Notes under the pieces: model-generated | Databases searched by the model: none | What the model saw: the letters and a program-made list of their open reading frames with translations, nothing else | What the model was told of the DNA's origin: nothing | Origin: Thereva unica | Taxonomy: Eukaryota; Arthropoda; Insecta; Diptera; Therevidae | Reading direction: 5' to 3' | NCBI GenBank assembly: GCA_949987705.1 | Contig: CATLJY010000893.1 | Span: forward strand, 1-64,000 | DNA: 64,000 nt | Shown here: one piece after another, positions 1 to 64,000 of the stretch | How the letters are laid out: each line of letters starts with the position of its first letter | Position numbering within the stretch: the first letter of the stretch is position 1 | Position numbers and translations under genes: made by a program

Positions 1-162
1 AAATGATACAATGGAAAAGTCACGGCAAGTCCTCTTCAGCCTATTTGTCGTATGATTCACTACAACGAACTAAATATTTTGAGAAGAAGTCCTTCTAAAG
101 CTCTTCTAAACCAATTTTCGTCAATGCTAGATGAAATGAAGTCGTAGATATTACGCCCCCAA

Positions 163-368
163 TACACTACTCGCGAAGTTGCTTCCGCAAAGTACTTTTA
201 GAAGTTGTTGTTGTGTTATAACTTCGGCATACCTCGAGTCCTTTGACTCTGGCGCAAAAACCGCTAAATATAGTCATCCAAGGCGAAGTAAAGTTACACA
301 AAATGAATCGAAGTGCCTCTCTACACCTTTTATCTCGACCAGCTTCAATCAACTTCGAGAGTAGTGTA
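163..368. mobile_element. Short TIR element (MITE-like), TA-flanked
   Basis: The ends are inverted copies of each other: 163-181 reads TACACTACTCGCGAAGTTG and the complement of 350-368 differs at one position. TA lies at both outer edges, so a TA target duplication with about 17-bp inverted repeats is the simplest reading. Open frames on both strands inside it have no recognisable domain. Tc1/mariner-like ancestry is inferred from the TA only. Confidence 0.6.
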
Positions 369-676
369 GTGCAGACTTCATACTAGTAAAAGATCACGAA
401 CCCACATTCTGGCAGTGTATGGAACTGGCTGGAACAATAAATGCAACGTGATCTTAATTGTGATATGTGTGTTAAACTAAGCTCAGGTATCACCCTAAGT
501 ATTACCAGTCCGTCATTGTTGACTCACTTATCCGGCTAGGTTAATTGGTAGTGAAACTTTTGAGTATGACCTTGATGCAACATTTACGGTACGCGGAAAG
601 CTCAAGAGCACGAATTGCAAACCTCATAAGGAACGATCAGATGTATATAGTTGAGCCCTGATGCTCTTCGGATCTG
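369..676. other. Unassigned AT-rich stretch
   Basis: No gene or clear repeat structure is visible. Positions 507-520 carry ACCAGTCCGTCAT, a short string that recurs near 10368 and 39998 in this window; its meaning is unknown. Confidence 0.4.
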
Positions 677-831
677 AGTGGGTACTAGGGCGGTTAGTGT
701 GGGAAAATTTTCCTCACCGTGCGAACTCACGGGTGGTCACGGAACTGGTTGATGACCTTCACCTAGTTCCGTGACCTAGTTAGAACGGTGGGAAAAATTT
801 TCCCACACCTTAAAATACCCTAGTACCTACT
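677..831. repeat. 155-bp imperfect hairpin (foldback element)
   Basis: The whole segment folds on itself. The outer arms are GTACTAGGG near 682-690 and its complement at 818-826. Further in are GTGTGGGAAAATTTT and AAAATTTTCCCACAC, then CTCACCGT/ACGGTG, then TGGTCACGGAACTGG and CCTAGTTCCGTGACC around the apex. Such nearly continuous self-complementarity is typical of a foldback MITE. Confidence 0.65.
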
Positions 832-1361
832 TGACTGAGACGGCCAAATAGATAGTATGTACCTGAACTTGGCTGATCTTGAAGCATCACATTGATTTAA
901 ATATCGCCATGGGCAAAATGATGCTTCTTCATTGTAGGAGATGGTGTGGACTAAGTTGGATATATGTACAGCATCAACACCAAGTACAGGAAGAAATTAT
1001 TCCTGAATTGTGGAGAAAATTAGGTTATCGCCAAAGACCACATCAGGAGCCCCAAATGCCTGTTAGTCCGGGAAGTATGGAACAGCAATAGTGCCCACAG
1101 CACAAGAAGTGGTAAGGGCCCACTATTCAAGAAAGTACTCACGATCGGTAGAATGCAGACCACCTGCCGATTAGCTACGGACATTTATGTAGATAGTGGT
1201 GTGGTCCATCTCAGACCGGCTCGAGCTAAGTTGATTTTTCAGCCATCGAAAGGCTCCTTGCTAATTATGAGTGTAACCAATAGGCCGACAGTTTCGAATC
1301 CTTCAGTTTCGTAATCTTTCACAATAACGCCTCTCTCTGTCGACTCGGGACCTCCTCCTTC
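832..1361. other. No recognisable feature
   Basis: A 70-codon open frame (879-1091) has no recognisable motif. I see no coding or repeat signal I would defend here. Confidence 0.3.
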
Positions 1362-1438
1362 ATAAGGTCAGATCGTCAGATCTCCTTAACGCCTGGCCAT
1401 GCTTCCCAGACAACGGAGATCTGACGATCTGACCTTAT
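1362..1438. repeat. 24-bp perfect inverted repeat with 29-nt loop
   Basis: The arms at 1362-1385 and 1415-1438 are exact reverse complements (core AGATCGTCAGATCTCC and GGAGATCTGACGATCT), separated by 29 nt. This would form a long stem in RNA or cruciform DNA. No T-run or gene follows, so I do not call a terminator. Confidence 0.75.
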
Positions 1439-1527
1439 AGCACTGGACTATAGGTCGGAGTAGTAGAAGGAAGTAGATTGTTAGTAGGGTGATTCGGTCC
1501 TGAAGGGACCTTTAACGCTTTGGAGTT

Positions 1528-2957
1528 TTATTTATTTTATTTATTTATTTCTAATTTTTCACTATACACTTAAGACATATAGTCTTTTAATATGTATAGG
1601 CTATACACAAAAACATACAGAAATAATATAAAAAATAAAAAAAAAATAAAAAAAGGAAATAAAAAAATGAAAAATGAAATGAAATGAAAATTTGGACTAA
1701 TTTAGTATGAAGCAAAATGCTTAAATAAAATCTCTTTAAAATTTTTACTACTGCTGCTTCGTCTTACATCTAATGGTAGGGAGTTCCACAACCTAATAGC
1801 ACGAACAAAGAACTGTTTTTCAGAAATGCTGTACTTAATGACAGGCACAATTAGAGTTAACGCTCTTACAGAGTTCGCGAAATTAATTCTTTCATAAAGG
1901 TACTTTGGTTGCTTTAATAAATTAATTTTATTTAAGAACCAGACAGTACGGAAATCAAAATAGGAGGATAACGTACATCCAAACACAGATCTGACATATG
2001 CTGAGACATGGTCGAAACGCCTAATATTGTACACATAACGAACGCAGGAATTAAACGCAACATTAAGCTTATTAAAGATAACAGACACAGACTTACAAAA
2101 CAATTCACATCCATATGTCAGCATTGGTACAATAAGCGTTTTCATCAGCAAGAGTTTGGTATTCCGAGGAGTAAAATAAGCAGAGACAGATAGTTTTCGT
2201 AGAACAGCATATACCTTGCCAACAAGAGAACTAATGTGATTGCACCAAGATAGTGTATTATCAAATATTATACCCAGGTTTTTTACAAAGTTTTTATAGG
2301 GCAAGACCGCGTCGTTAAGGATTATCCTAGGAAATTCGCTACTGTCAACACCTGACCTGGATATAACAATCACATTAGACTTGTTTGCATTGAGCCTGAG
2401 CTTGTTATATCTCGTCCATTCATATATGGAATGTAGATCCTCGTTGATTCTAGCTACCGCATCCTCGATCAAGCCAATTGGTCTAGATATATATAATTGT
2501 GTATCATAAGCATATAAATGAAATTTGCAACTCTTAATAATAGCCGGAAGGTTATTAATAAACATGGCGAAGAAAAGAGGTCCCAGGATTGACCCTTGAG
2601 GTACGCCACAAATACACTTAGATGGGACTGAAAAACTATTATTACAGAAAACGTATTGTTCCCTATCCTCCAAATATGACTGCACAAGTCTAAGAGTGCT
2701 GCGAGCAAAATAAAAATTGAGGCCAAGTTTTCCTAACAATAACTTATGGTTTACCGTGTCAAATGCTTTTGAAAAATCCAAAAGCACCAGTACAGTAACC
2801 ATGTCACTCACCATGGCTTTACGGATGTCATCTGAGATATTCAGTAATGCCGTCACACAGCTATGTTGAGGGCGGAAGCCAGATTGATAATCAGACAAAA
2901 GTTTATGGTCATTAATATATTTAAACGTTTGACGATGAAATAGTTTTTCGATCAGCC
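1528..2957 (-). mobile_element. 5'-truncated CR1/jockey-type non-LTR retrotransposon
   Basis: On the minus strand the element runs from about 2957, where the reading frame begins without an upstream endonuclease, to an AAATA/TAAA-rich tail at about 1560-1528. Loss of the 5' part with a simple-repeat 3' tail is the usual result of aborted target-primed reverse transcription. I could not define target duplications. Confidence 0.75.
1702..2955 (-). pseudogene. Reverse transcriptase of CR1/jockey-type element (partial)
   Basis: This is the RNA-directed DNA polymerase part of a non-LTR retrotransposon ORF2. It starts inside the RT (LLSDYQSGFRPQHS) and runs through LVLLDFSKAFDTVNH (first catalytic Asp block) and GVPQGSILGPL (primer-grip area) to a thumb-like C-terminus ending HFASY. 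The frame is open for about 418 codons. The YADD catalytic box reads YAYDTQLY, so one of the two active-site aspartates is replaced by Tyr, and the N-terminal endonuclease is absent. The frame continues upstream of the Met at 2898 to about 2955 with family-typical residues, so that Met is not a real start. Clade assignment (CR1 versus jockey versus L2) is from general resemblance only. Confidence 0.85.
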
Positions 2958-5900
2958 GTTAGTGGTTCAGTAGTAACAGCAGATGAGATGGCTGGAAGCG
3001 GGCTGCACGTTGGCGCCTTGGGTGTGATGGAGGGCAAAAGCGATTGCGCACCGAGCGACGACTGCGTAGTTTACTGCCGTTTTACCTTATTCGTGGTGTT
3101 TAGCATTTTTAGAAAAAATAGTTTTGAAAAAGGAAATTTTTTTTTTTTCTTATTTCACTTAGCAATCACTTCACAACTCGCAACCGTTTTGCAATATTTA
3201 TTGAAATTTAAAACAAACGAAAAAAGATTTGCAGACGGTTTACAAACTGCCTTAACTGCTCGAGTACACATGATAACAACTGAAGTGCCTGGAGTTGGGC
3301 TGGCAGTTTGCGAAATATGCTAGCTGACAACCTGCGTCTCCCATCAACCCTTCACAGTTCCCTCGAATCGAGCAAGAATTCTTTGGGCGCTGCGTTGTTC
3401 TTGGTACTTCATCCTTGCTAGTGGAGTGCCTTTAGAACCGGAAGGTATGTGGTTTTGTTAGCCTCGCATATAAAACTATCGTAATTAAAAACAGCAGATT
3501 TGGTTTCTTGAGCGTCCTCACTGGAGGCAAGCAGTTTTTTTTAGTTTTTCCATAAAATGTTCCACGAATAGTGCGGAAGAAAGAGTCCCACATACCAGAT
3601 ACGTTTATCAGAGTAAGGCATTTATACACTAGTAGATCGTTGACCCGTAAGCCCAACTATTCTGGCTCTGGTGAGTACCGCTTCGAGGGACTCTTTTAGG
3701 TGCCTCGTTGATGATGCCAGGCTCTACTACTCTTGTTCGTCTGATCAAAATTTTTCAAGATCTTTACGTCTTCCAAACATTTTCGATGAAATGAAATATT
3801 AAAAAGTTTTGCTTTAAGATTTTTGAGCCAATTTCTTTTATTATTCTGCCTGTGGAAGGATTTCTGCAGATATTTTCATTTACCTGCCTATTCAGCGCCG
3901 CTGAATTACTATTTGACACAACTCTGTGTTATTTTATAATGTTATATTGTTATTTGTCGTCGTAGAGTTTATTAGGACAATGGGCTTACTATTCAGCGCC
4001 GCTGAATTCTTTTTGTTTGGTACTTCCTCTACCTCGGACGTCATTTTTCCGTACATTCTTCTCTTGTTGGACTCTTTACGGGTAAAATTGTTTAAATGAC
4101 GTGGTAAACGATGGCTATTTCCACAAAGATAACGTCACTTTTTAATTCAATTAAGCTCTTCTTAAAATGCATTTTCAAAATAAAAATTTTCACTATAATC
4201 GTTTATTAAGTAGATGAAATTGGCATCTAGAAATTTTCCTTTTGTCAAAATGTCGGAGAAAACATTTTTTTCCCACTGACAATTCTATCTCCTCTTTTCT
4301 GTGGATAGCAATTTCCCTTTTAGAAATTATTAAGCACATCTCCATTCGCCAGAAACAAATCCGTCTGCTTATGAAACATAATATATACGAAGCTTCAATT
4401 CCGTATGGCAAAAAGATATGCTACAAGGCATATCATTCCCAGGCACAATGATAGGAAGACCTTTGTTTGTTTTTTGCTGATAAATTCCTGTGCTAAGCCA
4501 CATCCTCCGGCTGTCATATGGCATAGCAAGAATATTTGGAGAATCATATCCTTCTGGAAAATTCCCTTAAATTAATATATTTCTGCAGAATTATGTATTA
4601 TATATTTATCCTAAGTATTCCAGCACTGCACAAATGTCATTGGCTCCATTAAAGGACGAAACAAAAAAAGAAAATAATAAATTGCATTCTGCAGGCTTCC
4701 ACAGGAGAGCAAGGAGATCCAACGTTGCCAGGATAATGTCAAAATGCTATGACGTCTAATAGGGCTAATTCGTTTTGCTTAAGCTGCTCCTGCTCTCTGC
4801 CGTATATTAATGACGTTTTAACTTAATAATCCAGGTGAAAAGTTTCAGCGAAATTCTCCTGTAATAAAGAACAACTTGAGATAAGCTCAAGGGACAAGAT
4901 AAATTCGTCGTTATCGTTCCGTACTAAAAATTTCCATGCAAGATAATCTCCATTTTGTGATCTTGAAAATTTCCATGGCAGAGTGAAAGTTTGCCAGTAA
5001 GAAAAAACGAGAAAAAATAGACGGGGAACGGCAGAAAGAATCCTTAAATCCTTGCAAAATTAAGTAAAATACTGGAAAACGGGCAAGACGCCGGCGACAT
5101 CCTTAATAGAAACAAAAAGGCGAGTTTAATATGGAAACTTTGCGCATTTCTAGCGAGGAGAACGCATTTAACAAATTTCCTTTATTATATATTAGAGGAA
5201 GCCAAAAAAAAACCCCAAAAAAAATGGTGGAAGAGCTCGTCTCAAGCTCGAGAAAGTTTCCTTCGTCCTTCGTTTTTGTACGGCGGCGGTGGTGGTACAG
5301 GACTAGCGTCGATGACGGTGCCAGAAACTTGCTGGAGCTCCTCTCAACTTTTCGTCCAAGAAATCATCATCGATTTCTGAAAATATTCTGTTTGGCAGGA
5401 AGTCATAAATTTGTGTGCTGAAGTCAGGCAGGTCCTTACACTTTTCGGTAGGGACTCTCTGTGTTCGAGCAAGGATACGATCGGAAAGTACACAGGCACC
5501 CGAAAGTGAGATAACACGGAGCGGAGGAAACCGGAAAATGATAATTTTCTTATGAAAATATGAAGTCAAAGTGATGATGTAATGCTGGTAGTGGAGCAGT
5601 TTGCGTTGAGCGATGTCTTCTGAATATTAAACAGATAAAATTTGGAAAGTAGAAAACATAGAGAACATAGAGAATGTGCAAAAGGAGCACTCGAATGCTG
5701 GGGACGAGTATTACTTAAGTTGTGTGCTATTTGGGAGAAAAGGTCGATATTAAAAACGATTTTCTGAGGGGGTTAATTATGGCGGAGGGGATCCTTGGCG
5801 ACCAGCTGCTTGTTATTTGGGGTGTCGATATTGATGTAAAAGGGAAACTCGTCAATTTTCAAATAAAATGGTTTTTTTTGCTTATTAATTTATTTTAATA

Positions 5901-6431
5901 CAATTTTTCCATGAATGCTGTTACTTATTTTTTCAATAAAATATTTGCTTTCCATAAGACAAATTACAAGTTCTATGATTGCGGCTTGAAGTGGGCAAAA
6001 CCTGTGACCTCCTTATGGAGAGCTATGGATAGTTGTAGCGAGTGTGGGACACTATATTCCCGCATACTGGCAACTGGCTGGGATTACCACATTGCCACGA
6101 GACCTAGAACAGAGCCTCGGATAGGACCATGATTTACGAGCTCTCGTGGATTGTAAGGGCACTTTACTAACCTGGTAAATATACATGCCTCGATTGAAGA
6201 TTCGGCATAATAAGAAGGATATGCATTCTATGAAACCCTAGCCAGAACGCTAAGAAACTCTCCTAGTAATGACCTTAAAATGGCCATAGGAGATGAAAAT
6301 TCGGAAATCGACCAATTATAGGGTTGCAAGCAAATAAAAACAGTATGAGACTGATCGGTTTTGCGATGATGATATTGTGATCAGACACGAGACTCGTACA
6401 CGGCCATCGTAAGTCCCGTAAAAACCACAGT
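2958..6431. other. Unannotated AT-rich DNA
   Basis: Several open frames of 60-110 codons occur on both strands (for example 2988-3323, 5131-5421 and the complement of 5303-5569), but none shows a domain or a convincing splice context. Apart from the paired palindromes at 3890-4007 I see only ordinary AT-rich sequence. Confidence 0.4.
3890..4007. repeat. Two identical 17-bp palindromes 101 bp apart
   Basis: ATTCAGCGcCGCTGAAT occurs at 3890-3906 and again at 3991-4007. Each is a perfect 8+8 palindrome around a single C. Sequence between them is AT-rich and unrelated. They could be protein-binding sites or relics of a duplicated element end. Confidence 0.7.
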
Positions 6432-6480
6432 GGCCAGTGTTCGCCCGTTGTAAGGCCATTTTTTATTTTTGTTCGGGTAA
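6432..6480. repeat. End motif of a dispersed inverted-repeat family
   Basis: GTGTTCGCCCGTTGTAAGGC followed by an A/T-rich run recurs at 10931-10980 and 37441-37480, and inverted at 10510-10560 and 37215-37238. At those two places it forms paired inverted ends. Here I see only one clear end. Confidence 0.6.
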
Positions 6481-6683
6481 AAACGCAAAACTGGATTCCA
6501 ACAAAGTGGATTTGATCAAAGTGAAACTCCATAAAAATCCATCAACGTAGACCAGTATTTAAAATTATTATGCACAAGAAAATACAGTACAGTGCGTCTC
6601 CCTTCTTCTTAGCCTGCTTACTCTGTCATTTCCCCTAATTCCTTTCATTCTTCGTGACGGTCCCATATCAAAATAAAAAGTTA

Positions 6684-6841
6684 AGGCTCAAACACACGAT
6701 CAAATTAGATGGACTTCGAAGTGCGGATGTACAACCAAAATTATTGATCGTAACCCGGTCGGCTGATCCAAACTCTGTGCGCGCCAGGTGGGTTTGATTA
6801 AAATCTGGATGTACAACAAATTTGACAGTGTATGAGGGCCT
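6684..6841. mobile_element. 158-bp MITE with TTA duplication (PIF/Harbinger-like)
   Basis: TTA at 6681-6683 and 6842-6844 flank inverted ends: AGGCTCAAACACACGATCAA on the left and, complemented, AGGCCCTCATACACTGTCAA on the right. Further in, both arms carry GGATGTACAAC-type sequence in inverted orientation. A 3-bp TTA duplication with G-rich ends is the PIF/Harbinger habit; no transposase is present, so it would be non-autonomous. Confidence 0.65.
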
Positions 6842-7179
6842 TTACTCTACCACGACAAAATAAGTTTCACTTCAACAATGCTCTATCGTATTTTCAAGTG
6901 TTCTGTGTAATATACTACAACCATGTTTGTAACGAATAATACGAGTAGGCCTGCAGCGAACCCCCAAAAAAGGCTCTAGAAATGGAAAAAGTGATGAAGG
7001 AAATGAGATAACCGGTTGCAACTAATTGCATTCGGTAGAGGATGCAAAAGTGCATCTACAGTTAATTTTGGCCGAAGTTTGGACATTGCCAACATATAAA
7101 AAAAATCATGAAAATGCATTTTTTTCGTATGCGCTGTTTTCAGTTTATCTCGCCATATCTCAGTTGATATTACAGATAT

Positions 7180-7490
7180 CGATTTAAAATTTTTGGTTTA
7201 AACGACATAAGTGATTTTTGTACCTGCACTTTATCGCCCAAACCATAAAAGATATCGACTTAGTTGAGATGCCGTTCGAAGAATATTAACCAAAATATGA
7301 TCTGAAAAGATTTTCATAAAATTCGGTCGGACCGTTTTTTTTTGTTTAAACGATGTTCGTGATTTTTGTACCTACCCTATACCGAACGAACTAAAAACTA
7401 TATACACACTTCTTTGAGGAGCCGAAAAAGGAAGATTAACGAAAAAGTGCCCTGAAAAAAATTTCATAACTTTCGGTCGGGTCTTTTTTT
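7180..7490. repeat. Two diverged direct repeats of about 155 bp
   Basis: GTGATTTTTGTACCT recurs at about 7211 and 7350, and TTTTCATAAAATTCGGTCGG at about 7310 is echoed near 7465 as TTTCATAACTTTCGGTCGG. The unit is roughly 140-155 bp with considerable divergence. It looks like an old satellite-like or element-internal tandem duplication. Confidence 0.5.
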
Positions 7491-7975
7491 GATTAAATGG
7501 AAACACTTCGGATAACTGTCAGAAAGACCTTAATTGATAAATTTTGCTAATATCTAATAAACTTGGTGGAATGAGACCCGTTCTAAACGAAATGATCTTT
7601 TTTTAATTCTGCACAGCGATAGCCTTCCAACAAAACATCACTTGTCAAAATTCGACAAACTTTAAAAACCGTGCAAAAATTGCGTTACCCTTTACAAACA
7701 TCACGAATTTTTCAAACCTTGGATCAGATTTGACGGGAAATTGTTTTCTACGCGTGATACAGTTTCAGGAAATTGCGGTTCATCCCGGGATTTCCATTTG
7801 TTACCGAAAAATTGGTTCTTTTTGGTCAAGTCTAATAAGTGCTACCTCCGGAAAGCCTAGCGGTTCATCCAGTAGTTACCGAGAAATTTGTTCTTTTTGG
7901 TCAACTGTGACAAGTAAAAGAACTGCAGCATATTTGGAAGTTTGTTTTTTGGGATTAAGTAGTAAAGGAAACGGA

Positions 7976-8512
7976 TTGATTTACTTGCTTGTTTTAGTTA
8001 CTTTACTTGCTTGCTTTGCTTGCTTTAGTTGCTTTACTTGCTTGCGTTAGTTGCTTGCTTTAGTTGCTTTACTTGCTTGCTTTAGTTGCTTGCTTTGGTT
8101 GCTTTACTTCCTTGCTTTAGTTGCTTGCTCTACTTGCTTTACTTGCTTGCTTCAGTTGCTTGCTTTAGTTGCTTTACTTGCTCGCTTTAGTTGCTTTACT
8201 TGCTTGTTTTACTTGCTTGTTTTAGTTGTTTTACTTGCTTGCTTTAGTTGCTTGCTTTACTTGCTCTACTTGCTTGCTTTAGTTGCTTTACTTGCTCTCC
8301 TTGCTTTACTTGCTTGCTTTAGTTGCTTTACTTGCTTGTTTCAGTTGCTTTACTTGCTTGCTTTAGTTCCTTGCTTTACTTGCTCTACTTGCTTTAGTTG
8401 CTTGCTTTAGTTACTTTACTTGCTTGCGTTAGTTGCTTGTTTTACTTGCTCTACTTTCTTGCTTGCTTTAGTTGCTTTACTTGCTTGCTTGCTTTAGTTG
8501 CTTGCTTGCGAA
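7976..8512 (+). repeat. Tandem array of CTTG/CTTTA units
   Basis: About 535 bp is built from imperfect TTGCTTTACTTGCTTGC and TTTAGTTGCTTGC blocks. The array is read as long Leu/Ala/Cys/Phe-rich frames in the plus direction (7730-8643), which is an artefact of a repeat free of stop codons and not a membrane protein. Units vary by single substitutions and by 4-5 bp steps. Confidence 0.85.
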
Positions 8513-10509
8513 AACTTAGTCCACACGAAAACTTAGGCTGTAAATTATTGAAAGCAAAACAAAGCTCATCTACCGTTGAGTCAATAATCAAGATAGAAAA
8601 ACGTGAATTTGAAGGAGTACAGTTCTTCTTCATCTCGCTTTAAAATATTAAGATAATTATTCTTTAAACAAAAGTACTACACCTTTCCCAAGACGTAGAG
8701 GACAAACTAATCCATCTGTTGACCTGTTGAAAAGTGCTGAATTAAAATTTATTAAGCAAAAGCAATTATGTTGTTCTGCTTTAAACTCCAAAACAAAAAC
8801 AAAAGTAACAAAAATAATTATCAAGTATTTGCTTTGGCAATTCTCTCCTGAATTAACATTTATCTTATTTTTGGTGATACTCCAGTGGTTTACCAATAAT
8901 GCCAAGTAAACTAAAATAATTCCCAAGAAATTTATAACCGAAAGCCATCTGCGCCCTAATAAATCATTGAACAAGTCACAAATCTTAGAAAGTCCCAGGA
9001 TAATTTCCACTTTTCGTAGGAATAAATTTTTTAATTACACCAGCGCAGGATTTCTTCATCCGAAAAGTTTAGAAAATCCCAAAGCCAAACAGACATCATC
9101 CCAATAAGATGTGATACGATGAATAATTAAATTCTTAACCATAATTCGAAGACAGTTGCGACTGTATGTGTGTGTGTGTGAGTACATTATCCCCCTTACG
9201 CCCTTACACACCCTCGACGAGAATCCACTCGTCACAGGATCTGTGAGTGTGGCCCGCTCCGGCTCGGTTTAAAAAGGAGCAAGTGGTCATGATTCTTGCT
9301 GGCAGGATTTAAAATTTCCTACCCATGTTTTGTCCCTGAAATCATAAATCATACTAAACACAAGAAGCCCTCGGCAATATCTTACCAAGGATACAACTTC
9401 AGGAAGTGTTGAAAACGGAAAACGGCTGGGGCTGGATGGGGTTGTTAAGGAGCGAACAATGTAAACAGACTTGAGTGTAGCATCTTGAAATCCTTCTTGT
9501 ATTGGGGAGGAAGCGGGAATTGCCCCATAAATCATTAATATGGCATCCCACCCAAATCTTATTTCCAAGAGTTGTTCAACTCTTAGATTTCTTGTACTAC
9601 ATATCAGGAGGAGAATAGGTGTTAGCCTGAATAAAAAATGTACGGCTGCGAAATTATTTATAAATTTGATTTTAAAGTGGAACCCTCCATCGGGGCGGGG
9701 GTGGGCTGGCTTTAACTTTTTTTTCTGGGGCGAAACTTTTCCTTTTGGGAAACGGGAGAACTTATGTTGTCCTTCTAGCCCCGAACAATGAAGTGTATTC
9801 CTTCCTACGAGAGGGCCCAATTAAATCAAATAGGTTCGGGCACAGTACGCCCTGGGAGAGTGGGCTTATTGAGTGTTCGTTTAAACAGATTTCCACCCTA
9901 ATACTTCGGAAATTAGAGGGAAACACAAAAACATCTTCGAAAGAGGAAACAGGAGTGGGAGGATATCGATTTTTGATCAGGTGGCGGGTTTGAGGTCATT
10001 TCAAGGTCAAGTTCGTTGTTTTGAAATGGAAACGATTTTTGCTGTAATTTTTCTGTTGTTTGCAAAGAAATAAGAGCAAAAAAATATCTTCCATATTTTT
10101 CTGGGCCAAGCGTAATCACTTTAAAGAGCAGAGAGGCGCAATGCAGAGCTCTTCAGAGTCTAAAATCCATGAAATTACAAGATGGACAAAGTTACTCGGT
10201 GAATTATTGGACTGTCTTGCCATTCCTAGTGATAAATTATGTTTTTTTTAAAAAGTAAATAAGTAAGAAGAAAAATTTAGTTAAAAATAAAATACAGTGC
10301 GGACCATGGTAAACGCTACAAATTCAAGCTATCATTCTCTTTTATGCGACGGAGAGACCTTTTGCACTACCAGTCCGTCATGCCATTGGTCACGGTATTA
10401 GGTATGTAATGTTTTTAAGCTTAATTCCAAAAGATTGGTAGAGAATACTAATCTAAGAAGAGTATGGAAGGCCTATGGTTGAGATGGCGATTAGACTTGC
10501 AGAATGTCT
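8513..10509. other. No supported gene
   Basis: Open frames include a 177-codon minus-strand frame at 9287-9820, but it has no recognisable domain and low-complexity stretches. A short GT run lies at about 9168-9180. Another ACCAGTCCGTCAT copy lies near 10369. Confidence 0.35.
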
Positions 10510-10980
10510 TGCCCGAGTAAAAATAAAAAAATGGACTTACAACGGACGAACTCCGACCGCGATTGAAACATAGCTGAAACATGCGACGGGCATCAGAAGC
10601 TCGTTTGCAGAACTCTACGGCCGTACACCACACCCACAAGCATCGACGTGTATACGCTTTTAAGCAACGAAATTTCCCACTAAAATAAAAAATAAATCAA
10701 CACGCACTATACACTTCACATACAATAAACCGACGACTGGCGAGCCCGCTGTTCTTGTGCATCGATAATCTTTAAGTAGCATAAATCGAAAGGACCTTTG
10801 TACATAACGAAAATGATAAAGTTCTCATAAAACACATTCAACTTTCGTACAGCTCAGTACTTTGACATTTAAGTATTTTGGTTAAGTTTGGCCATATGTG
10901 CTCCCATTCATATGATCCTTAAAAAATCAAACGGCCAGTGTTCGCCCGTTGTAAGGCCATTTTATACTTTTACTGAGGTG
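10510..10980. mobile_element. About 470-bp inverted-repeat element of the GGGCGAACA family
   Basis: The left arm at 10510-10560 (CTTACAACGGACGAACTCCG core) matches the complement of the right arm at 10931-10980 (CCTTACAACGGGCGAACACT) at about three quarters of positions over 50 bp. The same arm sequence is paired at 37215-37465 and single at 6432. No coding capacity is visible, and the target duplication is unclear. Confidence 0.55.
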
Positions 10981-11558
10981 ATGAAGTGACCGAAAGGCGA
11001 AATATGGTGCGCTAGAACTGCGTGATTCTAAATGATAAGTCGTTGATAACTCTGATTTACCGGATTAGAGAGAACTTGTCGAATTACTTGGGCTGCACCT
11101 GCCGAAAACACATATTTTGCATTGAATAGTAATAAAGAGATATCTCGTTGTAATGGAGGGCTTGGGAGCAGGCGATCATCCAGCGAGTATCCGTTCGAGA
11201 TTTTGCGCTAGCATCAAAGACAACTTTGGTAAAATTCGCACCACAAAAAAAAAGTAAATGAGTGCGCATCACAAACAAACAGAATAACGTTGTTCGCTTG
11301 TGGGGGCTTGAGACTCTCCCTGCTAATAGAAAAAGGGGTTTTGAGATTTCCCTTTTTTATGGTCCGGCCCATAGTTAACCTTTCAACCTTTTGTATGAAA
11401 TGGTGCGGAGGATACAATAGCTTGTCGCCTGATTTTGGTAACGATGGTTCAGAAAATTTTTCTCTATGACCTTCCTCTGTGTAAATGGTCATCAAAAATG
11501 TAATGATATTCTTGGATTAAAACCGGTTGTAACGAACCCCGATTCATTACTAATAATA
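10981..11558. other. No recognisable feature
   Basis: Overlapping minus-strand frames at 11084-11495 show no domain. I see nothing supportable between the two inverted-repeat elements. Confidence 0.3.
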
Positions 11559-12012
11559 GCTGCGTTCCTTTTCTGCTAATTTTTACTATTTTTTACACTT
11601 GCGTACTAGCAACTACACTTGCTCTTATAAACGAGTAGAAAGCTCTTGCAATTACGCAATTGAAATCCGCTAGGGGGAAAGCGGCCATTTCGAGTCTATT
11701 GTGAATTATTTTCACTTACGCCATTACCCGCTAGATGGCTTTTATTTGTGTCGAGCTGATTTGCTCATATAAAAACGTCCATAAATAAAACTTCACTCGT
11801 ATAATTATCAAAAATTATTATCTTTCGTTTTACTTTAGAAATTGTCGCATTAATTTCCCCATTGTGTCACAAATTCTTCTTTTAAGAATTTTTTATTTGT
11901 AAAGTTTAAAGTAACATCAAAAGTTTCAAGTGAGCTTTTACTCAAATCAGAAAATTTTGCGTTCCTTTTCTGCTCTGCTCACAAGTACTAAATAGCAGAA
12001 AAGGAACGCAGC
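11559..12012. mobile_element. 454-bp TIR element with extra internal end copy
   Basis: The ends are perfect inverted repeats over 19-20 bp (GCTGCGTTCCTTTTCTGCTA on the left, its complement ending at 12012) and TA lies directly outside both. A third copy, GCGTTCCTTTTCTGCT, sits internally at about 11959-11974 in direct orientation to the left end. No open frame of note is present. Confidence 0.75.
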
Positions 12013-12040
12013 TAATACCTCCTCAAAAAAACTTTTAAAA

Positions 12041-12335
12041 ACAAATATTAAAGCACAGGCCAAAGAGAGGTGATTCTCTCTCTCTGAAAGCTTCACTTCG
12101 AAGCTTTAAAGCTTTCTACCCAGCTTCCACTTCGAAGCTTTAAAGCTTTCTACCCAGCTTCCACTTCGAAGCTTTAAAGCTTTCTACCCAGCTTCCACTT
12201 CGAAGCTTTAAAGCTTTCTACAGCTACAAAAGAAACAGCATCACCAAGCCAAATTCAGTCATTCACCAGACTCGTTCCGGAGAGGTTATCTTCTCCGGTC
12301 CTATACCGTGTCGAGGTGTACGATCCGGCAAGTTA
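12041..12335 (+). repeat. Dispersed repeat with internal 34-bp tandem array
   Basis: The segment from AAATATTAAAGCAC to about 12335 is shared with 38233-38395, including CTCGTTCCGGAGA and downstream sequence. Here a 34-bp unit containing GAAGCTTTAAAGCTTTC is repeated four times (about 12088-12222), whereas the other copy has a single unit. The layout (upstream repeated palindromic unit, TATA-like position, then conserved leader) resembles a promoter or LTR, but I could not find an attached coding region. Confidence 0.65.
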
Positions 12336-13266
12336 AGATCACCTACATAATACATAGAAACCACATACCAACCAATTTGGACATTCTCGTCTAGTGCGAG
12401 AAGTAATAAACTGGAGATAGGAGCTTTTGAATTTCGATGGAACAGTCTCTGTTCTAAAATCTGAAAGTTTTATCAGGGCTGCCCTTTTTATATGGTGGGT
12501 CAATTGGGTACAGCAAATTGGAACTGTCTCCGATTTGCTTGAGGGCACCTTTTCCATGCAGGGGCAAAAATAGGACTTGCCTTGGGAAGAAGTGTGATCT
12601 TTTCCACATTATAGGATAAATAACTATATTTGATCACTTCACCACAGATCGTTGGTTAATCTTAAACCGAGAAGGTTATGAAAAGAATCAGCTAACAGAG
12701 GAGAAAGATAAATACTGTTCACTGAAACGAAAAGAATAATGAAACAATTTTTGTGGCCTCAATCATGGGGCATGAGTTCACAATCGAGAAGATAAGGTCT
12801 GGGCGACGAAGGTTGACTGTCTGGATCAACTTAACAGAAATAGTGGTTTAGCCAAATGCTGATTTCTTAAGGGAAATGGGGGTTTAATATCTGGGCCAGT
12901 AGAGCTATTGACGTCGAGTGCCAGTCCTGAAAAATTCCGCTATTCAGTGGATATTGCATTTGAAATAATAGTATCAGGTAGGGTAGAATTTGGGCAAATA
13001 GAGATGCTAATCAACGTAGTGTCTAATTCCAATTACGTCTGCATGCTTTGTAGAGGGCTTCTTTGCGATCGTACTCAACCGATTAAAACATTCATTCGGC
13101 CCAGGCTTTATAGGCTCGCTGCGATAAGGAATTTTCAAATGCATTCCGCTCATTACCCAGATAGCTGTAATTACCCAGATAGCGATAGTATTGGGGTTAT
13201 AGTTACGGGAATACAAATCCCAGTCATTAAATTGAAAGAAGCCTATAAGGCCTAACCAGTTGGTTT
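12336..13266. other. No supported gene
   Basis: Open frames at 12908-13255 (plus) and 12339-12557 (minus) show no domain. The right part may belong to the decayed retroelement fragment that follows. Confidence 0.3.
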
Positions 13267-13560
13267 TTACATAAAATGCCAGACAGTTTTTATCGGCTTG
13301 GTATTGGTTGGGGAGGTTGAGGTCAATATTGAAAAGGAAATGGTGACTAGGTATTGATCCGAGTTGCCGTGAGGTGAGTTAACATAGACGGCATATCTTG
13401 TTCCATGCGAAGGCAGAAATATATCAAAGAAGTAGGTGTCTTGGCCTGCTACGTCAGGAGCTCTCGTAGGATGATCTGCAATTTGAAGAACATCGTCTAT
13501 AAGGATTTCAGAGTCTTTGTCAGGACCACTGATGCCTGGTGCAATCAAGGCCGCGTTGTC
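13267..13560 (-). pseudogene. Decayed endonuclease fragment of a non-LTR retrotransposon
   Basis: A 93-codon minus-strand frame contains ADHPTRAPDVAGQDTYFFDI followed by a VNSPHGNSDQYLVT-like block. This pattern (PTR...LDLFL...SPLGNSDH) is the C-terminal part of the apurinic-type endonuclease of jockey/CR1-like elements, with the final catalytic SDH reading SDQ. No reverse transcriptase follows in frame, so it is a short relic. The call rests on pattern memory, not an alignment. Confidence 0.55.
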
Positions 13561-13824
13561 CGAGTTGGTAGCTGCTGCTGCAAAAATCGTACTTGCTGTG
13601 AGTTTATTCGATGTTTTTTTTGCGCTGGAGATCCAGTCAACAATAGTTCAATAGTTTTTGTTTTCTTACGGGAAGCGTTGAATTCGATACGATTCTATAG
13701 ACTCCAATTCGCAGAGAATTCAATGACAGTGTTGATTTAGTCAGACATAACGACTCAATGATAAGGACAAAATCTGACATGTGAATTATCGTAGGCGTAA
13801 AAGAAACGTAAAGTACTTGCACAT

Positions 13825-15286
13825 CTACAACACTGTAATTCGGTTCCTGGCTAATGCCTTCCAGTTGCGTACGCCTAACTTTACTAAATCTTCCTCAACG
13901 GAGTCCATTTATCGCTTTTTTGGTCGACCTGAATTTCGCTTTCCATCAGGAATTCGATTCAACGCTATTTTTGCGGGGTCGCTATCGTCAAGCCTTTGTA
14001 CGTGTGCCACCCATCGCAATCTACTTAATTTTATACTTTTGACAATGTCGGGTCCCCGGTACAGTTGGTATAATTCGTGATTATATCTCCTTCTCCATTC
14101 ACCGTTTTCGCAGACACCGCCAAATATTGTACGTAGAATTTTTCTTTCAAAAGTGCCTAGAAGAGTTTCATCAGCCACTTTCAAAGTCTATGCCTCTGAT
14201 CCAAACATCAGAACGGGCTTGATTAGCGTGGTATATAGTTTACACTTCATTCCTCTAGACAAAATGCGTGATGTAAGATGTTGTCGAAGTCCAAAATAGC
14301 ATCTGTTAGCAACGTTTATTCTCCTTCTGATCTCCGTTGTCTCACCACTGTCAGCTTGCAATACGGTTCCAAGATACGTAAATTCTTTAACGGTTTCTAT
14401 ATTATTTGCATCTATGGTGATATTTTGTCTTGGAGTTGCGTATCTTTTTGAAGTACAAAGATACTTAGTTTTTGCTTCGTTGATGAGCAATCCCATCTTT
14501 TTCGCAGCTGCTTCCAGTTTGATGAAGGTTTCTTTCACACTCGCAAACGACCTACCTATCAGAGCGACATCATCAGCATAAGCCATCGTTTGTGTTGACT
14601 TGTTAAAGATGGATCCCGTTGTTTCTACCCCAGCGTCTCTCACCACCTTCTCCAACACTATGTTAAATAGGAGGCATGACAGCGCGTCATCTTGTCTCAG
14701 GCCTCTCTGTGATATGAAACTATCTGAGAGGTCTCGTTCAACTCGTACTCTGCATCGTACTACCTCGATTGTAGCTTTTGTTACTTCGATTAGGTGTTTT
14801 GGAAATCGGAAGCACTCCATAGCTTTAAATAACTCCTCACGCTTGACGCTGTCATATGCCTGCTTGAAGTCTATAAACAGTACGTGAATATTGATGTTGA
14901 ACTCCCATGATTTTTTCAAAAATTCTTCTTAGAGTGGAAATATGGTTTGTAGTGGACCTACCTGGTCGAAAGCCACATTGATAACTACCTATTATGCCTT
15001 CTGCGATGGGTAGAAGTTTTTTGTATAAAATAGTGGACAGTACTTTATACGCTGAGTTGAGGAGGGTAATACCCCTATAGTTCTCACAAACGAGTTGATC
15101 TCCTTTTTTATGCAGGGGGCATATCACACCTTCCGTCCATTCAAGTGGGATCTTTTTCTGACGCCTGATCGATTCTATAAGTTTATGTAATCCATTCCTT
15201 AATTCTTGGCCCCCATATTTCCACATTGCTATGCTATCTTTTCCTGGGGCTTTATTGTTTTTGAGATTCGTCATAGCTTCTTGTAC
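13825..15286 (-). pseudogene. RTE-1 reverse transcriptase domain
   Basis: Reading 5'-3' on the minus strand: NNKAPGKDSIAMW, then CPLHKKGDQLVCENYRG, IDFKQAYDSV (catalytic Asp), GLRQDDALSCLLFN, YADDVALIGRS (catalytic pair), and the C-terminal GRPKKR/MDSVEEDL region typical of RTE. Defects are an extra A in an A-run near 14912-14917 (frameshift after RRIFEK), a TAG replacing the usual Trp near 14185 (SEA-stop-TL), and a TAA near 13906. The usual RQGD motif reads RQDD. The frame ends at about 13825. It is the 3' half of the element whose endonuclease lies beyond the inserted transposon. Confidence 0.88.
15283..15286. repeat. Target-site duplication GTAC (left)
   Basis: GTAC directly abuts the left end of the DNA transposon and is repeated at its right end. 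Only one GTAC is needed to keep the interrupted RTE-1 frame, which confirms a 4-bp duplication (TGTAC, 5 bp, is possible but makes the inverted ends start out of register). Confidence 0.85.
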
Positions 15287-15905
15287 ACTGTAAAAAATTT
15301 ATCTAAATTTGCAAAAATTTTCGTAGCAAATTTTAACCTGATTTTATAGTATAAATCCGATGTTGTGTATAAATACTGCAAAGAGAGTAGTAAACTCAAA
15401 TTTTCATCGAAAATTACTGAAATACTTGAAAATAACAAAGGCATTAAGAGATATTACAATAATCCGCGCTGATGATTTACGTTGCGCAGTGAAATTTACT
15501 TAGAAAAATGAAAATTTTACATAGGACAGTGTACTTTCCGCGTTCTTTTGCAGCGTATCTTGAAATTTTACAAGAAAGTGTAAATTTTGTAGGGCTAGGC
15601 GTCTTTGCTTTAGCTTTAGATAATATACATCTGGATGTATGTATTTGTGTCATCAAGTCTTGTATTTTTACTAGCGGTAGGGCAAAATACTACATTCACC
15701 ATGACAAATTTACTACAATACAAGTGTACTGTCCCACCCTTTTACTGCAATTTCCTACGAGAACAATTGTGAATTTTATCTACACGCGCTTTTGTTTGTG
15801 CATTTATTTGAGGTTATTGCTCAAAGCGTTAGGATCTTAATCTCCAGGTGTTGAATTGTATTGTGCTTTTGGTGGGTTTTTAATTTTATTATTTTGTGTT
15901 TAAAT
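15287..15905. promoter_or_regulatory. Left terminal and subterminal region of the transposon
   Basis: Non-coding 619 bp between the left end and the transposase ATG. It holds several TTTAC/GTAAA words in both orientations (for example GAAAATTTTACAT, GAAATTTTACAAG and GTGTAAATTTTG between 15508 and 15590), similar to words near the right end. Such scattered motifs are usual transposase-binding sites; here that is inferred. The promoter of the transposase must lie here or outside the element. Confidence 0.5.
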
Positions 15906-18458
15906 ATGTCATTAGAAAGTGTTACATGCAACTTGTGTGAGAGAAGCTTTGGAGATGTAATAGCTTATACTAAACATCAATATATTCATCGATTTAATGC
16001 AAACTGCGCATTTCGGTGCAAAATTCCAAAGTGTGGCAAAGTTCTTTCAAATTACAATTCGTTTAATTCTCATTGTACTCGACTTCACCCGTATAAAGTA
16101 GCCGTAAGAAGCCAGGAATATGAGTGTAAACAATCATTGTGTTCATTTCGCAGTAACTGCTGGGATAAAATGATTAAACACTTAACTTTGCATTTTTCTG
16201 ATAACGAGAAAGTGTTGTGTCCAATATGTTGTCAAATATTTCATTTGAGGACATCTTTTTTTAGTCATACTTTTAGGAAACATAAACAAGTGTTAAAAAA
16301 TCAAGATGATAATAAATCACGTTCCGCTTACAATAACTTAACTTCTCAAGAGAACCCTTCCCTAATTTGGGAAAATAAAGATGTTTCCCATTTTAATCAT
16401 ACAGACTACGCTTCATTGTTATTAAAACTCAAAGCGAAATATGGTCTTCCTGAAGAAGTTATTCAGTGCTTTCTAGGTGAATTTAAAAATTTTGCTGAGG
16501 CAACTTCTTCCTCTATTAAGAAAAGATTAAGAGACGTTTGCGAAAGATCAAACTGTAACCATTTTTCGAGTATTTCATTTTGCGATCTGGTTAATGTAGA
16601 TATCGAAAAAACCTTAAGTAATTTAAATTCTTCTTACAAACGGGTTTCGTACTTTAAACAAAATTTTGCATATGTTGGGCCTGTGGAAATATCTTTAGGG
16701 AAAAATCAGCTACATCAAGATTGCTCTTACTATTACGTACCTATTTTAAATAATTTACAAAATTTATTTAATGATGTAAATATTAGAAAACAATTTTTGA
16801 TGTCAAGGGAAAATAACCAGCAAAATTTCGAAGATTATAGAGATGGTAAAGTATACAAAAACATAAATTTTTTTCTTCAGGGTAGACGAATTGAAATTAT
16901 TTTATACCATGATTGTTTTGAAGTGTGCAATCCCCTTAATTCCTCCAAAGGAAAGCACAATCTCTTGGCAGTTTATTTTTCCTTAGGTAACTTGCTTCCT
17001 TTTTATCGCAATAAAATTCACAACTTACAACTAGTATTACTTTGTAAGCAAAAGCATGTGAAGTATTTTGGTATAAATAAGGTGTTTCATAGACTTGTAG
17101 ATGACTTATGCATTTTAGAAACTATAGGGATAAGTGTAGAAAACTTTGAAAGTTATATGAATATTAAAGGATCAGTTGTAGCAGTTGTTGCGGACAATTT
17201 AGGAAGTCATCAAATCGGAGGCTTCGTTGAAAATTTTAGTAATTCAAAGTACTTATGCAGATTCTGTTTTTTTTCAAAAGGAAATTTAGAGAATAATGAA
17301 CTTCTTCAGAAGGAAAAACGTACACCAGAAAATTATAAAACGACTATTGAATTTCTACTCAATCACCCAGATGAATCATCTGCGAATGGAATAAAAAGAG
17401 AGTGTCCTTTGAACCGTTTGCTGTATTTTAACGCTTGTAATCCGGGACTTCCTCCTTGTTGTGCACATGATCTTTTTGAGGGTATTTTTAAGGTGGACAT
17501 GATGTTAATTATTAATTATTTTATTGAATCACAAGTGTTTTCATTTGATTTTCTAAATATGAAATATAAAGCGGTTGCCAAGAAAATAAATAAAGGAGTA
17601 TGTTTTCCATATATTACACAAGTTAATAAGAAGCTCCCTGGAACCGCTTACGAAAATTATTACTTTGTTATACTTTTTCCATTAGTCATTCATGGAAAGG
17701 ATTTTGACCTTGAAAGCAATGTTTGGAATATGTTCCTTTCACTTTTACAGATATGTCGTTTAGTATGTTCATCAAAAATTAGTTTAAGCCAGACTGACTA
17801 TTTAGCTTTCTTAATTCAAGAGTATTTTAAATTTCGCCTAATGGCATTTCCTGAAGCGCGCTTCTTACCTAAGCATCATTACTTAGCACATTATCCTAGT
17901 TTAGTCAAGGAATTTGGGCCATTAGTTCACATGTGGACTATGCATTTTGAACATAAACATCAGTACTTTAAGAACATAATACATAAAGCAAAAAACTTTA
18001 AAAATGTTCCAAAACTCCTTTCAGAGCGACACCAGCTTTTACAGGCATCATTACATAATGATAGGTTTCCGCTAGAAATATTGGCTGACAGGGCTGAACC
18101 ACTTTCCAATGAAATGTTGGATTATCGGCTAAATAATTTTGTTTTTACTACAAAATGCATTAATATAAGAGGAACAGAATATAAAGTTAATGATGCAGTT
18201 ATAATTGAAGTTGATGAATTGTTTTGTATAAAGCTGGTAAAAATAGAACACATTTTTATCGACACAAATTATACGGACGCTTGCTTTTTTGGAAAAACTG
18301 GTAAAATGGTATATAATTACAAAGAAGGTGTTTATGAAATATATGAAGATTTCAAAAAATATGAGTACGTTCTTTATAAGGATTTAAAAAATCAGCTTTG
18401 TTGTAAACTGTACAACGCACACGATCGAATTTTATTTTCTCCACCTTCGGCTCTCTAA
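15906..18458 (+). CDS. Candidate zinc-finger DDE transposase (~850 aa)
   Basis: Probable cut-and-paste transposase. The start is the ATG at 15906; the open frame extends 45 nt upstream but only from a TTG. Four C2H2 fingers fill residues about 5-130: CNLCERSF...H-x3-H, CKIPKC...H-x4-H, CKQSLC...H-x3-H, CPICCQIF...H-x4-H, presumably binding the element ends. The core shows candidate catalytic Asp336 (YHDCFEVCNPLNSSKGKH), Asp430 (ADNLGSH), a CxxH motif at 518-521 (PPCCAHDLFEG) and Glu682 (WTMHFEHKHQYFK). This order, with a long gap before the Glu, resembles the RNase H-fold transposases of hAT/KDZ/P type. PKHHYLAHYP precedes the Glu block. The frame is uninterrupted and intronless. The accessory gene starts 188 bp downstream. 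Residue roles are inferred from pattern, not from an alignment. Confidence 0.82.
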   Translation: MSLESVTCNLCERSFGDVIAYTKHQYIHRFNANCAFRCKIPKCGKVLSNYNSFNSHCTRLHPYKVAVRSQEYECKQSLCSFRSNCWDKMIKHLTLHFSDNEKVLCPICCQIFHLRTSFFSHTFRKHKQVLKNQDDNKSRSAYNNLTSQENPSLIWENKDVSHFNHTDYASLLLKLKAKYGLPEEVIQCFLGEFKNFAEATSSSIKKRLRDVCERSNCNHFSSISFCDLVNVDIEKTLSNLNSSYKRVSYFKQNFAYVGPVEISLGKNQLHQDCSYYYVPILNNLQNLFNDVNIRKQFLMSRENNQQNFEDYRDGKVYKNINFFLQGRRIEIILYHDCFEVCNPLNSSKGKHNLLAVYFSLGNLLPFYRNKIHNLQLVLLCKQKHVKYFGINKVFHRLVDDLCILETIGISVENFESYMNIKGSVVAVVADNLGSHQIGGFVENFSNSKYLCRFCFFSKGNLENNELLQKEKRTPENYKTTIEFLLNHPDESSANGIKRECPLNRLLYFNACNPGLPPCCAHDLFEGIFKVDMMLIINYFIESQVFSFDFLNMKYKAVAKKINKGVCFPYITQVNKKLPGTAYENYYFVILFPLVIHGKDFDLESNVWNMFLSLLQICRLVCSSKISLSQTDYLAFLIQEYFKFRLMAFPEARFLPKHHYLAHYPSLVKEFGPLVHMWTMHFEHKHQYFKNIIHKAKNFKNVPKLLSERHQLLQASLHNDRFPLEILADRAEPLSNEMLDYRLNNFVFTTKCINIRGTEYKVNDAVIIEVDELFCIKLVKIEHIFIDTNYTDACFFGKTGKMVYNYKEGVYEIYEDFKKYEYVLYKDLKNQLCCKLYNAHDRILFSPPSAL

Positions 18459-18646
18459 GTAGGGTTGATACATTTGTTCGAGCTTCTCAACAGCACAATT
18501 TTTATATTACACTTTTTACTGACATTTAGTTATTGGGATAAATTAATAAATTGTTAATGCAAGTTACTACCAAAAAATCAAGCCATTGTTAACTGTTGTA
18601 AAATACTACATAGATACAGTATATTAACGTAAACATACCAGCCATT

Positions 18647-20455
18647 ATGGAGAATGAAAAAACTGCTGTCTTTAAGATATGGAATATTAATCGCACGGAG
18701 AAGAAAATGGTTATTTCCGAGTTCTCGATTCAAGCAATAATCAAAGCAGGTGATTGTTTTTCATTTTTTATGTTTTTTATAACATATTTTACTATTTTTT
18801 ATTTACTCTACTAATAATTATCTGTTTAATTTTAGCTAATTTTAAAGGAATGTTTGGTTCCAAACTTGTTTTGGAATCTGATGGCAGCGTCATTGATGAA
18901 GATGAAATTCTAAAATTTATCAAAGATTCGCCATTTATTTTAATGGAAGAGGATGAAACGTGGACGCCTGTTATATCACAATCCTCTGCATCCTTACCTT
19001 CTACATCTAATGCAGATAACCAGCTTGAAAATACTAGCGATATTATATATTACACCCTACCATCAGAACACTCAATGTCTTCCGAAAGTGGATCAGATCT
19101 GTCATTATCAACAACTTTGAGTATGACCAGTGGGGTGCTGTCTGATTCTGATAACGAAAATATTAACATCGCCGTAAAAAACACATTCGACAAATTTCGT
19201 ATTCCGTGGGAAAAATTCCCCAAGACAGTGAACAAAATGTGTGAAAAGGGCGAAAAATTAGGACCACATCTGAAAACTGTGATACATATTCTTGTGGACG
19301 AACTAAGAACCTTTTCAACATTCATTCCTGTACAAGTTTTTCGCAATACGGTTAATCAGCTGGTACAGAGATATCCAAAATCGTTCTCCTTTAGTGATAC
19401 CGCCGGCAATACAATTTCTGTTAAACATTCTCCTCTTATAACGTCACTCATACACAGAAATAATTATTTGAATAGACCATCAAAAAGTCGGGGAAACCCT
19501 TTGAATATACCACTTGCAAATCTCCAAAAAATTTCAGGCAACTTGTTCAAATTGGGCTGCTTGCGAAAACGAAGAAGAAGAAGATATAGATGTAACGTTT
19601 AAAAAGAACAAGCTGATTAGATTAAGTTCACAGAAGACATTTTCTACTGGAGAATACGTAGAAATAGAAGAAAATATGGATTTTTGTTATCCCTATCAAA
19701 GAAAATTCTTAAATAACCTTGCCGTCAGTCCTTCTTTAAAGGATGTTAAGAAGGAATGGCCCTTTTTATTGCAAAAAGACTTTATTTTCAAACATTTTCG
19801 GAAATTGACTTCAACTGATGTGAAAGAAGTTTTGGATACATTCGACGCATCTATTAACAAAATAATTAAATATGGAGAGCAAAACAGGGCAAAGCTAATG
19901 TTACATATTAAACAAACTGACAGAAGCAATGTATATTCAACAGCTATTGCATTTTTATGCAAATTTTTCAATGAAGATGAGACTATAATTTTTAAACTTT
20001 ACCCTGTAAGTACAAGTCTTATTGTAAATTTAAAAATATAGACATTTTATGATTTTGCAGATTGGGACAACTTTTTCTGAAATTAAACCTCCGAAACCAA
20101 CGCCATGGTTTGCAATAGTTGGTATGTGCATTCACATTTCATAGATTTAAATTTAAGTAAGAATAGTAATTCTAACTTTATTCTAGAAACCGGTGATAAT
20201 ACAATTTATTATTTGTTTACTGACAATGAATTGGTAAACTCGTCATCGATGAATTTTAAGGAAGCTCTTACTCAAGCTTTTTGTCTGTACTTTATTTTGA
20301 ACATCGAATATCCGAAGGAAGTGTCGCAAATATATGAATTCTTGCAAAGATTTATTTTTGGAAACTATTCAGATGGCAGTAGGGGAAAGAAAACCAGTAT
20401 AACTGCGATGTCGAAAGTTATTAGATTAGTAGCTAACATCAAAAACTTTAAATAG
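18647..20455 (+). CDS. Spliced transposon accessory protein with N-terminal CIDE-N-like domain
   Basis: Four exons are inferred: 18647-18749, 18836-20005, 20061-20121 and 20187-20455, with GT-AG introns of 86, 55 and 65 nt (donors GTGATT, GTAAGT, GTATGT; a TTCTAAC branch-like site in the last). The first about 80 residues read as CIDE-N: AVFKIWNINRTEKKMVIS, then SKLVLESDGSVIDEDEIL and ILMEEDETWTP, matching that fold's strand/acidic-loop/strand pattern. A Ser-rich linker follows, then a helical block (WEKFPKTVNKMCEKGEKLGP...VQRYPKSF) and a C-terminal block ending LNIEYPKEVSQIYEFLQRF. The summed exon length leaves one nucleotide too many, and the frame changes between about 19501 and 19570 (an A-run at about 19527 is likely), so this copy has one apparent frameshift. 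From memory the helical and C-terminal blocks resemble SAMD3-like transposon-linked proteins of fish. Its role is unknown; a partner for transposase assembly is a guess. Confidence 0.72.
18750..18835 (+). other. Intron 1 of the accessory gene
   Basis: GTGATTG to TTTTAG, 86 nt, very T-rich. It joins ATAATCAAAGCAG to CTAATTTTAAAGG, fusing two halves of the CIDE-N-like domain in one frame. The conserved-looking domain only appears after this splice, which is the main support for the intron. Confidence 0.75.
20006..20060 (+). other. Intron 2 of the accessory gene
   Basis: GTAAGTACAAG to TTTTGCAG, 55 nt, phase 0. It removes an in-frame stop at about 20039 and continues with ATTGGGACAAC. Confidence 0.75.
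20122..20186 (+). other. Intron 3 of the accessory gene
   Basis: GTATGTGC to TTATTCTAG, 65 nt, with TTCTAAC about 15 nt before the acceptor. It removes an in-frame TAG and joins PTPWFAIV to ETGDNTIYYLF. Confidence 0.7.
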
Positions 20456-21406
20456 TTCATTAATATGTGTATGTGTACTTATAACCGTTATTTTTAAAAG
20501 TGGTATAAGTTTGATTTTTTGCTTCCAAAATATCAAACCAAATCAAAAACCTCATAACATCTTATAACACATCAAAAACATCCAAAACATTCCAAAAACA
20601 TATCATCTTGTAACTGAAAATGGCTTTAAAACAACTTTTTTTCCCCAAATTTGGATTTATGTACCTATACCACTTTCAAAAATAACTGCTTACAAAATTG
20701 CCGACATAGGCTACTAAAAAATGTTTAATAATTAGTCAAAGTGAAATATGTTGTATTTATGTATTTTAAATCCTTTGTCAACAAATACGTAAAACGAGTA
20801 TGTTTATGTAATGTCCTATAACAATAAATACATATCTTCGATTAATGAATTTATTAAATTACGTATACACACTATAAATATATTCAAGATTAACTTTAAA
20901 ATAAAATGTAAATATAAAAGCTTTGTTTGATCAAAAACTTCTTGTTAAAAGGATAGGCTACTGAAGTATAAGTCCAATTTTTGTTTGTTTTGATAATTTT
21001 CTAAAAATAAATCATCTCGTAACTGAAACTGGCTTTAAAATTTTTTCTTTTGAGCTACATTTTTTTAAACTCATTTCAATTTAAGGGTAACTTTCCCACA
21101 AATGGATGGGAATACATTCACAGAGGAGTATACTAAAATTACGTCTTGCCGTGTAAACTATTTCCCGCTTGTGAATGCAATTTTGCCATTGGTAAAGTAA
21201 TATTCGTCTTCTGATTAGTTTTTTTACACTTGCAACTGGAAAGCAAATCTATTGCGATGGTAATTTTACCACGGTTATGGAAATGGTTTACAAGTTGCGT
21301 TGTAATTGTACATTTGAAGTGTAATTTTACAGTGCGTTTGAAAATTACAGCTTATAGAGTAGGCGTTTAATTGCCTACATTTAATGTAGTAAATTTTTTT
21401 TACTGT
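20456..21406. promoter_or_regulatory. Right non-coding region of the transposon
   Basis: No gene. AATAAA at 20823-20828 could end the accessory transcript. A direct repeat (ATCTTGTAACTGAAAATGGC at about 20604 and its near copy at about 21013) and an inverted pair around 20484-20507 and 20663-20690 (TTATTTTTAAAAGTGGTATA) are present. The last 250 bp before the end carries several TTTTACAGTGCG/GTAATTTTAC words, probably binding sites for the transposase. Confidence 0.5.
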
Positions 21407-21410
21407 GTAC
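21407..21410. repeat. Target-site duplication GTAC (right)
   Basis: This is the second copy of the GTAC that flanks the two-gene transposon; beyond it the RTE-1 frame resumes with codons for the PTMDDV segment. Confidence 0.85.
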
Positions 21411-22490
21411 GTCGTCCATTGTAGGGACATCACTTTCATTAGCAGCACCAGTATCACTATCATTATTGGTTGGTGCGTTTCTATTTGTTTGATTCACATC
21501 ACTTTCACTCTCATTTTCGTCGCCTCTATTCAGTAGCTCATTAAAATACTCCCCCCATCTTTCTAAAACCTCTTGTTTTTGGCTCAGGATATTACCGTTT
21601 TTGTCCTTACACATCGATACTCTGGGTTTAAACTCTTTACGTTGCTTGTTCACTTTCTCATATAACTTTCTCACTTCGTTATTATTCCCGAGTTCGTTTA
21701 TCTCTACAAATTGTTCCTCCAGCCACGTCTTCTTTTTTCTTTTGTGCGTACGTTTTTCTAGTCGTCGTTTTTCCTTATAGGTCGCTACGGAATTTCTAGT
21801 TCCATATCTTTGCAGCATATTAGTATATGCTTCATTCTTATCTTTCGTTACTCTAGCGCACTCTTCGTCGAACCAGTCTTGACGTCTTGCTCGTCTTTCA
21901 TAGCCTAGCTTGGTTGCAGCGGCTTCCTTTATTATGGTACTTAGTTTTGCCCATTCCTCATCAATATTGGCATCGATACTTGTAGCTTCGTTATTCGATG
22001 TACCGAACCTTCTATTTAGCTCTGCTACATATTCTTCCCTTATTTGTTCTTCGTTGAGGGCCGCGGTATTATATTTTCGCTCGCTTTGTTGTATCCTTCC
22101 TCCTGTCCTAACGCACGAAATCCTATCTCTTATCTTAGCACCCACCAGAAAATGGTCTGAGTCCACGTTTGCTCCACGGTACGTTCTAACATCTATTATG
22201 CTGGAGCTGTACCTTGTACTAATAAGTATATGGTCTATAGCATTTACCGTCTCCTCATTAGGAGATTTCCAGGTTACTCTATGTATTCTTCTGTGTTCGA
22301 ATTTCGTGCTAGCCACTATCATGTTAGCTCCAGCATCGAAGTCCACCAGTCTACGACCATTATCATTGCACTCAGGATGTATACTGTGCTTTCCAATGGT
22401 TGGGTAATAGATTCGTTCCTGCCCTACTTTTGCGTTAGCGTCTCCTATAATTACTTTTACATCATACCTGGGACTTAAGGACAATCAATG
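21407..22490 (-). pseudogene. RTE-1 endonuclease and linker domain
   Basis: This is the endonuclease/exonuclease/phosphatase-fold part of the RTE-1 ORF, in an open minus-strand frame. VKVIIGDANAKVG holds the catalytic Asp-x-Asn block, NAIDHILIS the substrate-contact block, and VDSDHFLVGAKI the SDH catalytic end. The linker continues to RWGEYFNELLNRGDENE and stops at the transposon junction. The first strands, including the usual NVRTL and QETKW motifs, are missing at the 5' side, so the nuclease could not be active. The frame joins the reverse transcriptase at 15286. Confidence 0.87.
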
Positions 22491-22510
22491 GATGCTATTA
22501 CCAGATCCTT

Positions 22511-22779
22511 ACATATCGCACCTTTAGAATGAAACTGACCTAACTCAAAATTCCTGTAACTTCAGATTTTGCCTTAAACACTGACCCTAAAAAGCCTACC
22601 TACACCGTGTGGTGAAAAAGAGTCTGAATTATGTGCAAATAAAAAGGAACAGCGTATACTATCGGTCAGTTTTGTTGATCGCACTATTCACCTATGCATT
22701 AACACTGTACTTTCTTGCTGATTTCCCACAAATTCCAATTTTTGAGTTAGGTCTCTTTCATTCTAAGGGTGCGATATGT
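22511..22779. mobile_element. 269-bp MITE with about 42-bp inverted ends
   Basis: The left arm at 22511-22551 (ACATATCGCACCTTTAGAAT start) matches the complement of 22738-22779 (ACATATCGCACCCTTAGAAT start) with few mismatches over about 42 bp. It lies some 20 bp outside the truncated 5' end of RTE-1. I could not define a target duplication. Confidence 0.65.
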
Positions 22780-25174
22780 TCTTTCTATTGTCTTGTTTAA
22801 AACTGCAGAAGGTCTATTAACCTATTCGATAGTGCCATAGAAATTGTTGAGAACTATCTGAACTATACCATCAATAATTCTAACCAAACAAAATACGATT
22901 TTGAACCCCCTAGAATGCTTTATTTCCAACATAACTCCTTCTTGATATGTGTATGTTGTCAGTTAGTTTACAATAACCATTTTTAACATTCACACAACCA
23001 TTTTCCAACCACGATCAAATTTCAATACCCCTCTCCCACTCACTCATAAAATATGGCAAATCGTTTTCAAATTGACAAAAGTATCACATTTTGAAAACAG
23101 TAACGAAAATAAATTTACATAACAGCTTACCACATCAGAATCACCAGCCCATTTCGACAAGAAAAATATTGTTTCATATCCGAACAAGCATTAGGGATCT
23201 GTGATAGTGTGCTCGGCGCAAGGATACGCCTGGCGGAGTCGTACCGAAGAGGAAGAACTAGGATAATAAATTGCCTAGAAATGCCTTTTATCAGGAGCTT
23301 GATTTTTCATCTCGATACCGGAATGCGAGTGTGTTTGAATTTATGAACTATTGTGAAAATTGCTGTTCATTTATTGGAAGTGTTTTTTTTTTTCGCCATT
23401 TTTAAGTGAACAAAGTGAAAAGGAGGAAAAATATAGGAAAGAAGGATTTCATGGATTGATGAAAAGTATAGGAGTGAAATCCAATTAAAATTCCTAAGTA
23501 AGGATTCGCTTTTATCCTTTTAATCAAATAAATTAGCTGCTGCTGGTTTAAGTACATAATCCTGTATCCATTAAGCGCTTCATCCTTTTTGCTCTATTTT
23601 CTGCAGAATCTATCTCAGTTAAGCGTTCTAAGGTAGACACACATATACAACAGAGCTAACTAGGATATTTCACGTTAACGGGATTATCATTTAGAGAACG
23701 TTTCACTTTTACAGTAATTTTACAAAATCCTCTATGTCCGCTGCCAGAGTGCACAAACAATTTGCCCGTGTTCATTCTGAATAGTTCATCAAGGGTTCAA
23801 GATTTAAGTGAAGATTTACGCCACAATTTTTTCTTGTTAAGTAAATCCAATTCGTTTGTGCAAGGATATTACCAGCAAACGAACCAGCAATTCTCCCGGG
23901 TAATGGGGGTTTTATTGCAGTTTCATTTTCTGGCTAAAGGTGTTTCCTTACCTTGCCATCATTCCGGTGAATATATGCATGCATGTTTTGAGAGAAGAAT
24001 TGCAAAGTTTTACTCCGTTTGAGAGATTTAATTGAGTTTTTTTTTTGCATTTTTCAGGGAAATGTTTGTGTGGATTGTGAAGAGATATGATTTTTAGAGA
24101 TTTGGAGTTTTTGTGGAGATAAATTAACACTCGTTGTCGTTCAAAATAAAAAAAAAAAACATCTAAACGTATAAAGTTACAAAACTTAGTTCGATCCTTC
24201 CCCAGGTGAGATAGACATACCCTCTATCCTCCCGAGCGAAACTTCTAGGTCTACTCCTGGACCGTCAGCAAGGGATTGGGTCTCAAACTAAAGATGGCCC
24301 TTCTGCTGAGCAGAACTTAAAATATCGTAAAGTTAGGAAGGGTCCAGAACAATAGAGACAGCAGGACATGAGAAAGTCTCCACGAACGCACTTGATGTGT
24401 TGTTGCACTTTCTCCCTCAACAACTTGGATTTAGTACCCTTCACCGAAATACCCACAAAAGGAAAATGTTAGTCTGTAGACTCATGCTCCTGAAGAAGGA
24501 TATTCACCGACTGCTCCAAAACAACTGAGGGCAATGGGGCATGGGACAATCTAGACACCAACTACCAGGGGCGTTCATTGCGCGCACAGCACAACCAAAG
24601 AAAGAGCTTTGAATGCGGATAAAGGTAGATCGGCGCCGATGTTTTTCGTGTCAGTGGCTTCCGTGATGAATTTTTCACTGACATTCACACATCGATCGAA
24701 TTTTTCCGTACCCCTGATCAATGTTCAGTGACATCCGATATTTTATTAATGAAAAATGGATAATGATCTCAAGTGCACCATGGAATTTAGCGTGGAAAGA
24801 GTGCGTTGATCGGTCTTGCTGGATTCTTCTACTTTACCTAAATTTCTTTTGAATTATTATAAAATTTTCCGTTGAATTTATAAAATATTCATTTCACGTC
24901 CGGGATAAATTAAAAAATTCCAATGGTAACGTATTTTTTGTGTTTTTCGCGGACGCTTGAAGGGTACTGAGATCGTCAGTTCCCCACTGCATAGTATGTC
25001 TATGTCTTCGTACCGATATTTTTTTCCACTGGTGCTCCACTGGTACTGCATCGTCGCCATCACATCACGGATATGTGTGGATCAACCTTAAGTGAACCAC
25101 ATTAGGGTTTTAATTAGTGTGATCAACAATGGTCTTACTCTTGCATTCTTGGTCTTGCGCAACATCAAGGCGAC
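22780..25174. other. No supported gene
   Basis: Only short frames (for example 23762-24022) without domains. The segment 24130-24620 is less AT-rich and may be an old retroelement relic, but I could not read a motif in it. Confidence 0.35.
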
Positions 25175-25177
25175 TTA

Positions 25178-25624
25178 GGCTGCTTACACACCAAACTCGA
25201 CATCGACTCGACATTACAAAAAGTCCATCGACAAAAAAATTTTTGTCGAATCTTCGTACACACCAAATTCGACGCATAATGAACAAGAAGTTCATGTCGT
25301 GTCATGTTGAATTCAGTGTGTACGGAGATTTCAACCAGAACCACTCGACACAACGAAAGTCACTGCATAAGTACTCGACGTATCGAAAGTCGTCGTTCGA
25401 CGTTTTTCCTCGTGTCGCCTTCAGTGGATATAAACTGATTTGAATGTGAAGCCCTTCGTCGGTAACAGTTTTTTTTTCCTTGTCGAGTTCTGTCGTGTCG
25501 TGTCGATGTCGAATTCAGTGTGAATAGACTCGCTTAATGATAAGAATAGATGTGTGTCGCGACAGAAAAATGTTGTCGAATTTCGTCGTGTCATGTCGAT
25601 GTCGAGTTTGGTGTATAAGCAGCC
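25178..25624. mobile_element. 447-bp MITE with TTA duplication (PIF/Harbinger-like)
   Basis: TTA at 25175-25177 and 25625-25627 flank inverted ends of about 28 bp beginning GGCTGCTTACACACCAAACT on the left and GGCTGCTTATACACCAAACT on the complemented right. Inside, variants of CACACCAAATTCGAC and TGTCGATGTCGA recur in both orientations, so much of the element folds on itself. There is no transposase. Confidence 0.75.
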
Positions 25625-25836
25625 TTATTCTTCTGCAAGACCAAGCCTTTCATATGCCGCGATTACATTGCAAGGTTTTATGAATTCAATCATGTCCCAT
25701 GTCTGGCACGAGTTGGCCATATTTTCAGGCACGTTCCTGCCAACAGCTCATTGACCTGACATCTTCCGGTGCAAGTTAGTATCTTTCAAGTCGATATACT
25801 GGTAATCCTGAAGGCCTACCAGATAATTAGGTATAT

Positions 25837-26268
25837 CGCTATTCTAAAAGCAGTCACAAGGCACAACTAAATACAAAATGTAAAGTATTTTCGCATTCTA
25901 ATTTTGGAGTCACATTTTGACATCTGCAAACAGTTGCAACGAGTATCAAAATTGTGACAGGTCACAAGAATATAAAGAGCATGTCTCTAGCATTTTTTTT
26001 TTATAGCATTCTCACAGTATCGACAGGCAGATAGTGTCGATGAGAGGTGCTCTGACATTCACATACACTCTGCTACACTGCATAAATGGTTTCTGTCGTA
26101 CGTTGGCTACATAACATAACACCATCACAAATTCACCATGAGAGGTGATTTTTTTACGATTTTTCTTGTGACTGGATGCTTAGAATATCTAATAGTCACA
26201 AGAATAGTCACAAATTCATCAATAACAAGATTGTTACTTATGACTGGTCACAATTTAGAATAGGGGGT
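25837..26268. repeat. Possible inverted-repeat element with TCACAA words
   Basis: The left edge CTATTCTAAAAGCAGTCACA and the complemented right edge CTATTCTAAATTGTGACCAG share a short inverted start, and AGTCACAA/TTGTGAC words recur inside. The arms are weak and no duplication is evident, so this is tentative. Confidence 0.35.
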
Positions 26269-28049
26269 TAGTCTCGGACCTACACAAACATGTAGCATTG
26301 GATTCCATAAGAATAGTGGAGATCCATAAAGCTGAGATAGATAGGCTCTATAAAATGAATAAGGAGACTCGTCAGAGTTCCTGAATATATGCGTCAACAC
26401 AAATGAAATGCGAATGCCGACTACCTAACTGTGTAGGAAGAATTTAGGTTGGGTGAAAAGGGGTATACTTCACTACCATCTGCTGCTAGCCAAAAAAAGG
26501 TGGAGCACAATGGAGACCTGCATTATGCTCAGGAAAACTTTGCACACTTTGAATAAAGCAAGAAAAATAAGGTTCCTAAACACACCACGAAGAAATATTT
26601 GCGGGACAATGGCCCGTAGAGGAAGCGCTGCCAAACTGGGTATTGATGACGTCGTCTGTTGCCGTAACTACGGGGAGACGATCAAGCGGGAAACAACACC
26701 TATTTAAATTTCCAGCTCTAGACAAAGCCAGTACGTTCTGGACGACTTAAATGTGGTCTCCAAACTGGAGGTCAGATCACTGTTAAACCTGTTAAACCAT
26801 TCACGATGGCTTTAAAAAACCAACCAGAGACTTCCAGGGCAATGTGGACATGAAAATGCCCAAATGCAATACTAACGCCCAGTAGTGCTTAATACAAATA
26901 TAGCTAACTCAATCACAAGATGTCAATCCTTTTGTAACTCAATTCTTGTAAAAATAAAGTCAGTTGGTTACCTTATTGGACACCTCTCTTCCGCCAAATT
27001 CACTTTCTCACAAAGCATGTCAAACTAGCTCCAATTTGTTTTTACAGATGTCCGACATGTCACCTCCAATCTCCTGTAATCCTGAAGGATGTTCCCTGAC
27101 TTGGAAACCCGCAAAAAAAATAGATGAAGGAGGGGTAAAAATCAGGAAATCCAGAAACTTTTTAACTTTTACTTAATGGAAAATAGACGAACAACTGGGC
27201 ACAAAAAAAAACAACAAAGCTCAGTACTGCTGCATGAATTTTAAGCACCATAAAATTTTATGTTTAATTAAAAATCTAATTACAAACTTGTACCAAAAAA
27301 AACTTGGGCTTTCTTCGCCGGGGAAAAGGATTGACGTCTAAAGTACCAAAACAGAGCAGCAGCGAAACTCGTAAAACACGAGTCCTGAGTCCTGAGTCCG
27401 GGATAATAAAGTTTGCTCGAGTTTAATAAGCTTTAGATGACTTTTTCCTTGTCGACGGAGTCTTAAGGATTCTTCCTTGTATAAGTAATACTTTTTTTTT
27501 GCTTCTGCTCCTATTTGTGTTTTTTTTCTGCTTCCTTTTTGAATCTCAACACTTTTTGTGCTGCCTATTGAAGATAATTCAGCTTTGATGAGTCATTAAT
27601 TTTTTCCTTGCTGGCGAATGGACGGATGGATGGCAACAAAGTGTTCAGATTTTCTCTCAAGGATCTTTATGCTGATATTAAGGATTTATTCTTATGAATT
27701 CACATTCAAGATTTATGAGTAGAGGAGTAGGTGTGAAAATTTATACTTGAATAAAGTGAGATTTACGCTCCTTTTAGCGAATTATTTTCCTTTTTTTTTC
27801 TTTCGGGATTTAATCAAGAATTTTGCAAATTGTTTTCTTTATTGAAAGTTGTTGTAGTTAAGTTTATAAACGGGTTAGAACAATGTAGTTTAGTTTATGG
27901 GTTTATCAAACTTATAACAATCGATAATAGTATCACTTTTTTCGAGCATATGAAGCATGATTGGTTACAATTGTCAGTGGAGTAGGGGGAATAATATGAA
28001 CTACCTGAAAATATGCACGCACCGGGTTCCAAATTGGGGGTTCCAAACT
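26269..28049. other. No supported gene
   Basis: Short domain-free frames only (for example 26453-26707). Long T and A runs occur at 27480-27540 and 27790. Confidence 0.35.
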
Positions 28050-28503
28050 GGGGGCATCGGAAGTCTAGGGGTAAGGCACCTGACTGCTGTCCCAGAGGTC
28101 CCGGGTTCGAATCCCGGCCAGCCCCACGGTCAGCCGCCTTTTCCACTTTCCCACCTACATAACTTCCCTGCTCTCTTCTCCCTCTTTACATTCCTTCTTT
28201 CATAGCCTTCCCTAGTCCTTCCCCGCTCCATCAAGCGCTTGCCATCGGTTGGTTGATGAGATTCAATTCGTTTGAGGAGGCATAACACTCCAGCGAGTTG
28301 TTCTCGATGCCCCGATGTCAGAGTCGCGAAATGGTTGTGAGTAGGTGGAATAAAAATATCGCGGCGAGGTTGTGACAGTTCCTTCCTCTCTTCTCTCTAT
28401 CTTCGGGCTAGAGCTGCTGTTCGACCGTGTATACGGAAAACATAGATTGTCGACAGTACAAAGGGAATTTCCCTAAGACTCTAGTCTGTCCCATAAAAAA
28501 AAA
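28050..28503 (+). mobile_element. tRNA-derived SINE, copy 1
   Basis: About 454 bp with a tRNA-like head (A-box-like AAGTCTAGGGG at 28061-28071, exact B box GGTTCGAATCC at 28104-28114), a common body and an A-run tail at 28493-28503. The body is shared along its length with 40678-41134. The element would be transcribed by RNA polymerase III and mobilised by a LINE enzyme; the partner is unknown. Confidence 0.85.
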
Positions 28504-30650
28504 TCGGTAAATCCTAGTTTTCATTGCTCTAGCGCCTGGACTAAGTGTCGACAGCAGTTTTACCGAGCGGTCCCCCAACTAAGTACCAACTATAAACCAA
28601 TGCTGCCTGACCACCACATCGAACGAAAACCGCTCTTCATTTACCCCTCTTCTTCTCTCCATACAATTCGCTCCTCTTCGATTTTAGTAAAGCACAAGAG
28701 CCTGTCTACATGGAACCTGTTCCGTTCTAGGCTACATACACTAAGGCTAAAGTATATTGACATTCATCTACGAGGACTTGAAAAGTAGGACGACCCAACA
28801 GAAAATTTGGGAGAGCTAACTAAAGGATGCATAAAGGAGCCATCCTAAATAAGTTTTCAGTCATTGATTAGAGAGTTTAAACCGTGGGCTGCGTTAATGA
28901 CTCCTTGACCTCTCCCGACCTTGGAGCTCAAGACAATATCTCTAATTACAGTCTACAGGGTGTTTAAAGGGAGTACTGCAACTCGACTCCATTGAGAGCT
29001 CTTTAGGAGTTCTAATTTTAGACTTTTTTTGAGGCCAGAAGGAGCGCTCTCCTCCAATGGAATGCTAATGTTAAAATCATGGCAAAGGGAGACATTTCGG
29101 AGGTATTAATACCTCTCGAAGGAGGCATCCTGCATTACTCGTGGAGGCCTCTTTTTCCTGCTGTGGAAAGCTACTTAAACACATACTAAATAGATACGAG
29201 CAATGCTTAGCCTCGCCTTAATCTCGAAGGTTTTTAATGATTTTAAAGAGAATAGAAAGATTGGGAATTTCTGTGAACAAAAAAAACTTGTGCGGACTAT
29301 CACCACAGATTGGGATTTGATGTCTGGTACGACAGCTGAACGCTTTAACCTAAAGGATATTGAAATCAGCTTATATGAGCTGATCAATCCAATTTTTTGA
29401 TCTCATTTTCTAGATGCCTGTATGATATTTTTTAAATGTTTGTTTTTTTTTTCACGGATTTATTTCCTTGTAATAAGTTGCACGCTTCGATAAGGATTTT
29501 TTAACTCAAATTTTATTAATCACATTTATTTTTCTTCGTTTTCATTATTCTCAAGTTTTCTTTTTTCAGCTCTTTGACAATGCAAATGACAAGAGTGACC
29601 CGTCGCTGACCCTTTTAAACCTTTAATACAAATAAACCTTCCCCGAAAAAAATATAACGCAAAGTGGAGGTCCTTTTCAGGTTTTTCATAAAATTCACAC
29701 AAATCAGATTAATTTTAAGCCGAAGATGGCGTAATCTTGATGGCTTTAAGGCATTTTATGCAAATTTAATTCGATCCAAAACGAGTTCATGACAAAACCC
29801 AAAAAATTGTTAACCCTTAAATCCCAAAAAGTTTTCACCCGCCCCCCGCAAAAGAATATCCCCCAAACTTAGCTAACCAACTACCCAGGAGGAATTCGGC
29901 AAAGGGGTGGATGTACTGAATTTAAAATCGTCCTTTTGGAAAGTTTTTAACCCAAGTTGTTGAGGCAGGCAGGAGCTGCGGAGGTCAATGCCTTGCTAAG
30001 TTGATTCGGCAAAGTGCCGTCGTCTAACGATGTCAACCTCGTCGAATTAATTCCGAGCCGGTGACGGGGTCAAGTTACTAAATCTTCAAAGGGATGGACA
30101 CAATAGAGCAGCTTCCCCACTGACCGCAAAAGGAGGGCAACTAAAAAGGAGCGTTATTGCGCCAGTGTTAACTCTGCCAGATGATTATCTTTATGCGGTT
30201 CATTTGATTATTCAGGAGCAGTGTAGCTGGCAAATAGGATTAAAGGCTGCCCCCATCCCGCCCACACCCTCGTCGCCTGCGGGGACATTTCAGGTTGAAA
30301 GTTTTATTACGAAAGGACACCTATCCCCAAGGAGTTAATGTTCATTTCTTAATTTATTGTTCTGTTGTTCAACATCGGAACTGGAATTTTGTTTAGGAGG
30401 ATCTTGGGGAAATTTAGAACGCACAGGGAAATTTTGTGGTTGTTGTACGGGAAACAAAAATTTAGGTGTTTTGCAGGCTGATAAGGATTTTCAAAGTATT
30501 TAAAGTGATAAAGATTACGTTGGTGGTGGAAGTGTTTATTTTTGTGGAGAAATAATCGGAAGTGCTTCTATTTTGATACTATCGGTGGAGCAAGGTTTGC
30601 CTAGTAATGGAAGCATGGTCGAGCATGTCAATACACACTTTATCCAATTA
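28504..30650. other. No supported gene
   Basis: Short domain-free frames only. A 16-bp palindrome GAGGTATTAATACCTC lies at about 29100-29115. Confidence 0.35.
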
Positions 30651-32169
30651 GTACAGTCAAATTAAGCCGAAAAAAGCGAAATAGCGGAAATGGTCGGGTA
30701 CAGGCTGAAAATTGGCACAGAGCTTCCTTTTAGGGTTCTTAATAAGGGGTTATAAAGTCTACCGATTTTCTACCCCGGGAACCTTTCTTTTTAGGGGGTT
30801 TTAGGGTCAAAATATCTGTTTTTTGCAAATGCATCTGAAACCGTAAGTCCTATCATAAAAAAATGTTCACAAAGTTTGTAGCTCATACGATTTTCTACAA
30901 AAAATGTTATTATACATTTTCCCGTACGTATTGCTATTCATGAGATATCACCGTTTTAAAGATTTAAAATATTCATATGAACTCATTCACGACTTGTATA
31001 GGTTTTCCGACGTTCAAGTTGGACTACTTTTCTAATTTTTTCAGGGGTCATTCCTGGATGTATTTGGAGGAAAAATGTGTTCTAGATAGGGGGCTAACCA
31101 CTAAGATACAGGGTGTTCGCGAAAAAACAATGTCTTTTTTTGTCATTTATTTAGAGTTGAATAACTCCTAGACCAATTATCGTAAACCAATATACTTAGA
31201 CTCATCTTTTAGGTCAAAGTGTATTCTTTTATTTGATATAAAGATCAGGAACTTGAGTTGCTCCGTTTAGAAGATATGTAGGTTCAAAGCATGAGCGAAA
31301 TGTTTAAAAGCCTAAAGATATTTTTTTATTCAATTTAAAATATATTTTCTGTTTTTTTTTACCAAATGGTCCAAATTGGAACAAAAATACAAAATTACAT
31401 CTAAATTATATCAGATAGTAGACAAAACATGATCAACAAAAAACACAAAAAGAGGGGGCTATCTGCTGTGACTATTAAGGTCGATTGTACTTTAAATTGA
31501 ATAAAAAAATATCTTTAGGCTTTTAAACATTTCGCTCATGCTTTGAACCTACATATCTTCTAAACGGAGCAACTCAAGTTCCTGATCTTTATATCAAATA
31601 AAAGAATACACTTTGACCTAAAAGATGAGTCTAAGTATATTGGTTTACGATAATTGGTCTAGGAGTTATTCAACTCTAAATAAATGACAAAAAAAGACAT
31701 TGTTTTTTCGCGAACACCCTGTATCTTAGTGGTTAGCCCCCTAACTAGAACACATTTTTCCTCCAAATACATCCAGGAATGACCCCTGAAAAAATTAGAA
31801 AAGTAGTCCAACTTGAACGTCGGAAAACCTATACAAGTCGTGAATGAGTTCATATGAATATTTTAAATCTTTAAAACGGTGATATCTCATGAATAGCAAT
31901 ACGTACGGGAAAATGTATAATAACATTTTTTGTAGAAAATCGTATGAGCTACAAACTTTGTGAACATTTTTTTATGATAGGACTTACGGTTTCAGATGCA
32001 TTTGCAAAAAACAGATATTTTGACCCTAAAACCCCCTAAAAAGAAAGGTTCCCGGGGTAGAAAATCGGTAGACTTTATAACCCCTTATTAAGAACCCTAA
32101 AAGGAAGCTCCGTGCCAATTTTCAGCCTGTACCCAATCATTTCCGCTATTTTTGCTATTTTTCCTGTAC
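30651..32169. mobile_element. 1.5-kb foldback element, arms of about 680 bp
   Basis: The left arm 30651-31340 and right arm 31491-32169 are near-identical in inverted orientation, around a 150-bp unique spacer. The outermost bases are GTACAG with TA directly outside on both sides (30649-30650 and 32170-32171), suggesting a TA duplication and Tc1/mariner/pogo-like ancestry. The same 64-codon frame appears once in each arm with one residue changed, which only reflects the repeat. No transposase is present. A transcript through it would make a very long hairpin. Confidence 0.85.
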
Positions 32170-32171
32170 TA

Positions 32172-34358
32172 AATGTGGTTCTTTACTTCTGACTTTACAT
32201 TTGTTTCAGTCGAATCAAATTGAAAATCAATAGAAGGAAGTTAATTAAGTAACAATCGTATAAAATCTAAAGAGAAACATATATCTCTGACGTGGCGGAG
32301 ACTTCTGCTCAGTCCAGGGGCATCAGTGTAAAAAAATATCGGAACAATGTAATTCCATGGAAAGAAATTGGGAAAGGTGCGGCATGCTCCCACACATACG
32401 ATGCAGTTGAGCTCTGACGATCTCAGTACCCTTCAAGCGTACGTAAAAACCGCAAAAAATACGTTGCCACCAAAAATATCGAACCGGACATGAAACAATT
32501 GTTTTTAAAATGCAACGAAAAATTATAAAAGAATTCAACAGTATTTTCTATATCCTCCATTTCCACTCGAGACCAGTGTGAGGTCGTAACTCACTTCCCA
32601 ACACTCCCACGCAACCCTAGGAATAAGTCTGAGGGTCCACCGACTGACTCTTAACAAACTTGTCTCACTTGCCTCGCCATTACGTTACGGACTCACAGTG
32701 CATTATCTGCTGCCGCACTGACTTTGTTTCCCCTTAAGATCATAGAGACGCATGCCTTCTCTCGCTAGTATCTCTATAGGCATAATTCCCTCGATCCCGC
32801 ACACCGCATCGTTGGATATGGTCCTGTATTCGTAGCAAGCGCAAAAGACGCTTAAGCTGGAGACTGATACATGCGTTCGTTGGAGCGTGTGGTGATTGAT
32901 ATAATAGAATTGCGTACATTCAAATGCAAACTGACACATAGTTAAACAAACAGAACGCACGCATCGCAAAAGTTAGTCCACTTCCAAACACAAGCACACA
33001 TAACAGACACATGCACTCGTCACTTAGATTTCTTGGCTATTTGCTAAAGACTAGATAGGTCCAAGCACGCAACTGTCTGTCAGCGAAAATTCGCCGCATG
33101 CACCGCAGGCACTGTACGTACGCACGTATCTGTTTCCAGCTTTAGTCTGTATGCGGGTCCTCATTTTCTGCTGTTAGCCCTCTTTCTTGCTGTTGCGCTC
33201 CACATACTGGAACTGCGTAAAACTAGACTAAGCTAACCACCCTCACCAACAGGAGGCGAGGTCTTGTTTTGGCCTCCCTTGTTGGCAGCCTTCTCGGAAA
33301 TGCTGCACAAATAGCGGAAGCTTAATCCGCAATGCCTTCCAAGTGTAACACTCCCAGGTACCTTAAGGCTAGCATATATATAAGGCCATAGTATCCGTAA
33401 GAATACTTGTTTTCCCAGGTTGCTCATCAGTGCAATTACAACTTTGTTTTCAGCAAAAGGCAGACCAGCTCTTTCAGACCAGCGCTCTCAGGCCACGCTT
33501 TCATACCTCAGATAGCTTCGATCGCACATAACTCAATCACATCGAGGTGTAGCCTTAACAGATCATGATACATTGTGAACCACCTGAGAGATCCTAGGAC
33601 ACCGCATGTTTCTCTGTACTCCTTTGGCCCTTTTACAATTCACAATGAAGTGACCTACCTTCTTTCCTCTTTAGGAAAGGTTGTTATCAAATAACAGTTT
33701 CGGAGGAGGGGTGTATTTGACTAACTATCCACGCGGACCTCACACGATCCGCTGGCACCGTCTGGGAGCAGGAAAACCGCAATATAGGCGACTCAATCTC
33801 CCCTCCCTGCTATAGCCTCACAACCGCGCCGGATTCGCTGTTTTGGGAGCTGCTCCGCAAGAACCGGCAGCTACCATCAACTATCAGCCCTATTCGATAA
33901 TATTCAGATACACCTTGATCTTACTACATATCTCAGCTGTTTAATTCGTATCTAAAGTATGCAACGAAGACACCCAAATTTCCTAGTACTTAGCGAATTC
34001 GCACAACCGTTAACCATCCGCAGATAAACAAGCACATACCATGGACAAGCCAAATATCATACTTTGCAGTCGAGATCGTCAGTCACGTCGAATTCATTCA
34101 ATAGATACATCCAACTCATTCTTGACTGGAATTGTAAGAATGGTGTTAAATTTAACTCATTCAAAACGAGGGTCTTTTACTACTGTCTCATCTCTAATAA
34201 AAATTGCATCGACTTTGCTTTTATATCTGTGGTGTTATGAATATAATGGCTAACCCACCTTTGAGCTTCTTAGGCCGGCCGTATACTAAACTGTATCTGC
34301 AGCTTTTCGTCATTTATGTATGGAACAAATCGTCACATGCCGCTTTGCTACCTACAGT
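32172..34358. other. No supported gene
   Basis: A somewhat GC-richer block at 32700-33900 has scattered short frames. Its complement near 33427-33360 (MSNLGKQVFLRILWP) faintly recalls a retroelement C-terminus, too weakly to call. Confidence 0.35.
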
Positions 34359-34553
34359 GATGAGCAAACGCAAAAACAAGACAAAACTAATCTAGTCTTG
34401 GTCTTGTCTTGTTCTTGTTCAGTCTGTCTTGTTCTTGTTCAGTCTGTCTTGTTCTTGTTCTTGCAAGCATAACTAAGTCTTGTTCTTGTTCTTGGCCTTG
34501 CTAAATGTGCAAGAACAAGACAAGACTGCAATAACCAGACTATTTTTGCTCAT
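34359..34553. repeat. CTTGT-rich minisatellite within short inverted ends
   Basis: Between ATGAGCAAA at 34360 and TTTGCTCAT ending at 34553 lie three tandem TCAGTCTGTCTTGTTCTTGT-type units (34395-34500), flanked by CAAGACAA sequence in opposite orientation. It could be a small hairpin element whose loop expanded as a minisatellite. Confidence 0.5.
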
Positions 34554-37212
34554 AACTAGCTACCTAAGCCTCCATACAAAAAATAAAAGCTCCTTTTTCT
34601 CTCACATAGACTGCTCGAACCACCGGAGAATGAACCAGCCCTCTTATCATAGCAAGCGTTCCACTGATATTAAGAACTTCCTGCGGCAATATTTAGCCTG
34701 TAATACCATACTAGTAAATGGGATCACCCCCACTGACTGCAGTCCTCCTTTACGCGCACATTATAGCCTAGAAGCATTTGAATAGAACAACTCGAATATG
34801 GAACAATTTGCCTCATTCAGTATTTCCGAACTTCGCAAAGCTTAGACGTAACGGTAATTGAGATCTAATAGAGCACCCCGCAAATTTCTGGCCTATTCTA
34901 TCCTTATATATTTCTCAAATATAGACTGGACTAGAGTTAAGCCTTACTTCTACGAAGCAGTACATTTGTCCCTTACATAATGGTTAATTGTACTGAAGCC
35001 TCAATTTGCTTAAATATCCTGATTCAAAAATAATGTCCTACTAGTATATGAGCGTGTATCGAGATAAACGAGGCGAGGTATTACCTTGCTACCTACTACT
35101 CATTTTATAATCGTGTCCTACCCAACACTAGACTGGACATTTTACCATGACCCAAATGGCATGAACTACTGGTAAAATGACATGACATGACGAACTCGGA
35201 TATCAATAAAAATCTGAATCAAACGTGTACGAAATTATAAAATTTATAAAAGAAAAGTTGTTACATAGTTGCTCCTCTTATGAAACTACCCCAAATATTT
35301 ATGAAAATATGGTACACTAACGTACCACCTGCCACAGCAACATTACTCGAAAATACGATACAATCTCAACAAGTCGTCAAGTAGGAATGGGCTTCATTAT
35401 TACGATATGAATGTCAGTAACAACAGGTCCTTGATTGAATACGTGAGAGCATCCCCATGCAAGATGACAATCAATATGTCTACACGAGATTCCTAGAATA
35501 TTTGTAGGATGAGCGGACGACATACTAACCCGAGATATGTGATTACAAAGTGCTTAACTTAGTGCAGGACATCAAGCAACAAAGTCAACCAGGAAACGTT
35601 TCATTAAGTAAAGTGCCAAGACTTAAGGTTTGACAACTTTTGACATATATTTTGTGTTTGACTTAGAATGGAAGTTCGTCTGTTGTTTCGTGCTTTACAT
35701 AATCACTAAAAAAAATATAAATTGCTGCCAAAAAGTCACAGTTTTACAAACAACCCCAGTGAACTACGGAAAATTTCCACCATTCTCTATATTATAAAAT
35801 AAATGTTTGCTTCGTCCCTTGGTCATACTTGAACCATGTGCAAGTCCATAGCTAATTTGCATGCAAAGCACTTTTAAAACTATATCATAACTTTCTCAGT
35901 CGGCCCAATTCACTGGGGTTGATCGTTGGTCATTCATCCATTTCGAAATGAAACTTTTAATAACTAGGATTCAACATTTCACAAGTGAACAAATAGCTGG
36001 AGCCATATACTCTCAAGAGTCTACTGCTGCTGCTGCTGCATCAAATATTGCAAAATTTCTGTTCATGTATGTATAATAATCCGGCTTCGTCCTGGGCCAT
36101 TTTATATCCTTATTGGCCGGGCAAATGGAGGTGATATGTGTATAGAGCATATGAATGTGCGAACCGAGCCAGTTAAAACTTTCTTTCGAGTCTCATTTCC
36201 ATGAAAGTAAACAAATTGTTATATCACTGCTGCACGAGGGTTTCATTAGTTTCTAGTTGATATCCTGGCTAATTCATGCTATTTACACCCCCATTTAAAA
36301 TTACTCGAACTTTCTTTTGCATGTATGTACAGTACGACAGCAACAAGGACTCGTAAGTGAAAATTTCTGGTTATTTGTGTTTCAGTAGTTTAGAAAATGC
36401 TTGTTTATAATGCAAATTAAGCAAAAAGAGCTGCCGGAAGTTTTATTTGTTTCGAGAATTTTTAATTTAATTAAAAGGAATGAAGGACGAGCAGTGAAAT
36501 GTGAAATCCACAACCAGCCTTGAGCCTCTGCACACCAGCCCCATCTCTCCCCCAGCCTTGGAAATACTCAAATAAATGTGAAATGACAAGAAAGAAATTC
36601 CCAGTCACCAGAAATATTTTATCTTTGAAGTTTCGCTATCACGAAAAGTTTCTTATCGCATAAATCAAAACAATTCGAAAAATTCCAAAATATAAGTTTG
36701 CTCCTTTGAATGAATAAAAATTGTGAGCGTGTGTGTGTGTATGTGTACATGTATACATAGGTTGAAAGTTGGGGATTTTCCTTGGGTACACGTTATTTTT
36801 TTATTTTTTTTATTTCTAGTTTTCCCCCAAAGTTTTTACGTTTTAAAACTTTTTTTCTCATAAATTTTCGTTTCTTTTTCTTAACTGTGTAAACTCCTTC
36901 TAGCGAAAAAGGCAAAATGCCAAGGAAATTCACGGAAAAGAATTTATTGCATTCAAAGCTGTAAACCGGTTTAAATCCGATATTATTGAGTAACTTGATA
37001 AAATCTCGGCTTTAAAGTTATTTTGGTTAAGTATATCTGTGAGCCTGAGAGTTGAGGTATTGCGTTCTTGACAAATATTGTCAATGTGGGCTCCGAGGCA
37101 AGAGATGAAATTCTGAATTTGATTATAAAAGTTATAAAGTTGGCAACTTTCTGCTTTAAATGCATCTGACTAAAAAATTATATTACGTTAACCCTCAGAC
37201 AAGTGTTAGAGA
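34554..37212. other. No supported gene
   Basis: Contains a short CTG run (about 36023-36038) and a GT-rich microsatellite (about 36723-36745). No coding or element structure that I can support. Confidence 0.4.
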
Positions 37213-37467
37213 AAGCCTTACGACGGGCGAACACCGGCCCCTTGGCTTTATAAGGGGCATATGATGGCCGTAGGATTTTTAACCATTTTCAGTGGGAGCT
37301 TATATGGCCTCACGAAAGCCAAACATATTAAAAAATTTGAATGGTTTAGTACCGAGCTGTACAAAACAAATCGGTGTGTGTGGTGTACGGACGTACAGCC
37401 TTTAATGCCTCACTTGGCTAAGGACTATGTTTCAATCATAACCGGTGTTCACCCGTTGTAAAGCCAT
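37213..37467. mobile_element. About 250-bp element with GGGCGAACACCGG inverted ends
   Basis: The left arm at 37215-37238 (GCCTTACGACGGGCGAACAC) matches the complement of 37441-37465 (GGCTTTACAACGGGTGAACA) at about 85% of positions. It belongs to the same family as 10510-10980 and 6432-6480. No coding content. Confidence 0.55.
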
Positions 37468-38232
37468 TTTTTATTGTTACTCACGGGCACGTGGGGGACA
37501 GTTTTCAGTATTCCGGATGTAGAAATGCTGTAAAGGCTGTGGGCAGCGATCCAGCGATAGCCGCGATGGCCTGAGAAGTTGAAAAATGGTGCACCACGGC
37601 GGTCGTATCAATCAATCCAAATAAGACCGTCATGATCCCTTTTTCTTAATGTTAAAAATTGCAGTTGAGTTCTCGGACCCGGTCAAATATCTGAGAGTGC
37701 TGCTCTATTGCAGGAGCAATCACCTCTTCGCCGGTGCTTTGTGGTTAACTAACCGACCGACCAACCGAGGTTCTATTAAAATCTTAAGCACGCATATGAT
37801 ACGACCAGTTCCAATGACACCAAGATGGCGATAGGAGTCCTTAAAGCAAAAATTAGAAGAGGGAGCTGGCACAGACTGGGAAAAGAAAAAAGCCAAACCT
37901 AAATGAAGAGTAACGCAAAAGTGAAGTAGACGTTACTTCCACAGAAATAGATGTAACTTCCACTTACTGCCATTTTGATCAATCTCATACATTCATATGC
38001 AGTGGTACCTAACTTCACTTCACTTCACATCCCATTTAGGTTTGGGCTGAAGTCTTCACGAAACATCAATGAGCAAAACTATGATCGTCAGTTCAACATA
38101 TTTTCCAAGAAAGGGCATTCACAAATACACATAGCATTCTCCCACCGAAAGATACTGCAATGAAATTCACCATTATACTTTATAACGAACAACAATTAGT
38201 TACTAGAATCCCTCTCCAAAAACTTGAGAAAT
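37468..38232. other. No supported gene
   Basis: Short frames without domains. AAGATGGCGATAGGAGT near 37810 resembles AAAATGGCCATAGGAG near 6277, hinting at further remains of the same dispersed family. Confidence 0.35.
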
Positions 38233-38395
38233 CAAATATTAAAGCACCTTTTTGAAGCTTTAAAGCTTTCTACTCAGCAGGGCTTTTCTACTATAAAAGA
38301 AAACGATCCACCAGGCCACAATCAAACTCGTTCCGGAGAAGTCATCTTCTTCACTCCTAACGGTGTCAAGATGTATGACCCGACAACGGCCCGAC
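38233..38395 (+). repeat. Dispersed repeat, second copy, with TATA-like box
   Basis: Shares AAATATTAAAGCAC, one GAAGCTTTAAAGCTTTC unit (38254-38270) and the CTCGTTCCGGAGA block with 12041-12335. TATAAAAG at 38292-38299 lies some 40 bp before the conserved block, where a core promoter would place it. The carrier element is unknown. Confidence 0.6.
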
Positions 38396-38623
38396 CAAGA
38401 CCGACCACATACCGAATGCCATTGAGATGTTGCCCAAGCATTGTCTCGTGTATGATCCGACCATAAACCGACAACATACCGAATAAACCATTACGCAGAG
38501 ACCTGCTATAAATCCCCCTACACCTAAATAACAATACCACTAACTAACCATAACACCTTTGTAGATAGAGATAGCAAGTAGGTAGCTGCTTAACCATACC
38601 AGTAAGATACATGTATAGAGAGG

Positions 38624-39455
38624 TAATGACCCAGCAGGAAATTTTGGATGTCATTACTGTCGTAATGCATTATTTCTATGATAACATTTGGTGAAAAGTA
38701 ATAAATTGTCATGTAATACATGAAAAAATTGACGAATGAGTACATTATTCCAAAGCACTGACATATAGAATGGACAGCTCATGAGGAATTTTTAATGGCA
38801 CCAATTTGTTCCATAGGCTACAAACCTTTTTTCACTCCATGTAAACACCGGAATCACTTTTGAAATTTACATTTTTTTAAATACGTACTTAAAACATTAA
38901 AACAACACAAATATTTTGTTTAAAAAAATTAATAAACACTATTTTCACTTTTTCACCTTTTAAAATGCCTTTTTTTCATTAATTTGCAAATTTTATGTGT
39001 ATCTGATTTAAGTTCTTAACGCCTGTTTTAGCAACTGACATTCTGTATGTCAAAATCCGGGGGTCTATGGGGAAAAGAGCAAAAGATATAAACATCACTA
39101 GTGCAAAAGGGAAAATATAAAATCAGGTCTGAGTGCTTCTGTCAGTTTGGGGGTCTATGGATGAGTGCGACAACTATACTTTTGGGTGCCATCGATTTGT
39201 ATGGAATAATTTCAGATGAGCAGTCCATTATTATATGTCAGTGTTCCAAAGTCATTACACTTTACATTACCCTGTAATGCAAAAAGGATCCCATGCATTT
39301 TCTGAAGTACATTACAAAAGGCATTCTTTAGTAGTCGGAAAAGTAATATACTGATTACCGCCTATGACATGCCTGTGTAAAAGTAAGCTATTCTGTAATG
39401 CTAAAAGTATCCGTCCGAGCTTACTGTAATGAATTACATATCTACTTCGGTAATG
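38624..39455. repeat. GTAATG-rich segment interrupted by a MITE
   Basis: On both sides of the hAT-like MITE the sequence is rich in GTAATG and CATTAC words in both orientations (for example around 38640-38740 and 39250-39455). It looks like one older element split by the MITE, but its ends are not defined. Confidence 0.4.
38756..39243. mobile_element. 488-bp MITE with 8-bp duplication (hAT-like)
   Basis: TTCCAAAG occurs exactly at 38748-38755 and 39244-39251. The ends are inverted repeats of about 27 bp starting CACTGACATATAGAATGG on the left and CACTGACATATAATAATGG on the complemented right. An 8-bp duplication with a CACTG end suggests non-autonomous hAT. No coding content. Confidence 0.8.
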
Positions 39456-39547
39456 ACTGCATTTCGTGACGTTAGACGATAATACGAAAATTTTGATGAC
39501 GGTGTAACTGGTGTCAGGCCAAGCGAACATCAGGCACTTGCAACCAG

Positions 39548-39778
39548 GGGCCAGTTCACGTAAATCGCCGTCGACTGAAAACGACATTATGTGCGTTCAA
39601 AAACCTTACTATGGTTAACTATGGGAATTTTTGAACGTCAAAAACTTATGCTAGTGGTTATTTTGTAGTTAACCACGGAGTTTTTGAACGACAAAAGTTT
39701 ACCACAGTTAACCATAGTAAGGTTTTAGAACGCGCTTCGTGTCGTTTTCAGTCGACGTCGAATTGCGTGAATTGTCCC
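39548..39778. mobile_element. 231-bp foldback MITE, CAG-flanked
   Basis: The two halves are inverted copies nearly throughout: outer GGGCCAGTTCACGTAAATCG against complemented GGGACAATTCACGCAATTCG, then shared GTCGACTGAAAACGACA and CCTTACTATGGTTAACT blocks. CAG at 39545-39547 and 39779-39781 gives a candidate 3-bp duplication. Confidence 0.75.
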
Positions 39779-39781
39779 CAG

Positions 39782-40207
39782 ATCTAAGCTCACCGCCCAG
39801 AAATATCTGGTTCTAAGGCTTAGAAGGGAACAAAAATAAAGACCCTTTCTAGCTTCTGGCATAGGAAGTAATTTAAACGACGACTAAGAAGATACCGCTA
39901 AAACCCGAAAGAAGAAGAAGGAATGAACCATGGAAATAAAAAGGAGACAAGCTTTATTTTTGTTTTTATGTGGCAGTGCTAAACTGAGGAGTAACACCAG
40001 TCCGTCATGGTGCCATATCTGCCAGTAAGCTTAGTACGAGGGGGGAGGTTAAGGGTTATGAAGGTTCGGGGGAGGGGGTTAGAAGAGGGTGGTGATGAAC
40101 CATGAAAAGACAGGCTGCAAGTGGTGGGTGTGAGATGAGAGGGCTAATCTGGTGTTGCGTGTATAAGATTGTCGTGAAGACAAGAGAGCGTTTATCTCGG
40201 AGGAACA
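39782..40207. other. No recognisable feature
   Basis: A third ACCAGTCCGTCATG copy lies at 39998. Nothing else stands out. Confidence 0.3.
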
Positions 40208-41600
40208 GAAATTCGATGTTGTTCGCCTCCAAGAACTCAATGTATGGGAGAGATATCAGGCAACAGATGCAGAAAAGACACCGCCAAACATAATTAATAC
40301 AGGCACTGAAATATATAAAACTGAAGGCGATACAAGGTTACAAGCGCACAGACAGAGCCAGTGATTGAGTCGACGAGGAACGAGAAGAACAGCAAAAACA
40401 TTTGCAGGAAGAAGAAACGACAATTTATGAACAATTACAGAGGAGCAGAGGAAAATTTTGCACAAAATAAAACACGGGAAGCATACAATGGAAGTAAACT
40501 TCTACAAGAAACGCTTCAAACCCTCCTCCCGATATATGTAAAACAAAACAAGGCACTATAGTCCCAGGCAGCGAAGATGCAAAGAAAAGATGGAAGGAAT
40601 TTTTTAGCGAGCTGCTGAACGCAAATGAGAGCATCAGACATGTACCAGAACCCCGTCTACAATATAACAGGCAACAGGGGGCCTCGGTAGTCTAGGGGTA
40701 AGGCGCCTGACTGCTAACCCAGAGGTCCCGGGTTCGAATCCCGGTCAGCCCCACGGTCCTTCGCCTTTTCCACTTTCCCACCTACATAACGTTCCTTCTT
40801 TCTTCTTCCCTCTTTACATTCCTGATTCCTTCTGTCATAGCCTTCCTTAGCCCTTCCCCGCTCCACCAAAGCGCATGTCATCGGTTGGTTGATGAGATTC
40901 AACTCATTTCAGGAGGCATAACACTCCAGCGAGTTGTTTCTCGAAGCCCCAATGTCAAAGTCGCGATAGTAATGGTTGGGAATAGGTCGACTAAAAATAT
41001 CGCGGGTAGGTTGTGGCAGCTCCTTCCTCCCCGACTAGAGCTGCTGTTCGACATTGCACTCTATAAGAAGAAAATAGACAGTATAAAGGGCCTCTCCTAT
41101 GACTCTAATCTTTCACATAAAAAAAAAAAAAAAACGAGAACGTCACCGAAACAAATGTACCAACCCTGGAAGAAGTAAAGAGTGCCATACGATCCTTCGA
41201 AAACAACAGATCCCCAGGAATTGATAACATCGCAGCAGAGCTGATCAAACAAGGAGACGAATCGGTTTCAGCAGCTATACATGAATTACTATGATGCATA
41301 TGGAGAAAGGAAAAAATTCCAGAAGATTGGGAGCAAAGTAATATCTGCCCAATACACAAGAAAGGGGACAAATTCTACTGTGCAAACTATAGAGGCATTT
41401 CTCTTTTTAACACAGTATACAAACTAATGATAAATATAATTAAAGGCAGACTGGAACCTTATACAGGAGTCGCAATAAGTGAATACCGGATGGATTCAGA
41501 ATAAATAGGTCAACAATGGACCAACTCTTTTCAATAAGGCAGGTCCTACGAAAACTCATCCATTTCTTCATAAGCTTTGATTTTAATGGCCATAAACTAA
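40208..41600 (+). pseudogene. RTE-3: truncated, broken RTE retrotransposon fragment split by a SINE
   Basis: Plus-strand relic of an RTE ORF, covering the linker after the endonuclease through the first third of the reverse transcriptase. Before the SINE are KFDVVRLQELNVWERYQ-like linker, KKRQFMNNYRGAEENF, and RWKEFFSELLNANESI. After it are VPTLEEVKSAIRSFENNRSPG, CPIHKKGDKFYCANYRG, and a decayed approach to the first catalytic Asp (HFFISFDF). There are several stops and frame changes, such as TGA near 41293. Both the endonuclease core and the YADD region are missing. It differs in sequence from RTE-1 and RTE-2, so it is a separate lineage or much older. Confidence 0.75.
40678..41134 (+). mobile_element. 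tRNA-derived SINE, copy 2
   Basis: About 457 bp: tRNA-like head with TAGTCTAGGGG (A box, 40688-40698) and GGTTCGAATCC (B box, 40731-40741), the same body as copy 1, and a 15-17 nt A-run tail at about 41118-41134. It interrupts RTE-3. I could not see a clear target duplication. Confidence 0.88.
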
Positions 41601-41612
41601 TCGATTTTAGGG

Positions 41613-41653
41613 GCTGGTTTAATTTCCCACGCCTAAGTGCCGCGCTACCTACT
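41613..41653. repeat. Single end of a small inverted-repeat family
   Basis: TAAGTGCCGCGCTACCTACT matches TAAGTGCCGCATTACCTACT at the right end of the hairpin element at 41855-41993, and the preceding 20 bp also match (about 82% over 44 bp). The partner end is not visible. Confidence 0.55.
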
Positions 41654-41854
41654 CATTCTTTTTTTCTTGTCTTCCCTCTTTCCAGTAACTCTCTAAAATT
41701 TCTCTTGTCATCGTTTGTTAGCATAATAAGCGAAGAATCAATTTCAAGTTCAATCGGCAATTACATTCTATCGCTGTAATGAGATCCCTACGATTCTATT
41801 TCGCTGCACGGTCCTAACTTTTTATAGTTGAACCACCTACCTATATAAGATTCC

Positions 41855-41993
41855 AGTAGGTACTGTGGCACTTGTGCCTGGGAAAATAAGCTTGTACTTA
41901 ATGGATCTATTTTTACTGAATGTATTATTACCTGTTTTGTGTGCAAGTAAGAACTGGTTTATTTTCCCGGGGCTAAGTGCCGCATTACCTACT
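41855..41993. mobile_element. 139-bp hairpin MITE
   Basis: The left arm AGTAGGTACTGTGGCACTTG and the complemented right arm AGTAGGTAATGCGGCACTTA match, and the pairing continues through GGGAAAATAA in both arms (about 35 bp). The middle is short and AT-rich. Confidence 0.65.
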
Positions 41994-44649
41994 CGTTATT
42001 TCTGGATACGTCCTCAATGTGAGAGTTACCTTTTAAAAATACTATCTACCTACAATACGATACTTAAGGGAAAGGATATTCTACTAAGTCCTACTGTTTT
42101 CAACAATACCCTATAAATGTTTACTATTTCGAATCAATAACCACACAGTAGATATCATTAAGGAGTTCAGCAACCCTTACACACATAAACCATATTTTTC
42201 ACATCTAATTAAATTCAAATTTTTCATCCCAGTCATATTCAAACTCGCATTTGTGTCCAGGGAATACATCGAAAACTCAAGTCACGTCCTTACCCTGATG
42301 ACCACTGTCTGGCCCATATATACGTCGTTGATCAATAACAAAATAACACCATGACCATCTTTCTCTAATCTCCTAGTATCTATGATAAATTGCTTGACCA
42401 TCGGCACCAATGACTACCATTTTACGAGGATATGAATTTTGGTAATGTTATTGGGCTTCGATAGATAATCAGTCCTTAATGTACGGACAGAGGCTTTGTG
42501 TGTGTGTGGTGGTTACCAAGTGTTCGTCCATTTTATCTTATGACCTGCATCTACCGGAAAATTCATTTTTATCTCACGACAGAATCTTTCATTCACGTTC
42601 CACACATATGAATTTTTTTTTTAGGTCAGTCACTTAAGGTCCTTTGTGCCTAATTTTTGTTCCATTATATATGGGGGGAGGGGGAGATATGGGGGTAATT
42701 GATAGGTTCAAAGTTCGGCGTATTATCAGGGGGTGGGTGTGAAGTTGCAATCACGAATTTTGTTTCCAGAACTGGTGATTTACAATAATAAAGGCGGGCT
42801 TATCGCGATTTGCTTTCGAAGTTTCTACGTGAGCTCAAAAATTAAGTAATCCCGAAAATTAACTTGAGAACAGCCGGGAAATAGCGAAACTTCATCCAGG
42901 ATATTCGAAATCAATGGTAACGACGAAAATGAAGAAAATTGTTCCTGGAAAATAAGGAGCAATTTCAAATTTCGATATTCAAGTACAGACAAAATTGTAC
43001 GGAGGACTCAGAAGCAACAACAAAAACGAAAAAAATTCAGCAGAAAGTCCTGCCGATGAAGAATTTTACAAGAAAAGGAATTCACTACCGAGAAAGGATC
43101 CGCATTCACAGAATAAAGTTTGCATAAAGTTACAATTGGGATCTTCAGGACGTTGTGATTTTTTTTGCATGGGTAATAATAGCTGCTACACAAGGACTGC
43201 TTTTTGGCGACTAATTAAATTTGGAAACTTTTTTTTTTTGTGTGTGTGTGGAGACTATTTTAAGCCGTAAAGTTTAGTCCTGTGTGACGAGGACAAGGAT
43301 GCAGGCTGGGGCTTTTCTGCAGGAGTTCAATTAAAACTTGGTTCGTTTTATTTCGTTTTTTTTTTGTTGCGAGCCATGAAAGTTTATATAAAAATGTTTA
43401 AAAATAACTTCACACACAAAATAATAAAAAGGATGCGAAGTGGTAGCGTAGTGGATGAAGGCTTCTCGGCTCCTAATTGAGAATTTTGTTATTGCGGTGT
43501 ATTTTTGGCTTTTTCTTGAATTCCGACGAAAAGAAGTTAATTTATTATTCTGCAGCGACAAGCAGCTTGGATACGGTCTTCTTGTGTGGTCGTATGTTGC
43601 CACAGGAACGTGTATTTGTAATTTGGTATTATAATAACAAAAAAAAAAAAGTTGGAGACATCGCTGTGTCCTTGTTGTTTTTGGCTGGGTGGATTTAGTA
43701 TATTCGGAATAGACTCTGTTCCAATTATGTATCATATTTTAATTTATTTTTTTTTTTTTGCGAAATGATAGATACCTTATTACCGCAGTATATTTTTGGG
43801 GAAGCCAGACTACGTTGTCAATGGAAGAACTTGTCTTCTGTGAATATTTTGTGGTTTAGTTGACAGAGTCTTCGCAAGGACATCAGAGAATTGGTGAGTT
43901 GCTTCATTAAAGTTTATTTCAACGGAAGTAGCTTTAAACATTGTTGCGTAACTTATTATTGATAAATATACATACTAAAGAATAATTTTTACGGAGTTTG
44001 TATTGACCACTAGATATTCCTGCTAGTAAAAATTACGAGGCAATAGTTTAACATTTGCTACTTAAGCTTAACATTTTTGTTTATTTGGTTGTTCCTTAAG
44101 TGGTTATTTCTCTTCACTTCAGATATCCGATTGCAAGATGGGAAAACAAGTATGGCTTAAGGCAACGGTTGAATCTCTTTTTTTACGAGGAAGTCGTAGG
44201 TATCTTATATCGGAATATGAGCCATGCCTACGACGATAGGAAACACCGCTGGGGGTCTTCACCCAGACGATTAGGCCGGTAAAATTGTCGAAAAACCCCG
44301 CCAACCGCAAGATTAAATAATGTAACAATAGGATGAAGAATTACTTTTGGCGCTCGTAGATCTTTGGGAATTTTCCAAAATGTCGTCAAAATATTCCAAA
44401 AATAGTTTTTCGCGTTTTAAAAAAAAAACTATACTTTGCACCAAAAGAGTTATATAAAATGTGTAGAAATTTTTAGTACTTCATCTTTTTAGATCTGTGG
44501 CTTAAGGAGTCCCAAATTTAATCTCTGTAAGCGAAAACCCAGAACAGGTATTCTGTTCAAAATGCGATATTAACAGATTTCTTCTCTCTCAATTTAGTGA
44601 CGGAGACCTTAGAGTGGTCAAACTAGAGTTAAAACAGAAAAAAACTCAG
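41994..44649. other. No supported gene
   Basis: Frames of up to 134 codons (complement of 43331-43735) lack domains and contain homopolymer-derived runs. G-rich (42670-42690) and T-rich tracts are present. Confidence 0.35.
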
Positions 44650-44689
44650 GATGGCCTGTTTCAATCTGCGCCACGAAGATCAGGGCTCT

Positions 44690-45235
44690 CTACCTCCTAT
44701 GGCCTTTCAAGACCGCACAGATTCTACCACGGTCCTGGTTATGGGAGGTGATTTTTTTTTTTTTTATGTGAAAGACTAGAGTCTCAGGAAAGGCCCTTTA
44801 TACTGTGTCGACGCATGCAATGCATGCAAATGCACACCATACACAATGGTACAGCACGGACAGCAATGACCGACGTGAAGTTATTTTTAACTACCTGTTA
44901 AACACCAAGCTTGCAATTTGTAACAAGGACCCTACATCTGATACCATAAACAGAGAATAGGTGCTGGATATTACCCTTGTCTCGGACTGCCATTCCGACC
45001 AAATATTGGCTTGGGAGGTTTTGAAAGAACATTCTTTCTCAGACCACAGGTTTATAGAGTTGCTACTGCAAGACTCAAGAAAACTCTACGAAAGCTAATT
45101 GAAATATATCTGAGGCAAACATCGGAACTCTATACAATGGGCAGATCCACGGATACTGCCCTTTACTCATTGGTTTTATTGGTGACATAGTAGGAGCGTT
45201 TAACAACGTACTCCCGGACGCCTTGATAGTATAAT
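44690..45235 (+). pseudogene. Decayed R1/LOA-like non-LTR retrotransposon fragment
   Basis: Plus-strand endonuclease remnant: TVLVMGGDF before and ANAHHTQWYSTDSNDR after an inserted SINE tail, then LAICNKDPTSDTINRE, a stop, VLDITLVSD and WEVLKEHSFSDHRF, the C-terminal catalytic SDH block. A disrupted DIVGAFNNVLPDA near 45186-45225 recalls the first Asp motif of the reverse transcriptase. Much of the intervening protein is lost. The clade label comes from general resemblance. Confidence 0.7.
44752..44811 (-). mobile_element. 3'-end fragment of the SINE (copy 3)
   Basis: A T-run at 44752-44765 followed by the complement of the SINE 3' end (ATGTGAAAGACTAGAGTCTC and AGGCCCTTTATACTG), about 60 bp in all. 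It interrupts the R1/LOA-like endonuclease between the GGDF and ANAHH segments, so it is a 5'-truncated insertion. Confidence 0.75.
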
Positions 45236-45488
45236 ATTGTTGAGTGTTTTGTTGAGAGATTACCACCATAAAGGGCAATCAGGGTCTCATGGTGCTACTC
45301 CACGGACTGCTTTTTGGTCGACCTCCTCAAGCGCTCAATGGACTTGATACTTTTCTGTCCGTCTGAGTGCCCATCGAACACAATAGTCGCACTTTGATTG
45401 TTCTTACCATCCTTTCTCTTCTTACTGGCTTAAGGGGACATAGCACTTTAGGTAAGGAGAAAAACTCTAGTTTTCGAAAGGACAAATG

Positions 45489-45493
45489 GAGGG
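45489..45493. repeat. Target-site duplication GAGGG (left)
   Basis: GAGGG abuts the outer edge of the left LTR and recurs at 53022-53026, the 5-bp duplication expected for Bel-Pao integration. Confidence 0.85.
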
Positions 45494-46304
45494 TGTACGG
45501 TTCAAAAACTTTAATAAACGATGAAAATTTAAATAAAAAGCCGAAAGGTATCATTCGATATAAATAACTCGTTTATTTCACAAAAGTTTCTTATTTATAG
45601 AGATCGAAAAAATTATGCCGAAAATATATTTAACTAGTTTAATTTTTGCAAACAAATTATTTGATTATAAAGGCCGAAAAATGTTGCCGAAAAATCTACC
45701 ATGCCGAAAGTCTGTAAAACGACTGACCTGCACTTTTTATTCCTTTTCCCGAAAAATTTGTCTAACCGTTTTTCCTATTTCGTGTACGTGACTTGTTGCA
45801 CGTCTCCGTTAATATATCTATCCCTTTTCTTATATTTATTTGCATATATTCAATATTATCGATAGCCATCTATCGGTGATAATTAATATTGAGATTAAAA
45901 GCTGTATTAATTGTTATACTGGTAAGTATAACAATTAATATCAAGTTATTTGTTATACTGTCGAAGTGACAGTTCTAAGTTATGTGCAAATACTAGGTCA
46001 GTGGGTCAGTGTTTCTTTTTTGTTTCGCGTTATTTGTTTCGCAATTATATGTTACGTGTTTATTGGTGCAGGTCAGTGTTTTGTTACATGTTATTAATTT
46101 TTGTTACATATTATTTCTTTTTCTTAAACTAATGCTAATAATTCTGTCATTTTAGGTTACGATGACTCCTTTGCCGATGTCGTCGCTGGGGCTGATTGAC
46201 GCAACCTTCTGGAACCCTTGGTCGTCAGATAAGTATTCTCGTAACTTTGTTGAAGATTGATTTCTTTGTGGTTTGTTCATTTTAGGTGGTTCCAGGATGT
46301 AACA
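45494..46304 (-). repeat. 3' LTR of the Bel-Pao element (811 bp)
   Basis: Begins TGTACGG and ends TGTAACA in plus orientation; by eye it is identical along all 811 bp to 52211-53021. A 16-bp perfect inverted repeat with a 4-nt loop lies at 45905-45940 (TATTAATTGTTATACT arm). On the coding strand AATAAA occurs near 45570. The 60-codon frame inside it is present in both LTRs and is not a gene. Confidence 0.93.
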
Positions 46305-46548
46305 TGCTCCGGGGCAGCGTTGGGACAACGTCCCAATGTTTTACTATATGATGCTAAATAACTAATCTGGGAATGAAAAACAAACAAAGCATTGATGGAA
46401 TTTCTATGATCATTCGAAATTGATTAGTTTACGGATTGTGGAAAGGATACTTAATGTCGATGAAATGGGGATTTCCAGGAAATTTTGGATAGTTGGGTAA
46501 TTTATTTTGTTTATAGTATGTGATGTTATTGTTGATTAGGATTAGTTT
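46305..46548 (-). other. Untranslated 3' region of the Bel-Pao element
   Basis: Between the polyprotein stop and the 3' LTR. Directly before the LTR the coding strand reads GCTGCCCCGGAGCA, which is not a classic polypurine tract, so second-strand priming may use an unusual site. Confidence 0.6.
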
Positions 46549-49500
46549 CTATGGGAAGGAGGCATAGTTTGTAATAGGCCTTTTACAAATTGAGTCCTTG
46601 GTCTTTATCGATGCGACGCGAACCAAGTTGTCAGAGCCTTCGTGCGTTTCTATAACTCGACCAAGCAACCATTTACACGGTGGAAGATTTTCCTGTTTAA
46701 TCAGCACCAAGTCATCCTTCTGCAAATTCCTCGTTTGAACATTCCATTTTGGACGCTGTTGTAGTTGCGTCACATAATCATTTTGCCAACGTCTCCAAAA
46801 CGACTGCATTAATTGCTGTATGTATTGCCAGCGAGTTAAGCTATGTTCCTTGTGGTTCAAATATGATGGTTCTGGAATTGACAATATCGGTGCTCCAATT
46901 AAAAAGTGCCCAGGAGTTAACGCCGTCAGATCTGAAGGATCACTTGTAACTGGACACATAGGCCGCGAATTAAGACAAGATTCGATCTGTGTTGTTAATG
47001 TGGTGAGCTCCTCGAATGTTAACGAACTGTTGCCTATAATTCTTCGTAGATGGAATTTCGTGGATTTTACAGCGCTCTCCCAAATTCCGCCAAAGTGTGG
47101 TGCTCCTGGTGGTATGAGGTGCCAGTTTATTCCTTGGTCTAACACATTCGGGAGTTCCTCCTTGAGCTGGTGTAAGTGCCTTCGGAAATCCTTCTCCAGC
47201 ACAGCCTTCGCGCCTACAAAATTTGTTCCGTTGTCGGAATACATATCGCTGCATAATCCGCGACGTGCAGTGAATCTTTTGAACGCAGCTAAAAATGCAT
47301 CAGTCGACAAATCAGATACAACCTCTATATGTACCGCCTTAACTGCCAAGCATACGAAGATCGCCAAATAACATTTGTATTTTTTTGCATTTCTCAGTTT
47401 CGAGGATTTGATGTCCATTGGTCCACAGTAATCAACTCCTACGTGACTAAATGGTCTGGAGATGTTGGTTCGCGGTGCTGGTAAACTCCCCATCAGCTGG
47501 CTACAACATTCAGCTCTTTGCCTAAAACAAATCATACACTTATGAATGCGTGCTCTAACTGCGCTTCGAGCTCTTAATATCCAGTACTCTCGCCTTAATA
47601 ATCCAAGCACTAATTGAGGCCCCCCGTGAAGAGTGATTCTGTGCATATCATCGATGATTAAGTCCGTGATGTGATGTTGACTTGGCAGGATAATCGGATG
47701 CTTTTCGGTCCAGGAGATGTTAGCATTTTGTAGTCTGCCCCCTACTCTAAGCACACCCATGTGGTCGATAAATGGATTTAGCTTCAATAGTCGTCCCGAA
47801 GAGGGTTTTCCATTTGAGGAAAGGTGCTTCAAATCTTGATGAAATTCCTGTGCTTGCACTTGTTTGATTATAACTTTGTGTGCTTTGTCCAATTCTCGAG
47901 ACGTCAACCATTTCGTTATGTTCGGTCCCTTGTTTGATTTGCATCGAGTAATAAACCGCAAAACATACGCGATAACGCGAATAAGCTTTCGAAGTGACGA
48001 ATATCTACAGATGTTCAGGCCGGAACTTGTTGGTTCAGTGGTTGTATTTAAATTGACCTTTATGGTGCGCATTTCCACACCCGTGTCCGTTATATCCCTT
48101 AATGAGGGCCACTGTTCCTCCGGTTTTTGCAGCCACTGTGGTCCATTCCACCATAATTGATGCCTTATTGCTTCCGCTGGTAGTAGGCCTCTCGTTGCAC
48201 AGTCTGCTGGGTTCTCTTGCGTAGGGACGTGATTCCATGCCTCACTGCCACAAATTTCTTGCACCTCGGCTACCCTATTAGCAACAAATGTCTTATACTT
48301 ATTGGGATGATTTCTGAGCCACGCTAAAACAATAGTCGAATCCGTCCACGCTCGAAACTTGACATGAGTGAACTTCATAGCTTTAGTCACTGCTTTGTAC
48401 AATCGTGCTAATAATGCTGCTCCGCATAGCTCGATACGCGGTAGAGATATTTGCTTTATAGGTGTCACCTTTGTTTTTGCTGCCAGAATCGTCACGTTGA
48501 CATTGCCGGAAGAATAAATCGAGCGGGCATAAAGTACTGCTGCATATGCTTGCAAGGACCCATCACAAAACCCATGAATTTCGATTGCATCTGACGTAGT
48601 ACCTATCCATCGAGGGATCTTAATGTCCTTGATCATCTTGAATTGGTTACGAATTTCATTCCACACGCGAAAAATATCATTTGGAATCTCTTCATCCCAA
48701 TCAATGCCCTTTAACCAAATTGCTTGCATCATCATCTTTGGTTTTATTGTGACTGGTGATAAAAACCCAAGGGGATCAAATATTTTTGAAACTTCGCTTA
48801 AAAATTTTCGTTTTGTGATTGTGATGCTGTCGCCAAATTCAATGTCAATGTTGTACTTAAATACATCCAGCCTAGGGTACCAATGCATTCCTAAAGTTTT
48901 TACCCTTTCGCCGAAATCGAAATTACGAATGCCGCTTAATTCCTTATCTTCGTCAGGAATGTTAGCTAGTAGTTCGGGTCTATTCGAAGCCCATTTACGA
49001 AGATTAAACCCACCGGCCTTTAAGAGTTGTATAATCTGGTCTTGTAATTTCTGAGCACTCTCGATGGAATTAGTCCCGGTTAACATATCATCGACATAAA
49101 AATCGGAAAGTGTTATGCGAGATGCTAGAGGATAACGTTCACTTTCATCTCGCGCCAGCTGTTGCAAGGTCCGAACTGCTAAATACGGTGCCGACGATGT
49201 GCCGAAGGTAACTGTTTTCAGCCGATAATCTTGAATAGGTGCGCTTGGTGATTTTCGCCAAAGTATTCGTTGATAATCCGCATCATCATCGTGCACCCAA
49301 ATCTGCCTATACATTTTTTCGATGTCGGCAGTCAAGACAACTTGATGTTTCCTCCATCGTAGCAATAGTGTCATTAGGTCATCTTGTAGAGTTGGTCCGG
49401 TCATAAGAACTTCGTTGAGGCAGCATCCATTCGCCGTTCTTGAAGACGCGTCGAATACCACGCGGAGTTTCGTCGTCGAACTTTCCTTAAACACCCCGTG

Positions 49501-51738
49501 ATGGGGCAGATAATTTGTTTTATACCAAACTTGATTGCCATGGTTGACCTTTATGTTCTCCATTTCGGTTGATGGTGCTAATTCCATATGATTCAGCTCT
49601 AGGTATTCCTCCAAACACTTGGTGTATTCCAAACGTAGCTGCTCGTCTCTGTCGAATGCTAATTCCAGTTTCCTCAACCGTGACAGGGCGATCCATCGTG
49701 AACGGCCGAATTCTGGAGGTGAAGATGATCTAAACGGTAAGCGCACCATGTACCTTCCTCCTTCTGTCCTTTGTACAGTATCCTTGTAATGTTTTTCGCA
49801 CGCCTTCTCTTCTTCAGTCAAATACTTAACTGGTTGGACTTCCTCCAATTCCCAAAACCTTCTCAGTTGTTCATCTAGTGAGATCTTGCAATGGTATGAG
49901 GCGACTGTAGTTGTAAGTTTTGATTTTTCCTCGATTTCCCCAGAAAGTATCCAGCCTAAGATTGTGTTTTGAGCGATGGGACTGCCTTGTGTATCAACTC
50001 TTAGTCCGTTGAGTATTATTCTGCCAAGAATGTCTGCTCCTATTACCATGTCTATTTTACTTGATAAATTGTACGTAGGGTCAGCAAGGGTTAAGCCTTG
50101 AAGATGTTTCCAGGCGACATTCTTTCTTATAGCCCTGGGAGGCAATACGGTGCTTATCTGTTTTAAAACTAAAACGTTGGCGAGAAGTTTGCAATTATTA
50201 TGGAGTGAACGTAATTCAACAGTTGCTTGCGATTGAGCTACTCCCGTTTCGATATCCTCTAATCCTGAAATGGTTATGTTTACTGCACTGCTTGGTATAT
50301 GCAGTCTCCGTATGATAGACTCCTTTATGAAGGACGCTTGTGAACCTTGGTCGACCAACGCCCTTACGACCATGCTATGTCCATCCTTACCAACTAATTT
50401 CGCTAAGGCAGTTGGCAGTAACACTTCATTACCTATCGAAACGTTGCCTACATATACTTGACTTGAAGAAGGTACCGCGTCTGTGTCGCTTATTCTGCTG
50501 TCGCCCGATCCTTCGTTATTTGCATGAGTCACTCCAGCCCTTGCTTTTGAAGCGATCACTTCTTCATTATGCAACAACGTGTGATGTCGATGCCTACACC
50601 TGTAGCACGATGTTCTACTTGGACAATGTGAAGCGTTATGACCCTTTGCCAAACAGTTTGAACACAAATGTTTGTTAATTACAATATTCCTCTTTCCAGA
50701 ATGGTCCAGCTTTAAAAATTCCGGACAGTGCCAAAGTGGATGAGAAGCGGAGCACACAACGCACGAATATGATTTCACTGATTGGAAACTATGTTTAAAA
50801 GTTGACTGTCTTGATGTGGATACATTATTATTCCCCAAAGCTTCCAGAGCTCGAAATTGTGCTTCCAAGAACGTTCTCAATTCATCAAATTTAGGAAACT
50901 CACGTGTCGCACCAACCCTTTGCTCCCAGAGTTTCTTCGTATCAGGTGACAATCTTTCACTTACAATATAAGTGAGAATAACATCCCATTCCCTTGTAGC
51001 TATACCTAGGTTATTCAAGGCTTGAACACATTCGTTGGTAGTGTCCATCAGTTTTCGGATGCTTACTGCTGTATCCTTGCTGGCATACGATTGAGACAGA
51101 AGGATTTTAAGTTGAGTCTTTATCAACAGCCGGGGGTTATCATATCGATCTTGCAGAAGCTCCCAAGCTGACTTATAGTTTGCATCGGTGATGGTGAATT
51201 GTCGAAGAAGCTGTTCAGCTTCACCTTGCAGGCTAGATTTCAAATAATGTAGCTTTTGTACTTGTGATAAGGAATCGTTATTATGAATAAGAGTTAAATA
51301 TAAGTCATAGAATGCCTTCCAAGATTTGTAATCACCATCAAATTTCGGCAGATTGATTCTGGGCAATTTAACTTCTTGCGAAACAGATTTCCTCTCACTA
51401 TTATTCATGGTAGAATTTAAGGTGGTGTTGGGCTCTTGACGAGAGTCCAAATCGTCTTCAAGTAGAGTTTTAAAATCTACCACAAATTCCTCAACCATTG
51501 AAAAATATTCTTCAACAAAATAAGTTTGAAGTGTTGCATCCAAATCGTTTGGGATATCTAGCACAATAATTTCGCGATGGGTTGTCATGAACGATTCCCA
51601 TTGTTCCTTCAACATGGCTAATTTATTCGAAATATATCTTGTGGTTTTTCGATCAGCACCGTCCTTTTTATAATTCCGTAGGGCACGTTTTATGTCAGTA
51701 AACGTGCCAAATTGTAATTTTATCAATTTTTTCAGCAT
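46549..51738 (-). CDS. Bel-Pao Gag-Pol polyprotein (1,729 aa)
   Basis: One frame encodes everything needed for copy-and-paste transposition through virus-like particles. In order: Gag with a DUF1759-type segment (LPKFDGDYKSWKAFYDLY, residues about 125-275); zinc knuckles (CSNCLAKGHNASHC, CYRCRHRHHTLLH, about 325-395); retropepsin-like protease with ALVDQGSQASF near 460; reverse transcriptase with TADIEKMYRQIW and YVDD at about 880; RNase H-like region (FCDGSLQAYAAVLYA, about 1055; WTDSTIVLAWL, about 1132); HHCC integrase zinc domain (about 1364-1405); integrase core with candidate Asp about 1434 (GVDYCGP), Asp about 1499 (YSDNGTNF) and Glu about 1550 (GGIWESAVK); and a C-terminal DUF5641-like tail. 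The YVDD box and integrase triad look intact. It starts at the ATG at 51738; no frameshift separates gag from pol and no envelope follows. Confidence 0.95.
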   Translation of the reverse strand: MLKKLIKLQFGTFTDIKRALRNYKKDGADRKTTRYISNKLAMLKEQWESFMTTHREIIVLDIPNDLDATLQTYFVEEYFSMVEEFVVDFKTLLEDDLDSRQEPNTTLNSTMNNSERKSVSQEVKLPRINLPKFDGDYKSWKAFYDLYLTLIHNNDSLSQVQKLHYLKSSLQGEAEQLLRQFTITDANYKSAWELLQDRYDNPRLLIKTQLKILLSQSYASKDTAVSIRKLMDTTNECVQALNNLGIATREWDVILTYIVSERLSPDTKKLWEQRVGATREFPKFDELRTFLEAQFRALEALGNNNVSTSRQSTFKHSFQSVKSYSCVVCSASHPLWHCPEFLKLDHSGKRNIVINKHLCSNCLAKGHNASHCPSRTSCYRCRHRHHTLLHNEEVIASKARAGVTHANNEGSGDSRISDTDAVPSSSQVYVGNVSIGNEVLLPTALAKLVGKDGHSMVVRALVDQGSQASFIKESIIRRLHIPSSAVNITISGLEDIETGVAQSQATVELRSLHNNCKLLANVLVLKQISTVLPPRAIRKNVAWKHLQGLTLADPTYNLSSKIDMVIGADILGRIILNGLRVDTQGSPIAQNTILGWILSGEIEEKSKLTTTVASYHCKISLDEQLRRFWELEEVQPVKYLTEEEKACEKHYKDTVQRTEGGRYMVRLPFRSSSPPEFGRSRWIALSRLRKLELAFDRDEQLRLEYTKCLEEYLELNHMELAPSTEMENIKVNHGNQVWYKTNYLPHHGVFKESSTTKLRVVFDASSRTANGCCLNEVLMTGPTLQDDLMTLLLRWRKHQVVLTADIEKMYRQIWVHDDDADYQRILWRKSPSAPIQDYRLKTVTFGTSSAPYLAVRTLQQLARDESERYPLASRITLSDFYVDDMLTGTNSIESAQKLQDQIIQLLKAGGFNLRKWASNRPELLANIPDEDKELSGIRNFDFGERVKTLGMHWYPRLDVFKYNIDIEFGDSITITKRKFLSEVSKIFDPLGFLSPVTIKPKMMMQAIWLKGIDWDEEIPNDIFRVWNEIRNQFKMIKDIKIPRWIGTTSDAIEIHGFCDGSLQAYAAVLYARSIYSSGNVNVTILAAKTKVTPIKQISLPRIELCGAALLARLYKAVTKAMKFTHVKFRAWTDSTIVLAWLRNHPNKYKTFVANRVAEVQEICGSEAWNHVPTQENPADCATRGLLPAEAIRHQLWWNGPQWLQKPEEQWPSLRDITDTGVEMRTIKVNLNTTTEPTSSGLNICRYSSLRKLIRVIAYVLRFITRCKSNKGPNITKWLTSRELDKAHKVIIKQVQAQEFHQDLKHLSSNGKPSSGRLLKLNPFIDHMGVLRVGGRLQNANISWTEKHPIILPSQHHITDLIIDDMHRITLHGGPQLVLGLLRREYWILRARSAVRARIHKCMICFRQRAECCSQLMGSLPAPRTNISRPFSHVGVDYCGPMDIKSSKLRNAKKYKCYLAIFVCLAVKAVHIEVVSDLSTDAFLAAFKRFTARRGLCSDMYSDNGTNFVGAKAVLEKDFRRHLHQLKEELPNVLDQGINWHLIPPGAPHFGGIWESAVKSTKFHLRRIIGNSSLTFEELTTLTTQIESCLNSRPMCPVTSDPSDLTALTPGHFLIGAPILSIPEPSYLNHKEHSLTRWQYIQQLMQSFWRRWQNDYVTQLQQRPKWNVQTRNLQKDDLVLIKQENLPPCKWLLGRVIETHEGSDNLVRVASIKTKDSICKRPITNYASFP

Positions 51739-52186
51739 TGCAAAAATATAACCGTCACCAAATAAGAATGAAATGACTCACCAAATTCTATTAATATCAG
51801 TCAAGGGGGAATTCTGCATCCGTTATAGCCGTTTTTATTGAACGGAACTTACTATTGTACCAAATTTTATATTCTAGTTTTCCACAAATTTCACGAGTAA
51901 TTTAATCCAAAATTCTATCACTAGTTTTCAAAATAATTCTTCTAATTAATTAATTGTCACCAACTCGCAAATCTCAAATTAATTCGCACTAACTCATGGA
52001 ATTTTTCACGCACGTGTCTTACAAGGGAATTTTTCAAATCTATAATTTTTCTGTTTATCACTTAATCGCGAACTTTAAATAAATTTGTCTCACTATTCTA
52101 ATTATTCACACGCGTGAATAGCACCTCACAGGTTAATTTTTCAAAACGTTTTTTATTTGTTTTTTATAATATATGTCTGCGCATAT
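51739..52186 (-). other. 5' leader of the Bel-Pao element
   Basis: AT-rich untranslated leader between the primer-binding site and the polyprotein ATG. I see no additional frame of note. Confidence 0.6.
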
Positions 52187-52204
52187 ATCCGGCTCGAAGG
52201 ACCA
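52187..52204 (-). promoter_or_regulatory. Primer-binding site of the Bel-Pao element
   Basis: On the coding strand, six bases after the 5' LTR, TGGTCCTTCGAGCCGGAT begins with the TGG complementary to a tRNA CCA end and continues like an acceptor/T-stem complement. I do not assign the tRNA species. Confidence 0.75.
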
Positions 52205-52210
52205 AAAATA

Positions 52211-53021
52211 TGTACGGTTCAAAAACTTTAATAAACGATGAAAATTTAAATAAAAAGCCGAAAGGTATCATTCGATATAAATAACTCGTTTATTTCACAA
52301 AAGTTTCTTATTTATAGAGATCGAAAAAATTATGCCGAAAATATATTTAACTAGTTTAATTTTTGCAAACAAATTATTTGATTATAAAGGCCGAAAAATG
52401 TTGCCGAAAAATCTACCATGCCGAAAGTCTGTAAAACGACTGACCTGCACTTTTTATTCCTTTTCCCGAAAAATTTGTCTAACCGTTTTTCCTATTTCGT
52501 GTACGTGACTTGTTGCACGTCTCCGTTAATATATCTATCCCTTTTCTTATATTTATTTGCATATATTCAATATTATCGATAGCCATCTATCGGTGATAAT
52601 TAATATTGAGATTAAAAGCTGTATTAATTGTTATACTGGTAAGTATAACAATTAATATCAAGTTATTTGTTATACTGTCGAAGTGACAGTTCTAAGTTAT
52701 GTGCAAATACTAGGTCAGTGGGTCAGTGTTTCTTTTTTGTTTCGCGTTATTTGTTTCGCAATTATATGTTACGTGTTTATTGGTGCAGGTCAGTGTTTTG
52801 TTACATGTTATTAATTTTTGTTACATATTATTTCTTTTTCTTAAACTAATGCTAATAATTCTGTCATTTTAGGTTACGATGACTCCTTTGCCGATGTCGT
52901 CGCTGGGGCTGATTGACGCAACCTTCTGGAACCCTTGGTCGTCAGATAAGTATTCTCGTAACTTTGTTGAAGATTGATTTCTTTGTGGTTTGTTCATTTT
53001 AGGTGGTTCCAGGATGTAACA
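52211..53021 (-). repeat. 5' LTR of the Bel-Pao element (811 bp)
   Basis: Same length and apparently the same sequence as 45494-46304, including the 16-bp hairpin at 52622-52657. This LTR precedes the coding frame and should hold the promoter. Confidence 0.93.
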
Positions 53022-53026
53022 GAGGG
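53022..53026. repeat. Target-site duplication GAGGG (right)
   Basis: Matches 45489-45493 and directly follows the LTR terminus TGTAACA. Confidence 0.85.
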
Positions 53027-53211
53027 GAAAGAAATGCTCGATTCGTTTTTTTTAGTGGTTATTTTATTGAGAGTTTGAAGAATATGTAGGTTTTTTTTCG
53101 CCGCCATGACGTCCGGTAGAGGGTCTCCCGCCCAGTATGTAAATTCCGTTGTGTCCAAGCTGCAGGCGCTCTCGCTCGCCTCAAAAAAAATAATTTTATA
53201 TTCTATAAATA

Positions 53212-53370
53212 GGCCCCTTCAATATGAATGAAAGGATTTTTCGATTTTCCAAGTTTCACCGAAGATAGGCCGGAAAATCGGAAAATCAGAAATTTCCGCG
53301 GCATATTTTCCAATTTCGCAAAGGCGGATTAATTTGTATCGAACAATTTCTTCATTCATATTGAAGCGGC
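53212..53370. repeat. 159-bp inverted-repeat element
   Basis: CCTTCAATATGAATGAA near 53216-53232 is inverted at about 53351-53366 (TTCATTCATATTGAAG). The interior has pyrimidine/purine-matched TTTTCGATTTTCC and GGAAAATCGGAAAATC blocks. It lies within the right part of the TTAA-flanked MITE, so it is either nested in it or a structural part of it. Confidence 0.5.
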
Positions 53371-53829
53371 ATGTTCAAAGACCATTGTGACGCGATTTGA
53401 GGCCAATCAGACAATTAGCAACCGAGTTATGCTGGACAAGGTCCGGAAAAACAGATTTTCGACAAAAACGCGTTCAACTTTGGGAGCGCGCCAAAAGGTG
53501 GAAATGGGTTTTCCTACCTTGTTTTCGGCTAATCCGCGATTCCTGTTCCATAAAACACCTCTCCTCCGTTTTCTGCATCGCTGTGGTCGCGTTTCGAGTC
53601 GACTTTGACTTTACTAGCGCCTGTATATGTGTGCGCCTCTCCCTGCGCTACTCTCCGGTTATCACTCGCGCGGGCGTATTCTCCTGTGTGCATCGTGATT
53701 TTCGGGGATAAGGAGTGGGGGGATCAAAAAATCCTCTTGCACACATGTTCATGAACGGTCATAGGAGAGATAGAAGGAAGAAAAAAAAATTCGATTTTTT
53801 GACCCCGGTAAAGTGCTATGTCCCCTTAA

Positions 53830-54957
53830 ATGAAAGATTTCGAACCTTTTTCTCTCACAACACTCGTCTGTGTCCCATCTATTTACAGTTTGTCACAAAT
53901 TACACATTCCGGACGAGACATTATGCACTCACCTACATAGAAACAAAAACTTAAAATGACACTGAAAGCCTGAAAAATGTACATAGTAGCTTGAAATATC
54001 GGTTCGACCACCACGCGCCTTAATTATTCCAAGCTGACTAACCCACTACAACATAATGCTCGGTTCACATTATTCCATTAATGAAGTAATTGAAAATTTA
54101 TTTGTCGGTAACAGGGTAAGAGTTTGGTTTTCAATTAACTTTATCATTGTTAGGAGTTACGGAGCTAAATTAACGCGTGTTTACAAAAAACAAAAATGCT
54201 TGTTCACTGTTCAACGATTAATCCAGCACTGGATTTTCTTCACTGTGGTCCTGGAATGGGCGACCTGGAATGAAAAAGTAGACTATCAATCCAATCACCT
54301 GGAACAAGGTATATGGGAGCAAAATTATCCAAAACGCATGTAAAAGTGTGTGGCGAGGGGTGTAGGTCCTGTGCTTCAAAATTGATATTTACATTAAAGT
54401 TCACATCTTTGTTTATATGGGTGCGCCATCTAGATCTTCGGTATTTCAACATTGAATAATTCTGACATTTTTTAGCAGATATCGAAAAATGAACACAATT
54501 CTGAAACGTCATTTAGTACCATTTTCGTTATGAGTGAATCCACACCGAAAGCTCATTTTACACTTTCTGACGAAGCCAATAAATAAAACTGTCGAATTTG
54601 GGGAACAGAACACCCACACGTCATTCCCAAAACACCAATCCACAACGAAGAAACACCAATCCAAATTCACGAAGTGGGCCGAAGTGTGCCCAAAAATCAT
54701 CATCGAACCATTTTTCTTCAAAATTGGAAAAACATTCGACGGCGCGCTCGCGAGGCTCGACTTTTTTCTGAGAGCAGGTTATTTAAAAATTAAAGTTTAT
54801 GCCAGCTAGCCCAAGGCCATTGACGAACTTAAAGTTAACATACGAGCTGTTCAAGATCGACGTCATTGGACATAATTTTAAAAACTCTTTTCCTGAATGA
54901 GCTAAATAGTCTGGCTGCTGCTATAAGATTTGAAGTAGAAAAGCATTAATTTCCATG
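53830..54957. other. No supported gene
   Basis: Frames of 70-95 codons on both strands (for example 54056-54343 and 54534-54809) lack domains. Nothing repeat-like was recognised. Confidence 0.35.
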
Positions 54958-55216
54958 TAGTCCATTCAAAACGCGGGGGGGGTGTTCCAAAAGAACACCG
55001 TTAAGAAAATCGAACCCTAAACGTTTTTGGGGTCGCTGATCACGAAAATCGAGGTCCCGCGGTCCTAAAATTAGGGCGTCACCCCTAAAAATGCAAAAAA
55101 CACCCCTTTTTAGGGGGTTTTCGCGATTATTTCAGTAATAATGAAAACTAATGCGATGAAATGCACTTTTTTTTAATATTTATTTGCGAAGGTGGTTGAT
55201 TTATACTAAATTAAGG

Positions 55217-55690
55217 CGGGTGGATGAAGGACGTCAGCAAGCGTGGGGCGCAAGAGGCGCGGGCGGAACAGGGCGGACCGGACGGCGGCTGGCGGTTGGC
55301 AGAAGGGACTTGGGCGAAGATGGGTGACGGCGGTAGGCTGAGGTTCGCTGTATTTCCCACAGCCCCGCGGCTTCATCCCTTTTCCGCCCCCCCCCTGCTG
55401 CCCTCCTATGATCGCCCCCCCACCCTACGTGTGCCCCTCCACGCCTACCTCCTATATCGTTGACCTACATCTCTTCTGCCTCTACCCGCCCTTCGCCGCC
55501 TGCACCCTTCCACCATCTGCGCCCATCCGTCATACGCCGACCGACACCACCTCCGTCCACCTGCCCTCCCGCCACATGCTCACCGCGGCACAATCTCTTA
55601 TGTCCGCCCTACCCGCCGCACGACCGCCACCGCTCGCCCTGGGCCTGGGCCTATATTTGCGATTACAAGTTGAGAATTATATAATACCCG
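55217..55690. other. GC-rich insert inside the composite element
   Basis: About 470 bp of strikingly GC-rich sequence begins exactly where left-arm homology stops (after ATTAAGGCG) and ends near CCCGGGGATTTTACG. Everything around it is AT-rich. Purine-rich G tracts (55217-55340) give way to C-rich tracts (55376-55640) on the plus strand. Open frames of 74-98 codons are present in several frames, as expected from base composition, so I do not call a gene. Confidence 0.6.
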
Positions 55691-56120
55691 GGGATTTTAC
55701 GTAATAACCAGATTTATCACATCGTAACATACACACATGTACATATATCAAATTATATTTTCTAATAAAAAGAATTTTTATTCAAACAATTCATTAAAAA
55801 AATTTAAATTGCAATCTACGAAAAGAAATTTTTTTTTTTTTTTTCAATTTACCCCTAAGATTTAACTCCTTTAAGAGGGTTAAAAATTTTCCAAATGTTT
55901 TAACAATATTTCATCAAATATAAAATTTTAATGCAAAACAATAAATTTCAATTTGTTCCAATTACAATTTTAATGGGGGGGGGGGGGTAGTTTTGCCCCC
56001 TTTAGAGTTGAAAAAATTAATTTTTTGCTGATAATACCTTTTGAACCAAATTTCAAACAAAAAGCAAAAAAAAAATTTTTTCCATTTTTTTTATAGAAAG
56101 TTGTTTTTATTATAGCAACC
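55691..56120. other. AT-rich core of the composite element
   Basis: Long A/T runs and a G-run of about 14 at 55975-55987. No gene. Confidence 0.4.
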
Positions 56121-56948
56121 TTAAGGGTTGAAAATAATTTATTTTTGCATGACAGTACGCCCACAATCGAATTTGAAGCATAAACTTGACAAAAAAAAAA
56201 TCTTACAATTTTTGCCATTTTTCGCCAATTTAGGGGTAGTTTTAACCCTTCAGGACTACCCCTTATCATAAAGTTCGCCTTTATTTAGTACAAATCAACA
56301 TTTCATCGCATTAGTTTTCATTATTATTGAAATAATCGCGAAAACCCCCTAAAAAGGGGTGTTTTTTGCATTTTTAGGGGTGACGCCCATGTTTTAGGAC
56401 CGCGGGACCTCGATTTTCGTGATCAGAAACCCCAAAAACGCGTAGGGTTCGATTTTCTTAACGGTGTTATTTTGAAACACCCCGCCCCCCTAGTCTTCAA
56501 TGAACTATATTGTAGGGGTAGTTTTAACCCCTTAAGGGTTGAAAATAATTTATTTTTGCCTGGCAGTACGCCCACAATCGAATTTGAAGCATAAACTTGA
56601 AAAAAAAAAATCTTACAATTTTTGCCATTTTTCGCCAATTTAGGGGTAGTTTCAACCCTTTAGGACTACCCCTTATCATAAAGTTCGCCTTAATTTAGTA
56701 TAAATCGACCACCTTCGCAAATAAATATTAAAAAAAGTGCATTTCATCGCTTTAGTTTTCATTATTACTGAAATAATCACGAAAACCCCCTAAAAAGGGG
56801 TGTTTTTTGCATTTTTAAGGGTGACGCCCTAATTTTAGGACCGCGGGACCTCGATTTTCGTGATCAGCGACCCCAAAAACGTTTAGGGTTCGATTTTCTT
56901 AACGGTGTTATTTTGGAACAACATAACGCGCGTGTTTTGAATGGACTA

Positions 56949-59602
56949 ATGGAAGAATCATTCGCTACGGGGCGGCTCAAAAGGTCGATGATGGAGCGCA
57001 TGGCGTCGTCACTAAAAAGTTTGAGGTCTCTTTCTCAGCCCCGACCCAAAATAAGGAGTTGTGTTCGATGAGAGACCAAATGCACAAATCCTGCACCGTC
57101 TGGTTGCCTTTTCGAAGGACGCGTCACGAATTATATTAGGGCCATAAGAACAACGACAATGGACTAGAGAAATGTGTTAACAGGATGGGCTACTGCCAAT
57201 CCAGCCCTGGCAGACACTGAAATGCAATTTTTTTCTATAATCGAAAGGCGTACTCCCATTAATAAAGAAAGAATAATTAAAAAATATTTAAATATAGTTT
57301 CAATAACAATTTCAAAAAGAAAACAACAGATAGAGGACACCATGTATTGCAACTAGAGAGAGCTTCAGGATACATTGAGAATTTGCATATCTTAAGAAAT
57401 CCCAGGCACTGAGATGCTCTTTTAGCGATATAAAAATGCATTATCACTGGATCTCAATTCAAACGATTTAAATACAAACTCCTATCAATTATTAAAGCCA
57501 TCCACATATCAAAATTAATTCGATCTCCAGTAATGCCTTCCAAGCAATCGATTAATTACTCAAAGTCACTAAGAACTTTCACTTTCAACCACCTGGTGTC
57601 GGTTATGTGCTTCTAATATTTTATTTGTGAAACTAAAATTGCCCCTGATAGCCAAAACTCTCCTAGGGGGAAACAATCTAATGATCGAACTATGTGTGGA
57701 TTTCCAGGCACGTCTGGTGCCCACCAGCCCCGAGCTCAGTTTAGCCGCACAAAAGCCATAACATTAAGGAGAATTATGGTGGTAATACCGATAGATCTTC
57801 TAAAATTAGACAGTAATTTCGGCACCGAATAACCCGAAACAAAACGGAATTCCTTTTAAAATCCTTTCTTTAATCTAAATCTCAAGTGAAACCGCAAAAA
57901 ATTAGAACAGAATAAACACTAAACCGATTCCCATTATTCGTACTTATCGAAATCCCAACCCCAAGGATAGGCGGGGAGCAGTGGTATCGCCACTAAACCA
58001 TCACCCCCAGCCCCGAGAACAGAACGAAAAAGGTAAAATTTCGATTTCGACTTGACTTTAAGTAGTTTCCGGTGAATATTGATTCGAGCCACACTTTCCC
58101 CCCAGGAGGGCCGGGGGAGAGTTTTTCTGGGATAGGTCGGCATTAAAATTTAGGATTATTGCGGCCCTAAAGCTAGAGCAGAGCCGGAGCAAGAAAGCAG
58201 CGTCCAACAGATGAGGCTTAACCCTTCTGGAATTGCAATAGCTGCGATTGGGATTCCAGGTCTCAACTCGAGCTATGCCTAGGCTAGGTGGGGGTGTATA
58301 GAGTAGTAGTGCCTATGTAGGGCCCTCCGAAAGGTCCGGCCTCGCCGTTTGGGAAATCGATTTCGGCGTTCTGCGTTCTCGCAGCCGCCATTCATACCGT
58401 AATGGAATTTTTAAATAATTCAATTTCCAAAACACTAAATTAAAATGGTTTTTTCCCCGGATTTTTCCGAGTCGCCATTTTAACGTTTTCCGTTCTGCTT
58501 GTTTCTCGCCTGTCCGTAGTCATGCCCGATTGATTTGGTCCGGGCATAATCTGGCGTATGAAAATCGCTTTGCACGCTTCACGGTGTCCTTTAGAGATTA
58601 GAGGACTGCGAGCTGTTCTCGGACTGGAATTGGAACGCGGGTCATTCGATTGCATAATTGCCAATAAACAGATATTTTCACTCTTCATTTGGGCGTTTTG
58701 ATTGTCAATTTTCCTTTCACTCGTGCACATCCCCCCCGAAAGGGGATGAAATGTGTAATGAAAATCCAATTTAAGCACTCGAAAATAAAAATTTAATTTT
58801 GAAGGAAGTACCTGAAAACGTTGTCGTTAGGGCGCTGTGATTCCGCCTGAGAATGCTTAAAACGTTCTCATTTATTCTGAACGACGTAATTGCTGCGATG
58901 TAATTGACGTCGAACCTGCTATGTACTGGAAATTACCTGAGATTTTATCTGACTTTTTCTAGTTAAGAATAATTAGCTGCCCTTAGACATGGGCTGGGGG
59001 TGTTTCTTAGCAGAATGCCTGTAAATGGAGAACCAATAGTTTGTTTTTGTGAAATGGGGGAATGGGGTCTTGTGTACACTTCGAATAGGTTGTAACATGA
59101 GTAATTACCCTATTCTGCCCTAGGCCAATTATCACCAACTACTCACAGAAATTACCTTCCGGAAATTGTATTTTATTAACGAGAAAGGAACTTGGAATAA
59201 AGTGTTAGGTTATATTTGCCTGGCGGATGAATGAGTATGTGGTCACAGTAAATAAACATTTTCTTCTATTTGACGAAAACTTAAAACCGTTTTCTAGTTT
59301 TTTATCGAGTAGGTGAATGCATCTCGGTCGAAGGTCTTCGAACTGGAACACAAGTGGTGCTGTTTTGCAAGTAAATGGATTAGAATTGGCTTTAGATTTA
59401 GCCTGCTATACAGATCAACTTGTAAAGAAAGGCTACCAATTGGACGGTGCCTGATTCGGACAAGGTTTCCAAATTCTAGAGCTGGGCAACTTCAAAGAGT
59501 GTCCCCACAGTTACTCGAACCCGGTATCCACTGGAGAGTACCCCGTACCTACGATTGAAGAAAAAAACCTCATTTTGACAGGCTGCCCCAAGAAATTTGC
59601 TA
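56949..59602. other. No supported gene
   Basis: A 112-codon minus-strand frame (58440-58778) and others show no domain. The base composition is more balanced than further left, but I found no splice-supported coding. Confidence 0.35.
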
Positions 59603-59617
59603 ACAGTCATTATTTCC
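59603..59617. repeat. 15-bp target duplication of RTE-2 (left)
   Basis: ACAGTCATTATTTCC is repeated exactly at 63506-63520 and fixes both ends of the RTE-2 insertion. Confidence 0.85.
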
Positions 59618-59632
59618 ATCCATCCAATGGCG

Positions 59633-60810
59633 CTACAGCCCAAATCGAGCCTTGGCCTCCTCTAGGGCATTTCTCCAAGTTTGACGGTCTCTTGCAGCAT
59701 GTCTCCAGTTCCGGATGTTGAGCATTGACTCTGCGTCAGCCGTCACAGAGTCTATCCATCTCCTCCTGGGTCTACCTACTGGCCTACTTCCCGAAATTTC
59801 TGATGCCATAAGCCGTTTTGGGATGCGATTGTCCTCCATCCTGATCACGTGGCCGGCTAGTCTCAATCTGTTGATTTTTATGAAAGTTGAGAGTTGTGGG
59901 TCGTCAAAAATTTCATACAACTCGTTGTTGTATCTTCTTCGCCATATTCCATCCTCTCTGATTGGGCCTATTATGCATCTGAGAATTTTCCTCTCAAACC
60001 TGTTGACTCGTTCCTCTATGTCCTGGGTCATAGTCCAAGTCTCGCTACCATAACACAGTACTGGTCGTATTACTGTTTTGTAGAGTGAGAGTTTCGTTTT
60101 CCTGTGTACAAATCTTGAGTGCAGGATTTCTTTTTTTGGCATAAAAGGCTCTATTAGCCAGTAGTATTCGTCTGGTTATTTCTTCTTTTTCTTCGTTTCT
60201 TTTTGTGATAGTAGACCCAAGGTAGACTGTTTTATCGACTACTTCTAGGTTATGTTCGTCGATGGTTATATTTCTTCCCATTCTAAATCGTCCTGCTCTG
60301 GATTGTTGCATCACCTTCGTTTTTTCTTCGTTAATCTTCAGGCCTATGTCCTTTGCCGCCTCTTTTAATTCAACATAGACTTCTTTTGCTGCCAAAAAGG
60401 ACCTTCCCACGATGTTTACGTCATCCGCATATCCAAGTAATTGTACCGACTGGGTAGCTATTGATGCACTTCGCTGGACTGACGTTTTCCTTATCACCCA
60501 TTCTAGGGCCAGGTTGAAAAGCATGGGGGCCAGCCCATCTCCTTGTCTAAACCCTTGACGTACTTCGAACTCCTCTGTTACAACATTTTGGATCCTTACT
60601 TTCGCCAGTGAGCTGTTTGTGGCGCATTTGATTAGTTGTACCAACTTTAAGGGGACTCCTATTTCCGATAAGATCTCGTATAGCCTCTCTCTGTTTATTG
60701 AGTCATATGCCTGTTGAAAGTCGACAAATATCTGGTATACATACATTTACATTCCTTTCCCAGGTTTTCTCCAGAATTTGCCTTAAGGTCAGCAGTTGGT
60801 CCGATGTTGA
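59633..60810 (-). pseudogene. RTE-2 reverse transcriptase, 3' part
   Basis: Contains SDQLLTLRQILEKTWERN, then a small frame disruption (a 4-nt GTAT repeat near 60745), VDFQQAYDSI, GFRQGDGLAPMLFN, YADDVNIVGRS with both catalytic Asp, and the C-terminal block ENRIPKR...GRPRRRWIDSV ending ARFGL. A second frameshift lies in an A-run near 60140 (after FYAKK). The catalytic residues are otherwise intact, so the lesions look recent. It joins the 5' part at the solo LTR. Confidence 0.9.
60806..60810. repeat. Target duplication GTTGA of the solo LTR (left)
   Basis: GTTGA at 60806-60810 and 61367-61371 flanks the insert. One copy suffices to restore the RTE-2 codons for NRSTSDQLL. Confidence 0.8.
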
Positions 60811-61366
60811 TGTAGCAGTCGCTACTTGTATATACGCGTTTCGTTGTAATAAGTTTTATTCAAGTATCGATTCAGTTTCTGTACTGTAATAATTTCGAGT
60901 ACAGTGTTTTTGGTTACGTCATAATTTGGATTCTCGCTACTACTATTAAATACACTTGGGGAATTTGGATTGTCATATCACGTATGTATACACTGTACAC
61001 AGAAACAATTTTAAAAACATAGCCACACAAATATTGTGATATTAAAAATTATTTTGAATTTTTGTAAGAGTATTAGTTAGGAGTTTATTCGATAAGGAAG
61101 TCTCCTATAATAAGTTGTATAATTAAAAACCGTTATGTAATTTTCGGTGTGACATAATAAAAAATAGAAAAAATCTTAAACTATTAAAATCTAAAACTAT
61201 TAAATATAATAATAGATAAATGTTAAATAAACGTATTAAATAAAAGAATAATATTAATATAAAATATGTGAAGAAAAAGTTTTTATTGGCAATATATATA
61301 CATATATCACTTATATATTGCAATGAGATGAGGGAAGACGCAGAAATTAGTACGTCCCCCATTTCA
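60811..61366. mobile_element. Solo LTR, 556 bp, inserted in RTE-2
   Basis: Begins TGTAGCAGTCGC and ends CCCCATTTCA, giving the TG...CA termini of an LTR, with a 5-bp GTTGA duplication. It has no coding frame of its own. It is unrelated in sequence to the 811-bp Bel-Pao LTR. The likely origin is recombination between two LTRs of a former complete element. Orientation was not determined. Confidence 0.75.
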
Positions 61367-63271
61367 GTTGACCTGTTTGTCCTAAAACCAGCTTGATATT
61401 CTCCTATAAGGCCTTCCGCTATAGGTTCCAGTTTTTGTTTCACAAGGATTGTGAAGATTTTGTAGCTGGTGCTGAGGAGTGAGATGCCTCTGTAGTTTTT
61501 GCAGTTTAGTTTATCTCCTTTCTTGTATATTGGACAAATAATGGCTTTCTTCCAGTCCTCTGGTATAACTTCTTCATCCCAGATGGTGCATATGAGTTCG
61601 TGTAATGTTCGTAATAGTTGGGGTCCTCCTTCCTTTAGCAGCTCAGCTGCTATTCCATCGGCGCCAGGCGATTTGTTGCTGTTCTGCCTTTTTACAGCTT
61701 CCCGCACCTCATCCAGTGTTGGTGGTTCTATTGAGATGTTATCTTGGGGAATTACAAATGCCTCTGTCTCTGCATTCTCGTATGATATGGAGATAGGATT
61801 CAATAGATTCTGAAAATACTCTCTCCACCTTTCCTTTATCCTATTAGGATCTGCCAACAAGTTCCCATCTATGTCCTTGCAGATGTCCGTTCTTGGCTGG
61901 AACTTATTGGTGATCTGGCGAGTTCCTTTGTACGCTTGTCTAATTCTCCCTTCATTGAAGTCTTCCTGCATCTGTAAGATTTTCCTATTTAGATATTCCC
62001 TCTTCTTCTTTCTGCACAGCTTGTCTGCGATTTTTCTTTTTTCCTTGAAGACTTCCATCCTTGCTCTTGTTGGCCTTGCGATGTACTCTCGGTGGCTCTG
62101 GTTTCTTTCTTCAATTGCGGTTCTACAGTCTTGGTCGAACCAATCAATTCTAGTCTGTCTGGGGGCCCAGCCTAGTGCCTCTTCTGCTGCCCCCTTTATG
62201 CTGCTTTTGACCTGTTCCCATTTGTCGTTGATGTTGGGCTGCTCATCTACCTCTCTCAAGTTTTGTACGACAGCATGTTGGTAGGCATCTCTTATATCTT
62301 CCCGTTTTAGCTTATCTATATCGTATTTTGGTTGAGTTTGCACTCTATGCGTTTTAGTTGCTATCCGGGTTCTCAATTTCACTTTGACTAGATAGTGGTC
62401 CGAGCCACAGCACGCTCCTCTCATTGTTCTTACGTCCAGTATACTCGTGGCCCCTCTTCTTTCAATTAGGACGTGGTCAATTTGATTATTAGTTACTCCG
62501 TCTGGTGATTGCCACGTCATCTTATGTATATCTTTGTGCGGGAACACTGTTGAATTTACTACCATTGCGTTTGAGCTTGCGAAATCGATCAATCGACTAC
62601 CATTGTCATTGGTAACGTTGTGTAGGCTATGCTTTCCTATGACTCCTAGGAACTCTTCTTTTCCTACTTTGGCATTCATATCTCCAAGCACCATTTTAAT
62701 ATCGTTTGACGGTATTAACCTGATGGTGTTTGTTAGCTCTTGGTAGAATTCCTCTTTCTCCTCATCCTTTCTCTTCTGTGGGCTCGTGGACGTTTATAAG
62801 ACTAATGTTATGTAGCCTTGTTTTAATGCGAAGTGTGCATATTCTATTGCTGACTGGTTTGAAGTCCAGAATCAGAGATTTCATTTCCTTCTCTATGATG
62901 AATGCTACTCCGAACTCTCTTCTTCCATTTGATGATCCGCTGGAGAGTACCGTGTGGGTTTTTAGATCCATTATACCACTGTGGGTCCATTTTGTTTCTT
63001 GAAGGGCTGTGATCTTTATGTTATATTTTTTTAGAAGTAATAAAAGCGAACGCAGAGCGCCCGTTCTGTTGAGCGTCCTGACGTTCCATGTTCCAAAATC
63101 AAATTCCATATTCCGTTGCCTGAGTCGTTGCCGTTGAGTCCGTCCTGTCCGAGGCCTGCCTTGAGGATTCGTGACGGGTAGGTTTTTACGGTGGAAGGTT
63201 GTCAGCCTGCCGCCCAACCCCCAACCTGGAGGACCAGTCCGGTATTTGCTTCGTTTTGAGGCGCGAAGCAC
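61367..63271 (-). pseudogene. RTE-2 endonuclease, linker and 5' reverse transcriptase
   Basis: Minus-strand frame with FGTWNVRTLNRTG, ALQETKWTHSG (catalytic Glu), then one extra G near 62758 shifting the frame, then VLGDMNAKVG, NQIDHVLIERR and CGSDHYLVKVKL: the complete apurinic-type nuclease motif set. The linker RWREYFQNLLN and RT start NSNKSPGADGIAAELL, CPIYKKGDKLNCKNYRG and AGFRTNRST follow, up to the LTR junction. The first plausible Met is at 63109 (MEFDFGTWNV), though the frame is open upstream to 63271. Codons beyond the junction (61123-61366) belong to the LTR. Confidence 0.9.
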
Positions 63272-63505
63272 TCGCCTTTCACCCTCCTCAGTCTGTTACT
63301 CTTGTGTAGACAAGAGTATCCAGGGGACACCCGATGTAAAATCTACATCTTCGTGGAGGTTGAGGTAGGATTCGGTAGCATATCGGAAAATCTTAGATCG
63401 TGAAGACCTTAGATCGCAGGTGGCGTAACCCAGGATTTATCTCTTTGATGTACCGGCACCATCAAAGGTCCCTGAGGCCATTGCTACCATTTGACCCCCA
63501 TCATT

Positions 63506-63520
63506 ACAGTCATTATTTCC
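63506..63520. repeat. 15-bp target duplication of RTE-2 (right)
   Basis: Exact copy of 59603-59617, marking the 5' boundary of RTE-2. Confidence 0.85.
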
Positions 63521-64000
63521 GAACTCGTAATATCCAAGAGTAAAGAGATGCGGTAACCAAAGACGAATCCAAGGCCTACTTACTCCTCGATCCCATTTTT
63601 TACCACTAAATGGACGAAGTTTTCTTCAGGACGCACGTAATGTTATAGGTGCAAATGGTGCACTTGCACCGGGAGCAGTTTCAGAATTTAAAATTTAAAA
63701 AAAGCTTATGACGCTGAAAACAAAATTGAAAAGGTATTCCCGTGATTTCATTTTCATCACGAATTTATTTTTATTACCACAATTTATTTTTCCAGTTTAT
63801 TTTCCCGATAAAATTCCGCAGGCGCGAGAAATTACACAAATTTACCCAATTTCTGTCCCAGTACTTTCTCATGCAAGAAAAAGTGCGAAAATTCTCCTCG
63901 TCTCGATCTTGGTTTCGTTTTTGACTATTCTTCACTGCCATAAAAAAATAAGAAACTGATGGGGCGCAATAAATGGCGCATTGCACCGAACGCAATAAAA
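63521..64000. other. No recognisable feature
   Basis: Short frames only, without domains. The window ends inside this stretch. Confidence 0.35.

What the first reader, a model, noticed from the sequence alone, without database searches (positions are those of the whole stretch)
15287..21406. Two-gene DNA transposon with a zinc-finger transposase and a CIDE-N-headed partner
Exact boundaries are given by the split RTE-1 frame. Seen directly: four C2H2 fingers followed by a D-D-CxxH-E-like core in gene 1, and a spliced gene 2 whose start reads as a CIDE-N domain. Known: CIDE-N is a homotypic interaction fold of DFF40/DFF45 and CIDE proteins. Inferred: a transposon recruited it, perhaps to assemble transposase complexes. 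I recall related, unnamed gene pairs in fish and cnidarians but no named superfamily.
Basis: partly seen in the sequence, partly recalled or inferred. Interest (0 to 1): 0.9.

Follow-up and report, generated by a model that had tools for sequence, protein, structure and literature searches.

The report
Jumping gene with cell-death assembly domain
In what is likely an insect genome, a DNA transposon whose cutting enzyme is predicted to fold like RAG1 carries a second gene that begins with a CIDE-N domain, a module known from cell-death proteins, which would likely let the partner protein link into chains and help assemble the transposition machinery.

Summary
The element is 15286-21407 (reader off by one at each end), CACTG...CTGTG, TA duplication; its flanks joined on one TA match 272 empty sites (control 0). 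Gene 1 is an 850-aa transposase with four C2H2 fingers, conserved D-D-CxxC-HxxxH-E and a predicted RAG1/Transib fold; relatives match Transposase_21. So it is CACTA/EnSpm-like, not an unnamed superfamily. Gene 2's spliced start passes the Pfam CIDE-N cut-off. Of the 30 best gene 1 loci in this genome, 18 (17 places) have a CIDE-N gene just behind the transposase. One family's six copies differ by 0-4 bases in 4553 bp, so it moved recently. Of 15 CIDE-N matches genome-wide, 10 lie in this transposon group. Four families share a predicted phase-1 intron with a host DREP2-like gene, suggesting capture from host DNA. Fish and sea cucumber gene models fuse the same transposase to a homologous partner without a recognised CIDE-N. 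The window copy's gene 2 has a one-base frameshift, and some related transposases show no partner. Inferred, not shown: the head polymerises the partner, a TNPA-like assembly factor. Verdict: new variant of a known kind.

The parts
15286..21407 (+). whole two-gene DNA transposon, inserted in an RTE-type element that reads on the minus strand
15284..15285 (.). left copy of the TA target duplication
21408..21409 (.). right copy of the TA target duplication
15286..15297 (+). left terminal inverted repeat CACTGTAAAAAA
21396..21407 (-). right terminal inverted repeat (CACAGTAAAAAA on the minus strand; 11 of 12 bases as the left one)
15906..18458 (+). gene 1: transposase, 850 aa, one open exon
15927..16283 (+). 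four C2H2 zinc fingers of gene 1 (aa 8-126)
16398..18083 (+). predicted RAG1/Transib-like core of gene 1 (aa 165-726); D336, D430, C451, C454, H658, H662, E682
18075..18437 (+). predicted BAH-like C-terminal domain of gene 1 (aa 724-844)
18647..18749 (+). gene 2 exon 1: first half of the CIDE-N head
18750..18835 (+). gene 2 intron 1 (predicted; 86 bp, phase 1, inside the CIDE-N head)
18836..20005 (+). gene 2 exon 2 (predicted): second half of CIDE-N (to about 18967), Ser-rich linker, conserved core; one-base frame change between about 19485 and 19540 in this copy
20061..20121 (+). gene 2 exon 3 (predicted from splice sites and homology)
20187..20455 (+). gene 2 exon 4 (predicted), C-terminal part similar to family B, and stop

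Best explanation
This is likely a cut-and-paste transposon of the CACTA/EnSpm type, whose second gene starts with a CIDE-N domain that is predicted to make the partner protein polymerise and so gather transposase and transposon ends. Shown: exact ends with a TA duplication, an open transposase gene with the expected catalytic and zinc-site residues, a CIDE-N head on gene 2, the same gene order at 17 places of this genome, and six near-identical copies of one two-gene family. Predicted: the RAG1/Transib-like core fold and BAH-like tail of the transposase, and all introns. Inferred: the head was captured from a host CIDE (DREP2-like) gene together with its intron; oppositely charged faces link partner molecules head to tail, as in DREP2, DREP3 and DREP4; the partner does the job that TNPA does beside TNPD in maize En/Spm, bringing ends and transposase into one complex.
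Against: No experiment supports polymerisation here. The partner core model is poor (pLDDT 60.7, pTM 0.33), so its role is unknown. The family C head is below the Pfam cut-off and CIDE-N is not its best match. Twelve of the 30 loci show no head in the sequence held; for three of those (L048, L051, L054), and at one further place outside the 30, 3.5-3.7 kb more showed none either, so a CIDE-N partner is not required by every relative. The fish and sea cucumber partners have another head. This window's own gene 2 is frameshifted. First halves of the C and L039 heads are nearly charge-balanced (K/R to D/E 5:4 and 8:7). pS between B and C is near saturation, so the ratios are rough. Everything on pairing inside one species comes from one genome.
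Confidence: 0.5

Rival explanations
1. The CIDE-N head is aimed at the host: it would bind the host's CAD/DFF-type nuclease or its inhibitor and blunt DNA fragmentation set off by double-strand breaks during transposition. The partner is then a host-manipulation factor, not an assembly factor.
For: CIDE domains pair between DFF40 and DFF45 (passages); the host shows about three CIDE genes and one shares the intron position. For a CIDE_N gene of betabaculoviruses the authors raise interaction with host DFF proteins as conceivable (PMC5245865, passages).
Against: CIDE-N is one small part of a protein of about 530 aa whose core is homologous to partners without a recognised CIDE-N, so the protein likely has another job. 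Most of the viral versions are only 91-111 aa.
Confidence: 0.2
2. Gene 2 is a regulator or anti-silencing factor, like TNPA acting on the Spm promoter; the CIDE-N head serves only to concentrate it.
For: TNPA reactivates a methylated promoter and represses an unmethylated one (passage in PMC1636069). Gene 1 has a predicted BAH-like tail; BAH domains read chromatin (recalled).
Against: No DNA-binding or chromatin domain was recognised in gene 2 (weak evidence, since the core model is poor).
Confidence: 0.2
3. Gene 2 is an unrelated host gene or passenger caught near a transposase, and the pairing is chance.
For: Only one full-length copy of the window's own family was found in the assembly.
Against: Same order and strand at 17 places, six near-identical copies of family B, low pN/pS, fused models in fish and sea cucumber.
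Confidence: 0.02

Closest known systems
CACTA/EnSpm transposons (plant En/Spm with TNPD and TNPA; animal EnSpm)
   Same: CACTN-type termini, 2-bp duplication, tnp2-related transposase with CxxC and HxxxH between second D and E, two proteins, subterminal repeats in family B (GTAAAATTAC five times; highest count of any 10-mer in 300 shuffles was 3)
   Different: Partner gene begins with CIDE-N; four N-terminal C2H2 fingers; predicted BAH-like tail; repeats near the ends of the window's own family are not above shuffles
TRC elements (SmTRC1 and relatives, animal CACTA)
   Same: Transposase_21-related transposase; a Hydra relative has a 2-bp duplication (passages)
   Different: TRC termini begin CCC; these begin CAC
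ESTA / Mirage / Chapaev / Transib within the CMCT group
   Same: CA..TG termini, CxxC and H(3-4)H signature, RAG1-like fold; ESTA also has TA duplications
   Different: No reference sequences of Mirage, Chapaev or ESTA were at hand, so the window's transposase could not be placed against them; family B also inserts at non-TA dinucleotides (TT, CA, TG beside its 5' end)
ProtoRAG / RAG1-RAG2
   Different: The partner starts with CIDE-N; no RAG2-type domain was seen in the Pfam scan
DREP/DFF/CIDE proteins
   Same: The CIDE-N domain with an acidic second half, and in four families the intron position of a host DREP2-like gene
   Different: The rest of the protein is a transposon partner core, with no DFF-C or nuclease domain in the Pfam scan

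Membership tests
CACTA/EnSpm | Termini beginning CAC and ending GTG | tested here: met
   CACTG...CTGTG in the window family, CACTC...GAGTG in L027
CACTA/EnSpm | 2- to 3-bp target duplication | tested here: met
   TA in the window and in 6 of 8 other copies (L022 and L024 not); TT/TT in L027
CACTA/EnSpm | D, D, CxxC, H(3-4)H, E order in the transposase | tested here: met
   signature as in PMC12730594
CACTA/EnSpm | Homology to Transposase_21 (tnp2) | tested here: inconclusive
   21 of 55 aligned sequences match at E <= 0.01, best 7.5e-7; the window protein itself does not. In the proteins scanned singly every match seen is below the curated cut-off of 28.6
CACTA/EnSpm | Subterminal repeats | tested here: inconclusive
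   Clear in family B, not above shuffles in the window family
CACTA/EnSpm | Second protein homologous to TNPA | not tested
   No TNPA sequence was compared
TRC (animal CACTA) | Termini beginning CCC | tested here: not met
   definition from PMC1636069 passages
Mirage, Chapaev, ESTA, Transib | Closest transposase relationship | tested here: inconclusive
CIDE-N (PF02017) | Score above the curated cut-off for the spliced head | tested here: met
   30.8 against 23.5 bits
CIDE-N (PF02017) | Head-to-tail polymerisation through opposite charged faces | not testable with these tools
   An acidic second half in six of six heads and more basic than acidic residues in the first half of six of six, though barely in C and L039; assembly itself untested
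DFF/DREP nuclease system | DFF-C or nuclease domain beside CIDE-N | tested here: not met
   No such Pfam match in the 537-aa read-through of gene 2

The most novel reading that the evidence does not exclude
A lineage of RAG1-fold CACTA transposons captured, perhaps twice, the CIDE polymerisation domain of its host's cell-death genes, intron included, and uses it to build partner filaments that assemble the transposition complex, while relatives in other animals use a different head for the same job.
Probability: 0.35. Interest if true: 0.9.

Novelty: new variant of a known kind. Interest (0 to 1): 0.77.

Why it matters
CIDE domains are known from apoptosis and lipid-droplet proteins. A conserved, constrained CIDE-N in a mobile element would give the domain a new setting; 10 of 15 CIDE-N matches in this genome lie in this transposon group. 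To my knowledge the second protein of animal CACTA elements has no known role; a head with a known way of assembling gives a direct test. Family B, with copies differing by 0-4 bases, makes such a test practical. The predicted BAH-like tail on a RAG1-fold transposase suggests a chromatin link, comparable to RAG2's PHD finger (recalled).

Full report
WHAT IS THERE. The element lies at 15286-21407 (6122 bp). Left end CACTGTAAAAAA, right end TTTTTTACTGTG, TA on both sides. The two flanks, joined on one TA, occur at 272 places in the genome with up to three mismatches; the 100 listed have none; the reversed control gives 0. So the boundaries are exact and the duplication is TA. The first 301 bases have eight other copies at 90-99% identity. 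By blastn, seven keep parts of both ends and lack the middle (L017-L019: element bases 1-853 plus 4477-6122; L020, L021, L023: 1-718 plus 4593-6122; L022 shorter); L024 shows only 5' parts in the 2.8 kb fetched. Six of the eight have TA at both ends; L022 and L024 do not. No other copy of this family with full gene 2 was found.

GENE 2. Exon 1 at 18647-18749 and exon 2 from 18836 join in frame to a head with Pfam CIDE-N 30.8 bits (cut-off 23.5); exon 2 alone gives 21.5. The frame shifts by one base between about 19485 and 19540 in this copy. Downstream exons are predicted at 20061-20121 and 20187-20455; the C-terminal part resembles family B. No transcript was available.

OTHER FAMILIES IN THE SAME GENOME. 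A gene 1 search gave 56 matches, the best 30 held as loci L026-L055. A gene 2 search found the partner behind gene 1 in the main families. With a profile of six heads, which six of these families match by construction, a CIDE-N head lies behind gene 1 on the same strand in 18 of the 30 loci; L042 and L046 are one place, so 17 places, and L030 and L032, identical with the same flank, may be one insertion. Of the other 12, L034 and L043 have gene 2 further off, L047 appears by position to be the front half of the L040 element, and L041, L044, L048, L049 and L051-L055 show none in the sequence held. For L048, L051 and L054 and for one place outside the 30 (C1:59.67 Mb), a further 3.5-3.7 kb showed none. 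Spliced heads of five further families score 35.2 (B), 14.7 (C), 26.4 (L042), 24.6 (L045) and 31.4 (L039). A profile of all six heads finds CIDE-A at 1.1e-8 and then CIDE-B, CIDE-3, DREP2, DREP4, DFF45 and DREP3 among solved structures; a few unrelated chains also score at E <= 1, the best 9k9w at 0.0012.

MOBILITY AND CONSTRAINT. Six copies of family B differ by 0-4 bases, compared without gaps over 4553 bp that cover gene 1, the CIDE-N head and most of the long second exon of gene 2. Five distinct 5' flanks show independent insertions. The 412-aa gene 2 exon is open in six of six. The 3' end was read only in L027, flanked by TT on both sides. Between B and C, pN/pS is 0.201/0.673 for gene 1, 0.218/0.673 for gene 2 and 0.221/0.723 for the CIDE-N part, so the head is about as constrained as the transposase; pS is near saturation.

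ORIGIN OF THE HEAD. CIDE-N has 15 exon matches in the whole genome at E <= 1: ten in this transposon group (six B copies and the window over the cut-off; C429, C1:76.8 Mb and C2:61.8 Mb below it) and five, all over the cut-off, in what look like three host CIDE genes. The search works exon by exon and missed family C, L039 and L045, so it is a lower bound. In W, B, C and L042 the colinear splice choice is a phase-1 intron in one codon; other joins are possible in W, B and C, some of them phase 0 in C. A host DREP2-like pair of exons has a phase-1 junction in the same aligned codon; those two exons lie 146 kb apart on C1 in the right order and strand, and I take them as one gene because together they follow DREP2 closely. 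Another host gene (C5) and L039/L045 have phase-0 introns elsewhere, and a third host match shows none in its head. In a gene 1 tree of 37 rows the two intron types fall apart: W, B, C and L037 within a 9-row group (100/98); L039, L045 and L041 together (100/100) in a weakly supported half (89/87) with fish, sea cucumber and tick rows. This fits capture from host DNA, perhaps twice; one ancient head with intron change is not excluded.

PARTNERS IN OTHER ANIMALS. Two gene models, P0043 of the fish Coilia grayii and P0086 of the sea cucumber Apostichopus japonicus, run from the transposase into a gene 2-like protein. Their partner core matches the core found here at probability 99.8, E 7e-29, over 274 columns. 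No CIDE-N is recognised in them; the fish head is weakly SAM-like.

MECHANISM. Shown: pairing, constraint, recent movement of family B. Inferred: function. DREP3 CIDE forms head-to-tail helical filaments through basic (Lys122, 132, 145, 149) and acidic (Asp162, 165, 167, 168, Glu170) faces, and the D167R mutant no longer assembles (PMC8647176, passages). In the six transposon heads the first 36 residues hold more K/R than D/E (6:2, 5:3, 5:4, 6:1, 8:7, 8:5) and the next 26 more D/E (3:7, 2:9, 2:7, 3:8, 3:7, 2:9, K/R to D/E). En/Spm needs TNPA as well as TNPD (PMC1636069, passages). I therefore favour a scaffold that gathers transposase and ends. The host-decoy and regulator rivals remain open.

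NOVELTY. Four searches pairing CIDE-N or CIDE domain with transposon terms list six papers; passages of all six describe no such element. The library holds only open-licence PMC papers; Repbase was not available. CIDE-N is reported as enriched in two Hydra species and DUF4218 in Hydra viridissima (PMC7642931, passages), which hints that the pairing may reach cnidarians; this was not tested.

Noticed in passing
window 46549-51777 (minus): A single open frame of 1742 aa that looks by eye like a BEL/Pao-type retroelement polyprotein (no profile search run).
   Followed up: no
window 13909-15283 and 21410-22484 (minus): The RTE-type element that hosts the insertion is very abundant: the 32-base site alone has 272 matches in the assembly.
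   Followed up: partly
window 60045-62793 (minus) and 1702-2958 (minus): Further non-LTR reverse transcriptase fragments (by eye).
   Followed up: no
L017-L023: Short derivatives of the window's transposon that kept both ends and lost the middle; two deletion types each have three copies with different flanks.
   Followed up: partly
L048, L049, L051-L055: Distant transposases in the same genome without a visible partner gene; the three put in the tree (L048, L051, L054) form their own group.
   Followed up: partly
protein P0088 (Ceutorhynchus assimilis): A gene model joining this transposase to macroglobulin MG2/MG3 domains; likely a model error, or a fusion.
   Followed up: no
proteins P0043, P0086: Public gene models that fuse transposase and partner into one protein, likely annotation chimeras that hide the two-gene structure.
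   Followed up: partly
L027 and L056, ends of family B: Palindromic 10-mer GTAAAATTAC counted five times in the terminal regions, a candidate binding site for one of the two proteins.
   Followed up: partly
G000 C1:131607302 and C1:131753634 (L061, L060): Two host exons that together read like a DREP2 CIDE domain lie 146 kb apart.
   Followed up: partly
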